From positions 1-64,000 of the forward strand of contig JAMLIR010000009.1 of the NCBI GenBank assembly GCA_023954045.1: DNA of 64,000 bases, in the 5' to 3' direction. This stretch comes from Burkholderiaceae bacterium (GTDB taxonomy: Bacteria; Pseudomonadota; Gammaproteobacteria; Burkholderiales; Burkholderiaceae_E). The notes below the pieces were generated by a model. It was not told where the DNA came from. It made no database searches and worked only from the letters and a program-made list of their open reading frames with translations. A program made the position numbers and the translations under genes. Positions within the stretch are counted from its first letter, which is position 1. Every line of letters starts with the position of its first letter. Shown here piece by piece: positions 1 through 64,000 of this stretch.

Positions 1-1
1 G

Positions 2-124
2 GGCACGAAGCCCGACGGCACGCGGATCGAGGCGCGAGGCTGCGACGTGTTCACGTTCCGCGACGGCCGCATTGCCGTGAAGAACGCGTTCCGCAAGGAC
101 CGTCCGCCGGTCAAGGCGGGTTGA
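2..124 (+). CDS. NTF2-like / SnoaL-fold protein, C-terminal end only
   Basis: This is the last 40 codons of a gene that begins before the window; the stop TGA is at 122-124. The translated tail contains GCDVFTFRDGRIAVKNAFRK, which resembles the final beta strands of the NTF2/SnoaL fold, where an 'FRDGKI' strand is followed by a charged turn. SnoaL-like proteins are small single-domain proteins with varied roles (isomerases, cyclases, dehydratases, binding proteins), so no reaction can be assigned. It lies 22 bases before the next gene on the same strand and may be cotranscribed with it. The family call rests on a short fragment. Confidence 0.55.
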   Translation, partial: GTKPDGTRIEARGCDVFTFRDGRIAVKNAFRKDRPPVKAG

Positions 125-146
125 GCCAGAGCCGGAGCCGCCACCG

Positions 147-1565
147 ATGGACATGACTGCCGGGCGCCCCGCGCCCTCCTCGCCCTACGATCCGCGCTAC
201 GACCCGCTGGTCGCGGCGAATCCCGGCCACGGCACCGATTACGCGCCGACCTACTGGGTGGCCAGCGCCGGCGCGCCGCCGGCCGACGACGGGCCGATCG
301 CCGGCGACGTCGACGTCGACGTGGCGATCGTCGGCTCGGGCTTCACCGGCCTGGCGACTGCGCTGTTCCTCGCGCGCGAGCACGGCATCCGCGCCACGGT
401 GCTCGAGGCCAACCGCACGGTCTGGGGCTGCACGAGCCGCAACGGTGGCCAGGGCCAGAACGCGAGCGGGCGGCTGTACCGCTCGCAGTGGATCGAGCGC
501 TGGGGCAAGGACATTGCGCTCAAGCTCGATGCCGAGATCCGCGAGGGGTTCGAGACATTCAAGTCGCTGGTGTCCGAAATCGATTGCGATCCGCAGCCGG
601 GCGGCCACCTGTACATCGCGCATCGCGACAAGAAGATGGCCTTCCTGCGCAACGAAGCGAAGGTGATGCGCGAGGTGTTCGGCTACGACGCGCGCATCCT
701 CGGCGCCGACGAGGTGCATCGCGACTACGTGAGAGACGCCGAGACCTTCGGCGCGCTGCACGAGCCCGACGGCATCGGTGTGCACCCGCTCAAGCTCGCC
801 TACGGCTACCTGCGCAAGGCGCGCGCGCTGGGCGTGAAGGTGCACCCCGCGAGCCCGGTCGTCGGCTTCGAGACGCGCGACGGCGTGCACCTGCTCAGGA
901 CGCCCCGGGGCACGGTGCGCGCCCGCGCGGTCGGCTTCGCGACCGGCGGCTACACGAGCAACGGCCTGCATCGCAGCCTCGACTCGAAGATCATGCCGAT
1001 CCTGTCGAATTCGCTGGTCACGCGGCCGCTGACCGAGGCCGAGATCGAGGCGACCAACTTCGTGACGACCGAGGTCATCACCGACACGCGCACGCTGCGC
1101 TTCTACTACCGCAGGCTGCCCGACAACCGGGTTCAGATCGGCAGCCGCAGTTCGATCACCGGCGCCGACGCGCCGAACCCGCGCCACATGGCGGTGCTGG
1201 TCGACGGCCTGCACCGAAAGTTTCCGGCGCTCGAGGGCATCCGCATCGACTATTCGTGGTGGGGCTGGGTCGACGTGAGCCACGACATGATGCCGCGGGT
1301 GATGCAGCCCGACCCGCGCGAGACCGTGTTCTACGCGCTCGGCTACGGTGGAAACGGCGTGGCGTTCTCGGCGCACGCCGGGCGGCGTATGGCCGAGCGC
1401 ATCGCCGGCAAGCGCAACCGCGCGTTCGAGCTGCCGATCTACGACTCGCCGCTGCCGTATCCGATGGCGTTCGGCGCACTCGAGTCGCGCGCGTTCGCGC
1501 CGTTGCGGCGCTTCGGGCAGCGCGCCCTCTATCGCTGGTACTGGCTGCGCGACGAGATGCTCTGA
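147..1565 (+). CDS. FAD-dependent amine/amino-acid oxidoreductase (DAO family)
   Basis: A 472-residue flavoprotein. The dinucleotide-binding motif VAIVGSGFTGLA lies at residues 59-70 and is followed by a strand ending in a Glu (VLEAN) that would bind the ribose of FAD. The C-terminal GYGGNG (399-404) is the second FAD-contacting loop typical of the DAO family. The overall pattern, including SRNGGQG at about 98-104, matches the gamma-glutamylputrescine oxidase/PuuB-like and YurR-like branch, which oxidises amines or N-substituted amino acids. No polyamine genes are adjacent, so the substrate is open. The roughly 50-residue N-terminal extension before the FAD motif is normal for this branch. 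It is convergent with the CobT-like gene. Confidence 0.8.
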   Translation: MDMTAGRPAPSSPYDPRYDPLVAANPGHGTDYAPTYWVASAGAPPADDGPIAGDVDVDVAIVGSGFTGLATALFLAREHGIRATVLEANRTVWGCTSRNGGQGQNASGRLYRSQWIERWGKDIALKLDAEIREGFETFKSLVSEIDCDPQPGGHLYIAHRDKKMAFLRNEAKVMREVFGYDARILGADEVHRDYVRDAETFGALHEPDGIGVHPLKLAYGYLRKARALGVKVHPASPVVGFETRDGVHLLRTPRGTVRARAVGFATGGYTSNGLHRSLDSKIMPILSNSLVTRPLTEAEIEATNFVTTEVITDTRTLRFYYRRLPDNRVQIGSRSSITGADAPNPRHMAVLVDGLHRKFPALEGIRIDYSWWGWVDVSHDMMPRVMQPDPRETVFYALGYGGNGVAFSAHAGRRMAERIAGKRNRAFELPIYDSPLPYPMAFGALESRAFAPLRRFGQRALYRWYWLRDEML

Positions 1566-1579
1566 GCGCCGGGCTCGAG

Positions 1580-1604
1580 CCGCGGCCTCGGATGGCGGCC
1601 GCGG
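1580..1604. terminator. GC-rich hairpin between convergent genes
   Basis: CCGCGGCC at 1580-1587 pairs perfectly with GGCCGCGG at 1597-1604 across a 9-base loop. It lies between two convergent genes, where a bidirectional transcription barrier would be expected, but no T-run follows on either strand. A terminator role is therefore a guess from position. Confidence 0.3.
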
Positions 1605-1627
1605 GCGCCGGCCCCGGGTGGCGCGCC

Positions 1628-1651
1628 GCGGTCAGCGGCGCGGTCAGCGGC
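1628..1651. repeat. 12-bp tandem duplication over the cobT stop codon
   Basis: GCGGTCAGCGGC is repeated exactly, head to tail, at 1628-1639 and 1640-1651. The CobT-like gene reads leftward and its TGA stop (1646-1644) lies inside the second unit. The first unit contains another in-frame-looking TCA a full period away, so the duplication may have arisen by slippage around the stop. Confidence 0.75.
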
Positions 1652-3365
1652 GCGCGTGGCCGCCGATCAGCGCGACGATCTCGCGGAACACGCCATTGCC
1701 GGGCGGGGCAGACAGGTCGAGCGCCTGGCTGCGGCCGTAGTACGGACTGAGGTCGAGCCCGACGCCGACGCCGAGGATCGCGACGTCGCCGGCCTGCTCG
1801 TGCCGCTGCACGACCTCGCGCAGGTGATGATCGAGGTAGTGCGGGTCGTTGGCGAGATTCGTCGCCGTGTCCATCGGGCAGCCGTCGGAGAGCACCAGCA
1901 GCAGGCGACGCTCCTCGGGGCGGCCGCGCAACCGCGCGCAGGCCCAGTCGACCGCCTCGCCGTCGATGCCCTCGCGAAACAGCACCGGCTCGAGCAGCGC
2001 GGCGATCGCCGGACGCGCGCGCCGCCACGCGGTGTCGGCGTCCTTGAAGACGACGTGGCAGGCCTCGTTGAGCCGGCCCGGGTGCGGCGGCTGCCCGGCG
2101 CGCCGCCAGTCGCGCAGCGCGCGCCCGCCGTTCCAGGCACCGGTGGTGAAGCCGAGTACCTCGGTGGCGGCGCCCGCCATCTCGAGCGCACGCGCGAGCA
2201 CGTCGACCAGCATCGCCACGGACTCGGCGTGCTGCTTCATCGAGCCCGAGCAATCGACCAGGAAGCCGACCGTGCACTGCGCGGCGGGCTCGATCCGCTC
2301 GGTGCGGAACAGGCGGCGCTCGGCCGGCGACGCGATCAGCTGCGCCAGCCGGCGGCCGTCGACGTGCCCCTCCTCCTGCCCGGCGTTCCAGTCGTCGCGC
2401 ACGGGCACCGCGAGCAGCGCCTTCAGTTCGCGCGCCAGCCGCGCCAGGTTCACGCCCTGCGCCGCGATGCGTCGATCGAGCCGCTCACGGTATTCGGCCA
2501 GCCGCGGACGGCCGACGAGTTCCGTCGCGGCGACCACACGGTCGTACGCGCGGGTGAAGACGCGATAGCCGTCGTCGGACGCTTCCAGCACGCGGCTGCG
2601 GCCCGATACCGCGAGCGCGATCTCGCCGTCGCCGGTCGCGTCGTCGGGCTCCATGAACCGCGCGAGGGCGGTGCGGTCCTCGGCGTCGTCGCCCTGCTGG
2701 CCGTCGCCGCGCTCGTCGTCGGCGCTGTGGATCATCTCGCCGACGATGCGGGCGATCGACAGGGCGTGCCGCGCATAGGCGGCCTGGTCGTCGCGGTGCC
2801 GGCGCAGCGCGGCGAGGTCGTGGCCGAGCACCGGCACGATCGAGCCGCGCGTCGTCTCGAGCAGGTCTTCGGTCTCTTCGAGCACCGGCTCGCCGGTGAC
2901 GCGCGCGCGGCAGATCTGCGCCACCGTGTAGAGCAGGATGCCGCGCGAGGATTCGGTGAGCCCGGAGCGGTGAAACGCCAGCGACCACTGCTCGACGCGG
3001 TGGCGCAGATTGCGCGCGACGCCGGGCATGCCGGGCGGCGGCCGGGCCTCGACGCGGATCTGCTCGAGCAGGTCGAACACCAATCGCTCGACCGGATCGG
3101 CCGGCGCGAGGCGCCGGTGCAGCGCCTCGTCCGAGCGCGCTACGCGCAGCGCCAGCCCGTCGGCGGCGCCGCGAAACGACGCGAAGTCGTCGGCCTGGAG
3201 CGACGGGTGCAGGTGCGGCGCGAAGAGCGGCAGCGCGCGCCGGCCCCGATGCAGCCGGCGGCCGCGAAAGTGCAGGTCGGCCTCACCGGCGAGTGCGCGG
3301 ATGGCCGCCGCGCAGAGCTCCTCGATCCTCTGCTGGTGGCGGGCGAGCGCCTGCGCCTCACCCAC
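1644..3365 (-). CDS. cobT: CobT-like VWA-domain protein
   Basis: A 573-residue protein with the two-part layout of cobaltochelatase CobT. The N-terminal region is helical and charged, with an acidic stretch near residues 215-235. A von Willebrand A domain follows, whose metal-ion site DCSGSM is at about 369-374. In aerobic B12 synthesis CobT and the AAA+ protein CobS form the motor that drives CobN to insert cobalt. The start is GTG at 3365-3363 and overlaps the CobS-like stop by eight bases, so the pair is translationally coupled. No cobN or other corrin gene is in the window. CobS/CobT-like pairs are widespread in betaproteobacteria without a nearby chelatase, so the protein may instead activate another metalloenzyme. 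Confidence 0.8.
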   Translation of the reverse strand: MGEAQALARHQQRIEELCAAAIRALAGEADLHFRGRRLHRGRRALPLFAPHLHPSLQADDFASFRGAADGLALRVARSDEALHRRLAPADPVERLVFDLLEQIRVEARPPPGMPGVARNLRHRVEQWSLAFHRSGLTESSRGILLYTVAQICRARVTGEPVLEETEDLLETTRGSIVPVLGHDLAALRRHRDDQAAYARHALSIARIVGEMIHSADDERGDGQQGDDAEDRTALARFMEPDDATGDGEIALAVSGRSRVLEASDDGYRVFTRAYDRVVAATELVGRPRLAEYRERLDRRIAAQGVNLARLARELKALLAVPVRDDWNAGQEEGHVDGRRLAQLIASPAERRLFRTERIEPAAQCTVGFLVDCSGSMKQHAESVAMLVDVLARALEMAGAATEVLGFTTGAWNGGRALRDWRRAGQPPHPGRLNEACHVVFKDADTAWRRARPAIAALLEPVLFREGIDGEAVDWACARLRGRPEERRLLLVLSDGCPMDTATNLANDPHYLDHHLREVVQRHEQAGDVAILGVGVGLDLSPYYGRSQALDLSAPPGNGVFREIVALIGGHARR

Positions 3366-4323
3366 GAACCGACTCGTCGAGCTCGCGGTCGAAGCAGCGC
3401 TGGAAGTACTCGGCGACGATCGGTCGCTCGGCCTCGTCGCACTTGTTGACGAACGATAGCCGGAACGCCAGCGCGGGGTCGCCGAAGATGCCGATGTTCT
3501 CGGCCCAGGTGATGACGGTGCGCGGCGACATCAGCGTGGAGAGGTCGCCGGCGGCGAAGCCGTTGCGCGTGAGCTCTGCCACCGCGACCATCGACTCGAG
3601 CAGCGGCCGGCTCGACGCGCCCGCCAGCTGCGGCACGCGTGCCCGCACGATCGCGATCTCCTCGTCGCGCGGCAGGTAGTTCAGCGTCGCGACGATGTTC
3701 CAGCGGTCGATCTGCGCGTGGTTGAGCCGTTGCGCGCCGTGGTAGAGCCCGTTCAGGTTGCCCAGCCCCACCGTGTTGGTCGTCGCGAACAGACGGAAAT
3801 ACGGGTGCGGCCGCAGCACGCGGTTCTGGTCGAGCAGCGTGAACTTGCCGTCGCGCTCGAGGATGCGCTGGATCACGAACATCACGTCGGGGCGCCCGGC
3901 GTCGTACTCGTCGAAGATCAGCGCCACCGGCCGCTGCAACGCCCAGGGCACGATGCCTTCCTGGAATTCGGTCACCTGCTGGCCGTCGCGCAGCACGACC
4001 GCGTCGCGGCCGACCAGGTCGAGCCGGCTGATGTGGCCGTCGAGGTTGATGCGCACGCACGGCCAGTTCAGCCGCGCGGCGACCTGCTCGACGTGGGTCG
4101 ACTTGCCGGTGCCGTGCAGCCCCTGGACCATCACGCGCCGGTTGTGCGCGAAGCCGGCGAGTAGCGCCAGCGTGACGTCGCGGTTGAAGCGGTAGGCCTC
4201 GTCGACTTCGGGCACGTGGTCGTCGCGCTCGGAGAACGCCGGGACGCGCAGGTCGCTGTCGATGCCCAAGACCTCGCGCACGGCGACGGTGCGGTCGGGA
4301 TGGATCGTGGAGATGTCGGTCAA
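3358..4323 (-). CDS. cobS: CobS-like MoxR-type AAA+ ATPase
   Basis: A 321-residue AAA+ ATPase. Walker A GLHGTGKST is at residues 68-76 and Walker B LIFDEYD is at 135-141. The N-terminal sequence with AFSERDDHVPEVDEAY, and the length, match CobS, the ATPase partner of CobT in cobaltochelatase. The start is taken as TTG at 4323-4321, because a good Shine-Dalgarno (GAAGGAAG) lies just upstream and the following TDIST... begins the conserved region. The open frame continues further upstream but there overlaps the IclR gene. It forms a coupled pair with the CobT-like gene and probably hydrolyses ATP to remodel a target with the VWA protein as adaptor. Confidence 0.82.
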   Translation of the reverse strand: MTDISTIHPDRTVAVREVLGIDSDLRVPAFSERDDHVPEVDEAYRFNRDVTLALLAGFAHNRRVMVQGLHGTGKSTHVEQVAARLNWPCVRINLDGHISRLDLVGRDAVVLRDGQQVTEFQEGIVPWALQRPVALIFDEYDAGRPDVMFVIQRILERDGKFTLLDQNRVLRPHPYFRLFATTNTVGLGNLNGLYHGAQRLNHAQIDRWNIVATLNYLPRDEEIAIVRARVPQLAGASSRPLLESMVAVAELTRNGFAAGDLSTLMSPRTVITWAENIGIFGDPALAFRLSFVNKCDEAERPIVAEYFQRCFDRELDESVRG

Positions 4324-4388
4324 GGCAACTTCCTTCGGGCAGGGCTTCGTTCGGTCGACGCTCGCGCGCGATCGCGCGGCGCCGGCGA

Positions 4389-5219
4389 TCAGGCGCGCGC
4401 CTTCGCCGCGGCCGGCGGCGTGGCGTCGCCGATGTCGGCGATCGCGCTCGCCGCGCGCCGCAGCGCCGGCAGCAGCGTCAGCGCCTTCTTCGGCGTCAGG
4501 CGGATGCTGGGTGCCTGCACCGCCACGCACAGGTTCGAGCGCCCCGACGGCGCCGGCACCAGCACGGCCAGGCACAGCAGCCCCGGGAGGAACTCCTCGT
4601 TGTCGATCGCGTAGCCATCGCGGCGCACGCGCTCGAGTTCGCCGTCGATGCGCGCCGGGTCGGTCAGCGTAGCCGGCGTGAAGCGCTCGAGCGGCGCGTG
4701 CGCCAGCAGCCGCCGGCGCTGCGCCGGCGTCATCTGCGACAGGATCATCTTGCCGCTGGCCGAGCAATGCACCGGCACCCGCGAGCCGGGGTGCAGGTAG
4801 AAGCGCAGCGGGGCCGGCGTCTCGACGCGATCGAGGTAGACCACCTCGCTGCCCGACAGTGCGGTCAGGTTGCAGCTCTCGCCGATCTCGTCGACCAGCG
4901 CGCGCAGCACGACGTGGCGCGCGCCGTGCCAGCTGTTGTTCAGCAACAGGTTCTCGGCCAGGCGGCGCAGCCGCACGCCGGTGCTGTAGTGGCGGCCGTC
5001 GCCCTCGCGCTGCAGCAGGCCGCCCGCCTCGAGCTGCTGCAGCATGCGGTGCAGCGTCGGCTTCGGCAGTCCGGTCTCCTCGACGAGCCCCTGCAGCGAG
5101 ACCAGCTGGTCGCGCTCGGCGATCACCTCGAGCAGCGCGAACAGCCGCATCGCCGGCGTGTCGCCATTGACTTCGACGGTCTGGGGCCTGGGCGCGGCGA
5201 CGAGCTTCATGGGCCCCAT
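4389..5219 (-). CDS. IclR-family regulator divergent from xsc
   Basis: A 276-residue IclR-type regulator. The winged helix-turn-helix is at about residues 38-70 (SLQGLVEETGLPKPTLHRML...). It is followed by the GAF-like effector domain with the family pattern LDRVETPAPLRFYLHPGSR and SASGKMIL. The start ATG at 5219 (MGPMKLV) is preferred; a second ATG lies three codons later. It is transcribed away from xsc across a 98-base region containing an inverted repeat, so it most likely controls xsc in response to a sulfonate or sulfoacetaldehyde-related effector. That role is inferred from position only. It resembles the IclR protein encoded at 61.1 kb in the same window, which shares the same effector-domain pattern. 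Confidence 0.88.
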   Translation of the reverse strand: MGPMKLVAAPRPQTVEVNGDTPAMRLFALLEVIAERDQLVSLQGLVEETGLPKPTLHRMLQQLEAGGLLQREGDGRHYSTGVRLRRLAENLLLNNSWHGARHVVLRALVDEIGESCNLTALSGSEVVYLDRVETPAPLRFYLHPGSRVPVHCSASGKMILSQMTPAQRRRLLAHAPLERFTPATLTDPARIDGELERVRRDGYAIDNEEFLPGLLCLAVLVPAPSGRSNLCVAVQAPSIRLTPKKALTLLPALRRAASAIADIGDATPPAAAKARA

Positions 5220-5229
5220 GATAGCCGGT

Positions 5230-5268
5230 GTTCCGATTATTCGTATATCGCGTACCGGATTCCGGAAC
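5230..5268. promoter_or_regulatory. Inverted repeats in the IclR/xsc divergent control region
   Basis: The 98 bases between the divergent iclR and xsc starts are AT-richer than their surroundings. GTTCCG at 5230-5235 is mirrored by CGGAAC at 5263-5268, and CCGGATTCCGG at 5255-5265 is a perfect 5-1-5 palindrome. IclR regulators usually bind short palindromes in such positions, so this is the likely operator. The exact promoter hexamers are not clear. Confidence 0.5.
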
Positions 5269-5317
5269 CATCGGCTACGATTCGGACATACCCCATCCAC
5301 CCCGGGAGACCGATGCC

Positions 5318-7126
5318 ATGAGCAAGCAACCCCCCATCGCCGCCCGCACCGTCGTGAGCGGCGTCCAGAAGATGACCCCGTCCGAGGCCTTCGTCGAAAC
5401 CCTGGTCGCCAACGGCGTGACCGACATCTTCGGCATCATGGGCTCGGCCTTCATGGACGCGATGGACATCTTCGCGCCGGCCGGCATCCGCCTGATCCCG
5501 GTCGTGCACGAGCAGGGCGCCGCGCACATGGCCGACGGCTACGCGCGCGTGTCCGGCCGCCACGGCGTGGTCATCGGCCAGAACGGCCCCGGCATCAGCA
5601 ACTGCGTAACCGCGATCGCGGCCGCCTACTGGGCGCACAGCCCGGTGGTGATCGTCACGCCGGAGACCGGCACGATGGGCATGGGGCTGGGCGGCTTCCA
5701 GGAGTGCAACCAGCTGCCGATGTTCCAGGAGTTCACCAAGTACCAGGGCCACGTGAACAACCCGAAGCGGATGGCCGAGTACACGGCCCGCTGCTTCGAC
5801 CGCGCGATGTCCGAAATCGGGCCGACGCAGCTGAACATCCCGCGCGACTACTTCTACGGCGAGATCCAGTGCGAGATCCCGAAGCCGCAGCGGCTCGATC
5901 GCGGGCCCGGCGGCGAGCAGAGCCTGAACGAGGCGGCCGAGCTGCTCGCGAAGGCGAAGTTCCCGGTCATCATCTCGGGCGGCGGCGTGGTCATGGCCGA
6001 CGGCGTCGAGCAGTGCAAGGCGCTGGCCGAGCGGCTCGGCGCGCCGGTGGTCAACAGCTACCTGCACAACGATTCGTTCCCGGCCAGCCACCCGCTGTGG
6101 TGCGGCCCGCTCGGCTACCAGGGCTCGAAGGCGGCGATGAAGCTGATCTCGCGTGCCGACGTGGTGGTGGCGCTCGGCTCGCGGCTCGGGCCGTTCGGCA
6201 CGCTGCCGCAGCACGGGATGGACTACTGGCCGAAGGACGCGAAGATCATCCAGATCGACGCCGACCACAAGATGCTCGGCCTGGTGAAGAAGATCTCGGT
6301 CGGCATCTGCGGCGACGCGAAGGCCGCCGCCGCGGCGCTGGTGCAGCGGCTGGCCGGCAAGACGCTCGCCTGCGATGCGAACAAGGCCGAGCGCGCGAAG
6401 CAGGTCGCCGACGAGAAGGCCGCCTGGGAGAAGGAGCTGTCCGACTGGACGCACGAGCGCGACCCGTTCAGCCTCGAGATGATCGAGGAGGCGAAGCGAG
6501 AGGGCGGCAAGTGGCTGCATCCGCGCCAGGTGCTGCGCGAGCTCGAAAAGGCGATGCCGGCGCACGTGATGGTGTCCACCGACATCGGCAACATCAACTC
6601 GGTGGCCAACAGCTACCTGCGCTTCGAGGAGCCGCGCAGCATGTTCGCGGCGATGAGCTTCGGCAACTGCGGCTACGCGTTCCCGACGATCGTCGGCGCG
6701 AAGGTCGCCGCGCCGCACCGCCCGGCGATCTCGTACGCCGGCGACGGCGCCTGGGCGATGAGCATGGGCGAGATCCTCACCTGCGTGCGCCACGACATCC
6801 CGGTGACGGCGGTCGTGTTCCACAACCGGCAGTGGGGCGCCGAGAAGAAGAACCAGGTCGACTTCTACAACCGTCGCTTCGTCGCCGGCGAGCTCGAGAG
6901 CCCGAGCTTCGCGGGCATCGCGAAGGCGATGGGCGCCGAGGGCATCGTCGTCGACCGGCTCGAGGACGTCGGCCCGTCGCTGAAGAAGGCGGTCGACATG
7001 CAGATGAACGGGCGCAAGACCTGCGTGCTCGAGATCATGTGCACCCGCGAGCTCGGCGACCCGTTCCGCCGCGACGCGCTGTCCAGGCCGGTGCGCCTCC
7101 TCGACAAGTACAAGGACTACGTCTGA
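5318..7126 (+). CDS. xsc: Sulfoacetaldehyde acetyltransferase
   Basis: A 602-residue thiamine-diphosphate enzyme. Xsc converts sulfoacetaldehyde plus phosphate into acetyl phosphate and sulfite, the desulfonation step shared by taurine, isethionate and sulfoacetate catabolism. The N-terminal region (QKMTPSEAFVETLVANGVTD, IFGIMGSAFMDAMDIFAPAG) is close to the Xsc consensus rather than to acetolactate synthase. Glu65 in HEQGAAHMADGYARV is the ThDP-activating glutamate. The ThDP/Mg motif GDGAW...FHN lies at about 475-503. The start ATG at 5318 is chosen because homology begins within ten residues of it. An IclR gene is divergent and pckG follows, which suits growth on a two-carbon product. No pta is present here to convert acetyl phosphate to acetyl-CoA. 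Confidence 0.93.
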   Translation: MSKQPPIAARTVVSGVQKMTPSEAFVETLVANGVTDIFGIMGSAFMDAMDIFAPAGIRLIPVVHEQGAAHMADGYARVSGRHGVVIGQNGPGISNCVTAIAAAYWAHSPVVIVTPETGTMGMGLGGFQECNQLPMFQEFTKYQGHVNNPKRMAEYTARCFDRAMSEIGPTQLNIPRDYFYGEIQCEIPKPQRLDRGPGGEQSLNEAAELLAKAKFPVIISGGGVVMADGVEQCKALAERLGAPVVNSYLHNDSFPASHPLWCGPLGYQGSKAAMKLISRADVVVALGSRLGPFGTLPQHGMDYWPKDAKIIQIDADHKMLGLVKKISVGICGDAKAAAAALVQRLAGKTLACDANKAERAKQVADEKAAWEKELSDWTHERDPFSLEMIEEAKREGGKWLHPRQVLRELEKAMPAHVMVSTDIGNINSVANSYLRFEEPRSMFAAMSFGNCGYAFPTIVGAKVAAPHRPAISYAGDGAWAMSMGEILTCVRHDIPVTAVVFHNRQWGAEKKNQVDFYNRRFVAGELESPSFAGIAKAMGAEGIVVDRLEDVGPSLKKAVDMQMNGRKTCVLEIMCTRELGDPFRRDALSRPVRLLDKYKDYV

Positions 7127-7525
7127 CGGGCCGCGGCGGCGGCTCCCGGATCCCCGGCGGGCGCCTTCGCGCTCGCCGGCACGGTTTGGCCGCAGCCGCC
7201 GGCGCTCCGCTCGCAGGCCTCGCTCCCGCCGCGGCGTTCGGGCGCCTCTTCGACGATCCGCCCGCCGGCTGAACACGCCCTTTGTCACGTCAGGCCCTCC
7301 CGGGCTGGGTGTACACTCGACCCCCCGCCGTGGCCGCGACCCGCGCCGGCCGGCCGCCTGGCCGGCGACAGGCCCCCGTCGCGCGAACCGACACAGGACC
7401 GGCGGGGGAGACATGCCGAAGCAGTCGCACGAATTCGCACAGCAGCCCGGTTGCCGCAGGCAACGGGCGCGCGCGCGGCCGGGCCCGCGCCGATGCAGCC
7501 GGTTCCCAATCACGGAGGTTTTTCC
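7127..7525 (+). promoter_or_regulatory. 399-bp leader and intergenic region before pckG
   Basis: No gene is evident here. TACACT at 7312-7317 could be a -10 element for pckG, without a well-spaced -35. A perfect GCCGGCC/GGCCGGC hairpin with a four-base loop sits at 7349-7366. If transcription starts near 7325, pckG would have an untranslated leader of about 200 bases. A Shine-Dalgarno-like ACGGAGGT lies just before the pckG ATG. Confidence 0.35.
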
Positions 7526-9448
7526 ATGTCCCACGCTCGTGCCGAGGCGGCCATGACCGCAACCGGGGGCCAAGGCGCTGCTTCGCTCGCGGCCGGGTTC
7601 GGCGCCACGCCGCTGCAGGCTCCCGAATGGGTCCGGCATTCGCGATTGATCGAGTGGGTCGGCTCGATCGCCGCGCTGGTCAAGCCCGACCGGATCCACT
7701 GGTGCGACGGCTCGCAGGAGGAATACGACCGGCTGTGCGAGCAGATGGTCTCCGCCGGCACGCTTCGCAAGCTGAATCCGGCCAAGCGGCCCGGGTCGTT
7801 CCTGGCGCTGTCCGATCCGACCGACGTCGCGCGCGTCGAAGACCGTACCTTCATCTGCTCGGAGCACCGCGACGACGCGGGGCCGACCAATAACTGGGTC
7901 AATCCCGACGAGATGCGCGTGACGCTGGGCCAGCTGTTCGACGGCGCGATGCGCGGACGCACGATGTACGTCGTCCCGTTCTCGATGGGCCCGATCGGCA
8001 GCCACATCGCGCACATCGGCATCGAGATCACCGACAGCCCCTACGTGGCGGCGAGCATGCGGATCATGACGCGCATGGGCCGCGCGGTGTTCGACGTCCT
8101 CGGCGAAGACGGCGGCTTCGTGCCCTGCGTGCACTCGGTCGGCAAGCCACTGGCGCCGGGCGAGGCCGACGTGCCCTGGCCGTGCAATCCCACCAAGTAC
8201 ATCGTCCACTATCCCGAGACGCGCGAGATCTGGTCGTTCGGCTCGGGCTACGGCGGCAACGCGCTGCTCGGCAAGAAGTGCTTCGCGCTGCGGATCGCGT
8301 CGAACATGGGGCGCCAGGGCGTGCAGGCGGGCGGCATCGGCTGGCTCGCCGAGCACATGCTGATCCTCGGCGTCACTTCGCCCGAAGGGAAGAAGTATCA
8401 CGTCGCGGCGGCGTTCCCGTCGGCCTGCGGCAAGACCAACTTCGCGATGCTGGTGCCGCCGAAGGGCTTCGAGGGCTGGACGGTGACCACCATCGGCGAC
8501 GACATCGCCTGGATCAAGCCGCATTCCGATGGCCGGCTCTATGCGATCAATCCCGAGGCGGGCTTCTTCGGCGTGGCGCCCGGCACCAGCCAGAAGACCA
8601 ACCCGAACTGCCTGGCGTCGCTGCGCGAGAACACGATCTTCACGAACGTCGCGCTGACCGACGACGGTGACGTCTGGTGGGAAGGGCTGTCCGAGCCGCC
8701 GGCGCACCTGATCGACTGGCAAGGCCGCGACTGGACGCCGGCCGACGGAAAGGCTGGACGCAAGGCGGCGCATCCGAATTCGCGCTTCACCGTCTCGATC
8801 GCGCAGTGCCCGTCGATCGACCCGCGCTGGGACAGCGTCGATGGCGTGCCGATCGACGCGTTCATCTTCGGTGGCCGACGCTCCACGACGGTGCCGCTGG
8901 TTACCGAGGCGCGCGACTGGGTCGAGGGCGTCTACATGGCCGCGACGATGGGCTCCGAGACGACCGCTGCCGCGGCCGGCAAGCAGGGCGTCGTGCGCCG
9001 CGACCCGTTCGCGATGCTGCCGTTCTGCGGCTACCACATGGGCGACTACTTCGCGCACTGGCTCGACCTCGGTCACCGGCTGCAGGCCGGCGGCGCGAAG
9101 CTGCCGAAGATCTACTGCGTCAACTGGTTCCGCACCGACGAGAACGGCAAGTTCGTCTGGCCGGGTTTCGGCGACAACATGCGCGTGCTCCAGTGGATGA
9201 TCGACCGGATCGAAGGCCGCGCGGGGGGTGTCGAGCACATGTTCGGCACGACGCCACGCTACGAAGACCTGAACTGGAAGGGCCTCGAGTTCAGCGCCGG
9301 CGACTACGCGAAGATCACCTCGATCGACCGCGCCGCATGGGAACAGGAGTTCGTGCTGCACGCCGAGCTGTTCGACAAGCTCGCGGCCCGGCTGCCGAAG
9401 GCGCTGGCGGCGACGAAGGCCGAGTTGGAGAAGCGGCTGGCCGCCTGA
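7526..9448 (+). CDS. pckG: Phosphoenolpyruvate carboxykinase (GTP)
   Basis: A 640-residue GTP-dependent PEP carboxykinase, which makes PEP from oxaloacetate as the entry to gluconeogenesis. The P-loop with the mobile active-site cysteine, [13 protein letters not shown], is at about residues 295-307. Other family blocks are visible: [30 protein letters not shown] and the C-terminal [11 protein letters not shown] and [22 protein letters not shown]. Length and sequence fit the GTP form, not the ATP-dependent PckA. The start ATG at 7526 has a strong ribosome site (ACGGAGGT). It lies downstream of xsc on the same strand, and both genes serve growth on C2 units, although the 399-base gap suggests a separate promoter. 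Confidence 0.95.
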
Positions 9449-9460
9449 GGGCCGCTGCGG

Positions 9461-9484
9461 CGGGCGGCCGGAGCGGGCCGCCCG
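9461..9484. terminator. Hairpin between convergent pckG and CbiM-like gene
   Basis: CGGGCGGCC (9461-9469) and GGCCGCCCG (9476-9484) form a perfect nine-pair stem with a six-base loop. It sits in the 52-base gap between two convergent genes. There is no T-run, so it is only a candidate transcription barrier. Confidence 0.35.
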
Positions 9485-9500
9485 GGGGCCCGTCCATGCC

Positions 9501-10181
9501 TCATCGACGCCTCAGGTAGTGGCGCTCGTCGAAGAGCCGCACACTGCCTGGGGCGAAGACGACCAGCAGCGTCGTCAGCATTCCCTCGAGCCAGGCCTCG
9601 CCGCCGGCGAGCAGCAGCGCGTATGGAAGCATCATCGCCCAGTAGTCGGTGAGCGCTTGCGTGCGTAGCGGAGGGCCCGAGGCGCCAGCCAGCGCCCAGG
9701 CGCCGAGCGCGGCGGCCGCCAGCAGCGGCAGCGCGTAGGCGGCGAACAACCCCAGGAATCCGGCGCCCAGCAGGAACACGAACAGGTTCGGCGGCAGCCA
9801 GCGCCGCAGCCCGCGGGTGATCAGCCAGATCAACCACGCCGGCGCGACGCCCAGCACCAGAAGCGGCAGCGCCTGGTCGGCGACCGGCAGGTCGAACTGC
9901 AGGGCGCGTGCGACGGCGATCAGCGACATCGACAGCACGGCCCGTGGATAGCCGAGCAGCAGCGCCAGCCAGGCCGACCCGATGTACTGCAGCGACAGGC
10001 CGCCCGGCATCGTGACCGTCATCTGCCGGGCGAGGAAGATGCCGGCGGTAGCGAGCGCCCACATTGCATGCTCGCGGGTCGGAGCCGACCAGTCGGCGCG
10101 CCGGGCGGCGTCGAGGACGAGCACCGCCGTGAGCGCGATCGCCAGCCAGCCGACGCCCGCAGGAAGGCCTTCCACGGGCAT
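9501..10181 (-). CDS. CbiM-like energy-coupling-factor permease, integral membrane
   Basis: A 226-residue hydrophobic protein with about six or seven predicted membrane segments and few charged residues except in loops. The sequence pattern, especially the C-terminal MLTTLLVVFAPGSVRLFDER, resembles the proteobacterial CbiM-related proteins often annotated as 'energy-coupling factor ABC transporter permease'. No CbiN, CbiQ or ATPase gene is nearby, so it may act alone or with distant partners. Nickel or cobalt uptake is possible given the family and the CobS/CobT-like genes 5 kb away, but nothing in the sequence fixes the substrate. It lies 16 bases downstream of pdxA on the same strand and is probably cotranscribed. 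Confidence 0.65.
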   Translation of the reverse strand: MPVEGLPAGVGWLAIALTAVLVLDAARRADWSAPTREHAMWALATAGIFLARQMTVTMPGGLSLQYIGSAWLALLLGYPRAVLSMSLIAVARALQFDLPVADQALPLLVLGVAPAWLIWLITRGLRRWLPPNLFVFLLGAGFLGLFAAYALPLLAAAALGAWALAGASGPPLRTQALTDYWAMMLPYALLLAGGEAWLEGMLTTLLVVFAPGSVRLFDERHYLRRR

Positions 10182-10197
10182 GTGAGCGCCTGCTTCC

Positions 10198-11217
10198 CTA
10201 TAGACCGCGAGGGGCGGCGGCGCTGAGCGCGTCGGCCTCGCGGATCGCCGCGAGCAGGCTGTGCGCGCTGGCGAGTCCGCGGCCGTCGGGCCCGGGCCGA
10301 CCCGCGATGTCGAAGGCCGTGCCGTGGTCGGGGCTCGTGCGCACGAACGGCAGGCCCAGCGTGACGTTGACCCCGTCGTCGATCCCCAGGTACTTCACCG
10401 GGATCAGGCCCTGGTCGTGATACATCGCGACCACGACGTCGAAGTCGCGCAGTCCGCGAGCCCGCATGAACACGGTGTCCGGCGGGAAGGGGCCGCTCGC
10501 TTCGATCCCCCGGGCGCGCGCCGCCGCGACGGCGGGCGCGATCGTGTCGATCTCCTCGCGGCCGAACATGCCGGCCTCGCCGGCGTGCGGATTGAGTCCC
10601 GCCACCGCGATGCGCGGGCGCTCGATCCCGGCGCCCCGAAGCGCGGTGTCAGTGATCACTATCGTCTGCAGCACGTTGTCGAACGTGATCCGGTCGAGCG
10701 CGTCGCGCAGCGACAGGTGGATCGAGACCAGCACCGTGCGCAGCTCCGGGTTGGCCAGCATCATCCGCACGTCGACGCCGCCGGCGAGGTCGGCCAGCAA
10801 TTCGGTATGCCCGGGGAAGTCGTGTCCGGCCGCGTGCATCGCCTCCTTGGCAATCGGGGCGGTGACGATTGCGCGCACCTCGCCGCGCAGCGCCAGGTGC
10901 GCGGCGTGGACGATGAATCGCCAGGCGGCGTCGCCCGCGCGCGCGTCGATGCGGCCGACCGGCAGGTCGGCCGCAAGCTCCACGATCGAGTCGACTTGCG
11001 CCGGCATCGGCAGCCCGAGACGCGCGGCTTCGCGCCGCAGCAGGCCGGCGTCGCCGATCACCCGCAGCGGCGACGCGAGCGAGGGGTCGGCGCAGGCCTT
11101 GAGCACGATCTCGGGGCCGATCCCGCAGGGGTCGCCGAGCGTGACCGCGATCGGTCGCGGATCGCGGGCGCCGGCTTGGGTGCCGGGTCCGGCACGGTGG
11201 GGCGAGTGGGTGGCCAT
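10198..11217 (-). CDS. pdxA: 4-hydroxythreonine-4-phosphate dehydrogenase
   Basis: A 339-residue PdxA-family protein. PdxA oxidises 4-phosphohydroxy-L-threonine in pyridoxal 5'-phosphate synthesis, and the homologous PdxA2 acts on four-carbon acids. Conserved blocks are GDPCGIGPE (28-36), ATAPIAKEAMHAAGHDFPGHTE-like substrate and metal-site residues in the middle, GLNPHAGE, and YHDQGLIPVKYLG near the C terminus, which supply metal-binding histidines and aspartate. Length matches the family (about 330). The first 20 residues are variable. The gene is now headed by the left end of an insertion sequence about 53 bases upstream of its start, so its original promoter may have been displaced. The CbiM-like gene follows. 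Confidence 0.88.
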   Translation of the reverse strand: MATHSPHRAGPGTQAGARDPRPIAVTLGDPCGIGPEIVLKACADPSLASPLRVIGDAGLLRREAARLGLPMPAQVDSIVELAADLPVGRIDARAGDAAWRFIVHAAHLALRGEVRAIVTAPIAKEAMHAAGHDFPGHTELLADLAGGVDVRMMLANPELRTVLVSIHLSLRDALDRITFDNVLQTIVITDTALRGAGIERPRIAVAGLNPHAGEAGMFGREEIDTIAPAVAAARARGIEASGPFPPDTVFMRARGLRDFDVVVAMYHDQGLIPVKYLGIDDGVNVTLGLPFVRTSPDHGTAFDIAGRPGPDGRGLASAHSLLAAIREADALSAAAPRGL

Positions 11218-11264
11218 CGGGTCTCGTGCGCTTTCGCGGCCGCGCTCGATGGCGACCGTAGCCG

Positions 11265-11293
11265 ATTCTAGACACCATGGTCGCCCGCGTCAT
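11265..11293 (-). promoter_or_regulatory. Candidate hybrid promoter for pdxA at the IS left end
   Basis: Read on the minus strand, ATGACG (11293-11288) and TAGAAT (11270-11265) are separated by exactly 17 bases. The -35-like hexamer lies within the left inverted repeat of the insertion sequence. The -10-like hexamer (five of six consensus bases) lies at the junction or just outside. Transcription would start near 11258 and give pdxA a leader of about 40 bases. Confidence 0.45.
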
Positions 11294-11300
11294 TGCGGGC

Positions 11301-11390
11301 GGCCGGTCTCCTGAGTCGTAGGTTGCGCGGCGAGCCGCGCCGAGCTACATGCCGAGAACGAGTCATCGGCAAACGTAACGGAGACCGGCC
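11301..11390 (+). promoter_or_regulatory. Long-range stem masking the transposase ribosome site
   Basis: GGCCGGTCTCC at 11301-11311 is a perfect 11-base complement of GGAGACCGGCC at 11380-11390. The second arm contains the transposase Shine-Dalgarno GGAG and ends right before the ATG at 11391. Between the arms, GCGCGGC/GCCGCGC forms a second hairpin at 11325-11340. In RNA read in from outside the element, this stem would hide the ribosome site, a known strategy of insertion sequences to avoid activation by neighbouring promoters. Confidence 0.6.
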
Positions 11391-12500
11391 ATGGAACAGG
11401 TTATCAAGGTTCACGTCGGACTGGACGTGCACAAGGATTCGATCGCCATCGCGGTGGCTGAAGCGGGCCGAAGCCCGGGGCGGCTGATCGGTCAGATCGC
11501 CCACGACGTTCCCAAGTTGCTCAAGGCGCTGGCGCGGCTGGGCGAACCCGATACGGTGCACGTGATCTACGAGGCGGGTCCGACCGGTTACGGGCTGCAG
11601 CGCACGCTCTCGGCCAAGGGCTACCGCTGCGAGGTCATCGCCCCGTCGCTGATCCCGCGGCGCGCGGGCGATCGCGTCAAGACCGACCGGCGCGACTGCC
11701 TGCGCCTGGCCGAGCTCTCGCGCGCCGGCGAGTTGCGCGCGGTGTGGATTCCAGACCGAGGCGACGAGGCGATCCGCGACCTGTCGCGGGCGCGCGAGGA
11801 TGCGGTGAACTCGCGCACGCAGGCCCGTCACCAGCTCAAGGCGTTTCTGCTGCGCCACGAGATCCGCTACGGGGCCAAGACGGCATGGACCAAGTCGTTC
11901 TACCGCTGGCTGGGGGAATTGAACTTCAGCGATCCCAGCAGCCAGGTGGCGTTCACCGAGTACCACCTCGCGGTGCAGGCGGCCGACCAGCGTCTGCAGC
12001 GGCTGACCACGGCGCTGACCGCCTCGGTATCGGGCTGGCGATTCGAGTCGGTGGTGCAGGCGTTACAGGCGCTGCGCGGCATCGACGTGGTCTCGGCAAT
12101 CGGGCTGGTGGCCGAGATCGGGGACATCGCACGTTTCGACCATCCGCGCAAGCTGATGGCCTACCTGGGGCTGGTGCCCTCGGAGCACTCCAGCGGGGAT
12201 CGTGTGCGCAAGGGCTCGATCACCAAGACCGGCAACGCGCACGCACGACGATTGCTCACCGAGGCGGCGTGGAACTATCGGTTCACCCCGCGCATCGGGC
12301 GGGCCGCGCAGGCGCGCCAGGAGACACTGGCCGAACCGATCAAGTCCATCGCCTGGAAGGCACAGCTGCGGCTGAGCGGGCGCTACGCACGATTGAACGG
12401 CAGGGGCGTACACCACAACAAGGTGTGCGTGGCGGTGGCGCGCGAACTCGCCGGCTTCGTCTGGGCAATCGCGCAAGCCAACTGCGCCCAACCCCGGTGA
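11391..12500 (+). CDS. IS110-family transposase (DEDD recombinase)
   Basis: A 369-residue transposase. The N-terminal RuvC-like DEDD domain shows VGLDVHKDS with Asp12, HVIYEAGPTG with Glu61, and KTDRRD with Asp99 and Asp102, the four metal-binding acids. The C-terminal Transposase_20 region (LGLVPSEHSSG...GSITKTGNAHARRLL, from about residue 257) carries the serines from which the nucleophile is drawn. The gene is full length and has no frameshift, so the element may still be active. IS110-family recombinases are guided by a structured 'bridge' RNA encoded in the element. Start ATG at 11391 follows GGAG at a good distance. Confidence 0.93.
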   Translation: MEQVIKVHVGLDVHKDSIAIAVAEAGRSPGRLIGQIAHDVPKLLKALARLGEPDTVHVIYEAGPTGYGLQRTLSAKGYRCEVIAPSLIPRRAGDRVKTDRRDCLRLAELSRAGELRAVWIPDRGDEAIRDLSRAREDAVNSRTQARHQLKAFLLRHEIRYGAKTAWTKSFYRWLGELNFSDPSSQVAFTEYHLAVQAADQRLQRLTTALTASVSGWRFESVVQALQALRGIDVVSAIGLVAEIGDIARFDHPRKLMAYLGLVPSEHSSGDRVRKGSITKTGNAHARRLLTEAAWNYRFTPRIGRAAQARQETLAEPIKSIAWKAQLRLSGRYARLNGRGVHHNKVCVAVARELAGFVWAIAQANCAQPR

Positions 12501-12758
12501 CACAGGAGAACACGGCATGAACCATGCAGATCGATGCGGCGATGCGATCCGGACCACGATCGTGGAAACCCTCGCCGGCCCTATAGCGGCACTCCGAAAG
12601 GACTGACCCGCGGCTCTAGACCGAGGCAGCCCACACGACGAATCCGTGAAATGTGGTACCCAACCCACGCATACGAGTCTGATTCATCGTCGCTGCATCG
12701 TCCGAGTCGCATCACCCCATCGATCTGCAAACCCAGAACCTGACTACTCTTGACGATT
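12501..12758 (+). ncRNA. Candidate bridge-RNA region of the IS element
   Basis: The 258 bases between the transposase stop and the right inverted repeat hold no credible gene. In the IS1111 subgroup the guide (bridge) RNA is expected from the downstream non-coding end. The stretch includes the 12-base palindrome CCACGATCGTGG (12554-12565), which could form or seed a stem. I could not fold the region or identify target- and donor-binding loops, so this is a location prediction only. Confidence 0.35.
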
Positions 12759-12839
12759 GCGACCATACGAGGGCCCCGCTGCGCAGATGCCTTGCCTTCG
12801 GCAGGGCGCGACGGGGATCTGCTTCGGGCTCGCGGAACC

Positions 12840-13652
12840 TCAGGCGCCCAGGCGCTGCGACACCCGCGCCGCCAGCTCGCGGATCGCCGCCACCACTTCG
12901 TCGCGGCGCCGCGCGCTGGTGGAGGCCTTGATCAGGCTGACCGCGACCGCGGCGACCGCCTCGCTGCGACCGGCCGCGAACACCGGCGCGCCGAAGCAGT
13001 GCATCCCCTCGGCGGTCTCCTCGTCGTCGACTGCGTGGCCCTGCGCGCGACACTGGTCGAGCTGGCGGATCAGGGCGGCGACGCTGCCGACGCTGTGGCG
13101 CGTGAGCCGCGGCAGCGGCCGGCCGGCGAGCAGCTCGCGGACGCGCTCCGGCGCGAGCGTCGCCAGCAGCGCCTTGCCGGACGAGGTGCAGCTGGCCGGG
13201 AAGCGCCCGCCGACGCGGAAGTTCACCGCGAGCGCGCGCGTGCCGGGCCGGCAGGCGAGGTAGAGCACCTCGGCACCGTCGAGCACCGCCAGCATGATCG
13301 TCTCCTCGCGCAGCGCCGGCAGCTGCTGCGCGACCGCGTCGAAGGCTTCGACCACGCCGGATTGCCGGCCGAACGCGCCGGCCCACTGCACCGGCTTCGC
13401 CCCGAGCGCGTACTCGCCGCGGTCGCTGCGCGTGGCCAGCCCCAGCGCGACCATCGTGTGCAGCAGGCCGTGCAGGCTGCTCTTGGGCATGTCGAGCGCC
13501 TTCGACAGCTCGGCCAGCGGTTGCGGCCTGCGCAGCCCGGCGAGATGATCGAGAAGGCGCACCGCCCGCTCGACCGCGGGCACCAGGGCGGGCGCCGCCT
13601 CGCGCGCGGCGGGCGCGGCCGGTTTCGATCCGTTGGCCACTCGGGTTGACAT
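12840..13652 (-). CDS. IclR-family regulator divergent from mmsA
   Basis: A 270-residue IclR-type regulator. The helix-turn-helix lies at about residues 44-72 (QPLAELSKALDMPKSSLHGLL). The effector domain shows the family's YLACRPG, SCTSSGKALLA and a C-terminal regulatory helix. ATG at 13652 (MSTRV) is preferred; the open frame extends 26 codons further, but that stretch overlaps the mmsA promoter and operator. It is transcribed away from mmsA and its start codon touches the mmsA -35 hexamer, so it very likely controls mmsA and perhaps itself through the palindrome array at 13686-13723. The insertion sequence lies about 70 bases past its stop. Confidence 0.88.
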   Translation of the reverse strand: MSTRVANGSKPAAPAAREAAPALVPAVERAVRLLDHLAGLRRPQPLAELSKALDMPKSSLHGLLHTMVALGLATRSDRGEYALGAKPVQWAGAFGRQSGVVEAFDAVAQQLPALREETIMLAVLDGAEVLYLACRPGTRALAVNFRVGGRFPASCTSSGKALLATLAPERVRELLAGRPLPRLTRHSVGSVAALIRQLDQCRAQGHAVDDEETAEGMHCFGAPVFAAGRSEAVAAVAVSLIKASTSARRRDEVVAAIRELAARVSQRLGA

Positions 13653-13673
13653 CGCGGCGTCGTGGGCTACACT
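13646..13673 (+). promoter_or_regulatory. Sigma-70 promoter for mmsA
   Basis: TTGACA at 13646-13651 and TACACT at 13668-13673 are separated by 16 bases and point toward mmsA. The -35 is a perfect consensus and overlaps the start codon of the divergent IclR gene. The operator array begins 12 bases after the -10, over the expected transcription start. Confidence 0.65.
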
Positions 13674-13685
13674 CGTGTTCTTCGC

Positions 13686-13723
13686 GCTGAACGATGGTTC
13701 AGCCGGCTGAACAATCGCATTGT
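13686..13723. promoter_or_regulatory. Palindromic operator array upstream of mmsA
   Basis: The 7-base half-site GCTGAAC and its complement GTTCAGC occur three times in alternation: 13686-13692, 13697-13703 and 13706-13712. This gives two overlapping perfect palindromes with spacers of four and two bases. Directly after comes ACAATCGCATTGT (13711-13723), a 5-3-5 palindrome. Placement just downstream of the mmsA promoter suggests repression by the adjacent IclR protein. Confidence 0.65.
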
Positions 13724-13747
13724 CCATCATCGATGCAGGAGGCGCAA

Positions 13748-15304
<1,557 letters not shown>

Positions 15305-15545
15305 GCTCCGCCCGCGCCCTCGGCTGCCCCGCGCCGCGCACGCTCGCTACGCCGAGATGAAGGAAGACGGTCAGGGTGACTGGGACGATTCGGGACTCCG
15401 CCGGTGTCCTGGCGGACTGCCGGATGAGCGCGGCGATCGGGCCGCGGCACGGTCGGCAGGGGGGCGCCGGGTTCAGGGGCGCGTCGGTCGGGCGTGGGGT
15501 CGTGGGCGCCGTTCGGGCGCCGCTTGCGGGGACGAGGAGCGGACG
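15305..15545 (+). other. 241-bp intergenic region before sugE
   Basis: No gene or clear promoter is visible. A GGCGCC/GGCGCC hairpin and a CCGCT/AGCGG stem enclosing the ribosome site lie just before the sugE start. I looked for guanidine riboswitch features, because sugE-type genes are often under them, and did not find the conserved motifs. Confidence 0.4.
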
Positions 15546-15887
15546 ATGAACGTGTCGGTGGGCCAGGCGTGGGCGGTGCTGGTGGTCGCGGGGCTGTTCG
15601 AGATCGTCTGGGCGCTGGGGCTGAAGTACAGCGACGGATTCTCGAAGCCGTGGCCGTCGGTCGTGGTCGTGGTCGCGGCGGCGGCGAGTTTCTGGCTGCT
15701 GGCGCTCGCGATGCGGGTGCTGCCGGCCGGAACTGCATATGCGGTCTGGACCGGCATCGGCGCGGCGGGAACGGCGCTGTTGGGGATTGCCCTGCTCGGC
15801 GAATCGGCGAACCTGGTGCGGCTGGCCTGCATCGCGCTGATCGTACTGGGCGTGCTGGGATTGAAATTCGCCGGCGATGCCACCTGA
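15546..15887 (+). CDS. sugE: SMR-family efflux protein of the SugE/Gdx type
   Basis: A 113-residue small multidrug resistance protein with four hydrophobic segments. The first helix carries the invariant membrane glutamate in GLFEIVWALGLKYSDGF. The 'GLKYSDGFSKPWP' loop and LPAGTAYAVWTGIGAAG motif place it in the SugE/Gdx branch, whose members export guanidinium or quaternary ammonium ions by proton antiport as dual-topology dimers. Start ATG at 15546 follows GAGGAG. It is a single gene rather than a pair, as expected for Gdx. The next gene, gabD, starts 33 bases later on the same strand. Confidence 0.88.
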   Translation: MNVSVGQAWAVLVVAGLFEIVWALGLKYSDGFSKPWPSVVVVVAAAASFWLLALAMRVLPAGTAYAVWTGIGAAGTALLGIALLGESANLVRLACIALIVLGVLGLKFAGDAT

Positions 15888-15920
15888 GCCGGCCTTCGCG
15901 AATCGATCGAGGGGAACACG

Positions 15921-17387
15921 ATGACGCTGCAACTGAAGGACATGCGACTGCTCAAGCGCAAGGGCTACATCGACGGCAAGTGGGTCGACGCCGACGCGGG
16001 CGGAAGCTTCGCGGTCACGAATCCGGCCACCGGCGAGAAGATCGCCGAGGTCACCGACATGGGAGCGGCCGAGACGCGGCGCGCGATCGATGCCGCCCAG
16101 CGAGCGCTGCCCGGCTGGCGGTCCAGGCCCGCGAAGGAGCGCGGCGCGGTGCTGCGCAAGTGGTACGACCTGATCCTCGCGCACGCCGAGGACCTGGCGC
16201 TGCTGATGACCACCGAGCAGGGCAAGCCGCTGGCCGAGGCGCGCGGCGAGGTCGCATACGGCGCGTCGTTCGTCGAGTGGTTCGCCGAAGAAGGGCGTCG
16301 CGCCTACGGCGACGTGATCCCGACGATCGCGCCCGACCGCAGGCTGCTGGCGATCAAGCAGGGCATCGGCGTCTGCGCGGCGATCACGCCGTGGAACTTC
16401 CCGGTGGCGATGATCACCCGCAAGGTGGCGCCGGCGTTCGCGGCCGGGTGCACCGTGGTGGCCAAGCCCGCCGAGGCGACGCCGCTGTCGGCGCTGGCAC
16501 TGATGGAGCTCGCCGAGCAGGCGGGCTTCCCGCCGGGCGTCTTCAACGTCATCGTCGGCAACGGCGACAAGTCGCCCGAGATCGGCCTCGAGATGTGCAC
16601 CAACCCCGTGGTGCGCAAGGTGTCGTTCACCGGCTCTACCGAAGTCGGCCGCATCCTGCTGCGCCAGTGCGCCGACACGGTGAAGAAGTTGTCGCTCGAG
16701 CTCGGGGGCAATGCGCCGTTCATCGTGTTCGACGACGCCGACCTCGACGCGGCGGTCGAGGGCGCGCTCGCGTCGAAGTACCGCAACGCCGGACAGACCT
16801 GCGTCTGCGCGAACCGGCTCTACGTGCAGGACGGCGTCTACGACGCATTCGCGAAGAAGCTGGCGGCGCGCGTCGGGCAGTTCAAGGTCGGCGCGGGCAC
16901 CGAAGAGGGCGTGACGATCGGCCCGCTGATCGAGCCGGCCGCGATCGCCAAGGTCGAAGAGCACGTCGCCGACGCGCTGGCCAAGGGCGCGAAGCTCGCG
17001 CTGGGCGGCAAGCGGCACGCGCGCGGCGGCCTGTTCTTCGAGCCGACGATCCTCACCGACGTCACGCCGCAGATGCGCGTCGCGCGCGAGGAGACTTTCG
17101 GACCGGTCGCGCCGCTGTTCCGCTTCGGGACCGACGACGAGGCGATCGCGATGGCCAACGACACCGAGTTCGGGCTGGCGGCGTATTTCTATTCGCGCGA
17201 CATCGGCCGCATCTTCCGCGCCGCAGAGGGGATCGAATCGGGCATGATCGGCGTGAACACCGGCCTGATCTCGACCGCCGAGGCGCCGTTCGGAGGCGTC
17301 AAGCAGTCGGGCCTCGGGCGCGAGGGCTCGAAGTACGGGATCGACGAGTACCTGGAAGTGAAATACCTGTGCCTCGCGGGGCTGTGA
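15921..17387 (+). CDS. gabD: Succinate-semialdehyde dehydrogenase (NADP+)
   Basis: A 488-residue aldehyde dehydrogenase of the GabD class. It oxidises succinate semialdehyde (or glutarate semialdehyde) to the diacid. The catalytic Cys294 lies in YRNAGQTCVCANRLYV and the general-base Glu260 in KLSLELGGNAPFIVFDDADL. FTGSTEVGRILLRQ precedes these, as in GabD. The length is right and there are no interruptions. It follows sugE and precedes a zinc alcohol dehydrogenase gene by 76 bases. The pairing of an alcohol and a semialdehyde dehydrogenase suggests oxidation of an omega-hydroxy acid or diol, for example 4-hydroxybutyrate, but this is inference. Confidence 0.9.
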   Translation: MTLQLKDMRLLKRKGYIDGKWVDADAGGSFAVTNPATGEKIAEVTDMGAAETRRAIDAAQRALPGWRSRPAKERGAVLRKWYDLILAHAEDLALLMTTEQGKPLAEARGEVAYGASFVEWFAEEGRRAYGDVIPTIAPDRRLLAIKQGIGVCAAITPWNFPVAMITRKVAPAFAAGCTVVAKPAEATPLSALALMELAEQAGFPPGVFNVIVGNGDKSPEIGLEMCTNPVVRKVSFTGSTEVGRILLRQCADTVKKLSLELGGNAPFIVFDDADLDAAVEGALASKYRNAGQTCVCANRLYVQDGVYDAFAKKLAARVGQFKVGAGTEEGVTIGPLIEPAAIAKVEEHVADALAKGAKLALGGKRHARGGLFFEPTILTDVTPQMRVAREETFGPVAPLFRFGTDDEAIAMANDTEFGLAAYFYSRDIGRIFRAAEGIESGMIGVNTGLISTAEAPFGGVKQSGLGREGSKYGIDEYLEVKYLCLAGL

Positions 17388-17463
17388 CGCGCGGGCGCGC
17401 GGAGGGTGTAGCGCGCGGGCGCGCAGGGAGGCGCGCGCAGGCGCGCAGAGCGGAGGGGACGCG

Positions 17464-18633
17464 ATGACGAGAACGATGCGCGCGGCGGTGCTGCGCGAGA
17501 TCGGGCTGCCTGCGCCGTACGCGCAGAGCCGGCCGCTGTCGATCGAGCAGGTGGCGCTCGAGCCGCCGGGCCGCGGCGAGATCACGGTGAAGATCCGCGC
17601 AGCGGGCCTGTGCCACTCGGACCTCTCGGCAATCAACGGCGACCGGCCGTGGCCGATGCCGATCGTGGTCGGCCACGAGGCGGCGGCCGAGGTGGTCGAG
17701 CTCGGCGAAGGCGTCGACGACCTTGCGGTCGGCGACCACGTGGCGCTGGTCTTCAGGCCGAGCTGCGGCGCGTGCCCGAGTTGCGCGGTGGGGCGGCCGG
17801 CGCTGTGCGAGCCCGGTGGCGCGTCGAACGCCGCGGGTTCGCTGCTCGGCGGCTACAAGCGCCTGCGCTCGGTGTCCGGCCCGGGCATCGACGGCCGGCC
17901 CGGTTCGCCGCTGCACCATCACCTCGGCTGCGCCGCGTTCGCCGAGTACGCGACGGTCTCGCGCCGTTCGGCGGTGAAGATCGATGCCGCGCTGCCGTGG
18001 GACGAGGCGGCGCTGTTCGGCTGCGCCGTGATCACCGGCGCCGGCGCGGTGCTGAACACCGCGAAGGCCGAGGCGGGATCGAAGGTCGCCGTCGTCGGGC
18101 TGGGCGGCGTCGGGTTCTCGTCGCTGCTGGCGGCGCACGCGATCGGGGCACGCGAGCTCGTCGCGGTCGACATGCTCGACTCGAAGCTCGCCAAGGCGCG
18201 GGAGCTCGGCGCGACGCAGTGCTTCAGCGCGGCCGATCCCGACGTGATCGCGAAGGTGAAGGACGCGACGGGCGGCGGCGTCGACTACGCGTTCGAGATG
18301 GCCGGCAACGTCAACGCGCTCGAGCTCGCCTACCGGATCACCGCCCGAGGCGGCACCACGGTGACCGCGGGCCTGCCGAACCCGAGCGCGAAGTGGGCGC
18401 TGCAGGCGGTATCGCTGATCGCCGAGGAACGCACGATCAAGGGCAGCTACGTCGGCTCGTGCGTGCCTTCGCGCGACATCCCGCGCTTCATCGCGATGTA
18501 CCGCGGCGGCTCGTTGCCGGTGAACAGGCTGCTGTCCGAGCGGATCCGGCTCGACGAGATCAACCCGGCGCTCGATCGCCTTGCGCGCGGCGAGTCGATC
18601 CGGCAGGTCGTCATCATGGATCGAGCGCCGTAG
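17464..18633 (+). CDS. Zinc-dependent alcohol dehydrogenase
   Basis: A 389-residue medium-chain dehydrogenase. Catalytic zinc ligands are visible as Cys50 in AGLCHSD and His71-Glu72 in VVGHEAA. The structural zinc lobe is complete with cysteines at about 101, 104, 107 and 115 (CGACPSCAVGRPALC). The Rossmann motif VVGLGGVGF lies near 214-222 and is followed by an acidic residue (VDMLDSK), which favours NAD over NADP. The sequence resembles class III-like or aryl/butanol-type alcohol dehydrogenases, and the substrate is unknown. It sits between gabD and a GMC oxidoreductase gene in a same-strand run, likely one operon. Confidence 0.85.
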   Translation: MTRTMRAAVLREIGLPAPYAQSRPLSIEQVALEPPGRGEITVKIRAAGLCHSDLSAINGDRPWPMPIVVGHEAAAEVVELGEGVDDLAVGDHVALVFRPSCGACPSCAVGRPALCEPGGASNAAGSLLGGYKRLRSVSGPGIDGRPGSPLHHHLGCAAFAEYATVSRRSAVKIDAALPWDEAALFGCAVITGAGAVLNTAKAEAGSKVAVVGLGGVGFSSLLAAHAIGARELVAVDMLDSKLAKARELGATQCFSAADPDVIAKVKDATGGGVDYAFEMAGNVNALELAYRITARGGTTVTAGLPNPSAKWALQAVSLIAEERTIKGSYVGSCVPSRDIPRFIAMYRGGSLPVNRLLSERIRLDEINPALDRLARGESIRQVVIMDRAP

Positions 18634-18682
18634 CGCGCGGATCGACGAACTGGCCGGCGTATCGGGCTGCACGAGGCAGGAG

Positions 18683-20326
18683 ATGAGCGAAGAGCGCTTC
18701 GATTACGTGATCGTCGGCGCGGGCACCGCAGGGTGCCTGCTCGCGAACCGCCTGTCCGCCGATCCGGCCAACCGCGTGCTGCTGCTCGAGGCCGGGGACG
18801 AGGATCGCTACATCTGGATCCACATCCCGGTCGGATACCTGTATTGCATCGGCAATCCCCGCACCGACTGGCTGTTCCGGACGGTCGAGGAGCCGGGCCT
18901 GGGAGGGCGCTCGATCGGGTACCCGCGCGGCAAGGTCCTTGGCGGCTCGTCGTCGATCAACGGGATGATCTACATGCGCGGCCAGCGCGCCGACTACGAC
19001 GGCTGGGCCGCCGCCGGCAATCCGGGCTGGCACTGGGACGAGGTGCTGCCGTACTTCCTGCGGCACGAGGACCACCACAGGCTCGACGCCGGGGGCAGCG
19101 ATCCGCTGCACGGCCACGGCGGCGAGTGGCGGGTCGAGCGGGCCCGCGTCACCTGGGAGATCCTCGACGCGTTCCGCGATGCGGCCGCCCAGGTCGGCAT
19201 TCCGCCGAGCGAGGACTTCAATCGCGGCGACAACTTCGGCTGCGGCTACTTCGAGGTCAACCAGAAGCGGGGGGTGCGCTGGAACGCGTCGAAGGCGTTC
19301 CTGCGCCCGGTGCTGCACCGGCCCAATCTGAAAGTGGTTGCTCACGCTCAGGTGACTGGATTACTGCGGCGCCACGATGGGTCCGGCCGTGTCGAAGGCG
19401 TTGAATATCGAATTGGCGGCACTTCTGGAGAAAGCAAGCGCACACTGTGCGATGGTGAAGTGGTGCTTGCGGCCGGGGCGATCGGGTCGCCGCAGATCCT
19501 GCAGTGTGCCGGAATCGGCGCGGGTGCCCGGCTGCGCGAGGCGGGAGTGACGCCGCAGGTCGAACTGCCGGGCGTCGGCGCCAACCTGCAGGATCACCTG
19601 CAGCTGCGAATGATCTACAAGGTGCGCCACGTCCGGACGCTGAACCAGCAGGCGAACAGCCTGTTCGGCAAGACGAGGATCGGGCTGGAGTACCTGCTGT
19701 TCCGGAGCGGTCCGATGTCGATGTCGCCGAGCCAGCTGGGCGCCTTCGCGCGCTCTGGCGACGACGAGGCGAGCCCGGACCTCGAGTACCACGTCCAGCC
19801 GCTGTCACTGGACCGCTTCGGCGAGCCGCTGCACCGCTTTCCGGCGTTCACCGCGTCGGTCTGCCACCTGCGGCCGACGTCGCGGGGCGAGGTGCGGATC
19901 ACCTCGCCCGATCCGTTCGCGGCGCCCCTGATCGCCCCGAACTACCTGTCGACGGACCGCGACCGGCAGGTGGCGGCGCGGGGGCTGCAGCTGACGCGCC
20001 GGATCGTGGGCGCGGACGCGTTGCGCCGGTTCGAACCGGAGGAAATCAAGCCGGGACCCTCGTACCGGACCGAAGAGGAGCTGGCGCGGGCGGCGGGCGA
20101 GATCGGCACGACGATCTTCCACCCGGTCGGGACCTGCAAGATGGGACCGGCCAGCGATCCGATGGCGGTCGTCGACGCCCGCCTGCGCTGCCATCGGGTA
20201 CGGGGCCTGCGGGTCGTCGACGCGTCGGTGATGCCGACCATCACCTCGGGCAACACGAATGCGCCGACCTTGATGATCGCCGAGAAGGCCGCCGGGATGA
20301 TGCTGGCCGACCGGCGCCAGCACTGA
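18683..20326 (+). CDS. GMC-family FAD oxidoreductase (choline-dehydrogenase-like)
   Basis: A 547-residue GMC flavoenzyme. The FAD motif [17 protein letters not shown] opens the protein (residues 9-25). The ribose-binding [10 protein letters not shown] and the signature [20 protein letters not shown] follow. Near the C terminus are HPVGTCKMG (about 479-487), with the catalytic histidine, and [25 protein letters not shown]. Members oxidise alcohols such as choline, polyethylene glycol or terpene alcohols, and sequence alone does not fix the substrate. ATG at 18683 follows AGGAG and gives the FAD motif its normal position. Its 3' end is ten bases from the next FAD enzyme gene. Confidence 0.9.
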
Positions 20327-20336
20327 AGAGGTGTCG

Positions 20337-21449
20337 ATGGAGAGCGTGCAGACGGTGGTGGTCGGTGCCGGCGTGGTCGGTCTGGCGGTCGCGCGTGAAC
20401 TCGCGCGGTCCGGTCGCGAGGTCGTGATCCTGGAGCGCGAGAACGCGTTCGGCACGGTCACCAGCGCCCGCAACAGCGAGGTGATCCACGCGGGGATCTA
20501 CTACGAGCCAGGGTCGCTCAAGGCGCGTCTTTGCGTCGAGGGCAGGCAGCGGCTGGTCGAGTTCTGCCGCAGCCACGGTGTCGGCCACCGGATCTGCGGG
20601 AAGCTGATCGTGGCTGCCGGCGACGCGGAGCGCGCCGGCCTGGAGAGAATCGAACGGCGCGCGCGCGCGGCGGGCGTCGACACGCTGCGCTGGCTCGACG
20701 GCGCCGAGGCACGATTGCTCGAGCCGGCGCTGCGTTGCCGGCACGCGTTGTTGTCGCCGGTCACCGGCATCGTCGACAGCCACGGGCTGATGCTCGCGCT
20801 GCTCGGCGACGCCGAGGACCACGGGGCGATGCTTGCGCTGCTCAGCGAGCTCACGCGCGCCGCGGTTCGAAGCGACGGGTTCGAACTGGAGGTCTCGAGC
20901 GACGCCGGGCCGACACGGCTTCGCTGCCACGAGCTCGTCAACGCGACGGGGCTGGGCGCGCAGCGGGTCGCCGACCGGATCGAGGGCCTCGCGCCGGGCA
21001 GCGTGCCGCCACTGCACCTGGCCAAGGGCAACTACTTCTCGCTGGCGGGCCGTTGCCCGTTCTCGCGACTGGTCTACCCGATTCCGAACGAGGCGGGACT
21101 CGGCGTGCACCTGACGCTCGACCTCGCGGGGCAGGGTCGATTCGGGCCCGACGTCGAGTGGGTGTCGGAGATCGGCTACGACGTCGATCCGCGGCGGGGT
21201 GACAGCTTCTATGCCGAGATCCGTACCTACTGGCCGGACCTGCCCGACGGCGCCTTGCGGCCGGCCTACGCCGGGATGCGCCCGAAGCTGGTAGGCCCGG
21301 ACGCGCCGGCTGCCGATTTCCGTATCGACGGCGCAGACGTCCACGGCGCCGCAGGGCTGGTGAATCTGTTCGGGATCGAGTCCCCGGGCCTGACCGGCTG
21401 CCTGGCGATCGCAGAGCGGGTCCGGGAGGCGCTCGACGCGTCGGGCTGA
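20337..21449 (+). CDS. FAD-dependent L-2-hydroxyglutarate-oxidase-like enzyme
   Basis: A 370-residue DAO-fold flavoprotein. [17 protein letters not shown] at residues 7-23 is the FAD-binding motif. [28 protein letters not shown] is a strong signature of the LhgO/L2HGDH family, which oxidises L-2-hydroxyglutarate to 2-oxoglutarate. The C-terminal [15 protein letters not shown] is the last FAD loop. ATG at 20337 is chosen over GTG at 20331 for its better spacing to GAGG. It ends a same-strand series with gabD, the alcohol dehydrogenase and the GMC enzyme, so the set may handle hydroxy and semialdehyde dicarboxylates. The exact substrate is not proven. Confidence 0.82.
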
Positions 21450-21725
21450 TCCGGCGCGACGCACATCGCGCGCGCTCGCGTTTCACGTGGAACATTCGCG
21501 CTCGGGCTGGGCCGACGGGCGCCGGATCCAGACGCGGCACCTCAATGCCGTCGTCCAAAGCCCGTGCCCCGCGGTCAGGCCCACCGCGTGCTGTTCGTCG
21601 ACCGGCAGGCGTTGGCCGCAGTCACGGACTCCGGGTGCCGGCGATCGAGCTTCTCGCAGCAGGATCCGGGCCCCGCGCCCGCATCCGGCGCCGCCGCCGT
21701 CGTCGCGCTCTCGCAGCGACGGCGC
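21450..21725. other. 276-bp intergenic region holding a parS-like site
   Basis: No gene is seen. The only recognisable element is the parS-like palindrome at 21479-21494. The stretch lies between convergent genes. Confidence 0.5.
21479..21494 (+). promoter_or_regulatory. parS: parS-like ParB binding site A
   Basis: CGTTTCACGTGGAACA differs from the widely conserved chromosomal parS TGTTTCACGTGAAACA at two positions. It lies 4.3 kb upstream of parA-parB, where origin-proximal parS sites are expected. Its 14-base core is the exact reverse complement of the core of the second site at 22739. Confidence 0.72.
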
Positions 21726-21926
21726 TCAGGTGGTCTTCTTGTCCATCGGGCAGGTACTGAACCCGAAGATCGAATAGAGCGGGCAGGTCTTGAACAGCCC
21801 CGTCGCCAGCGGCACGATCCCGATCCACCCCCAGACGCCGATCGTGTGGTTCAGGGTCAGCCCGATCAGCACCAGGCCGACGATGATCCGCACGGCGCGG
21901 TCCGGGCCTCCGACGTTCACTTTCAT
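21726..21926 (-). CDS. Small DUF2892 membrane protein
   Basis: A 66-residue protein of the DUF2892 (YgaP-type membrane domain) family. It has two hydrophobic helices (VRIIVGLVLIGLTL and GWIGIVPLATGLF) followed by TCPLYSIFGFSTCP with two cysteines and a lysine-rich end. Such domains occur alone or fused to rhodanese domains and are often found with Crp/Fnr regulators, as here, where the regulator gene lies just upstream on the same strand. Function is unknown; a role in sulfur-compound handling is suggested only by its rhodanese-fused relatives. ATG at 21926 is chosen; a GTG two codons earlier is possible. Confidence 0.8.
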   Translation of the reverse strand: MKVNVGGPDRAVRIIVGLVLIGLTLNHTIGVWGWIGIVPLATGLFKTCPLYSIFGFSTCPMDKKTT

Positions 21927-22000
21927 CCTCACTCTCCGGTTGACTGGGCATGCCTGCCCGAATGGGTGTGTGCGTCACATTCGAACGCGGCCGCCCGGGT

Positions 22001-22028
22001 GCGGTCTGTGACTGCGGTTACAGACCGC
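22001..22028 (-). repeat. Inverted repeat over the crp-family gene stop
   Basis: GCGGTCTGT at 22001-22009 pairs perfectly with ACAGACCGC at 22020-22028 around a ten-base loop that contains the gene's last bases. It lies between the Crp/Fnr gene and the DUF2892 gene on the minus strand. With no T-run it is more likely an mRNA 3'-end stabiliser or partial attenuator than a full terminator. Confidence 0.45.
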
Positions 22029-22677
22029 CGGCCAGCTGCCGCAAGCCGGTCAGATCGACGAGCTCGATCCTCTCCCGTCCGAGCCGTACCAGCCCTTGCG
22101 CTTCGAATCGGCCCAGGAGCCTGGAGACGATCTCGCGGGCGGTGCCGAGCTCGTCGGCCAGCCTCTGGTGGGTCGTCTGCAGCGTCGGCCCATGACCGAG
22201 CAGGCTACGGGCCAAGCGCTGGTCCAGGCGCTGGAACGCGACCGCCTCGACCAGGGCCGTCAGTTCGGCCATTCGCTCGGCCATCAGGCCGAGCAGGAAA
22301 ACGCGCCACGACCGGGCGTCGGTCCATTCGAGCAGCGTGTCGCGATCGACGAGGGCGAGCCGGGTCCGCGTCACGGCGTGCCCGTGCGCGGTCATCGGCG
22401 TGCCGCCGAACAGGCACCCGGCGGACACCACGCACACCTCCCCGGGGCCGACCCGGTAGAGCTCGAGCTCGCGGCCGTCGGCGGAGCCGCGTGCGACGCG
22501 CACCTGGCCCGCGATCACGCAGGGGAAGCCCTGGCAGGCGTGCCCCTCGGCGAACAACTCGGTGCCGGGTTCGACGCTGATCACCCGCAGGCGCGCCGCG
22601 GTCTCGGCGAAGCGCTCTTGCGGGATGCTTCGGAGGGAGGGGTAAGCGGCGAGGAGCTGGTCGGCGGCGTCGTGCAT
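22018..22677 (-). CDS. Crp/Fnr-family transcriptional regulator
   Basis: A 219-residue Crp/Fnr-type regulator. The N-terminal cyclic-nucleotide-type beta barrel has VISVEPGTELFAEGHACQGFPCVIAGQVRV at about 33-62. The C-terminal winged helix is HQRLADELGTAREIVSRLLGRFEAQGLV. It lacks the N-terminal four-cysteine cluster of FNR. Two cysteines (CQGFPC) sit in the barrel and another two residues apart further on, so a redox or metal signal is possible. ATG at 22677 is chosen because homology starts soon after. The DUF2892 gene follows and is its likely operon partner. The gene sits between the two parS-like sites. Confidence 0.85.
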   Translation of the reverse strand: MHDAADQLLAAYPSLRSIPQERFAETAARLRVISVEPGTELFAEGHACQGFPCVIAGQVRVARGSADGRELELYRVGPGEVCVVSAGCLFGGTPMTAHGHAVTRTRLALVDRDTLLEWTDARSWRVFLLGLMAERMAELTALVEAVAFQRLDQRLARSLLGHGPTLQTTHQRLADELGTAREIVSRLLGRFEAQGLVRLGRERIELVDLTGLRQLAGGL

Positions 22678-22738
22678 GCGCCCATCGTAGGACAAAGGCC
22701 CGCCGCTGTCCCGCCCCGGCATCCTGAGACGGAGTCGA

Positions 22739-22754
22739 CGTTCCACGTGAAACA
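22739..22754 (-). promoter_or_regulatory. parS: parS-like ParB binding site B
   Basis: CGTTCCACGTGAAACA differs from the consensus TGTTTCACGTGAAACA at two positions. Its 14-base core (22740-22753) is the exact reverse complement of site A, 1.26 kb away. It lies about 180 bases before mnmG and 40 bases before the mnmG -10 element. Confidence 0.72.
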
Positions 22755-22771
22755 TCCGGCACCGCTCGGCC

Positions 22772-22800
22772 TTCAGTTCCGCACCGGCCGGGTCTATAAT
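22772..22800 (+). promoter_or_regulatory. Promoter of the mnmG-rsmG-parAB run
   Basis: A perfect -10 TATAAT lies at 22795-22800. At 17 bases upstream is TTCAGT (22772-22777), a weak -35 match. The mnmG start is 120 bases downstream. The site is close to parS-like site B, so ParB spreading could affect it. Confidence 0.55.
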
Positions 22801-22919
22801 CCGCGCTCCCGCGAGGAGGGCCTGGCTGCCGATCCTCGTCGGCTCGCATCCCGACTTCGGGCGCCACACGTCCTTGCCGAAGGCCGCCGCTGCCCACTTC
22901 CGACTGGATCACGCTTACC

Positions 22920-24839
22920 ATGGCAGGCATGGACTTCCCGCAGCAGTTCGACGTCATCGTCGTCGGCGGCGGCCATGCCGGCACCGAGGCGGCGCTGGCC
23001 GCCGCGCGGATGGGCAGTCGCACGCTGCTGCTGACGCACAGCATCGAGACGCTCGGCCAGATGTCGTGCAACCCGTCGATCGGCGGGATCGGCAAGGGCC
23101 ATCTAGTCAAGGAAATCGATGCGCTCGGCGGCGCGATGGCCTCCGCGACCGACGAGGCCGGGATCCAGTTCCGCATCCTGAACTCCAGCAAGGGTCCCGC
23201 AGTCCGCGCGACCCGCGCGCAGGCCGACCGGGTGCTTTACCGCCAGGCTATCCGCACCCGGCTCGAGAACCAACCCAACCTCTGGCTGTTCCAGCAGGCG
23301 GTCGACGACCTGATCCTCGAAGGCGACCGGGTCGCAGGGGCGGTCACGCAACTCGGCCTGCGGTTTCGCGCACGCGCCGTGGTGCTGACGGCCGGCACGT
23401 TCCTGAACGGCCTGATCCACGTCGGGCTCTCCCACTACCCGGCGGGACGCGCCGGCGATCCGCCGTCGATCTCGCTGGCCCAGCGGCTGCGCGAGATGAA
23501 CCTGCCGCAGGGGCGGCTGAAGACCGGCACGCCGCCCCGGATCGACGGCCGCACCATCGACTTCTCGCGCTGCGAGGAGCAGCCGGGCGATCTCGACCCG
23601 GTGCCGGTGTTCTCGTTCCTCGGCCGCGCCGAGCAGCACCCGCGCCAGCTGCCGTGCTGGATCACCCATACACAGGCTCGCACGCACGAAATCATTCGCG
23701 CCGGACTCGACCGCAGCCCGCTGTACACGGGCGTCATCGAGGGAGTGGGCCCTCGCTACTGTCCGTCGATCGAAGACAAGATCCACCGGTTTGCCCACAA
23801 GGCTTCGCACCAGATCTTCCTGGAGCCGGAGGGCCTCACGACGCACGAGTTCTATCCGAACGGCGTGTCCACGAGCCTGCCGTTCGACGTGCAGCTGGAC
23901 CTGATCCACTCGATCCCCGGCCTGGAACAGGCCCACCTCCTGCGTCCCGGCTACGCGATCGAATACGACTACTTCGACCCGCGCGGGTTGAAGCGCTCGC
24001 TCGAGACCCGCGCCATCGCCGGCCTGTTCTTCGCAGGCCAGATCAACGGCACGACCGGCTACGAAGAGGCGGCCGCGCAGGGCCTGCTGGCCGGCATCAA
24101 CGCCGCGCTGCAGGTGCGCGGGCGCGAGCCCTGGTGCCCGCGGCGCGACGAGGCGTACCTCGGCGTCCTGGTCGACGACCTGGTCACCCGCGGTGTCTCC
24201 GAGCCGTACCGGATGTTCACCAGCCGCGCCGAGTACCGGCTGAGCCTGCGCGAAGACAACGCGGACCTGCGCCTGACCGCGATCGGGCGTGAGCTCGGTT
24301 GCGTCGATGACGCGCGTTGGGACGCCTTCTCCCGCAAACGTGACGCGATCGAGCGCGAACTGCAGCGTTTGCGCACCAGCTGGGTGAATCCGCGCACGCT
24401 GCCACCGGAGCGCGCAGTGCCGCTGATCGGCCAGCCGATCGAGCGCGAGCACTCACTGGCAGACCTGCTGCGCCGTCCCGACGTGAGCTACCCGGCAATC
24501 GTCGAGCTGGGAGGCCCCGCCCCTGATGATCCGCAGGTGCTCGAGCAGGTCGCGATCCAGCTGAAGTACGCCGGGTACATCGCGCGCCAGCAGGTCGAGA
24601 TTGCGCGCCACGGCCACAACGAGGCGCTGGCGATTCCGGCCGACTTCGACTACGCCCAGGTGCGCGGACTGTCGGTCGAAGTCAGGCAGCGGCTCGCGCA
24701 GCTGCGCCCCGAAACGGTCGGGCAGGCCGCGCGCGTTTCAGGGGTCACGCCCGCAGCGATTTCGCTGCTGCTCGTCCACCTGAAGAAGCGGCGCGGCACT
24801 TCCTCGCCCGGTGGGGGCGACGGCCAGCGTGCAGCCTGA
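22920..24839 (+). CDS. mnmG: tRNA uridine-5-carboxymethylaminomethyl synthase subunit MnmG
   Basis: A 639-residue MnmG (GidA). With MnmE and glycine or ammonium it installs the cmnm5 group at the wobble uridine of several tRNAs. The FAD site [21 protein letters not shown] is at 13-33. The conserved [22 protein letters not shown] (50-71) includes a catalytic-site cysteine. [29 protein letters not shown] and the C-terminal [15 protein letters not shown] helix bundle are all present. The start ATG follows directly after an unusual ACC, without a strong ribosome site. It heads the origin-proximal order mnmG-rsmG-parA-parB and overlaps or abuts rsmG. Confidence 0.97.
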
Positions 24840-24990
24840 TCCGGTCGTGAACCGCAGGCCGCCCGAACGCGCCGGGGCCCGGGGCCGCCCGGGCAGAAAG
24901 CCTGCGCATCCCGCGGCGGACCGGAGCAGTCCGCGCGGCGCCGACCTGCGCCGGGAAAACGGCTTCGACCGCGCCCTTCTGAGTGAGCGC

Positions 24991-25689
24991 ATGCTCTCGG
25001 GGTTGGACTCGCTGGGCCTGGACGCCGGGCTTGCATCGCCCCTGCTCGACTACCTCGCGCTGCTCGTCAAGTGGAACGGCGTCTACAACCTGACGGCCGT
25101 TCGCGAGCCGGTCGAGATGCTGCGCCAGCATCTGCTCGACAGCCTGTCGATCGTCGTCCCGCTGGCGGCCCGACTCCCTCGACGCGATGGCGCGCCCTGC
25201 GGGCGCGTCGTCGACGTCGGCAGCGGCGCCGGCCTTCCCGGCATCGTGCTGGCGCTGGCCTGGCCCCAGGCCCAGGTGCTGCTGGTGGAGCCGATCGGCA
25301 AGAAGGCGGCCTTTCTGCGGCAGTGCCAGGCGGAGCTTGCGCTCACCAACGTGAGCGTCGCCGCAAGCCGCGTCGAAGATCTGCCCGAGCCGGCGCCCGG
25401 CCAGGCCCCGGATCTCGTCGTCTGCCGCGCGTTCGCGTCGCTGGCCGACTTCGCTGCCGCGATCGCGCGGCTCGCCGGACCGGCGACCCTGGCCGCCGCG
25501 ATGAAAGGCGCGGTGCCAGGCGACGAGATCGCCGCGCTTCCCGCCGGATGGTCCGTCACCGACGTGCTGCCCCTGCGCGTGCCCCAACTGGAGGCCGCTC
25601 GCCACCTGGTCTTGATGCAGCACGGGATCGATGAGCGCGCCGATCGTGACGGCCACTCACGCGCCGGCATGGACAATCCCGCGCAGTAG
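24991..25689 (+). CDS. rsmG: 16S rRNA (guanine-527-N7)-methyltransferase
   Basis: A 232-residue RsmG (GidB), which methylates G527 of 16S rRNA using S-adenosylmethionine. DYLALLVKWNGVYNLTAVREP is the N-terminal family block, HLLDSLSI follows, and GRVVDVGSGAGLPGIVLALAWPQ is the SAM-binding loop. ATG at 24991 is chosen because homology begins there and the length then matches the family. The open frame continues upstream to GTG codons at 24829 or 24811 that would overlap mnmG and add up to 60 Arg/Pro-rich residues of lower GC3, so an extended form cannot be excluded. parA follows 90 bases later. Confidence 0.9.
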   Translation: MLSGLDSLGLDAGLASPLLDYLALLVKWNGVYNLTAVREPVEMLRQHLLDSLSIVVPLAARLPRRDGAPCGRVVDVGSGAGLPGIVLALAWPQAQVLLVEPIGKKAAFLRQCQAELALTNVSVAASRVEDLPEPAPGQAPDLVVCRAFASLADFAAAIARLAGPATLAAAMKGAVPGDEIAALPAGWSVTDVLPLRVPQLEAARHLVLMQHGIDERADRDGHSRAGMDNPAQ

Positions 25690-25779
25690 TCGCCCACTTT
25701 CCGTCTCCTGCCCCAAGCCCCGAAACCCGCCGGCTGCCCCCAGCGATCCCTGACTGCCCACCGACCCGAGCTCCCACCC

Positions 25780-26604
25780 ATGGCCAAGATCTTCGTCGTC
25801 GCGAACCAGAAAGGCGGAGTCGGCAAGACCACCACGACCGTGAACCTCGCCGCCGCGCTGGCGCGACACGGCCAGCGCACGTTGCTGGTGGACCTGGATC
25901 CGCAGGGCAACGCGACGATGGGCAGCGGAATCGACAAGCGCACGCTGAAGCGCTCGGTCTACCAGGTGCTGATCGGCTTGTCGGACGTCGTCGAGGCGAC
26001 CCAGTGGTCCGAAGGCGGGCGGTACTCGGTGCTGCCCGCGAACCGTGAGCTCGCCGGCGCCGAGCTCGAACTGGTCGACTTCGAGGAGCGCGAGACCCGC
26101 CTGAAGGACGCGCTGAAGCTCGTCGACCCCCAGTACGACTTCATCCTGATCGACTGCCCGCCGTCGCTGTCGCTGCTGACGCTCAACGGCTTCTGCGCCG
26201 CGCACGGCGTGATCATCCCGATGCAGTGCGAGTACTTCGCGCTCGAGGGCCTGTCGGATCTGGTCAACACCATCAAGAAAGTGCACGCCAACTTCAACAC
26301 CGACCTGCAGATCATCGGCCTGCTGCGGGTGATGTTCGACCCGCGCGTGACGCTCGCCCAGCAGGTATCGGCCCAGCTCGAGCAGCACTTCGGCGACAAG
26401 GTGTTCCGCACGGTCATCCCGCGCAACGTGCGCCTGGCCGAGGCACCCAGCTACGGCCTGCCCGGACTGGTCTTCGACCCGCAGGCCAAGGGCGCCCGCG
26501 CCTACCTCGAATTCGGCGCCGAGCTGATCGAGCGCGTCCGCGCGATCGACGAGGCGCGCCGCGCCGCCCACCGACCGACCTCCCAGGACGACCGATCCAG
26601 ATGA
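25780..26604 (+). CDS. parA: Chromosome-partitioning ATPase ParA (Soj)
   Basis: A 274-residue ParA/Soj. The deviant Walker A KGGVGKTTTTVN (11-22), with its signature lysine, opens the protein. VDLDPQGNATMGSG and ILIDCPPSLSLLTLN (the Walker B region) follow. ParA binds DNA non-specifically as an ATP dimer and pulls ParB-parS complexes apart during origin segregation. Length and sequence are of the chromosomal type without an N-terminal DNA-binding extension. Its stop overlaps the parB start in ATGA, so the two are translationally coupled. The nearby parS-like sites support an origin-proximal location. Confidence 0.96.
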   Translation: MAKIFVVANQKGGVGKTTTTVNLAAALARHGQRTLLVDLDPQGNATMGSGIDKRTLKRSVYQVLIGLSDVVEATQWSEGGRYSVLPANRELAGAELELVDFEERETRLKDALKLVDPQYDFILIDCPPSLSLLTLNGFCAAHGVIIPMQCEYFALEGLSDLVNTIKKVHANFNTDLQIIGLLRVMFDPRVTLAQQVSAQLEQHFGDKVFRTVIPRNVRLAEAPSYGLPGLVFDPQAKGARAYLEFGAELIERVRAIDEARRAAHRPTSQDDRSR

Positions 26605-27479
26605 GCAAGCCCCGACCCAAAGGACTAGGCCGCGGCCTCGAGGCGCTGCTGGGAGGCAGCGACGAGCGTGCCGCCCGCAACGGCGAGGCGATCACCGCGC
26701 TCGCGCTGGCCGACCTGCAGCCCGGCCGCTACCAGCCGCGCACCCGAATGGACGAGTCGTCGCTGCGCGACCTGGCCGCGTCGATCCGCACGTACGGCGT
26801 GATGCAGCCGCTGGTCGTGCGGCCGGTGAGCCCGGGGCGATGGGAGATCATCGCCGGCGAGCGACGCTTCCGCGCGGCCCAGATCGCTGGCCTGGCGGAA
26901 GTGCCGGTCGTGGTGCGCGAGGTGCCCGACGAGCAGGCGCTCGCGCTCGCGCTGATCGAGAACATCCAGCGCGAGGACCTCAATCCGCTGGAGCAGGCGC
27001 AGGCGATCCGGCGCCTGATCGACGAGTTCGGCTACTCGCACGAGCAGGCGGCCGAGGCGATCGGCCGCTCGCGCAGCGCGACCTCGAACCTGCTGCGGCT
27101 GCTCAACCTCGCCGAACCGGTGCAGACCATGCTGCTCGCCGGCGACCTCGACATGGGACACGCGCGTGCGCTGCTGCCGCTCGAGCGCGCCGAGCAGATC
27201 ATGTTGGCGCACCGGGTCGCCGAGCGAAGGCTGACGGTGCGCGAAACCGAGAAACTGGTCCAGCGGGCCGCCGCCGAGGCGAAGCTGCCGCCGGCGCAGC
27301 GGCGCGCCGCGCAGCATCGCGACGTGCTCAGGCTGCAGGAGCGCATCGCCGACGCGCTCGCGACGCCGGTGACGATCAGGGCCAACGCGAAGGGTCGCGG
27401 CAAGCTGACGATCTCGTTTTCGAGCCACGAGCAGTTCCAGGGCCTGCTCGACCGTCTCGGCGTCCCCGCCGAAGACTGA
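26601..27479 (+). CDS. parB: Chromosome-partitioning protein ParB (Spo0J)
   Basis: A 292-residue ParB. The N-terminal ParA-contact stretch KPRPKGLGRGLEALLGG is followed by the CTP-binding ParB/Srx domain with GERRFRAAQIAG (86-97) and ENIQREDLNPLEQAQAI (120-136). The parS-binding helix-turn-helix is GYSHEQAAEAIGRSRSATSNLLRLL (144-168), and a C-terminal dimerisation domain completes it. ParB loads at parS and slides as a CTP clamp. Start ATG at 26601 overlaps the parA stop. The two parS-like sites at 21479 and 22739 are its expected targets. Confidence 0.96.
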   Translation: MSKPRPKGLGRGLEALLGGSDERAARNGEAITALALADLQPGRYQPRTRMDESSLRDLAASIRTYGVMQPLVVRPVSPGRWEIIAGERRFRAAQIAGLAEVPVVVREVPDEQALALALIENIQREDLNPLEQAQAIRRLIDEFGYSHEQAAEAIGRSRSATSNLLRLLNLAEPVQTMLLAGDLDMGHARALLPLERAEQIMLAHRVAERRLTVRETEKLVQRAAAEAKLPPAQRRAAQHRDVLRLQERIADALATPVTIRANAKGRGKLTISFSSHEQFQGLLDRLGVPAED

Positions 27480-27801
27480 GGAGCCGCCAACGGGGCCGCG
27501 ACGCCGGCTCCGGTGACCGCTCCCGGGTGTGCGCCCGCAGCAAGCGCGAGCCCGGCGAGCGCCGGCGCGACGACCGTCACTGCGCGAGAGTGCTCGGTAC
27601 CGGATCGGGCGGCGCGCGCGGTGATCGCTCGGTCGTCTTGACGCAGATCATGCTTTCGCGACGGACGCCCGCCCCGCGGGCATCCCCGGTCCCGACCCGA
27701 TGCTGCGCCGCAACGGATCGTTTGACCCTCCTTTGACCGGACGCTAGAATCCGGCGTCTTTGCCCATTGCGGGCCGATGGCGCCGCCGATACGCTCGAAA
27801 C
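27480..27801 (+). other. Intergenic region before the atp operon
   Basis: About 320 bases between parB and atpI carry no gene I can support. The only clear element is the promoter at 27722-27750. A TTG at 27760 could start a longer AtpI. Confidence 0.5.
27722..27750 (+). promoter_or_regulatory. Sigma-70 promoter of the atp operon
   Basis: TTGACC (27722-27727) and TAGAAT (27745-27750) are spaced by exactly 17 bases, each matching consensus at five of six positions. A second TTGACC lies at 27733. The element is 50 bases before the atpI ATG and is the best promoter match in this part of the window. Confidence 0.7.
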
Positions 27802-28185
27802 ATGTTGGCCGCCGTCGGACTGCAGATCGCCGCCGTCGCCGTCCTGGCACTCGTTGCCGGGTTGACGACAGGCATGGAAAGCGCCCGGTTCCTGTTGCTG
27901 GGTGGCGCCGTGGCGATCGTCCCGAATGCGTTGTTCGCGCTGCGCTTGTCGCTGCACCGGAAGCGGCCCCCGGAGTCCTACCCGGTGGTCTTCTTCCTGG
28001 GCGAGTTCGCCAAGCTCGGCCTCACGGTCGGCCTGCTGGCCTGGATCGTGAAGTCGGTGCCGGACATCCGGTGGCTGCCGCTGCTGATCGGGTTGATCGT
28101 CGCACTGAAGGCGCCGCTGTTCGCACTGGCCTTCGTGCGCTCCGTGACCGCGGCGAAGGGCGAGGCTAACGGCAACACGCTTTGA
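27802..28185 (+). CDS. atpI: ATP synthase accessory protein I
   Basis: A 127-residue, four-helix membrane protein with the AtpI pattern: GLQIAAVAVLALVAGLTTG, then LLGGAVAIVPNALFALRL and FFLGEFAKLGLTVGLLAWI. AtpI helps assembly of the c-ring and is the usual first gene of atp operons. ATG at 27802 is chosen; TTG at 27760 would add 14 Arg-rich residues. The C-terminal part after the last helix is short and polar. The position directly upstream of atpB confirms the call. Confidence 0.85.
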   Translation: MLAAVGLQIAAVAVLALVAGLTTGMESARFLLLGGAVAIVPNALFALRLSLHRKRPPESYPVVFFLGEFAKLGLTVGLLAWIVKSVPDIRWLPLLIGLIVALKAPLFALAFVRSVTAAKGEANGNTL

Positions 28186-28196
28186 AGCCGCACTGA

Positions 28197-29361
<1,165 letters not shown>

Positions 29362-29451
29362 GCCACGCCGACGTCCGCGCGGCCGCGGTGGCGCCATCGG
29401 GGCCAGCGGGTCGTTCCAGTCAGTTGACACTCCGTTAGAAGGGGGCAAAGC

Positions 29452-29925
29452 GTGTATCTCAACGCGACGCTCATCGTCCAGATCATCGTCTTCCTGGCGC
29501 TCTGGTGGTTCACCGCCCGGTTCGTCTGGCCGCCGATCACGAAGGCGCTCGACGAGCGCTCGAAGAAGATCGCCGACGGGCTGGCCGCCGCCGACAAGGC
29601 GCGCTCCGAACTCGCCGCTGCCGAGCGCCGCGTCGAGCAGGAGCTGCAGCAGGCCCGCGCAGGCGCCGCCGAAGTGCGTTCCGGCGCCGAGAAGCAGGCT
29701 GCCGGCATCGTCGAGAAGGCCCGCGCCGAGGCTGCAGCGATCATCGCCGCCGCGCGCAAGTCGGCCGAAGACGAGGCCGTGCTCGCGGCGCAGAAGGCCC
29801 GCGACCAGTTGCGCGACCAGGTCGCCCAGCTGGCCGTGGCCGGCGCCGAGCGCATCCTGCGCAAGGAAGTCGACGCAGCGAAGCACGCCGACCTGCTGGC
29901 CAACCTGAAGAACGAGCTGAAGTAA
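29452..29925 (+). CDS. atpF: ATP synthase Fo subunit b
   Basis: A 157-residue b subunit. One N-terminal membrane helix ([23 protein letters not shown]) is followed by a long Ala/Glu/Arg-rich coiled coil that forms the peripheral stalk. The start is GTG at 29452 with GGGGG upstream. Length is typical for the homodimeric b of betaproteobacteria; there is no second b-prime gene. atpH begins five bases after the stop. Confidence 0.95.
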
Positions 29926-29929
29926 GACC

Positions 29930-30463
29930 ATGGCCGAGTCGCTGACGATCGCCCGGCCGTACGCCGAAGCCGCGTTCAAGCTCGCGCTCGAGCAGAAGTC
30001 GTTGCCGTCGTGGTCAGACGCGCTGGCGCGGCTGGCCGTCGTGGCCGGCACCGACGTCGCGCACGACCTGATCGGCAATCCGCAACTGTCGAGCACGCAG
30101 GTCGCCGCCGTCGTCGCCGACGCCGCCGGGCAGCTCGCCGCCGAGCAGAAGAACTTCGTGCAGGTGCTGGCCGACAACGAGCGCCTGGCCGTGCTGCCCG
30201 AGATCTCGGCGCTGTTCGACGAACTGCGCAACGGCCACGAAGGCGTGCTCGACGCGCAGATCGCTTCGGCGTACCCGCTCGACGAGCGGCAGGTCGCCGA
30301 CATCGTCGCGACGCTCAAGGACAAGTACGGCAAGCAGGTCAAGGCCACGGTCCATGTCGACTCCGACCTCATCGGCGGCGTGTCGATCCGGATCGGCGAC
30401 GAGGTGATCGACGCCTCGGTGCGCGGCAAGCTGGCCCAGATGGCCGGCGCGTTGAAGCTTTAA
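29930..30463 (+). CDS. atpH: ATP synthase F1 subunit delta
   Basis: A 177-residue delta subunit, which links the top of F1 to the b dimer. The N-terminal block [17 protein letters not shown] is the family signature. The C-terminal [34 protein letters not shown] region is also diagnostic. It lies between atpF (four-base gap) and atpA (17-base gap) in the conserved order. Confidence 0.96.
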
Positions 30464-30480
30464 GGAATACGGGGAACCCC

Positions 30481-34370
<3,890 letters not shown>

Positions 34371-34380
34371 GGCGGCCATC

Positions 34381-34800
34381 ATGCACACGATTCACGTCGA
34401 CGTGGTGAGTGCGGAGCGCTCGATCTTCGAAGGGCAGGCCGAGTTCGTCGCGCTGCCCGGCGAAGCGGGCGAGCTGGGCATCTACCCCCAGCACACGCCG
34501 CTGATCACCCGCATCAAGCCGGGCGCGGTGCGCATCAAGGTCGCCGGCCAGGCCGAGGAAGAGTTCGTGTTCGTGGCCGGCGGCATCCTCGAGGTGCAGC
34601 CGAACCGCGTGACCGTGCTGGCCGACACGGCCATCCGCGGCCACGACCTCGACGAGGCGAAGGCCGAGGAGGCCAAGCGCGCGGCGGAGGAGGCGCTGAC
34701 CAACCGCACCGGGGCGATCGACTACGCGAAGGCGCAGGCCGAGCTGGCGGCGGCGATCGCGCAGATCGCGGCGTTGAGGAAGTTCAGGCAACGGAAGTAG
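34381..34800 (+). CDS. atpC: ATP synthase F1 subunit epsilon
   Basis: A 139-residue epsilon subunit. The N-terminal beta sandwich has [36 protein letters not shown]. The C-terminal helical hairpin ([16 protein letters not shown]... [19 protein letters not shown]) can insert into F1 and inhibit ATP hydrolysis. It is the last gene of the operon and is followed within 60 bases by a strong intrinsic terminator. Confidence 0.96.
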
Positions 34801-34802
34801 CT

Positions 34803-34821
34803 GCCGGGACGCAGTCCCGGC
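34803..34821 (+). repeat. Hairpin directly after atpC
   Basis: GCCGGGAC and GTCCCGGC form a perfect eight-pair stem with a three-base loop starting two bases after the atpC stop. It has no T-run and precedes the real terminator, so it may protect the 3' end of the atp mRNA. Confidence 0.5.
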
Positions 34822-34851
34822 CTGGCGTCCGCGCGCACGAGCCGGACATCG

Positions 34852-34882
34852 AACACCCGCCTCGTGCGGGTGTTTCGTTTTT
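34852..34882 (+). terminator. Intrinsic terminator of the atp operon
   Basis: AACACCCGC (34852-34860) and GCGGGTGTT (34866-34874) form a nine-pair stem with a five-base loop. It is followed by TCGTTTTT. This is the clearest Rho-independent terminator in the window. Confidence 0.9.
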
Positions 34883-34971
34883 GCGGCCGGAGCCTGTATC
34901 CATCAGGCCGTCGGTTCCGGCCTTGGCGCTAGACTCGCCCTGCTCCTTCCCCGCCCCCGACGCCCCCCCGA

Positions 34972-35874
34972 ATGGATACGAACGGCGCGCTGCTGCTGGT
35001 TCCCGACTTCGCGATGATCCTGCTCGGCTACGTACTGCGCAGGCATCTCGGTTTCGAAGACCGCTTCTGGGCAGGGCTCGAACGACTCGTCTACTACGTG
35101 CTGTTCCCGGCACTACTTTTCCGCGCGCTGACCCGCGCCCCGATCGACATCGGCGCGGCCGGCCCGCTGGTCGCGACGGGCGTGATCGCGATCACCGCCG
35201 GCATCGCCCTCGGCCTGCTCGCGCGGCCCCTGTTCCGCCAGCCCGACCTGGCCTTCGCGTCGCAGTTCCAGTGTGCGTTCCGCTTCAATTCGTACATCGG
35301 CCTGGCCGCGATCGGAAAGCTGTATGGCGAACCGGGTATCGCGACCATGGGCATCGTGATGGGCGCGGTGATTCCGTACGCGAACCTGGCGTCGGTGTGG
35401 ATGCTCGCCCGCCACGGCAATCTCGGCGTCTTTCGCGAGCTGGTGCGCAACCCGCTGGTCCTGTCGACGGTGGCCGGCGTCGTGTTCAATCTCGCCGGCC
35501 TGACGCTGCCTGCGCTGCCGCAGCAGGTGCTCGGCAGGTTGAGCGAGGCTTCGATTCCGCTCGGTCTGCTGGCAGTCGGAGCCGCCCTCGAGCTGCGCGG
35601 CGCCTCCGGGGGACACGCCGGCGCCGCCGCCTGGATTCTCGCGGTGAAGCTGCTCGCGGTGCCGGCGGTGGCGTGGATGACCGCAACGGTGCTCGGGCTG
35701 CAGGGCGTCTACTTCGCAGCGGCGCTGCTGGTTGCAGCACTGCCGATCGCGCCGTCGGCCTACATTCTCGCGGTGCGGATGGGTGGCGACGGCCCGACGA
35801 CGGCCCGGTTGATCTCGGCCAGCACGCTGCTCGCGATGGTCACGCTTCCGCTGTGGATCGCCGCCGCCGCGTGA
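34972..35874 (+). CDS. AEC-family transporter
   Basis: A 300-residue membrane protein of the auxin-efflux-carrier (AEC) family with about ten helices in two five-helix repeats. The N-terminal MILLGYVLRRHLGFEDRFWAGLERLVYYVLFPALLFRAL is characteristic, as is ANLASVWMLAR near the middle. In bacteria these proteins move small organic acids such as malate or malonate. It stands alone after the atp terminator and is convergent with the LysR gene, 19 bases apart at their 3' ends, so its substrate cannot be read from context. Confidence 0.85.
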   Translation: MDTNGALLLVPDFAMILLGYVLRRHLGFEDRFWAGLERLVYYVLFPALLFRALTRAPIDIGAAGPLVATGVIAITAGIALGLLARPLFRQPDLAFASQFQCAFRFNSYIGLAAIGKLYGEPGIATMGIVMGAVIPYANLASVWMLARHGNLGVFRELVRNPLVLSTVAGVVFNLAGLTLPALPQQVLGRLSEASIPLGLLAVGAALELRGASGGHAGAAAWILAVKLLAVPAVAWMTATVLGLQGVYFAAALLVAALPIAPSAYILAVRMGGDGPTTARLISASTLLAMVTLPLWIAAAA

Positions 35875-35893
35875 GCGCGACGACGGGCCGCGA

Positions 35894-36820
35894 CTAGAGC
35901 CTGCGGCACAACTCGTAGATCGAGTCCCGCAGCCAGCTGTGCGCGGGGTCGTGTTCCATCGACTTGCTCCACACCATGTAGAGCGGCAGCGAAGGCAGAT
36001 CCAGGGGCGTCTTCAGCGTCTTCAGGCGCAGCTGGTGCGCGTAGGCCTGCGCCATGCGCCGCGGCAGCGTGCAGACGAAATCGGTGTTCTGCACGATGAT
36101 CGGCATCGATTGGAAGCCGGGTACCTGCAGCGCGATGTGCCGCGTCAGGCCGAGCCGCCTGAGCTCCCGGTCGACGATCGAGTTCCTGATTCCCCGGCGA
36201 CCCAGGCGCCCGAATACGACGTGGGGCAGCGCGAGGTACTGCGCCAGGCTCAGGCTGTCGCCGATCGCGGGGTGGTCCTGCCTGACCATCGAGACGAATT
36301 CCTCCCCGAGAAGCAGCTTGTCCTGCAATTCACCGTCGCGTTGCCGGAAGTACCGGATCGCCAGGTCGACGCTGCCGTCGCTCAGCTTCTTGGACAGCGC
36401 GGCACCGAGTGGATCACGCCGGATCCGCACTCGCACACCGGGAGCGGTCTGCATCAGCCAGTGCATGAAGCGCGGCATGATCACGGTGTCGCCGTAGTCG
36501 TCGACGACGATCACCACCGAGCGCGTCGAGGATCGGTAGTCGAACTCGTTGTCGCGCCGGCTGCGCTCCAGCCCGGCCTGCACCAGGTCGAGGGCCTGGC
36601 GGATGGGCTCGGCCAGCGCGCGTCCGCGAGGGGTGGGGGTCATGCCCTGCGCGGTACGGACGAAGAGAGGGTCGTCGAGCGCGGCACGCAGGCGGGCCAG
36701 GGCGTTGCTCATCGCCGGCTGGCTCATGCCGAGCCGGTTCGCGGCGCGTGACTGGTTCCCCTCGGCCATGATCGCGTCGAAGACCGTCAGCAGGTTCAGG
36801 TCGATGCTGCGCAGATTCAT
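35894..36820 (-). CDS. LysR-family regulator of the adjacent catabolic cluster
   Basis: A 308-residue LysR-type regulator. The N-terminal winged helix MNLRSIDLNLLTVFDAIMAEGNQSRAANRLGMSQPAMSNALARLRAALDDPLFVR is of the NodD/LinR-like subgroup, followed by the two-lobed effector domain. ATG at 36820 is chosen because the conserved 'DLNLL' motif follows at once; an ATG eight codons upstream is possible. It is divergent from the enoyl-CoA hydratase gene, with 93 bases between, the usual arrangement for an activator of the rightward operon. The likely co-inducer is the unknown acid imported by the TRAP system or its CoA ester. Confidence 0.9.
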   Translation of the reverse strand: MNLRSIDLNLLTVFDAIMAEGNQSRAANRLGMSQPAMSNALARLRAALDDPLFVRTAQGMTPTPRGRALAEPIRQALDLVQAGLERSRRDNEFDYRSSTRSVVIVVDDYGDTVIMPRFMHWLMQTAPGVRVRIRRDPLGAALSKKLSDGSVDLAIRYFRQRDGELQDKLLLGEEFVSMVRQDHPAIGDSLSLAQYLALPHVVFGRLGRRGIRNSIVDRELRRLGLTRHIALQVPGFQSMPIIVQNTDFVCTLPRRMAQAYAHQLRLKTLKTPLDLPSLPLYMVWSKSMEHDPAHSWLRDSIYELCRRL

Positions 36821-36850
36821 GTCGTCAATAAAGGTCTTCACCATAATCCA

Positions 36851-36880
36851 TTGGACCGAAGAGAATACGGCATCTAGGAT
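36851..36880 (+). promoter_or_regulatory. Promoter candidate of the enoyl-CoA hydratase operon
   Basis: TTGGAC (36851-36856) and TAGGAT (36875-36880) are 18 bases apart, facing the hydratase gene, in a locally AT-rich stretch. LysR-type activators often bind just upstream of such slightly weak promoters. Confidence 0.45.
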
Positions 36881-36913
36881 CGGCCCACCAGGAAAAGTGC
36901 GAGTGGGAGACTC

Positions 36914-37711
36914 ATGGCTGGCGCCGACTACCGCTGCATCTCGTTCGAGCAGGAGGGTCCGAAAGCGACCCTGACCTTCGACCGTCCCGATGTCCTGAAC
37001 GCGCTGAACCGCCAGCTGATCGACGAAGCGCTCGATGCGTTCGGCCGGATTGCCGCCGACACCCGCGTGCTGGTTCTTCGCGGCGCGGGTGAAAGGGCGT
37101 TCGCGGCCGGCGCCGACATCGCCGAGATGCGCGAGCGCACGCTGTGGACCGACCTCGACTTCGGCCCGCGTCGTGAACTCGCGCGAAGGATCGAGAGCGC
37201 GCCGTTTCCGACCGTCGCCGCCATCAACGGCTTCGCGCTGGGCGGCGGCTTCGAGCTCGCCCTGGCTTGCCACCTGCGCATCGCCAGCGACACCGCGAAG
37301 GTCGGGCTTCCCGAGACACGGCTCGGCATCATTCCCGGCAACGGCGGGACGGCGCGGCTGGCGCGACTCGTCGGCCGGGCGCGCGCCCTTCAGCTGATCC
37401 TTCTCGGCGAGCAGGTCGACGCCGCGCAGGCCGAGCGGCTCGGGCTCGTCAACTGGGTGGTGCCCGCGCAGGAGTTCGACCAGCGCGTCGACGCCCTCGC
37501 CGATCGGCTTGCGCAACTGCCGCCGGTGGCGACCCGTGCCGTCATCGACTGCGTGACGCGCGGCGAGGACATGACGGTCGAACAGGCGATCGAGAACGAG
37601 CACCGCTGGTTCCAGATCTGTCTGGCCAGTCCCGACAAGCAGGAGGGCGTGGCCGCCTTCCTCGAGAAGCGGCGACCGAAATTCACGGGCGTCCAGGCGA
37701 TTCCAACCTAG
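36914..37711 (+). CDS. Enoyl-CoA hydratase/isomerase family protein
   Basis: A 265-residue crotonase-fold protein, expected to hydrate a trans-2-enoyl-CoA. The oxyanion-hole segments are RAFAAGADIAEM (about 61-72) and INGFALGGGFELALACHLRIAS (about 99-120). The two catalytic glutamates expected for hydratases are present in the ELALAC region (about 113) and in GLPETRLGIIPGNGGTARL (about 131-135). It is the first gene after the LysR divergent region, with the thiolase-like gene 12 bases downstream, so it is likely an operon leader. Confidence 0.9.
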   Translation: MAGADYRCISFEQEGPKATLTFDRPDVLNALNRQLIDEALDAFGRIAADTRVLVLRGAGERAFAAGADIAEMRERTLWTDLDFGPRRELARRIESAPFPTVAAINGFALGGGFELALACHLRIASDTAKVGLPETRLGIIPGNGGTARLARLVGRARALQLILLGEQVDAAQAERLGLVNWVVPAQEFDQRVDALADRLAQLPPVATRAVIDCVTRGEDMTVEQAIENEHRWFQICLASPDKQEGVAAFLEKRRPKFTGVQAIPT

Positions 37712-37723
37712 GGAGGTGCATGC

Positions 37724-38932
37724 ATGCGCGGAGAAGTCGCGATCGTCGGCTACGGCCGGACCCCTTACAGCCGGGCCAAGCCCGGCGAGCCCGTGGTGAC
37801 GGTCGACGAGTACCTGGCCTGGGCCGCCGACCTCGCGCTGCAGCGGGCCGGCATGACCAAGAGCGATTTCGACGGCCAGGGTCTCGCGGTATCGCATGCC
37901 GAGGTCGCGCACACGGTCAACTGGAGTGCCGCGGTCGCCGAGAACCTCGGAATCTCGCCGAAGGTCCTGCTGCGGGGTGACCAGGGCGGTGCCTCCGCCG
38001 GCTCGCTGCTGATCCGCGCCGCCGCGATGATTCACGCCGGGATCGTCGACCGGGTGCTGGTCATCGGCGCCGATACGCCGTTGAACATCCCTTCGGTCGC
38101 CCCCGGCCTGCCGCTTTCTCCGGAGCGATCGCGCGGCGTGTTCTGGGACTTCCAGGGACCGTTCGGTGTGATGGGCGCGACCGGCCAGTTCGGCCTGATC
38201 CAGACCCGCTACCGCCACGAGCACGAACTCACCGACGAGCAGCTCGCGAAAATCGCCGTCACGACGCGGTTCCACGCCTCGCTGCACCCCGGTGCGATCT
38301 ACCGCACTCCGATCACCGTCGACGACTATCTGAACTCGCGCGTGCTGTCGTCGCCGCTGCGCCTGCTCGACTGTGTGCCGATCGTCAACGGCGGAATGGC
38401 CTACGTCGTGACGTCGGCGGCAACCGCCCGGAAGGTGACGGACCGCCCTGTCTATCTGCTCGGATTCGGCGAAGCCAACAACTATTACCGCGGTTCGCGC
38501 TCGCGCCCCGACGTGACCTACACCGGGTTCGCGCAGTGCGCGCCGGAAGCGTTCGGGATGGCCGGTGTTCGACACGACGACGTCGACCTGTTCCAGCCGT
38601 ACGACGACTACCCCTTCGTGGTCGTGATGCAGCTCGAGGATTGCGGCTTCTGCAGGAAGGGGCAGGGCGGCAGGTTCGTCGAAGAGCGCAACCTGAGGTT
38701 CGACGGCGATTTCCCGCTTTCGGTCGACGGCGGACAGCTCTCGGGCGGACAGCCGGGGGGCGCGATCGGCGGATTCGCGCCGATCGTCGAGGCGGCCACG
38801 CAGCTGCGCGGTGAGGCCGGCGAAAGGCAGGTCAGGGACGCGACGACCGCGGTCGCGCTGGGCTTCGGGGGCATCCCCTATGGCCGCCCCGGCAGGAGTT
38901 GCGTCACGATGATCTTCGGCACGGAGGTGTAA
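37724..38932 (+). CDS. Thiolase-fold protein without canonical catalytic residues
   Basis: A 402-residue member of the thiolase superfamily close to the SCP-x/'acetyl-CoA acetyltransferase' group that pairs with DUF35 proteins. The nucleophilic cysteine region reads LLRGDQGGASAG (about 82-93) and has no Cys. The normal GHPxGA histidine motif reads GGQPGGA with Gln343 in place of His. C-terminal blocks AATQLRGEAGERQVRDA fit the family. It may still carry out retro-aldol or Claisen chemistry with other residues, as some DUF35-coupled thiolase-like aldolases do. The DUF35 gene follows six bases later. Confidence 0.78.
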   Translation: MRGEVAIVGYGRTPYSRAKPGEPVVTVDEYLAWAADLALQRAGMTKSDFDGQGLAVSHAEVAHTVNWSAAVAENLGISPKVLLRGDQGGASAGSLLIRAAAMIHAGIVDRVLVIGADTPLNIPSVAPGLPLSPERSRGVFWDFQGPFGVMGATGQFGLIQTRYRHEHELTDEQLAKIAVTTRFHASLHPGAIYRTPITVDDYLNSRVLSSPLRLLDCVPIVNGGMAYVVTSAATARKVTDRPVYLLGFGEANNYYRGSRSRPDVTYTGFAQCAPEAFGMAGVRHDDVDLFQPYDDYPFVVVMQLEDCGFCRKGQGGRFVEERNLRFDGDFPLSVDGGQLSGGQPGGAIGGFAPIVEAATQLRGEAGERQVRDATTAVALGFGGIPYGRPGRSCVTMIFGTEV

Positions 38933-38937
38933 CGAGC

Positions 38938-39357
38938 ATGCGTCAATCGGCACAGGGCAAGCCGCTGCCCGAGATTACCGACCTCACCCGTCCGTTCTGG
39001 GCGGCCGCGCGCGACTCGAAGCTGGTCATGCAGAAATGCGCCGGATGCGGGACGATGAACTTCCATCCGAAGCCCTGGTGCATCGAGTGCGGCGACCGTC
39101 GCCTCGAGTGGACCGAGGTGCGGCCGACCGGCACCGTCTATTCGCACACCACGGCAACCACGGTCATGATGAACCTGCCGGGCTGGAAGGACGACCTGCC
39201 GGTCACCCTGTGCCTGGTCGATCTCGACGATGGACCGCGGATGTACGCGCACCTGACCCACTGCAAGCCCGAAGAGGTGAAGATCGGCATGCGCGTGCAG
39301 GCGTATTTCGAGAGGATCAGCGACGAGGCGGGCGTTCCGGTGTTCCGGCCCGCCTGA
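38938..39357 (+). CDS. Zn-ribbon OB-fold protein (DUF35), thiolase partner
   Basis: A 139-residue DUF35 protein. The N-terminal helix (PLPEITDLTRPFWAAAR) is followed by a rubredoxin-like zinc ribbon with CAGCG at about 36-40 and CIECG at about 50-54. An OB-fold domain (GTVYSHTTAT...) completes it. Such proteins bind acyl-CoA next to thiolase-like enzymes and form stable complexes with them. The gene starts six bases after the thiolase-like stop, which supports a complex of the two. ATG at 38938 is chosen because it follows an upstream GGAGGT. Confidence 0.88.
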   Translation: MRQSAQGKPLPEITDLTRPFWAAARDSKLVMQKCAGCGTMNFHPKPWCIECGDRRLEWTEVRPTGTVYSHTTATTVMMNLPGWKDDLPVTLCLVDLDDGPRMYAHLTHCKPEEVKIGMRVQAYFERISDEAGVPVFRPA

Positions 39358-39422
39358 CGGATGCGCGCGTTCGGACCGGAAAACAGAAGGGGCGATCCGC
39401 CCAACGACAGGAGGACGACACC

Positions 39423-40454
39423 ATGAAGCACAGCATCTCGCACTCGCGCCGCACGGCGACGATCGGCCTTGCCTTCGCCGCGGCGCTCGCCGCCGCGAGC
39501 GCGGGCAACGCGGTCGCCGCCGATCACCCGCCGGTCACGGTGAGCCTGATCAGCGCGCCGTTCGGCACCGGCTCGTACGTCCTCGGATCGGCGCTCGAGG
39601 AGATCTCGAAGAAACACCATCCGTGGCTGCGCGTGAGCCACGCCGAGAGTCCCGGTTTCGTCTTCAACATCAAGAAGCTCGATCGCGAGCCCGAGTTGAA
39701 GAAGACCATGATCGTCGGTTCCGGCGCCGGCGTCGCCGGCCTTGCCGCCGTGGGGGAAAAACCGTTCGACAAGAAGTATCCGCCGCTGAAGCTGCTGGCG
39801 AACTACAACCTCACCGCCGTCTGGCTCGCGACGCTCGACCCGAACATCAAGTCGATCAAGGACCTCGCGGGCAAGAAGATCGCGCTCGGACGCGCGCCGC
39901 AGATCAACTGGGCGGTGCAGCCGGAATGGACGATCCGCTATGGCTGGGGGATTCCGGCCGACCAGGTGAAGGTGCAATACGTCGGCACGAAGGAGGCCGT
40001 CGACGCGCTGCTCGACGGCACGGTGGATGCGGCGGTCGTCGGCGGCTACTTCGATCCGTTGACGAACAAGCTCGAGCTCAGCCCGCAGACGGTCGAATTC
40101 CTGGCGTCGGGGCGCAAGGTGTACCACCTTGCCTGGGGCGCCGACGCGGTCAAGAAGACCATTGCCAAGGGGATGAACATGGTGCCCGTGACCATTCCGG
40201 CGAACACCCTTCCCGGCGTCAGCGCCCCGATGGAGATCTTCGCCGACACCGCGGCGTGGATGGTCGCGCCCGAGTTCCCCGACGACCTCGCCTACGAGAC
40301 GACCAAGCTGATCATCAACAACATCAAGGCCTTCGCCGAGGTACACGCGCTCGGCAAGCTGATGTCGACTGCCGCGATGCCGTACGGAGCCGACCCGAAG
40401 GACATTCACCCGGGCGCGCTGCGCGCGTATCGCGAAGCCGGAATCATCAAGTAA
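39423..40454 (+). CDS. TAXI-family TRAP solute-binding protein
   Basis: A 343-residue periplasmic binding protein. Residues 1-33 form a Sec signal peptide (SRRTATIGLAFAAALAAASAGNAVAA) with AVA-A cleavage. The mature protein starts with VTVSLISAPFGTGSYVLGSALEEI, the typical TAXI 'GT.G..Y..G.al' block. It delivers its ligand, usually an organic acid or amino acid such as glutamate, to the TRAP permease encoded next. ATG at 39423 follows GGAGG. A strong hairpin separates it from the permease gene. Confidence 0.88.
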   Translation: MKHSISHSRRTATIGLAFAAALAAASAGNAVAADHPPVTVSLISAPFGTGSYVLGSALEEISKKHHPWLRVSHAESPGFVFNIKKLDREPELKKTMIVGSGAGVAGLAAVGEKPFDKKYPPLKLLANYNLTAVWLATLDPNIKSIKDLAGKKIALGRAPQINWAVQPEWTIRYGWGIPADQVKVQYVGTKEAVDALLDGTVDAAVVGGYFDPLTNKLELSPQTVEFLASGRKVYHLAWGADAVKKTIAKGMNMVPVTIPANTLPGVSAPMEIFADTAAWMVAPEFPDDLAYETTKLIINNIKAFAEVHALGKLMSTAAMPYGADPKDIHPGALRAYREAGIIK

Positions 40455-40468
40455 GCGAGGCGTGCACG

Positions 40469-40495
40469 CCGCAGCCGGCTCAGGGCCGGCTGCGG
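40469..40495 (+). repeat. Strong hairpin between TRAP binding protein and permease
   Basis: CCGCAGCCGGC (40469-40479) and GCCGGCTGCGG (40485-40495) make a perfect 11-pair stem with a five-base loop, 15 bases after the binding-protein stop. No T-run follows. It probably stabilises the upstream mRNA or causes partial termination, giving more binding protein than permease. Confidence 0.6.
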
Positions 40496-40680
40496 TCGGC
40501 GATGTCGGTGCGACAGACGCCCCGGTCAGGCGGGCGAAATCGATCGCGGCCCTTGTCTGCGAAGTGTCCGGTGCACCAGCGCATCGAGCCTCGTTTCAGC
40601 CAGGGCGGGATGCCAGAACAATGGCGGCACGAGCCCGGGTGGGCCGTAGCGGCAGGCGGGCAACGTGAGGAGACGCGTTC

Positions 40681-42618
40681 ATGAACGAGCGGTATGACAA
40701 GAGCGTCGAATGGATGCTCCTGATCCTCGGCCTCGGCATGCTGGCCTACCACCTGGTGTCGACGCAGTACCTCTTCTTCGGGGCATACGAGCACCAGAAC
40801 GTGCACCTGGCGTTCACGTTGGTCCTGCTGTTCCTGAACGGCATGAGGACCGCAAAGACGAGATGGAGTGCAGCCGTGCAGGGGGGGCTCGTCGTGCTCA
40901 GCCTGATCGGGACAGCCTACGTCTACCTGAACATCGGTCACCTCGAGGAGGTCATCGGTTATCCCGAGCGCACCGATCTGCTCGTAGGGATTCTTCTGAT
41001 CGTGCTGGTCGTCGAGGCGACCCGCCAGGCCTGGGGGGTCACGCTCCCGATCGTCGCCGCCCTCTTCGTCGCGTACTTCGTGTTCGGGCATCTGTTGCCC
41101 GGGCAGCTGTACCACAAGCCATTCACGATCGAGTACATCGTTTCTTACCTCAGCATCGGGCTCTCCGGAATCTACGGCACCTTCCTGTCGATCTCGGCGA
41201 ACCAGGTATTCCTCTTCGTCGTGTTCGGCGCGCTCCTCGGTGTCATCAGGGTCAACGACTTCTTCTTCGAGGCGGGGAAGATCCCCGGGCGTGTCATGCA
41301 GGGCGGCCCTGGCCAGACCGCTGTCGTCTCCAGCGCGCTGGTCGGCATGGTCTCGGGCGCCGCGGTCGCCAACGTCGCCATCACCGGCGCGTTCACGATT
41401 CCGTTCATGAAGAAGGTCGGGTTCACGCCCGAGCATGCGGGCGCGATCGAGGCCACCGCCTCCACCGGCGGACAGCTGATGCCACCGGTGATGGGTGCCG
41501 CCGCATTCATGATGGCCTCGTTCCTCGGCGTTCCGTACGCCGAAGTCATGGTCGCCGGGATCATTCCGGCGATCCTCTACTTCTGGGGCGTGATGCTCGG
41601 CGTCCAGTTCCTCGCCGTCAGGCAGGGCATCCACCCGCCTTCCGAGTCGATCGACTACGGGCTGATCGCAAGGCGCCTGCCGCTGTTCGTGCTGCCGCTC
41701 GGTGTGCTGGTGGCCATGCTGCTGATGCAATACAGCCCCGCCAATGCGGCCTTCTGGGCGATCCTGCTGTCGATCGCGTTGAGCTACGTCGGGCGCGAGA
41801 CCCGGCCCAGGCTGATGGACCTGCTGAAGTGCCTGGCCGGCGGGGCGCTGGTCGGCGCGCAGATCGGCGTTTCGCTGGCCATCGTCGGCCTGATCGCCCA
41901 GACGCTGATCACCACCGGCCTCGGCACCAAGATCGCCGGCCTGGTCGAACTGCTGAGCGCGGGCAACCTGGTCATCGCGCTGATCGTCACGATGCTCGTC
42001 TCGATCGTGCTGGGTTGCGGCGTCCCGACCACCGCCGCGTACAGCCTCGTCGCGATCGTCGTGGTGCCGATCATCATCAAGATGGGCGTCGACCCGCTGT
42101 CGGCGCACTTCTTCGCGTTCTACTTCGCGGTGATCTCGGCGCTGACGCCGCCGGTCGCGCTCGCCGCCCTGGCCGGGGCAGGGATCGCGGGCGCGAACTA
42201 CTTCAGGACGTCGATGAGTGCGTTCAAGCTCGCGATCTCCGGCTTCATCATTCCGTTCGTCATCATCTTCAACCCGGTCGTGGTGCTGCGCCCGAACGAC
42301 TGGCTGTGGGCCGTCGGATCGATGATCGCGGTCCCGTTGGGCATGACCGCATTCACGGCAGCCCTCTACGGTTGCGGGCTCACCGTGTTCACGCGCCTCG
42401 AGCGCTCGCTCGCGTACTTCACGGCGGCGATGATGTTCGGATACTCGATGTTCCGCCACATCGACCAGCTTCCGCTGGAGTACCCGATGCTCGCCCTGGG
42501 CTGCGCGTCGTTCGTGGTGCTGCTCAGGATGCAGCTGCGCGCCAGGCGCGCCGGGGCCGCTGCGCCCGGCTCCGCCGCCGGATCGGTCGGCGCGGGCCGT
42601 TCGTCGCTGATCGCATAG
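40681..42618 (+). CDS. Fused TRAP transporter permease (4TM + 12TM)
   Basis: A 645-residue integral membrane protein in which the small DctQ-like and large DctM-like TRAP subunits are joined, as is normal for TAXI systems. Conserved segments include AVVSSALVGMVSGAAVANVAITGAFTIPFMKK and the LGCGVPTTAAYSLVAIVVVPIIIKMGVDPLSAHFFAFYF block. It uses an ion gradient to take up the acid bound by the TAXI protein. The 226-base gap from the binding-protein gene is larger than usual and contains a stem-loop. It is followed by an acyl-CoA dehydrogenase gene. Confidence 0.92.
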   Translation: MNERYDKSVEWMLLILGLGMLAYHLVSTQYLFFGAYEHQNVHLAFTLVLLFLNGMRTAKTRWSAAVQGGLVVLSLIGTAYVYLNIGHLEEVIGYPERTDLLVGILLIVLVVEATRQAWGVTLPIVAALFVAYFVFGHLLPGQLYHKPFTIEYIVSYLSIGLSGIYGTFLSISANQVFLFVVFGALLGVIRVNDFFFEAGKIPGRVMQGGPGQTAVVSSALVGMVSGAAVANVAITGAFTIPFMKKVGFTPEHAGAIEATASTGGQLMPPVMGAAAFMMASFLGVPYAEVMVAGIIPAILYFWGVMLGVQFLAVRQGIHPPSESIDYGLIARRLPLFVLPLGVLVAMLLMQYSPANAAFWAILLSIALSYVGRETRPRLMDLLKCLAGGALVGAQIGVSLAIVGLIAQTLITTGLGTKIAGLVELLSAGNLVIALIVTMLVSIVLGCGVPTTAAYSLVAIVVVPIIIKMGVDPLSAHFFAFYFAVISALTPPVALAALAGAGIAGANYFRTSMSAFKLAISGFIIPFVIIFNPVVVLRPNDWLWAVGSMIAVPLGMTAFTAALYGCGLTVFTRLERSLAYFTAAMMFGYSMFRHIDQLPLEYPMLALGCASFVVLLRMQLRARRAGAAAPGSAAGSVGAGRSSLIA

Positions 42619-42672
42619 CGTCGGCACGCGGCAGCCCGGCAAATCGTCGCAATCGAATCGGGAGCACCTCGC

Positions 42673-43896
42673 ATGAACGGTCCGGCCACGAGCGCCTCTT
42701 CGCAAGCACGACCTTCGCGCCTCGTCTCGGGGCGCTTCGACTGGGCGGACCCGCTGCTCCTCGAGGACCAGCTCACCGACGACGAGCGGATGATCCGGGA
42801 CGCCGCGCGCCGCTACGCGCAGGAGCGCCTGATGCCGCGGATCCTGATGCAGAATCGGCACGAGGGATTCGATCGCGCGGTGCTGAACGAGATGGGCGAG
42901 CTGGGCTTTCTCGGCGCCTTCATCGATGGCTACGGCTGCCCCGGCATCGGCTTCGTGGCGAGCGGCCTGATCATGCGCGAGTTCGAGCGGGTAGATACCG
43001 CCTATCGTTCGTCGGCCAACATCCAGACCATGGTCATGGATGTCATCTACAACTTCGGCAGCGACGAGCAACGTGCGAGATACCTGCCTCGAATGGCCGT
43101 CGGCGAGTGGATCGGCGCCTTCGGCCTCACCGAGCCCGACCACGGTTCGGATCCGGCCAGCATGGGCAGCCGCGCCCGCAAGACCGCAGGGGGCTACCTG
43201 ATCAGCGGCACCAAGACGTGGATCACGCACGCGCCGGTCGCCGACATCTTCGTCGTCTGGGCCAGGAACGAGGAGGGCGCGGTGCGCGGGCACATCCTCG
43301 AACGCGGTGCCAAGGGTCTGTCGACCCCGAAGATCGAGGGGAAGTTCGCGATGCGCGCGTCGCCGACCGGGCAGATCGTCATGGACGAGGTGTTCGTGCC
43401 GGAGGATCACGTTCTGCCGGGCGCCGTCGGGCTCAAGGGTCCGTTTGCCGGCCTGAACAACGCACGCTTCAGCATCTGCTGGGGCGTCTGGGGCGCGGCC
43501 GAGTTCTGCTGGCACACGGCGCGCCAGTACGTGCTCGAGCGAAAGCAGTTCGGTCGGCCGCTCGCCGCGAGCCAATTGATCCAGAAGAAGCTCGCCGACA
43601 TGCAGACCGAGATCGCGGTCGGCCTGCAGGCCGCCCTGCGAATCAGCCGCCTGCGGGAGGAGGGCAAGGCAGCGCCCGAGATGATCTCGCTGGTGAAGCG
43701 CCACTCGGCCGCGAGGGCGCTCGAGGTTGCGCGCGAGGCGCGCGACATGCTCGGCGGAAACGGGATCTCGGACGAGTTCCACGTCGTCCGCCACATGATG
43801 AACCTCGAGGTGGTCAACACCCTCGAGGGCACCCGTGACATCCACGCGCTGGTCCTCGGTCGCGCCCAGACCGGGATCCAGGCGTTCACCGCCTGA
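42673..43896 (+). CDS. Glutaryl-CoA-dehydrogenase-like acyl-CoA dehydrogenase
   Basis: A 407-residue acyl-CoA dehydrogenase closest in pattern to glutaryl-CoA dehydrogenase ([35 protein letters not shown]). The FAD-binding [14 protein letters not shown] is near 151-164. The catalytic base Glu385 lies in [24 protein letters not shown]. The arginine in DTAYRSSAN corresponds to the residue that binds the terminal carboxylate in GCDH. Dicarboxylyl-CoA oxidation and decarboxylation (glutaryl-CoA to crotonyl-CoA) is therefore plausible and would feed the cluster's enoyl-CoA hydratase. An MNGPAT start at 42673 has GGGAGCACC upstream. Confidence 0.85.
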
Positions 43897-43936
43897 GATC
43901 GCGGGCCCACGCACCGACCTTCGAAACGTGACTGGA

Positions 43937-46060
43937 ATGGACGACCTGACCTCGGGCACCCGCAAGGGGCCCATCCTGCTCGATGCCCGGACCGTGGCGG
44001 TCGTCGGCGCATCGCCCGACGACAACAAGATCGGCGGCAAGCCGATGCGCTTCCTGCGCGAGTTCGGCTTCGGCGGCCGGATCTACCCTGTCAACCCGCG
44101 CTACGAGGAGATCGGCGGACACCGCTGTTACCGCGACCTCGAGTCGATCGGGGGCCCCGTCGACGTCGCGATCGTCGCCGTCCCGTACCAGCATGCGCAG
44201 CCGGTCGTCGAGCAGTGCGTGCGCAAGGGTGTTCGCCAGGTCGTGATGTTCAGCTCCGGATATGCCGAAACCGGAGCCGACGGCGCGGTCCGCCAGCAGG
44301 CGCTGATGCGCTCGATCGAAGGCAGCGGTACGCGTCTGCTCGGCCCCAACTCGCTGGGCATCGCCAACCTCGCGTCGGGGTTCATCGCCAACTTCGGCCA
44401 GGCGTTCGAGTTGCCGCGCGGCGTGCTGCGCTCGGGGCGCGCCGGGTTCGTGTCGCAGAGCGGGGCCTTCGGCACGTTCATCTTCACGCTGAGCGCCGAG
44501 CAGGGCCTGGGCTTCAAGTATTTCGCCGTCACCGGCAACGAGGCCGACATCACGGTGAGCGAGCTGATCGCCGCGATGGTCGACGACGACGAGATCGACC
44601 TGGTCGCCGGCTACGTCGAGGGCGTACGCGACGGCAGGCGGTTCCTCGACGCCTGCGAGAAGGCCCGCGCCGCCGGCAAGCCCGTCCTGTTGATCAAGAC
44701 CGGCCGCACGCCGGGGGGCAGCGCCGCGGCGATGTCGCACACGGCGGCGATCGCGGGCGCCGACGAGGTCTACCAGGCCGTGTTCCGCCAGACCGGCGCG
44801 ATCCGCGTCGACGACGAGGAGGAGATGCTCGACATCGTCGGCCTGATGCGCTCGCACAAGACGATGGGCGGGCGCCGCGTCGGCGTGCTGACGATGTCGG
44901 GCGGCGCCGGCGTGCTGATCGCCGACGCGCTCGATCGAAACGGTCTGGAACTCGCGCGGCTGGATCCCGCGACCGAGGCCGAGCTCGCGCGGATCGTCCC
45001 CGAGTTCGGCTCGACGCGCAATCCGGTGGATCTGACAGGCCAGTTCCTGAGCGAGCCGGGGATGCTCAGGGCTGCGCTCGTCTGCCTGCTGGGCGATGCC
45101 AACGTCGACGCAGTCGTGTTCTTTCTCGGCCTGGGCCGACGCTATGGCGAGCAGATCGCGCAGACGTTGCGCGAGGTCGCCGCGGCGGCGAGCAAGCCGG
45201 TGCTGGTGGCGTGGATCGCGGGACCTGCGCCGATCATCGCGCAGCTGCGCAGCGAGGGCGTTCCCGTGCTGCCGAGCGCGACGCGCACCGTCCGCGCGCT
45301 CGGCGCGCTGGCACGCTTCGGCGAGGCGTGCACGAGGCCGACGCGCTCGTTCTCCCTGGCCGCACCGGCGGCGACCCCGATCGTCGCCTCAGGCGGCGCG
45401 GGGCGGTGTTCCGAGGCCCAGACCAAGACCCTGCTGCAGCGTTACGGAATGCGGCGGCTCGACGAGGCGCTGGTCGGGTCCGAGGACGAGGCGGTCGCGC
45501 GAGCGCGCGCGATCGGCTTCCCGGTCGTCCTGAAGGTCTGCGCAGCCGACCTGATGCACAAGACCGAGGCGGGAGCGGTGGCGCTGAACCTGCGCGACGA
45601 CGCGGCTGTTCGCGTCGCCTACCGCCGCATCCTGGAAGGCGCACTCAGGTACTCGCCGGGCCTGGCCGTCGAAGGCGTCCTCGTCTCGCCGATGGCGGGG
45701 GACGGAATCGAGGTGATCGTCGGCGCGCGCCGCGACCCGGTCTTCGGACCAGTCGTCATGGTCGGTTCGGGCGGCATCTACACCGAGCTGCTGCACGACG
45801 CGGCAATCGGCGTGCTGCCGCTCGCGCCCGGCGAGGCGCACGCGCTGATTCGTTCGCTGCGGATCCATCCGCTGCTGGCCGGTGCGCGCGGCAAGCCGCC
45901 GGCCGACGTCGACGCGCTGGCCGATTGCGTCGAGGCGGTCGCGACCCTGATGCTCGAGCATCCGGAAGTCTCGGAAATCGAGATCAACCCGCTGCGCGTG
46001 TTCGAGCGCGGCCGCGGTGCGATTCCGCTCGACGCGCTGATGGTCGTCCGCGAAAGCTAG
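43937..46060 (+). CDS. ADP-forming acyl-CoA synthetase (acetate-CoA ligase family)
   Basis: A 707-residue protein with alpha and beta halves of ADP-forming acyl-CoA synthetase fused. The CoA-binding Rossmann domain begins with TVAVVGASPDDNKIGG (19-34). The phosphohistidine is probably His268 in AAMSHTAAIAGADE. The C-terminal ATP-grasp part includes GFPVVLKVCAADLMHKTEAGAV and GVLVSPMAGDGIEVIVGARRDPVFGPVV. It makes a CoA thioester from an acid with ATP, giving ADP and phosphate, and probably activates the acid imported by the TRAP system. ATG at 43937 is preferred over the nearby GTG at 43928. Confidence 0.87.
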   Translation: MDDLTSGTRKGPILLDARTVAVVGASPDDNKIGGKPMRFLREFGFGGRIYPVNPRYEEIGGHRCYRDLESIGGPVDVAIVAVPYQHAQPVVEQCVRKGVRQVVMFSSGYAETGADGAVRQQALMRSIEGSGTRLLGPNSLGIANLASGFIANFGQAFELPRGVLRSGRAGFVSQSGAFGTFIFTLSAEQGLGFKYFAVTGNEADITVSELIAAMVDDDEIDLVAGYVEGVRDGRRFLDACEKARAAGKPVLLIKTGRTPGGSAAAMSHTAAIAGADEVYQAVFRQTGAIRVDDEEEMLDIVGLMRSHKTMGGRRVGVLTMSGGAGVLIADALDRNGLELARLDPATEAELARIVPEFGSTRNPVDLTGQFLSEPGMLRAALVCLLGDANVDAVVFFLGLGRRYGEQIAQTLREVAAAASKPVLVAWIAGPAPIIAQLRSEGVPVLPSATRTVRALGALARFGEACTRPTRSFSLAAPAATPIVASGGAGRCSEAQTKTLLQRYGMRRLDEALVGSEDEAVARARAIGFPVVLKVCAADLMHKTEAGAVALNLRDDAAVRVAYRRILEGALRYSPGLAVEGVLVSPMAGDGIEVIVGARRDPVFGPVVMVGSGGIYTELLHDAAIGVLPLAPGEAHALIRSLRIHPLLAGARGKPPADVDALADCVEAVATLMLEHPEVSEIEINPLRVFERGRGAIPLDALMVVRES

Positions 46061-46095
46061 CCGGCGCCCGTGTTCACCTGACCGAGGAGGATCCG

Positions 46096-48222
46096 ATGGC
46101 GAGACCGCCGGCGGTGCCCGCACAGACTCGAGCCGGGCTCGGGCGGCGGCTGTTCCAGTTCGCGCTCGTGGCCGACACGCACGTCAACGAGCGTGACGGG
46201 CACTCGTCGTCACCCTACGAAGCCAACGCGCGCGCCAATGCCCGCGCGCGCCACGTCTTCGCGTCGATCGCGCAGCTCGAGCCGCAGCCGGCCTTCGTGA
46301 TTCACCTGGGCGATATCGTCCATCCTGTGCCCGAGCTGCCCGGCTTCGTGCCCGCGGTCGAGCAGTTCAAGGCGTTGTCGGCCGTCACCCGATGTCCGCT
46401 GCACGTGCTGCCCGGCAACCACGACGTCGGGGACAAGCGGGTCGACTGGATGCCCGCCGGAACGGTCACCAGCGAGCACGTCGCGCAGTACCGGGAGCAC
46501 TTCGGCCCCGACTACTACGCGTTCGAGTCGCACGGCTGCCGGTTCTTCGCGCTCGACGCGCAGCTGATCAACTCGGGTTTGCCGGCCGAGCGCGAGCAGC
46601 GTGAATGGTTCGAGCGCGAACTGTCGTCCTGCGCCGGGCAGCGCACCTTCGTGTGCCTTCACTACCCGCCGTACGTCACCGACCGCAACGAGCGCGGCAC
46701 CTACGACAACATCGACGAACCCGGGCGGTCGTGGCTGCTGGACCTGGTCGCGAAGCACCGCCCCGAGGCGCTCTTCGCCGGCCACGTCCACAACTTCTGG
46801 TACGACGCGATCGGCGACACGTCGATGTACCTGCTGCCCGCCACGTCGTTCCTGCGGCACGACTACACCGAGTTCTACCGGGTCGCGCCGGCGCGCGAGT
46901 ACGGGCGGGGAGACGCCGGAAAGTTCGGCTACTTCCTCGTCGACGTGCACGAGAATGGCCACGTCGCGCATTGCGTGCGCACCCAGGGGGCCGAACTCGC
47001 CCCTGGCGAGACGCTCGGGGCGCCGCGCGAGCGCTTGCCCGCGGTGCACACGCGGACCAACCTGCGGGCGACGGTCGGCGTCGACCTGCGCCATCCCTGG
47101 GCCGAACTGGTCGAGATCGCCGCCACCGGGGGCGTGCAGGAGTTCGAGCGCAAGCTGGCCCGCAACGACTATCCGCTGCTCGCGCTCTGGGAGATGGGCG
47201 TGCGCCGGTTGCGCGTGCCGATCCAGGACTGGCTCGACGACCGGGTGCGCGCGCGCATGCGGTTGTTGCGAGACATGGGACACGAGTTCCTCGTCTACAG
47301 CTATGGACTTCCGACTGCCGAGGCGTTGCGACTGCTCGACGCGGCAACCGGCCTCGTCAGCGCCTTCGAGATCGTGCTGGCGCGCGCCCACATGCCGGCG
47401 GCGGCAGCGGGCCTCGCGCGACTGCGCGAGCGATCGGGTGCGCAGGTGTACCTGTCGAAGCTGCGGATGCACGAGGACGCGAAGTTCGACGGCTCGAAGT
47501 TCAGTCACTTCATCAACCACGGCTTCGTCGCCGCCGAGCGCGAGCAGATGGCCGAGCTGCTCGACGCGAAGGGACTGCGCGGCGCCGTCGACGGCCTCGC
47601 GTTCCGCGTGGCGCGTCGCGAGAGCCCTGCGCAGGCGCTGCCGGCGCTCGCAAGGCTGGGCGCCGAACTCGATTCGGGCGTCCTCGCGCACGTGCGCCTC
47701 GCCGGCGAGAGCCCGGCCGACGCATACACCGACGATCACGCCAACTCCTGCCGCGTGGCCGACACCGTCCTGGCGAACCTGCTCGAACCGGCGGTCAGCG
47801 TGTTCTTCGACACGTTCATGGACGTCGACCGAGGCTACTTTCCGCGAAGCGGCTTCATCGACCGGCGCTACGACCCGCGCCCGGCGAGCCGCGTGTACGC
47901 GAACCTGCACGCGGCGCTGGCCGGGCGGCGGATCGAGGCACTCGCCGGTCATGGTGCGGCGCTCTCGTCGCTGCGGCTGGCGCGTGTCGACGGCGAGCCG
48001 GTCGCGCTCGTGCTGCCCGAGGACCCGCAGGCCGCCGGGATGGTCACCGGCCTGCCGGCCGGGCTCTTGCGGCCCGGCGCCGGCGTGGTCGTCACCGATC
48101 TGCAGACCGGCGTCGTTTCGCGAGCCTCGCTCGGCGAGGGCGATGCGCTGCGGATGACCGGCGACGCACCGCTTCCTTGCGGCCCGTATCTGATTCGTCC
48201 CGGAGACGGGGGCCGCGGATGA
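46096..48222 (+). CDS. Metallophosphoesterase fused to a C-terminal barrel-like domain
   Basis: A 708-residue protein. Residues 20-250 form a calcineurin-like phosphoesterase with all metal motifs: LVADTHVN (Asp27, His29), HLGDIVH, GNHDVG (about 106-111), LHYPPY, and AGHVHNF (about 228-234). Residues about 330-610 (from GVDLRHPWAELVEIAATGG) contain repeated 'LRRLRVPIQDW', 'FLVYSYGLP', 'VYLSKLR' strand-helix units and are probably a TIM-barrel-like domain I cannot name. A short beta-rich tail ends the protein. It sits inside a CoA-ester cluster and its stop overlaps the next start (ATGA), so it is probably needed for the pathway. No signal peptide is seen, so it should be cytoplasmic. Confidence 0.75.
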   Translation: MARPPAVPAQTRAGLGRRLFQFALVADTHVNERDGHSSSPYEANARANARARHVFASIAQLEPQPAFVIHLGDIVHPVPELPGFVPAVEQFKALSAVTRCPLHVLPGNHDVGDKRVDWMPAGTVTSEHVAQYREHFGPDYYAFESHGCRFFALDAQLINSGLPAEREQREWFERELSSCAGQRTFVCLHYPPYVTDRNERGTYDNIDEPGRSWLLDLVAKHRPEALFAGHVHNFWYDAIGDTSMYLLPATSFLRHDYTEFYRVAPAREYGRGDAGKFGYFLVDVHENGHVAHCVRTQGAELAPGETLGAPRERLPAVHTRTNLRATVGVDLRHPWAELVEIAATGGVQEFERKLARNDYPLLALWEMGVRRLRVPIQDWLDDRVRARMRLLRDMGHEFLVYSYGLPTAEALRLLDAATGLVSAFEIVLARAHMPAAAAGLARLRERSGAQVYLSKLRMHEDAKFDGSKFSHFINHGFVAAEREQMAELLDAKGLRGAVDGLAFRVARRESPAQALPALARLGAELDSGVLAHVRLAGESPADAYTDDHANSCRVADTVLANLLEPAVSVFFDTFMDVDRGYFPRSGFIDRRYDPRPASRVYANLHAALAGRRIEALAGHGAALSSLRLARVDGEPVALVLPEDPQAAGMVTGLPAGLLRPGAGVVVTDLQTGVVSRASLGEGDALRMTGDAPLPCGPYLIRPGDGGRG

Positions 48223-49124
48223 CGCAGGCCCCGAAGAGGCAGGAGAAGCTCGCCTCGGTGGCGCAGGCCGCCGACCTCGTGCGCGACGGCATGACGATCG
48301 CGCTCGGCGGCTTCATCAACAGCGGCCACCCGATGCCGCTGGTGCGGGAGCTGATCCGGCGCAAGCGCCGGAACCTCACCGTCATCGGCCCCGCGTCGGG
48401 CGGGCTCGACCTCGACCTGCTGGTCGCCGGCGGCTGCGTGTGCAAGCTCGTGAGCTGCTACTTCGGTGCCGAGACGCTCGCGCCGATCTCGCCGATGATC
48501 AAGCGGGCGGCCGAACGCGGCGAGCTCGAGATCTTCGAATGCGACGAGGGGATGTACTACGCGGCCCTGCACGCCGGGGCGCAGCGCCTGCCGTTCCTGC
48601 CGACCCGCGCCGGCGTCGGCACGAGCTTTCCCGCCGTCAATCCCGCGCTGAAGGAATTCCGCGATCCGATCGCTGGCGAGCCGCTGCTCGCGATTCCGGC
48701 GATTCGCCCCGACGTGGCGTTCCTCCATGCGGGCTTCTCCGACGTCTTCGGAAACGTCCAGCACGTCGGAACCAGCTACGGCGACCGCGCCCTGTACCGG
48801 GCTTCCGAGCGCACGGTGGTCTTCGTCGAGAAGATCGTCTCGAACGAAGAGATCCGGCGCGACGCCGCGCGCACCTCGATTCCCGGCGCCGACGCCGTGG
48901 TGCGCGCGCCGTTCGGCTCTCACCCGTTCGCGAGCCCCGGCTTCTACCTCAGCGACGACGCGCACCTGCGCGAGTACCTCGCGGCCTGCAATGTGCTCGT
49001 CCGGACGGACGACGACGGCCCGCTGCAGGCGTACCTCGAGCGCTACGTCCACCGGCCGGAGGATCACGTCGACTACCTCGAGGTGGTCGGCCTGCGGCGC
49101 CTGCTGTCGCTCTCCGAGTATTGA
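48219..49124 (+). CDS. CoA-transferase family subunit A (IpdA/glutaconate-CT-like)
   Basis: A 301-residue alpha subunit of a family I CoA-transferase-fold enzyme. LVRDGMTIALGGF, LTVIGPASGGLDLDLLVAGG and AAGAQRLPFLPTRAGVGTS-like blocks fit the glutaconate CoA-transferase/IpdA group. IpdAB relatives act as ring-opening hydrolases rather than transferases, so the reaction is uncertain. It overlaps the stop of the metallophosphoesterase gene and is followed 22 bases later by its beta partner. The pair probably forms an alpha2-beta2 enzyme. Confidence 0.83.
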   Translation: MTQAPKRQEKLASVAQAADLVRDGMTIALGGFINSGHPMPLVRELIRRKRRNLTVIGPASGGLDLDLLVAGGCVCKLVSCYFGAETLAPISPMIKRAAERGELEIFECDEGMYYAALHAGAQRLPFLPTRAGVGTSFPAVNPALKEFRDPIAGEPLLAIPAIRPDVAFLHAGFSDVFGNVQHVGTSYGDRALYRASERTVVFVEKIVSNEEIRRDAARTSIPGADAVVRAPFGSHPFASPGFYLSDDAHLREYLAACNVLVRTDDDGPLQAYLERYVHRPEDHVDYLEVVGLRRLLSLSEY

Positions 49125-49146
49125 CTTTCGCGCCTGCGCGAACGCG

Positions 49147-49953
49147 ATGAACGCCACCGAGCGCCCCTGCACGATCGACGAGCTGAACGCGGTGTTCCTT
49201 TCCCGGCAGATCGCCGACGGCGAGCGCGCACTCGTCGGCGCCAACGTACCGGTGCCGCGCGCCGGCGTACTGTTGGCACACCTGCACCACGGTCCGAACA
49301 TGATCGTGATGCTCGCGCACACGCGCACGAATCTCTACGACGAACCGGTCCTGCCCGACTTCGCCTCGCTGACGGACTGGCGACAGTCGCGCTGGGCGGA
49401 GTCGCAGTACATCCACTACGAGGTCTTCGACGCGTTCGACAAGATCACCGACCTGTTCGCGGTCGGCGCGCTGCAGATCGATCCGTACGGAAACGCCAAC
49501 CTGATCGGTGTCGGCGACGACTACCGGCAGCTGAAGTTCCGCGGCCCGGGCGCGGTGGGAACGCCGAGCGCGGCGACCTCGATCGGCCGCTACTACCTCT
49601 ACGTCGCGTCGCACGACCGGCGCATCTTCGTCGAGCGATGCGACTTCGTTTCGACCTTCGGCTGGGGCGAGGGCGGCGACCACCGCAAGCGGCTTGGTTT
49701 CCCCGGCGGCGGGCCGCGCTTCTGCATCACCCCGCTGTGCATCTTCGATTTCGAGGAGCAGAGCAAGCGGATGCGGCTGCATTCGCTGCACCCCGGCGTC
49801 AGCGTCGACGACGTGCTGCGCAACACCGGGTTCGAGCCGATCGTTCCCGCGCACGTCCCGCAGACCGAACCGCCCACCGAGGAGGAATTGCGGCTGCTGC
49901 GCGGCCGGGTCGATCCCGGCGGCATCCTGCGGCGACGGGAACGCGCGGGCTAG
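49147..49953 (+). CDS. CoA-transferase family subunit B (IpdB/glutaconate-CT-like)
   Basis: A 268-residue beta subunit. The stretch GALQIDPYGNANLIGVGDDYRQLKFRGPG and the late MRLHSLHPGVSVDDVLRNTGF are typical of the IpdB/glutaconate-CoA-transferase beta group. I could not locate the catalytic glutamate of true CoA-transferases with confidence, which leaves open a hydrolase role as in IpdAB of steroid-ring degradation. ATG at 49147 lies 22 bases past the A-subunit stop. An acyl-CoA dehydrogenase gene follows. Confidence 0.82.
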   Translation: MNATERPCTIDELNAVFLSRQIADGERALVGANVPVPRAGVLLAHLHHGPNMIVMLAHTRTNLYDEPVLPDFASLTDWRQSRWAESQYIHYEVFDAFDKITDLFAVGALQIDPYGNANLIGVGDDYRQLKFRGPGAVGTPSAATSIGRYYLYVASHDRRIFVERCDFVSTFGWGEGGDHRKRLGFPGGGPRFCITPLCIFDFEEQSKRMRLHSLHPGVSVDDVLRNTGFEPIVPAHVPQTEPPTEEELRLLRGRVDPGGILRRRERAG

Positions 49954-50005
49954 AGGAATCGGGGGCCGGGCGGGCCCGGCCCGAACACCAGGGAGCGCTT
50001 TGCCG

Positions 50006-51148
50006 ATGGATTTCTCGTTGACGGCCGAACAGGAGATGCTGCGCGATTCGGTCGCGCGCTTCGCGCGCACCGAATGCACCGAAGAGCTGTTCCGGCGCAT
50101 GGACGAAGAGGCGTACTACCCGCACGACCTCTATCGCAGGATGGGCGAGCTCGGGTTCATCGGAATCCCGCTACCCGAGCGCTATGGCGGCGCCGGGCTC
50201 GGCTGCGTCGAATCGGCGCTCTTCCAGGAGGAACTGAGCAAGCGGCTGCTGCCGCTGCAGATGAGCTTCCAGGTCTCGATCCTCGCTGCGGGCGTCGCGA
50301 TTCTCGACCTCGGATCGGAGGCGCAGAAACAGGAATTCCTGCCCCCGCTCGCGCGCGGCGAGACCCGGTTCTCGATCGCCTACACCGAGCCGGACGCGGG
50401 CAGCGACGCCGCGTCGATCCGCACGACCGCGACGCGTGTCGGCGACGGCTTCCGGATCGACGGGCAGAAGATCTTCATCACCGGCGCCGACATCGCCGAC
50501 CACATGCTCGTGTCGACGCGCAGCAACCGCGACGTGCCGGACCGCGAGGGCATCACCGCGTTCATCGTGGATACGAAGGCGAAGGGCGTCGAGGTGCGGC
50601 CGATCCCGAAGCTCGGCGTCAAGGCCAGTTCCTACTGCGCGGTCTTCTTCGACGACGTGCGCGTGCCGATGGAACGCGTCGTCGGCGAGGTCGACCGGGG
50701 CTGGGGCGTCGTGAGCCACAGCCTCGAGCTCGATCGCATCGGCGCTGCCGCCCGCTGGGTCGGAGTCGGGCAGGAGGCACTCGACTACGGGCTCGCCTAC
50801 GCGAGCGATCGCAAGCAGTTCGGCAGGTCGATCGGCCGGTTCGCCGAGATCCGCGAAATCTTCGCCCAGATGCAGACCGAGCTGGACGCGGCCAGGCTGC
50901 TGACCTATCGCGCCGCCCAGATGTTCGACGCCGGCAAGGAGTGCCGCAAGGAGGCCTCGATGGCCAAGCTGTTCGCCTCGGAACTGGTGGTGCGCCTCAC
51001 CCGGAACATGATGCAGGTGCTGGGCGGCTACTCGTACGCGATGGAATACCACGCGCAGCGCTACCTGCGCGACTGCCAGTTCGCGACGATCGGCGCGGGC
51101 ACCTCGCAGATCCAGCGGCAGATCATCGGCAAGGCGATGGGCCTCTGA
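50006..51148 (+). CDS. Acyl-CoA dehydrogenase with non-canonical active site
   Basis: A 380-residue acyl-CoA dehydrogenase. MDFSLTAEQEMLRDSVARFAR opens the N-terminal helical domain, AYTEPDAGSDAASI is the FAD/substrate loop, and RKQFGRSIGRFAEIREIFAQMQ the flavin-contact helix. The usual catalytic glutamate near the C terminus is missing: the motif reads TIGAGTSQIQRQ with Ala364 where Glu or Gly is normal. Related 'IGGGTSEI' enzymes use a glutamate on another helix, where this protein has LELDRIG with Asp, so activity or specificity may be altered. It is the last gene of the rightward CoA cluster and is convergent with the SauS-like gene. Confidence 0.85.
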   Translation: MDFSLTAEQEMLRDSVARFARTECTEELFRRMDEEAYYPHDLYRRMGELGFIGIPLPERYGGAGLGCVESALFQEELSKRLLPLQMSFQVSILAAGVAILDLGSEAQKQEFLPPLARGETRFSIAYTEPDAGSDAASIRTTATRVGDGFRIDGQKIFITGADIADHMLVSTRSNRDVPDREGITAFIVDTKAKGVEVRPIPKLGVKASSYCAVFFDDVRVPMERVVGEVDRGWGVVSHSLELDRIGAAARWVGVGQEALDYGLAYASDRKQFGRSIGRFAEIREIFAQMQTELDAARLLTYRAAQMFDAGKECRKEASMAKLFASELVVRLTRNMMQVLGGYSYAMEYHAQRYLRDCQFATIGAGTSQIQRQIIGKAMGL

Positions 51149-51190
51149 GGCGGCGCCGGGGCAGGGCGCGGCGCGCCGCGACGGCGCGCC

Positions 51191-52621
51191 CTATCTGCCG
51201 TGCCTGGCCAGGTAGTCGCCGAAGATCTCGTCGACACTCGGCTCGCGCGGGGCGATTCGCCGCGCGATCCGGGTGATGTTCAGGTAGTGGCGGTAGTCGA
51301 GGTTCTCGGAGAAGCTGTTGCCGCCCCAGGTGCCGCAGCCCATCGACAGCGAGAACGGCAAGCCGTTGTCGAAGCTGCCACCGGTCGCGAAGCAGTGGGC
51401 CTGGTTGACGATTACCCGGCACACCGGCAGCTCGAGGCCGAGCCGAAGGATGTTCTCGTCGCTTGCCGAGTGAATGCCCACCGAGTGGCCCGCGCCCTGG
51501 TATGAGTAGATCTCGCCGACGATGCGGCACGCGTCGTCGAAGTCCCGCGCACGGTAGACCGCCAGCACCGGCGACAGCTTTTCTCCGGAGAACGGGCAGT
51601 CCGGCCCCATGCCGGACTCTTCGACCATCAGGAAGCGCGCGCCCGCGAGTTGCGGGCGCGACAGCTGCGCGAGTTCGGCGATGCGCGGTGCGGACTGGGC
51701 GGTGATCGTCGAGGACAGCTTGCCCTGCGGCCACATGGTCGTCTGCAGGCGGCGCTTTTCGTCGGCGTCGAGCATCACGCCGCCGGCCGCCTCGAGCGCG
51801 GCCAGAGCCTGCTCGTAGACCGCGTCCAGGACGACGACGCTGTTCTCGGACGAGCAGCTGGTCGCGTTGTCGAAGCCCTTCGATGCGGCGATGGCCTGCG
51901 CCGCGTCGCGAAGGTTCGCCGAGACGTCGATGATCGAGGCGGCATTGCCCGCGCCCACGCCGAAGGCCGGCGTGCCGCTCGAATAGGCCGCCCGGACGTT
52001 GCTCTGCGAGCCGGTGGCGACGATCAGGTCGGCCTGGCGCATCAGTTCGTGAGTCGTCGCCTTCGTCACCGGGGCCGGCAGATGTTGCACCAGGTCGGGC
52101 GGCAGCCCGAGCTGCTTCAGCGCGGACCGGACGTAGCCCACGAGCGCCATGCAGGTGCCCAGCCCTTTCGGCGATGGCGCGAGGATGATCGCGTTGCGGC
52201 CCTTCAGCGCGTTGATGATCTTGTTCGCCGGCGTGGCGGCCGGATTCGTCGATGGCGTGATCGCCGCCACCACCCCGGCCGGCCGCGCGATCTCGAGCAG
52301 CCCCCGCGCCGGATCCTCGGAGATCACTCCGACGGTCCGGACGCCCTGCAGGTCGCGCAGCAGTCCCAGCGTCTTGCGGTGGTTCTTGACGACCTTGTCT
52401 TCGACGTTCCCGAGCCCCGTCTCGCGGACTGCCATCTCGGCAAGTTCCCGGTTGCGCGAGGGCTCGATGATCGCCCACCCGGCGGCCAGCACCGCCTCGT
52501 CGACCTGCTGCTGGTTGCAGCGCTCGTAGTCGCGCTGGGCGGCGCGCGCCCTGGCGATCAATGCTGCGACCACCGCACTCGCCTCCGCGGCGCGGGGGTC
52601 CTGGACAGGGTTTGCCGACAT
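51191..52621 (-). CDS. sauS: SauS-like acylating sulfoacetaldehyde dehydrogenase
   Basis: A 476-residue CoA-acylating aldehyde dehydrogenase. The catalytic Cys256 lies in NATSCSSENSVVV. IAPRPAG-type cofactor region ARPAGVVAAITPSTNPAATPANKIINALKGRNAIILAPSP and QAHCFATGGSFDNGLPFSLSMGCGTWGGNSFSEN are distinctive. From memory these match SauS of Cupriavidus, which in sulfoacetate catabolism reduces sulfoacetyl-CoA to sulfoacetaldehyde with NADPH. Other acylating dehydrogenases share the fold, so substrate is not proven. It lies 48 bases downstream of the BKACE gene on the same strand, opposite a carboxylase-transporter operon, and xsc, the next enzyme of that pathway, is in this window. Confidence 0.78.
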   Translation of the reverse strand: MSANPVQDPRAAEASAVVAALIARARAAQRDYERCNQQQVDEAVLAAGWAIIEPSRNRELAEMAVRETGLGNVEDKVVKNHRKTLGLLRDLQGVRTVGVISEDPARGLLEIARPAGVVAAITPSTNPAATPANKIINALKGRNAIILAPSPKGLGTCMALVGYVRSALKQLGLPPDLVQHLPAPVTKATTHELMRQADLIVATGSQSNVRAAYSSGTPAFGVGAGNAASIIDVSANLRDAAQAIAASKGFDNATSCSSENSVVVLDAVYEQALAALEAAGGVMLDADEKRRLQTTMWPQGKLSSTITAQSAPRIAELAQLSRPQLAGARFLMVEESGMGPDCPFSGEKLSPVLAVYRARDFDDACRIVGEIYSYQGAGHSVGIHSASDENILRLGLELPVCRVIVNQAHCFATGGSFDNGLPFSLSMGCGTWGGNSFSENLDYRHYLNITRIARRIAPREPSVDEIFGDYLARHGR

Positions 52622-52669
52622 GGGTTGCGTCTCGCAGAGGGGTTCAGCGGGGAGCCGTTCGTCTTGCCG

Positions 52670-53512
52670 TCAGTGGATTGCGGCCACGGGCGCGAGGCCG
52701 AGCAACTGGCGCGCCTCCGCGGGGCTCGCGACGTGTCGACCGTACTGCCCGCAGACGTCGGCGATCTTCCTGACGAGCTCCGCATTGCTGGCAGCCAGCC
52801 GCGTCGGATCGAACTTGACGTTGTCCTCGAGCCCGGTGCGGCAGTGGCCGCCGGTCTCCAGGCACCACTGGTTGACTTCCCACTGGAAACGGCCGGTCCC
52901 CGCGGCGACCCAAGTCGCCTCGGGCATCAGCTCGCGAAGCTCGCTGCGAAGGAAATCGAACACGGATCGACGGGCCGGGAGCGCGTTCTGGATGCCGAGA
53001 ACGAACTGGACGTGCAGCGGCGTCCTGAGCAGCCCCTTCTTTGCGAGCTGGACCGCGTTGTAGAGCATCGCGACGTCGAAAACCTCGATCTCGGGCTTGA
53101 TGTCGAGCTCGAGCATCGTCTTCGCCAGGCCCTCGACGAAGTCGGGCGGGTTCTCGTAGATGCTGGCGGGGAAGTTGACCGAGCCCGTCGCCAGCGACGC
53201 CATGTCCGGTCGAAGCCCCAGCATCGCGCCGCGCGCCGCCTGCTCGCGGCCGCGGCCGCCGGTGGAGAACTGGATGATCATGCCGGGGCAATACTTCCGC
53301 ACGCCCTCCTGGACGCGGGCGAAGAGCTCCGGGTCCGAGCTCGGCGACTCGTCGGGCGCGCGCACGTGAACGTGCACCAGCGAGGCGCCCGCCTCGAAGG
53401 CTTCGTGCGTCGACTCGATCTGCTCCGCCGGGGTCACCGGCACGGCGGGGTTGTCCTTCTTGCGCGGCAACGCGCCGGTGATCGCCACGGTGATGATGGT
53501 GGGTGTCGTCAT
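52670..53512 (-). CDS. Beta-keto acid cleavage enzyme (BKACE, DUF849)
   Basis: A 280-residue BKACE-family protein with a TIM barrel. Zinc ligands are visible as His47 and His49 in LVHVHVR, and Glu229 in the GLEDN motif matches the third ligand. TVAITGALP and NPAVPVTPAEQIE form the first strand and loop. These enzymes condense a beta-keto acid with acetyl-CoA to give acetoacetate and the CoA ester of the remaining acyl group, as for 3-keto-5-aminohexanoate or dehydrocarnitine. Here, next to a SauS-like gene, sulfoacetyl-CoA is a plausible product. It is the first leftward gene from the divergent control region at 53.5 kb. Confidence 0.9.
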   Translation of the reverse strand: MTTPTIITVAITGALPRKKDNPAVPVTPAEQIESTHEAFEAGASLVHVHVRAPDESPSSDPELFARVQEGVRKYCPGMIIQFSTGGRGREQAARGAMLGLRPDMASLATGSVNFPASIYENPPDFVEGLAKTMLELDIKPEIEVFDVAMLYNAVQLAKKGLLRTPLHVQFVLGIQNALPARRSVFDFLRSELRELMPEATWVAAGTGRFQWEVNQWCLETGGHCRTGLEDNVKFDPTRLAASNAELVRKIADVCGQYGRHVASPAEARQLLGLAPVAAIH

Positions 53513-53663
53513 GGTCTCCTCTCTCGGCGCGCGTCTCGGGCAGAAATTTCGATGGTCGAAATGATGAATTTCATTATTGCAATTCTAGCGCGGCCGTGCA
53601 ATTATTTCTACCGATGAAACAATTTGTCTCGTTCAAAGAAACGAGATTCCGAAAGGAGACAAC
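53513..53663. promoter_or_regulatory. AT-rich divergent control region of the carboxylase/BKACE cluster
   Basis: This 151-base region is strikingly AT-rich for the genome. It contains ATTTCGA-TGG-TCGAAAT (53546-53562, perfect 7-3-7 palindrome), ATGAATTTCAT (53564-53574, 5-1-5), two direct TGCAATT copies 19 bases apart (53578, 53597) and a TCTCGTT/AACGAGA hairpin (53627-53646). TTGCAA (53577-53582) and AATTAT (53600-53605), 17 bases apart, could be the rightward promoter. An IclR protein is encoded at the end of the rightward operon and is the likely ligand. Confidence 0.6.
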
Positions 53664-54206
53664 GTGGGCATGCAGGGCCTGAGCTACCAGGAATTGCTGC
53701 AGCTGGTCGAGCTGATCAAGTCGTCGTCCCAGTTCCGCGAGTTCCGCTTGCGCTCGGGCGACCTCGAGCTCGAGCTGCGCCGTGGCGGTCCCGATGCGCC
53801 GGTCGCGCCCGCTTCGCGTGCGGATGCGCCGCTCAACGGCCATTCCGCGCCTCCCGCGCCCGCCCCGACCGCGGACCCCGCGCCGGCGGCCAGCGAGCCG
53901 GCGCCCGTCGCGGCGCGCCCCTCGGCGCCTGCGCCAGCGAAGGGGGTCCGTGAACTTCCCGAAGGCGCGACCGTGATCAAGTCCCCGATGGTCGGCACCT
54001 TCTACCGCGCGCCCGAGCCCGGCGCCAGGCCATTCGTCGAGGTGGGCGCCGCCGTGGCGCCCGACACCACGGTCTGCATCATCGAGGTCATGAAGCTGAT
54101 GAACTCGATTCCGGCGCAGTGTCGCGGAACGGTCGCCGAGATCCTGGTCGGCGACGGCGAGGCCGTCGAGTACGGCCAGCCCCTGATCGTCATCACCCCG
54201 GCCTGA
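53664..54206 (+). CDS. accB: Biotin carboxyl carrier protein (AccB-like)
   Basis: A 180-residue BCCP. The N-terminal helix region (SYQELLQLVELIKSSSQFREFRLRSGDLELELRR) resembles AccB. A Pro/Ala-rich flexible linker spans about 52-100, and the C-terminal biotinyl domain carries the biotin lysine, Lys144, in IIEVMKLMNSIPAQ. The start GTG at 53664 is chosen for its spacing to AAAGGAGA; ATG at 53670 is possible. The AccB-like name reflects homology; here it serves a biotin carboxylase and a pyruvate-carboxylase-type carboxyltransferase in the same operon, so it may not take part in fatty-acid synthesis. Confidence 0.88.
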   Translation: MGMQGLSYQELLQLVELIKSSSQFREFRLRSGDLELELRRGGPDAPVAPASRADAPLNGHSAPPAPAPTADPAPAASEPAPVAARPSAPAPAKGVRELPEGATVIKSPMVGTFYRAPEPGARPFVEVGAAVAPDTTVCIIEVMKLMNSIPAQCRGTVAEILVGDGEAVEYGQPLIVITPA

Positions 54207-54242
54207 ACGCATGAACCGCGAGCGCCCGGCGGTCCGGCACCG

Positions 54243-55619
54243 ATGAAGCACGACGATCACGCAGTCCGGCCTTTCAGGCGGGTGTTGATCGCCAATCGCG
54301 GCGAGATCGCCGTGCGGATCCATCGCGCGTGCCACGAATTGGGTCTCGAGACCGTCCAGGTCTATTCCGAGGCCGACCGCGACAGCCTGCCGGTACGCCT
54401 CGCGGATCACGCCGTCTGCATCGGCCCCGCGCGTTCGGCGCAGAGCTACCTGAACGGCCAGTTCATCCTGTCCGCTGCGTCGATGTTCAAGGCCGAAGCG
54501 ATACACCCCGGGTACGGCTTCCTCTCCGAGAACGCCGGCTTCGCGAGGGCCTGCGAGCAGGAGGGCATCGCGTTCATCGGGCCATCGGCCGACGTCATCG
54601 CGATGATGGGAGACAAGGCGCGCGCGCGCGCGGTGGCCGAGGAAGCCGACGTCCCGACGACGCCCGGCTCGCGCGGCACGGTCGGCGACCCGATCCAGGC
54701 GCGGGCGATCGCCGACTCGCTCGGCTACCCGGTGATCCTGAAGGCCGCGGCGGGCGGCGGCGGCCGCGGGATGAGGGAGGTCCACCGCAGCGAAGACCTG
54801 GCCTCGCAATACGAGAACGCCGCCCGAGAGGCCAAGGCGGCGTTCGGCGACGACGCGATCTACGTCGAGAAGTTCCTCACGCGGATCCGGCACATCGAGA
54901 TCCAGATCCTCTCGGACGGCGAGAACGTCCTGCACCTCGGCGAGCGCGACTGCTCGGTGCAGCGGCGCAACCAGAAGTTGCTCGAGGAGGGGCCTTCGCC
55001 GGTGCTCGACCCCGGGCTGCGCGAACGGATCGTCGAAGCAGCGGTGCGCCTGTGCCGGCACGCCGGATATCGCAGCGCCGGCACGATCGAGTGCATCCTC
55101 GACCCGCAGACCGGCGAGTTCTACTTCATGGAGATGAACACGCGGATCCAGGTCGAGCATCCGGTGACCGAGATGATCACCGGGGTCGACATCGTCAAGG
55201 AGCAGATCCGCATCGCCCAGGGCGAGAAGCTCCGCCTCGACCAGGCGGACGTCCGGCTGGCCGGCCACGCGATCGAGTGCCGGATCAACGCCGAGGATGC
55301 CGACGCCGACTTCGCGCCGGCGCCCGGGGTGATCTCCGACGTGCACTGGCCGGGCGGACCGGGCATCCGGGTCGACTCGCACGTCTACCGCGGCTATCGG
55401 GTTCCGCCCTACTACGACTCGCTGCTCGCCAAGCTCGTCGCCTGGGGGAAGGATCGCACCGAGGCCATGGCGCGGATGGCACGCGCGCTGGCCGAGCTTC
55501 GCGTCGACGGGGTCAAGACGACCGCGCCGTTCCATCAGCGACTGTTGCGATCCGAAGACTTTCGACGCGGCGACGTCCACACGCGCTTCGTCGAGCAATT
55601 CCTGAGGGAGTCACGATGA
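54243..55619 (+). CDS. accC: Biotin carboxylase subunit (AccC-like)
   Basis: A 458-residue biotin carboxylase, which uses ATP and bicarbonate to carboxylate BCCP-bound biotin. RVLIANRGEIAVRIHRACHELG is the N-terminal signature. The glycine-rich ATP-grasp loop KAAAGGGGRGMREV lies near 161-174. The metal- and bicarbonate-binding EFYFMEMNTRIQVEHPVTEMITGVDIVKEQ is intact. Length is as in AccC (about 450). The gene follows accB by 36 bases and its stop overlaps the next start in ATGA, tying it to the carboxyltransferase subunit rather than to AccA/AccD. Confidence 0.92.
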   Translation: MKHDDHAVRPFRRVLIANRGEIAVRIHRACHELGLETVQVYSEADRDSLPVRLADHAVCIGPARSAQSYLNGQFILSAASMFKAEAIHPGYGFLSENAGFARACEQEGIAFIGPSADVIAMMGDKARARAVAEEADVPTTPGSRGTVGDPIQARAIADSLGYPVILKAAAGGGGRGMREVHRSEDLASQYENAAREAKAAFGDDAIYVEKFLTRIRHIEIQILSDGENVLHLGERDCSVQRRNQKLLEEGPSPVLDPGLRERIVEAAVRLCRHAGYRSAGTIECILDPQTGEFYFMEMNTRIQVEHPVTEMITGVDIVKEQIRIAQGEKLRLDQADVRLAGHAIECRINAEDADADFAPAPGVISDVHWPGGPGIRVDSHVYRGYRVPPYYDSLLAKLVAWGKDRTEAMARMARALAELRVDGVKTTAPFHQRLLRSEDFRRGDVHTRFVEQFLRESR

Positions 55620-57091
55620 GCAGGAAGAAGCCGGGGGCAGCGGCGTCGCGGCCGTTCGGCCTGATCGACGTCACGCTGCGCGACGGACACCAGTGCCTGT
55701 GGTCGACCCGGATGACCACCGCCATGATGACGCCGATCCTGGAGGCGATCGATCGCGTCGGCTACTCGTACATCAACATCCTGGGTGGCGCCGTCTTCGA
55801 CGTCTGCGTGCGCTACCTGCACGAGAACCCGTGGGAACGCGTGGCGCTCCTCTGCGATCGGCTGAAGACGCCGTGCGACGGGCTCACGCGCGGGCAGAGC
55901 CTGTACACGTTCGAGCTGTTTCCGGACGACGTGGTGGCGCTGAACTCGTACGTGCTGGCACGGCTCGGCGTGAAGGTGCTGACCGTCTACGACGCGCTGA
56001 ACGACAACCGCAACATCGTGTCGTCGGTCGTCTCGGCGCACGAGGCGGGAATGCAGGTCAACGCGATGATGACCTACACGCTCTCGCCCGTGCACACGGA
56101 CGCGTACTACGTCGAGCGCGCGAAGGAACTGGTCGCGCTGAAGGCCGACTTCATCTCGATCAAGGATCCGACCGGGCTGCTGACGCCCGAGCGGGCACTC
56201 ACCCTCTTCCCGGCCGTCGTCCAGGCGGCCGCCGGCACGCCGGTGCAGCTGCACTCGCATTGCCAGTCCGGGCTCGCGCCGCAGGTCTACGGCATCGCGG
56301 TCGAATCCGGCTTCCGGTACGGCTATACCGCGTCGGAGCCGCTTGCGAACGGCGCCTCGCTGCCTTCGACCGAGGAGATCGACGAGCGCGCGCGCGCGCT
56401 CGGGGCTACCACCGGAATCGACAGGTCGGCCCTGGCGGAGGTGTCGGGCTACTTCGCCTGCCTGGCGGAACGCGAGGGCAAGCCGAGGGGCCGGGTCACG
56501 GAATACGACCCCGCGCTCTACGAGCATCAGGTGCCTGGCGGCATGATCTCGAACCTGCGCTCGCAGCTCGCGACGATGGGCATGGAGCACCGGCTTCCGG
56601 AGATCCTCGAAGAGGCCGCCAGGGTGCGGCGCGACCTGGGCTATCCGATCCTCGTGAGCCCGTTCGCGCAATACATCATCACGCAGTCCGTGCTCAACGT
56701 CGTCCAGGGCGAGCGCTACAAGACGATCCCCGACGAGGTGCGCAAGTACGCGATGGGACACTACGGCAGGCTGGCTGCGGCGCCTTCGGACGAGTTCCTG
56801 GAGCGGGCCGGCATCCGGCCGGATCAGATCTCCGACGAGCCGCCGGCTGCGCACCTCGCGCCGGCGCTGCCGGCACTTCGGGCGCAGCTCGGCTCGGGAG
56901 CTTCCGACGAGGACCTGCTGCTCGCCGCGTTCTATGCGCCGGAGCTGCTGGCCCCGCTTCGCAAGCCGCAGCCGGCGTACCAGTTCAGGACGACGCCGTT
57001 GATGGAGTTGATCCGGTACGTCGGATCGTTGAAGGACCTGCGAATGACCCGAATCCGCTTCGGCGAAACGGAGATGACCTTGTCGAGCTGA
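55616..57091 (+). CDS. Pyruvate-carboxylase-type carboxyltransferase subunit
   Basis: A 491-residue HMGL-like/PYC-OADA carboxyltransferase. The metal-binding aspartate is in LIDVTLRDGHQCLWSTRM (Asp18). The carbamylated lysine is Lys183 in FISIKDPTGLLTP, and the metal histidines are His213 and His215 in LHSHCQSG. It lacks a fused biotin domain. Pyruvate carboxylases, oxaloacetate decarboxylases and transcarboxylase 5S share this fold, and all act on the carbon next to a ketone. Its gene partners suggest a keto-acid or methyl-ketone substrate. It overlaps accC by four bases, so the three genes should encode one complex. Confidence 0.85.
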   Translation: MSRKKPGAAASRPFGLIDVTLRDGHQCLWSTRMTTAMMTPILEAIDRVGYSYINILGGAVFDVCVRYLHENPWERVALLCDRLKTPCDGLTRGQSLYTFELFPDDVVALNSYVLARLGVKVLTVYDALNDNRNIVSSVVSAHEAGMQVNAMMTYTLSPVHTDAYYVERAKELVALKADFISIKDPTGLLTPERALTLFPAVVQAAAGTPVQLHSHCQSGLAPQVYGIAVESGFRYGYTASEPLANGASLPSTEEIDERARALGATTGIDRSALAEVSGYFACLAEREGKPRGRVTEYDPALYEHQVPGGMISNLRSQLATMGMEHRLPEILEEAARVRRDLGYPILVSPFAQYIITQSVLNVVQGERYKTIPDEVRKYAMGHYGRLAAAPSDEFLERAGIRPDQISDEPPAAHLAPALPALRAQLGSGASDEDLLLAAFYAPELLAPLRKPQPAYQFRTTPLMELIRYVGSLKDLRMTRIRFGETEMTLSS

Positions 57092-57183
57092 GCCGATCGC
57101 CAGACACCGTGCGTCGGCACGAACCCCAACAAGAGCCGGATCCACGGCCTCGAACGCCCGAAACTTACCGAGGAGACTCTCGC

Positions 57184-58467
57184 ATGGATACACGAACGAT
57201 CGCGCGGCCCCGTCGCCGCGTTCTGGCGGCGATGGCGAGCGCAGCAGCGCTTCTGCTGCCGGCCGCGTCCTTCGCGCAGGACAAGTTCAACGACTGGGGC
57301 TGGCCGCAGCCCTACGAGAAGGTCTCGGACAAGTCGGTCCAGTGGCTGAAGGACAAGGGCTGGTGGCCGATCCAGGTCGCGTTCCAGGCGCCGTGGTCGG
57401 GCCAGAACACGGTGAACATCGTGATGGACCGGATGGGACTGCTCAAGGCGCGCGGCGTCGAGGCCAAGTGGACTGCGTTCCCGTCGGGCCCGGCCATCAA
57501 CGAGGTGCTGATCTCGGGCCGCTACCAGGTCGGCAACGGGGGCAACTTCCCGTTCACCTCGCTGGTCGACAGGAAGATCCCGGTGAAGGCGATCGGCATC
57601 GTCAGTCCGAACCTGCTGCACGCACTGGTGGTTCCGAGCGACTCGCCGCTGAGGAGCATCAAGGACCTGAAGGGCTCGAACCCGCCCGCCACGATCGGAC
57701 TGGTCACCGGTTCGTCGGCGGAGTTCTATTTCCAGATGGCGATCCAGCTCAATGGCCTGCAGGTCGGCAAGGACATCATCCTGAAGAACATGCCGCCGGG
57801 CGAACAGATCGCGATGCCCAAAGGCGTGACCGGGGTCGTCTCGTGGGACCCCACGCCCGAACTGATCGTGTCCGAGCGCAAGACCGGCCGGATCGCCGAC
57901 ACGATCTTCCCGTACAACATGTACGAGGGCCAGTTCTATCTGCGCAGCGAGATCATCGAAAATGTTCCCGACGTCGCGCAGGCGTTCGCCGATGCACTCG
58001 CCGAGGCGACCCTCTGGACGCGCCGCAACCCGGAGAAAGCCGCGGAAGTGATGGCCGAAGATCCGAACCTTCGCCACTTCTCGAAGGCCATCCTGCTGCA
58101 GCAGATCCAGGCCTACAACAACCTGTACAAGCCGACCTACCTGTACCCGCACGCGCAGTTCTGGGGGCAGGCCAACGAGCCGATCTTCGACTGGCTGTTC
58201 GCGCAGAAGCGCATCACGCGACCGCTGAAGGCAGGTGACTTCGCCGACGCGGTCGACGAGCGGTTCATGCGGACCACGTTCGGCAAGCTCGGATGGGCGG
58301 TGCCGAAGCAGCCGCCGTTCCTGCCGGCCGACTGGAAGGGGCAGGCGAACAAGCCTCCGTATCCCGAGTACGTGCACGCGTTCAACAGCAAGCAGCCGCA
58401 GCCGTTTCCCGAGGCCGGCGACCTGACGAAGCCGTGGAGTTTCGCGGGCCGCAGTTTCCAACCATGA
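57184..58467 (+). CDS. ABC transporter substrate-binding protein (taurine/sulfonate type)
   Basis: A 427-residue periplasmic binding protein of the NitT/TauT family. A signal peptide with a twin-arginine-like RPRRRVLAAMASAAALLLPAASFAQD lies at 8-33. The mature part contains VNIVMDRMGLLKARGVEAKW and QVGNGGNFPFTSLVDRKIPVK, as in sulfonate and nitrate binding proteins. The permease and ATPase genes follow. Ligand cannot be read from sequence; sulfonate is suggested by family, TauE and the SauS-like gene. It has a long acidic Trp/Pro-rich C terminus of about 60 residues beyond usual TauA length. Confidence 0.83.
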   Translation: MDTRTIARPRRRVLAAMASAAALLLPAASFAQDKFNDWGWPQPYEKVSDKSVQWLKDKGWWPIQVAFQAPWSGQNTVNIVMDRMGLLKARGVEAKWTAFPSGPAINEVLISGRYQVGNGGNFPFTSLVDRKIPVKAIGIVSPNLLHALVVPSDSPLRSIKDLKGSNPPATIGLVTGSSAEFYFQMAIQLNGLQVGKDIILKNMPPGEQIAMPKGVTGVVSWDPTPELIVSERKTGRIADTIFPYNMYEGQFYLRSEIIENVPDVAQAFADALAEATLWTRRNPEKAAEVMAEDPNLRHFSKAILLQQIQAYNNLYKPTYLYPHAQFWGQANEPIFDWLFAQKRITRPLKAGDFADAVDERFMRTTFGKLGWAVPKQPPFLPADWKGQANKPPYPEYVHAFNSKQPQPFPEAGDLTKPWSFAGRSFQP

Positions 58468-58515
58468 ATCCGTGCCCGGCGGCGAGCGTCTGCCGCCGCC
58501 GGTGGAGGCTCGCTC

Positions 58516-59403
58516 ATGAATGACGTCATGGCCGGCAAGGGCGCCGCCGCCGAACCCGCTGGCCGGAGCACCGCGTCTGCGACGCGGCGGTCCGCCGAAG
58601 CGCTCGGTGCCGCCCTTCCGCGGCCACCGGGCCTTGCCGCCAGGCTTCTTGGAAGGGTCAGGCGGTTGGGGCTCGTCGCGTTGCTGCTGGTCGTCTGGCA
58701 GTACGTCAGCACCTCGGTGCTGGACGAGACCGCGCGCGTACTTCTGCCGCCACCGATGGCCATCTTCTCGGCGGCGTGGGAACTGATCGTTTCGGGTGAT
58801 CTGTGGCGCCACCTGGGCGACTCGCTGAAGCGGGAGGCGGTGGCCTTCCTCTGGGCCACGATCGCGATCCCGCTCGGCGTCGCGATGGGATGGTGGAAGG
58901 CGGTCGACGAGCAGTTCGATCCGTTGATGGAAGTCCTCCGCCCCATTCCCCCGCTCGCCTGGATTCCGCTTTCGATCCTCTGGTTCGGAATCGGCGACAC
59001 GCAGAACCAGTTCATCATCTTCCTCGGCATCTTCTTCCCGATCCTGCTCAACACGATCACGGGCGTGCGCGGTGTGGAGCCGAACCTGGTCCGCGCCGCG
59101 CGTTGCCTCGGCGCCAGCGAGTGGGCGATCCTGTCGCGCGTGGTGCTGCGCGCCGCACTGCCGCAGATCATCACGGGCATCCGCATCGGCCTCGGGGTGG
59201 GATGGATGGCGCTCGTCGCGGCCGAACTGGTCGGCGCGAGTTCCGGCCTCGGCTTCCTGATCAACGACGCCCGGACGATCCTGCGTACCGACTACATCAT
59301 CGTCGGGATGGCGACGATCGGGATCGTCGGCCTCCTGATCGACGCCGCGATCCGCGAAGTGATGCGCCGGGTCCTCCCGTGGTCGCGCGCGATGCAACAG
59401 TGA
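58516..59403 (+). CDS. ABC transporter permease (TauC/SsuC type)
   Basis: A 295-residue permease with about six membrane helices after a polar 45-residue N-terminal region. The EAA loop that contacts the ATPase is [42 protein letters not shown], very close to TauC/Ssu[24 protein letters not shown] is a second family block. The gene lies 48 bases after the binding protein and ten bases before the ATPase gene. Alternative later ATG starts would shorten the polar head. Confidence 0.9.
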
Positions 59404-59413
59404 GGGGTTCGCC

Positions 59414-60217
59414 ATGAGCGACGTCAGCGTCGAGCACGTCACGAAGATCTTTCCGGGCCACGACGCCAAGGACGAGCCGGTGTTGGCGCTGGACGACGTC
59501 AGTTTCGAGATCCAGGATCAGGAGTTCTGCTCGATCCTCGGCCACAGCGGCTGCGGCAAGACCACGCTGCTGACCATGCTTGCCGGATTCGAGCAACCGA
59601 CCGAAGGTCGCGTTCTCGTCGACGGCCGGCCGGTCGGCCGTCCCTCATGGACCCGCTCGGTGGTCTTCCAGGACTACGCGCTGTTCCCGTGGCTGACCGT
59701 CGAGCGCAATGTCGCATTCGGCCTCGAAATGAAGAAGATCCCGTCGGCGCAGCGAAGCGCGATCGTCGAGCGCAATCTGCGTCTCGTCGGCCTCGACGGC
59801 TTCGAAAAGCGCTACCCGCACCAGCTCTCCGGCGGGATGAAGCAGCGGGTGTCCATCGCGCGCGCGTTGGCCGTCGATCCCGAAGTCCTGCTCATGGACG
59901 AGCCGTTTGCGGCGCTCGACGCCCAGAACCGCGCGATGATGCAGGAGGAAATGGGGCGGATCCTCGCCGAGGCCGACCCGGCTGCGCGCAAGACCATGGT
60001 CCTGGTCACGCACAGCATCGAGGAGGCGATTCTGTTGTCCGACCGGATCATCGTACTGTCGAGTCGCCCGGGGCGCGTCAAGGAGAACATCCGCGTCGAC
60101 CTGCCGAGGCCGCGCGACGAGGACCAGCCGGGGTTCGTCGAGTTGCGACGGCACATCCGGCAATTGATCCACGAAGAGCTCTACGCCGAGTCGCGATCGG
60201 CGCACACCCGAGCCTGA
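59414..60217 (+). CDS. ABC transporter ATP-binding protein (TauB/SsuB type)
   Basis: A 267-residue ATPase. Walker [12 protein letters not shown] is at 43-53, the signature [15 protein letters not shown] at about 138-152, Walker [13 protein letters not shown] at about 157-168, and the switch histidine is in [10 protein letters not shown]. It drives uptake through the TauC-like permease. The N terminus has an unusual [19 protein letters not shown] insertion but the core is standard. It is followed by a TauE-family gene 90 bases later. Confidence 0.92.
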
Positions 60218-60307
60218 GCGTGCATTTTCCCGGCATGCGAGCGGCACGCACCACGGTGCCGTCGGAGCGAGTGACCTGAGCGAGGCTGCAACGATGCGGG
60301 GGGCATC

Positions 60308-61042
60308 ATGCTGGACGAGCTCTTGAGTGTGCAGATGCTGGCGGCCGTGGCGATCGGCGCCGTGGCGGGATGGATTCGTGGCGTTACGGGATTCGGAGCG
60401 GCGATGGTGATGACGCCGCCGCTCAGCCTCATGCTGGGTCCGCAACTCGCGGTCCCCGTCACCCTGATGCTCGAGACCTTCGCGGCGGCGCCGATGCTGC
60501 CTGGGGCTGCGCGCATCGCGCAGTGGAGGGTCCTCGCGCCGATCTCCGTGGCAGCCGTGGCGTTCGTGCCTGTCGGGGCCTACGTGCTCGCGACGGCGGA
60601 GCCGGATCCGCTGCGGCGCGCCATCGCGTTGATCGTCATCGTTTTTTCGCTGCTGCTGCTGAGCGGCGCCCGATACCACGGACGGCAGCGCATCTCGACC
60701 TCGGTCGGACTCGGCAGCCTCAGTGGAACCATGCTGGGAGCCACCAGCATCGGCGCGCCCCCGGTGATCCTCTACCTGCTCGCGGGACCCGAGCCGGTTC
60801 ACGTCACCCGGGCGAACCTCACGCTCTACGTCGTCGTGATCTCCGCGGTGGGACTCCTCTCCCTCGCATTCCGGGGCGTGATCGATCAGCGCGTGATGAT
60901 GTTCGCGGCAGCGATGGCCCCGCTATTCATGGCGGGAGTGATCGCCGGTTCGCGCTTCTTCGCCTACCTGAGCGACCAGCGCTTCCGCCGGCTCACCATG
61001 GTATTCATGCTGCTCGTCTCGACTTTCGTCCTGTTGGCCTGA
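60308..61042 (+). CDS. tauE: TauE/SafE-family sulfite exporter
   Basis: A 244-residue membrane protein with about eight helices and the TauE/SafE pattern of two repeated GxxxG-rich halves (AGWIRGVTGFGAAMVMTPPLSLMLGP and GSLSGTMLGATSIGAPPVILYLLAGP). Family members export sulfite, sulfoacetate or other small anions. Next to a TauABC-like transporter, a SauS-like enzyme and with xsc in the window, sulfite export is the most natural role. It ends the transport operon, and an IclR gene starts 57 bases later. TACAAT at 61045-61050 may be the -10 for that regulator. Confidence 0.87.
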   Translation: MLDELLSVQMLAAVAIGAVAGWIRGVTGFGAAMVMTPPLSLMLGPQLAVPVTLMLETFAAAPMLPGAARIAQWRVLAPISVAAVAFVPVGAYVLATAEPDPLRRAIALIVIVFSLLLLSGARYHGRQRISTSVGLGSLSGTMLGATSIGAPPVILYLLAGPEPVHVTRANLTLYVVVISAVGLLSLAFRGVIDQRVMMFAAAMAPLFMAGVIAGSRFFAYLSDQRFRRLTMVFMLLVSTFVLLA

Positions 61043-61099
61043 CGTACAATGAGTGCATCGCGATTTCGCCGGCGCGCCGTCGGGGCCGGTCCCTGCTAG

Positions 61100-62020
61100 A
61101 TGGCCAAGCAGCGCCACGAAGCTCCCACCGAGTCGATCGCCCTTCGAGCCTTCGCGGTGCTCGAGGAGGTCGTGCGCGCCGCGGCACCGATGTCGCTCGA
61201 CGAAGTGACGCACGCCCGCGGGCTGCCGAAGCCGACCACGTTCCGCATTCTGAGCCTGCTGCAGTCGGCCGATCTGCTGCGGCGCGAGCCGCTGACGAAG
61301 CGCTATACGGTCGGTCCCCGCCTGACGGCGTTCGCGCTCGATCTCTGGCGCCAGTCGACCTTGCGGGTCCAGTGGCACCGTGCGCTCGAGGAAGCGGTCG
61401 ACGAGATCGGCGAGAGCTGCAATCTCACGATCCTCGAGGGCGACAAGGTGCTCTATCTCGACCGGGTCGAGACGCGCCGACCGCTTCGGCTGCACCTCGA
61501 ACCCGGGACGCGTGTTCCGCTGCACTGCACGGCCAGCGGCAAGCTGTTCCTGTGCCAGATGAGCCGCGAACAGATCCGGCGGCTACTCGGCCCTGAGCCG
61601 CTCGAGTCCCACACCGACAAGACGATTACCCGCTACGCCGACCTGTTCGAGGACCTCGCGCGAGTACTGGGAACGCAGGTCGGGACCCACGACTGCGAGC
61701 TGTTCGACGATTCGGTGGCGATCGCGGTTCCGATTGCCGATACGGCGGGCTACATCTATGCCGCCGTCGCGGTCCATGCGCCATCGTCGCGCGAAAGCAT
61801 CGAGAGCTGCATGCGGTATCTGCCGGCATTGCGGAAGGCGGCATCGCGGATCGCCGCGACCATGACGCCGCCGCCGGCGGAGCCTCCCGGGCGCTCGGCG
61901 CCAGCCGCCAAGGGGGGGCGGGGCGCTGCGAAGCACGATTCAGGTGTGCTGGTCAGGCCTACCGTCCCGGCGAAGCGCGGGGCCACAGCACGGACGTCTT
62001 CGCGCCGGCCGCTTCGCTGA
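61100..62020 (+). CDS. IclR-family regulator of the carboxylase/sulfonate cluster
   Basis: A 306-residue IclR regulator. The helix-turn-helix is at about 31-58 (MSLDEVTHARGLPKPTTFRILSLLQ). The effector domain has VLYLDRVETRRPLRLHLEPGTRVPLHCTASGKLFL, nearly the same pattern as the IclR protein divergent from xsc. The Ala/Gly/Pro-rich C-terminal 45 residues are likely disordered. It sits at the end of the rightward operon and probably controls the divergent region at 53.5 kb. The similarity to the xsc-linked regulator suggests both sense related compounds. Confidence 0.87.
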   Translation: MAKQRHEAPTESIALRAFAVLEEVVRAAAPMSLDEVTHARGLPKPTTFRILSLLQSADLLRREPLTKRYTVGPRLTAFALDLWRQSTLRVQWHRALEEAVDEIGESCNLTILEGDKVLYLDRVETRRPLRLHLEPGTRVPLHCTASGKLFLCQMSREQIRRLLGPEPLESHTDKTITRYADLFEDLARVLGTQVGTHDCELFDDSVAIAVPIADTAGYIYAAVAVHAPSSRESIESCMRYLPALRKAASRIAATMTPPPAEPPGRSAPAAKGGRGAAKHDSGVLVRPTVPAKRGATARTSSRRPLR

Positions 62021-62199
62021 AGGTGGTGCACGGACCGGATCGGAGGGCGCGCATCAAGGCGGGCTGGTGTCCGTGCGCCGTGACGCCACCCTTCTTCCTG
62101 CAGCTGCGCCAGCGCCGCTTCGATGCAAAACCGGCTCCCGGCCGCGTTCTGCTCGGCAAGCGTGCGCAGAATCGCCCGCGAGCCGACATGGTGCGCACG

Positions 62200-62856
62200 C
62201 TACCGGGTCGGCGACGGCAACGGGGCATGCAGGATGGTCGGCCCTTCCTGGAGCTTCAGGAGTACGGTGCGCACTTCACCGGAGCCAGGCAATTCCTCCG
62301 CCGAGAGCGTGCGCGCGAGATCTTCCTCGTTCGTTATGCTCGTTTCGTCGTTCTGGATCGATCTCATGATCCGTCCGCCGATGATCAACGGGTCACTCTG
62401 GCCGGTGATGTGCAGCGTGCCGGCATAGACGAGTCGGGCATCTTCCGAAATGTCGAGCCGCCAACGAGGAGCGCTCTTGGTCAATCGTGCGTACGTAAAC
62501 ACGTCCGATCGTCGGGGTGGGTAGACAGCGAGATAGTGCGTTCCAGGCGGGAGGACGAAGTACGTCCAGCCGTTCTTGCGCGATTCCGGCGACAGGAAGC
62601 GCAGCGACGGCAGGCGCTCGGGTTCACCGCCGGTCCTGAAGGATCCCATGCCGAAACTGATGTTGTCGTCCACCACTTCGCGGCTGAACGGTTCGTAGGG
62701 TTGCCCGTTCTCGATCGTGCATTGCACCCTCAGCAGCACGATCGCTTTCTTGCCCGCGCCGATCGCTGTTCTTTCCTCTTCGGTCGGCAAGCCGGTGGAG
62801 GCGCAGCCCGAAAGAAAGCCGACGAGCAACGCGACGAGGAAGAGCCTGGCCGTCAA
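62200..62856 (-). CDS. Predicted outer-membrane lipoprotein
   Basis: A 218-residue protein with an N-terminal lipoprotein signal (RLFLVALLVGFLSGCAS, lipobox Cys at about 18) and no recognised domain. The body has repeated beta-type segments (IVLLRVQCTIENGQPYEP, GWTYFVLPPGTHYLAVYPPR), suggesting a beta-rich periplasmic domain. TTG at 62856 is the proposed start, because it puts the signal at the N terminus and overlaps the upstream stop in TTGA; the conventional ATG would add 18 non-signal residues. Its upstream neighbour is also a lipoprotein, so the two probably act together in the envelope. Function unknown. Confidence 0.65.
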   Translation of the reverse strand: MTARLFLVALLVGFLSGCASTGLPTEEERTAIGAGKKAIVLLRVQCTIENGQPYEPFSREVVDDNISFGMGSFRTGGEPERLPSLRFLSPESRKNGWTYFVLPPGTHYLAVYPPRRSDVFTYARLTKSAPRWRLDISEDARLVYAGTLHITGQSDPLIIGGRIMRSIQNDETSITNEEDLARTLSAEELPGSGEVRTVLLKLQEGPTILHAPLPSPTR

Positions 62857-63425
62857 TGCTGTCCCCGGTTCGATTCCTCGGACGCCTTCGCCCCGGAACC
62901 GCGCACCCACTCCTCGAGGAAGTCTCCATACCCCTTGTTCGAGGGCCGAACCGTTCTCTCGAAGCGCTGCACCCGGTCCTCGTCATCGAACCGGATGAGC
63001 AGCATGTACCGTTTGGGCAGGTCCGTCGCGCCGACGGCTCCGGAATAACCGCCGCCTACTGCCCAGATCAGGATTCCCTGCCGCATCACCCAGTCGTAGG
63101 CGAACACGCGAGCTTCTTCCCAGATGACATCCGGATCACCCAGGCGGTCGATGACTTCGCTCCTCGTCGTGACGCCGGGGGACAGGAAAAGCAGTTGTTC
63201 CTCGGATACCGGTGTCCCGGCCAGCACCTTGCGCTCTTGCATGGGAATCGGAAGCAATACGCATCCGGCCTGCAAGACCAGCGCACAGCACAATGAAGCC
63301 AGCGCAGCGCGCTTCGCCTGGTCCTTGCGTTCGACGACTCGCCCCGCGTGCCGTCGAGCGAACGCCGGCAGCTCGGAATGAGTGCGCGTGTCGGCGTCGG
63401 CTGCCTGAACAGGTATGACGTGCAT
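62853..63425 (-). CDS. Predicted SmpA/BamE-like lipoprotein
   Basis: A 190-residue protein. A hydrophobic stretch with a lipobox (LASLCCALVLQAGC) starts about 40 residues in, preceded by a polar segment that is long for a signal peptide, so the true start may be a later non-ATG codon I could not identify. After it comes LAGTPVSEEQLLFLSPGVTTRSEVIDRLGDPDVIW, resembling the SmpA/OmlA (BamE-type) fold motif 'GxTxxxVxxxLGxP'. The rest is beta-rich. It overlaps the downstream lipoprotein gene by four bases and is likely translationally coupled to it. Confidence 0.6.
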   Translation of the reverse strand: MHVIPVQAADADTRTHSELPAFARRHAGRVVERKDQAKRAALASLCCALVLQAGCVLLPIPMQERKVLAGTPVSEEQLLFLSPGVTTRSEVIDRLGDPDVIWEEARVFAYDWVMRQGILIWAVGGGYSGAVGATDLPKRYMLLIRFDDEDRVQRFERTVRPSNKGYGDFLEEWVRGSGAKASEESNRGQH

Positions 63426-63625
63426 GAGTGTCGTCAATTCTGCGATCGGCGAGCGTCATCGGGTTGACGGCGCGCAAGACGTGCGATGCCCGTAGCCGCA
63501 ACGCGACGGGGAAGATGCGCGCAGCGCCAATGCGGCTGCGCATCCAGCCACAGGCGGGCGAGGATCCTCTCGATGACCGGCCGCCCGAGGTGTAGCATCC
63601 ACGAAGGACTCCAACGGAGGCCGCC

Positions 63626-64000
63626 ATGATCGACGATTCCCTGTATCACGACGGGATGCGCCGGCTTCAGGACGCCCGCGACACGCGGGCGATCGCCGAC
63701 CGGCTCGCTCAGGTCACCGTCCGCACGGCGTTCACCGACGAGGATCGGGCGTTCATCGAATCGCGCCCGGCGTTCTTCGTGGCGACCGCCGACGAGCAGG
63801 GTCGCCCCGATTGCTCGTACAAGGGCGGCCTGCCCGGATTCGTCCGCGTGCTCGACGACCGGACGATCGCCTTTCCCGACTACGACGGCAACGGCATGTA
63901 CCGCTCGTGGGGCAACGTCGTCGTCAACCCGCACGTCGGCCTGCTCTTTCCGGACTTCGAGCATCCGAAGCGACTCCGGGTCAACGGCACGGCATCGATC
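63626..64000 (+). CDS. Pyridoxamine-5'-phosphate-oxidase-family protein, 5' part
   Basis: The first 125 codons of a gene running past the window end. ATG at 63626 follows ACGGAGG. The fragment FVATADEQGRPDCSYKGGLPGFVRVLDDRTIAFPDYDGNGMYRSWGNVVVNPHVGLLF is typical of the PNPOx-like FMN-binding split barrel ('pyridoxamine 5'-phosphate oxidase family'). Such proteins use FMN or F420, or bind heme; the role is unknown. It is divergent from the lipoprotein pair. Confidence 0.8.
   Translation, partial: MIDDSLYHDGMRRLQDARDTRAIADRLAQVTVRTAFTDEDRAFIESRPAFFVATADEQGRPDCSYKGGLPGFVRVLDDRTIAFPDYDGNGMYRSWGNVVVNPHVGLLFPDFEHPKRLRVNGTASI

Follow-up and report, generated by a model that had tools for sequence, protein, structure and literature searches.

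Sulfoacetate is dissimilated in Cupriavidus through the SauT/SauS/Xsc route. In Bilophila, according to the part of the published account available to us, SauCD/SauS catalysis proceeds by CoA ligation of sulfoacetate, then SauS, then sulfoacetaldehyde (PMC12890257). The three-part biotin enzymes HpeCBA and XccABC are aryl-ketone carboxylases which, as excerpted in PMC9618137, turn a methyl ketone into a beta-keto acid ahead of acyl-CoA formation; the substrates of HpeCBA are phosphorylated hydroxyphenyl ketones, and the authors propose CoA ligation followed by cleavage of the CoA ester, not a BKACE. A third relevant enzyme, BsfD of flavophos biosynthesis, acts on 3-oxo-4-phosphonobutanoate in the sections that we cite of PMC12871164. 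VceA was considered as a possible earlier case of a carboxylated ketone being cleaved in the BKACE manner, and dropped because the co-substrate is not given in the accessible portion of PMC11837543.

The locus described here lies in a 64,000-nucleotide stretch of DNA from a Burkholderiaceae bacterium (the window). It shares with sulfoacetate dissimilation SauS and, as we take that lower pathway to run, Xsc, with sulfoacetyl-CoA as the common intermediate, but this intermediate would arise by BKACE cleavage of a carboxylated ketone instead of ATP-dependent ligation of sulfoacetate. Its BCCP, CT and BC are separate genes in one cluster, as in an HpeCBA-type ketone carboxylase, and carboxylation of a methyl ketone before acyl-CoA formation would be common to both. 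No kinase or phosphatase partner was seen among the ten cluster genes scanned. The features are as follows.

5318..7126, + strand: Xsc, sulfoacetaldehyde acetyltransferase (TIGR03457, 1086.3 bits, cut-off 676.4)
48219..49124 and 49147..49953, + strand: CoA-transferase A and B genes (PF01144)
51191..52621, - strand: SauS, acylating sulfoacetaldehyde dehydrogenase (NF047625, 778.6 bits, cut-off 600)
52670..53512, - strand: BKACE (PF05853, 315 bits; NF053568, 461.7, cut-off 350)
53670..54206, + strand: BCCP, biotin carrier (TIGR00531, 141.3, cut-off 115.2)
54243..55619, + strand: BC, biotin carboxylase subunit (NF006367, 697.6, cut-off 597)
55616..57091, + strand: CT, PC/OadA-type carboxyltransferase subunit (NF006761, a domain-level model, 419.9, cut-off 402; PF02436)
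57184..58467, + strand: ABC importer substrate-binding protein, SsuA/NMT1-like (TIGR01728, 84.3, below the cut-off of 163.5; PF13379; both profiles scored on a shorter reading from 57223)
58516..59403, + strand: ABC importer permease, TauC-like (NF007545, 207.5, below the cut-off of 342)
59414..60217, + strand: ABC importer ATPase, SaoA-type model best (NF040729, 266.2, below the cut-off of 360)
60308..61042, + strand: TauE/SafE-type exporter (PF01925, 98 bits against 32.6)
61100..62020, + strand: IclR-family regulator (PF01614 and PF09339)

Profile matches found every gene named in the initial annotation as an intact open reading frame close to where it had been placed, including the xsc said to lie elsewhere in the window, which is on the same contig about 44 kb from SauS and outside the cluster proper. 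The TauABC-like importer of that annotation held up as an ABC importer; the best models for the components, of SsuA, TauC and SaoA type, all score below their cut-offs, so these scores do not name the imported compound. SauS lies on the same strand as BKACE, 48 bp away; BKACE and BCCP are divergent with starts 157 bp apart, and no other BKACE was found in the window's genome. The CoA-transferase genes lie near SauS, as they also do in two other loci (L037 and L038); they may handle acetoacetate, but have a Pfam match only and no NCBIfam match at 1e-40.

Gene identities, linkage, co-occurrence and shared active-site changes are seen in the sequences; the substrate, the order of steps and each reaction on that substrate we infer. 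The cluster probably serves to import a methyl-keto-sulfonate and to degrade it at the expense of ATP, sulfoacetone (2-oxopropane-1-sulfonate) being the most likely such compound. With ATP and bicarbonate, BC, BCCP and CT would add a carboxyl group to the methyl carbon beside the ketone, giving 3-oxo-4-sulfobutanoate, which BKACE would convert with acetyl-CoA to sulfoacetyl-CoA and acetoacetate. SauS, the proposed sulfoacetyl-CoA reductase, would then form sulfoacetaldehyde, from which Xsc would yield acetyl phosphate and sulfite, the latter exported by TauE. Perhaps in some hosts, 2-hydroxypropane-1-sulfonate or a similar hydroxy-sulfonate may be converted to sulfoacetone by a short-chain dehydrogenase (SDR); SDR partner genes are absent from the window. 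Entry to a sulfite-releasing pathway by carboxylation and then cleavage looks undescribed. A sulfonated methyl ketone other than sulfoacetone, or a keto-sulfonate with a longer chain, could follow the same carboxylase/BKACE/SauS-type order to a different sulfoacyl-CoA, since the importer and the SDRs do not define the substrate and the specificity of SauS is drawn from its family; against this, NF047625 and TIGR03457 model C2 sulfonates, and SauS and Xsc lie far over these equivalog cut-offs, making such a substrate unlikely.

The proposed route is supported by comparative genomics, and sulfoacetone would fit it best as substrate. In 79 genomes with relatives of the CT, Xsc passes its cut-off in 62 (67 when Xsc pieces are counted), SauS is found in 64, and 73 have one or both, compared with 31/250 (Xsc) and 23/250 (SauS) in a sample of the window's order (Fisher p of 5e-28 and 6e-34, uncorrected for kinship, with Polynucleobacter-like genomes inflating the counts). 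Because the order background mismatches the alpha- and gamma-proteobacterial genomes, 38/50 against 31/250 is the fairer Xsc comparison. The pattern that the initial annotation took as refuting its route, carboxylase and BKACE kept in the absence of xsc and sauS, is confined to at most the six of the 79 genomes with neither gene, Xsc pieces counted (L066, L070, L072, L089, L095 and L114). All six are metagenome bins by title, and BKACE was not seen near the CT in L072 (a short contig), L095 and L114. Both genes are present in all 13 genomes not titled as metagenome-assembled (L043, L051, L073, L074, L075, L077, L081, L086, L087, L096, L104, L112 and L113) and in the three order-sample genomes with a CT of at least 60% identity (G000, G576 and G577; G576, the genome of L018, is also counted among the 79). 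Presence at the genome level alone is not specific, since Xsc also occurs in 4/6 order genomes with only other CTs. In the genus of G430, a genome with Xsc and SauS, no CT was detected (0/7 genomes), a result that speaks for that genus alone.

Of the 79 loci, 3 have Xsc, 21 SauS and 55 BKACE within the fetched flanks; the flanks are unequal and many end with the contig, which makes absence nearby weak evidence. One round of gene picking missed genes in GC-rich loci. BKACE, SauS, Xsc and TauE were all absent nearby in 15/15 control loci with other CTs (12 from the order sample, six of them from one genome and two from another, and three plasmid records). BKACE adjoins SauS on one strand in the window and in L037, L038, L054, L056 and L091, and in L055 with a cut-off SauS. 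These BKACE-adjacent SauS fall into two SauS lineages, a single clade being rejected (p-AU 4.5e-5). A second SauS in the window's genome (L116) sits with an acyl-CoA ligase. Compact clusters occur elsewhere: L018, of the same order, holds CT, BCCP, BKACE, SauS and Xsc within 11 kb (Xsc at 5.7-7.4 kb, SauS at 8.5-9.9 kb, then two SDRs, CT, BCCP and BKACE up to 15.7 kb), and an island of a Polynucleobacter isolate (L119 and L075) carries Xsc, a Pta-like gene, SauS, BKACE, CT, ABC genes, TauE and AckA. BC was not seen in either, and a shared BC is assumed there. In L018 and Polynucleobacter the neighbour of SauS is an acyl-CoA ligase instead of BKACE, and SauS and Xsc in these two could therefore be explained by a separate route for sulfoacetate. 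Taken together, the BKACE-SauS pairs, the presence of two SauS in the window's genome and the compact clusters elsewhere are consistent with BKACE passing an acyl-CoA to SauS.

The main rival is that the carboxylase converts levulinate to 3-oxoadipate and BKACE forms succinyl-CoA and acetoacetate, with the sulfonate genes as chance neighbours or members of a shared regulon. Carboxylation of the levulinate methyl group would yield exactly 3-oxoadipate, and the window BKACE passes the equivalog cut-off of the 3-oxoadipate:acetyl-CoA acetyltransferase model NF053568, after which NCBIfam names this BKACE group. However, this model scores 3NO5 (494.8) and 3CHV (489.5) above all three of the linked BKACEs that were scanned (447.7, 459.7 and 461.7). 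The window-type copies keep the Zn-ligand and Arg/Asp positions of the 3-oxoadipate group but are tied to a carboxylase and SauS, and have Arg89 where 3NO5, 3CHV and 3FA5 have Gly. Levulinate also leaves unexplained the Xsc and/or SauS of the 73 genomes and the repeated BKACE-SauS pairing, and we consider it improbable.

The CT itself is proposed to be the subunit of a keto-sulfonate carboxylase. It keeps the metal-site Asp, carbamyl-Lys and HxH and the active-site Arg and Gln, positions that we assume from pyruvate carboxylase, and the 12 sulfonate-set CTs displayed retain them too. This would suit an ordinary anaplerotic PC/OadA-type pyruvate carboxylase recruited for C2 growth, with a separate role for BKACE, yet the position that we take for the catalytic Thr (T882 of the Rhizobium enzyme) is Ser, in an SPFAQ motif, in the best CT of 82/82 loci (81 places, as L069 and L018 are the same contig at 100% identity), compared with Thr in 13/15 control loci and two unread. 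Among the extra CT copies, those of L039 and L047 (two) carry Ser, whereas L095, L106 and L114 have copies with Thr. The set is also rare, at 1/369 class genomes at E 1e-110 (the window itself only) and close CTs in 3/250 order genomes, and BKACE is near the CT in those 55 of 79 loci, all of which makes an anaplerotic role very improbable. A plasmid search for the CT gave 30 records, all below 60% identity; three were inspected, and the CT of a Rhodococcus plasmid cluster that is HpeCBA-like by annotation is 37% identical, with Thr in place of Ser and without the presumed carbamyl-Lys.

In the 53 linked BKACEs, a set that required at least 55% identity to the window BKACE, H47 and H49 are invariant and R225, E229 and D230 are kept in 52 with one gap, presumably as the His/His/Glu metal site and the Arg/Asp residues. 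R89 is present in 51/53 linked copies and 0/24 others, the latter drawn from 30 of 70 BKACE matches and including, by the identity threshold, a copy near the CT (at 725) in L113. FastTree places the 53 in one clade (support 0.809); in IQ-TREE, with and without three long rows, they need two changes because a group with 3NO5, 3CHV and 3FA5 nests inside them with weak support, although a single clade is not rejected (p-AU 0.245), and strict monophyly is not claimed. R89 aligns with residue 91 of 9ZSC. The available text on BsfD, whose substrate is the phosphonate analogue of the one proposed here, places Arg91, in the loop after strand 3, near the phosphonate, and gives Tyr at position 145 (Kce numbering) as typical of BKACEs and Phe in BsfD, with different chemistry: it acetylates and decarboxylates in the course of antibiotic production, and it carries an insertion of about 20 residues in a loop, absent from the window BKACE (PMC12871164). 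Acetyl transfer to 3-oxo-4-sulfobutanoate without cleavage, giving a sulfonated diketone in a biosynthetic pathway, would match this Arg and the Phe at 145, found instead of the catalytic Tyr in 53/53 linked copies, but it is scarcely credible given that unlinked 3NO5, 3CHV and 3FA5 also have Phe and that a breakdown pathway is what SauS, Xsc, TauE, Pta and AckA would suit.

In conclusion, we lean towards a broader view for Proteobacteria, from small-genome freshwater Polynucleobacter to Bradyrhizobium, in which ATP-driven carboxylation renders a C3 keto-sulfonate cleavable. A PC-type carboxylase dedicated to sulfoacetone (with Ser in place of Thr) and a BKACE dedicated to 3-oxo-4-sulfobutanoate (Arg89) would together provide a second way into sulfoacetyl-CoA, before SauS and Xsc, and the food compound, sulfoacetone or 2-hydroxypropane-1-sulfonate, would be an unrecognised natural C3 sulfonate. 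If true, this would be a chemically new entry into microbial sulfonate breakdown and would point to a class of compounds for which our literature searches found no biology. In many species, cultured Polynucleobacter among them, it would also give a testable function to two families whose labels mislead: 'pyruvate carboxylase subunit B' for one, and for the other '3-oxoadipate' or '3-keto-5-aminohexanoate cleavage' enzyme.

Gene context gives good support to the proposed route, in which sulfoacetone would be carboxylated to 3-oxo-4-sulfobutanoate, cleaved by the beta-keto acid cleavage-type enzyme (BKACE) to sulfoacetyl-CoA and passed through SauS to Xsc. The carboxylase subunits, BKACE, SauS, TauE and IclR of the initial annotation were found at the right-hand end of the window. 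BKACE and SauS are on the minus strand, 48 bp apart, and the plus side, divergent from BKACE over 157 bp, carries the biotin carrier (BCCP), biotin carboxylase (BC), carboxyltransferase (CT), an ABC importer, TauE and IclR. The window SauS, BKACE, BCCP, BC and Xsc exceed curated NCBIfam cut-offs, and the CT exceeds that of a domain-level model. The importer does resemble the sulfonate/taurine type, as had been suggested, but its scores are below the cut-offs and it therefore names no substrate. Xsc had also been placed correctly, elsewhere in the window, on the same contig as the cluster (C50, 146.5 kb) and some 44 kb away from SauS. G000, the genome of the window, has one BKACE, one Xsc over the cut-off and two SauS genes, and the features referred to below are the following.

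Window 5318-7126: Xsc
Window 52670-53512, minus strand: BKACE
G000:C1:104712-106103 (L116): second SauS, followed by an acyl-CoA ligase, with IclR and a Bug-type protein near

A GTP-type PEP carboxykinase is encoded downstream of xsc (7529-9448; NF003253, 1005 bits), and the ORF at 11391-12500, between the xsc part and the remaining window, looks by eye like an IS110-type transposase.

CT matches were present in 9 of 250 genomes of the order (E 1e-95), with at least 60% identity in three: the window genome, G576 and G577. A single 11-kb stretch of G576 (L018) contains IclR, Xsc, a Bug-type binding protein, SauS, an acyl-CoA ligase, two short-chain dehydrogenases (SDRs), CT, BCCP and a divergent BKACE; BC was not seen in this stretch. 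In G577, CT and BCCP share one short contig, while Xsc and SauS share another. When named genomes were scanned with a profile, CT relatives (48 to 98% identity) turned up at 79 loci; neighbour counts there are minima, flanks often ending at contig ends. The 35 closest loci had BKACE in 26, BCCP in 31, BC in 24, TauE in 21, an SDR2-like gene in 18, the same substrate-binding protein in 15, SauS in 8 and Xsc in 2. The corresponding numbers were BKACE 16, SauS 11 and BC 0 for 21 Polynucleobacter-like loci, and BKACE 13, SDR2-like gene 11, SauS 2 and Xsc 1 for 23 more distant loci.

At the genome level, Xsc was over the cut-off in 38/50 and 24/29 CT-carrying genomes, or in 67/79 with the two and three genomes, respectively, that had Xsc pieces only, and SauS in 40/50 and 24/29. 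The order at large had Xsc in 31/250 and SauS in 23/250 genomes, and Fisher tests gave very small p values, with related genomes counted as independent. All 13 genomes not titled as MAGs had both genes. A carboxylase and BKACE conserved together in genomes without xsc/tauE/sauS had been named initially as what would refute the route; only six of the 79 genomes had neither Xsc nor SauS (L066, L070, L072, L089, L095 and L114), all of them metagenome bins, three of which (L072, L095 and L114) showed no BKACE in the vicinity of CT. Six order genomes had only other CTs as matches, and four of them nevertheless carry Xsc somewhere (G421, G465, G468 and G505; not G441 or G545), so presence at the genome level is not specific by itself. 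At 15 control loci with other CTs (about 36 to 46% identical), BKACE, SauS, Xsc and TauE were absent nearby. The specific signals are linkage and the BKACE partner, rather than genome-level presence. The best rival is a levulinate route through 3-oxoadipate, which matches the BKACE label but leaves Xsc and SauS unexplained.

The order genome G421 has six CT paralogues (L021, L023-L025, L028 and L029; 42-45% identity) with no BKACE nearby, which are putative carboxylases of other ketones or keto acids. On plasmid pNK84 of Caballeronia sp. NK8 (L035), one stretch combines a CT/BCCP/BC set with a gene for biotin synthesis, one for a carbonic anhydrase and one of the acetoacetate decarboxylase family. 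At L042:11477, L057:10583 and L085:11476, CT is directly followed by a second, divergent BKACE-like gene whose loop past strand 3 is longer; at L113:6243 such a gene lies at most 4 kb from CT.

BKACE and SauS are same-strand neighbours in the window, L037, L038, L054, L056 and L091; in L055 the SauS beside BKACE is cut off. Judged from the ORF boundaries, the two genes share 4 nt in L054 (also read as L123) and in L056. A 28-row SauS tree divided the six BKACE-neighbour copies into two groups, one within a supported set containing two ligase-neighbour copies and the other without a resolved position; a single clade of the six was rejected (p-AU 4.5e-5). The starred branches force at least two partner changes, gains and losses not being told apart. 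The ligase-adjoining second SauS of the window genome is probably part of a separate sulfoacetate module. The known substrate of the SauS family is sulfoacetyl-CoA, and the simplest reading of these neighbourhoods is that BKACE and the ligase would be two sources of one acyl-CoA. Against a handover from BKACE to SauS, the cluster SauS in L018 and Polynucleobacter is of the ligase-neighbour kind.

One of the two SDRs that follow CT in G576 is over the cut-off in 3-hydroxybutyrate dehydrogenase subfamily models (348.2 versus 340 and 328.4 versus 258) and does not reach TIGR01963 (291.4 versus 307.05); the other is a general FabG-like enzyme. Because 2-hydroxypropane-1-sulfonate corresponds to 3-hydroxybutyrate with a sulfonate in place of the carboxylate, the former SDR could make sulfoacetone, or it could merely handle the acetoacetate released by BKACE.

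Position 89 of BKACE is Arg in 51 of the 53 linked copies (near CT, at least 55% identical to that of the window), and among the 24 other BKACEs of the set it is Arg in none and Lys in one; the residue is Gly in 3NO5, 3CHV and 3FA5 and Glu in Kce. By phmmer, R89 aligns with residue 91 of 9ZSC. In the flavophos preprint, Arg91 of BsfD is described as basic, unique and close to the phosphonate group of 3-oxo-4-phosphonobutanoate, the phosphonate analogue of the substrate proposed here (PMC12871164). The preprint also describes a catalytic Tyr present in all BKACE sequences (PMC12871164), whereas the supposed catalytic Tyr is replaced by Phe in the linked copies, the window BKACE included, and likewise in the unlinked 3NO5, 3CHV and 3FA5. 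A BsfD-like reaction of the BKACE is possible and would fit Phe145, but SauS and Xsc would then have no purpose.

The best CT in all 82 loci (81 places, L018 and L069 being on the same contig) has SPFAQ or SPFSQ at the motif that presumably corresponds to the catalytic Thr of pyruvate carboxylase, while 13 of the 15 control loci have TP and two were unread. The window CT keeps the other substrate and metal residues of pyruvate carboxylase. The Ser at this motif and the association with BKACE make an anaplerotic pyruvate carboxylase unlikely. Further CT copies near the main copy in L039 and L047 (46-48% identity) have SPTAQ for SPFAQ.

BKACE chemistry is known. Biotin-dependent carboxylation of methyl ketones is described for phosphorylated aryl ketones in a paper on HpeCBA (PMC9618137), as is the action of SauS on sulfoacetyl-CoA in a second paper (PMC12890257). 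The initial annotation knew of no pathway with this order, and the literature searched, with subscription papers mostly outside it, likewise gave no text joining ketone carboxylation, SauS and BKACE chemistry and no match for sulfoacetone. Names of the keto-sulfonate and its carboxylated form gave chemistry papers only; judged by titles and abstract starts, the match for BKACE with sulfo terms concerns CO2 reduction, and 2-hydroxypropanesulfonate and oxopropanesulfonate gave no such pathway.

In the Polynucleobacter isolate MWH-Jannik1A5 (L119 with L075), a single stretch contains Xsc, a three-gene molybdopterin oxidoreductase set, a phosphate-acetyltransferase-like gene, SauS, a ligase, SulP, a GMC oxidoreductase, BKACE, IclR, BCCP, CT, an importer, TauE and acetate kinase. 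The arrangement recurs in another isolate (L118 with L074), up to the end of its contig. We take the oxidoreductase set, to which no model gave a name, to be SoeABC. With the exception of BC, the genes of this stretch would constitute a nearly complete route from uptake to acetyl-CoA and the removal of sulfite.
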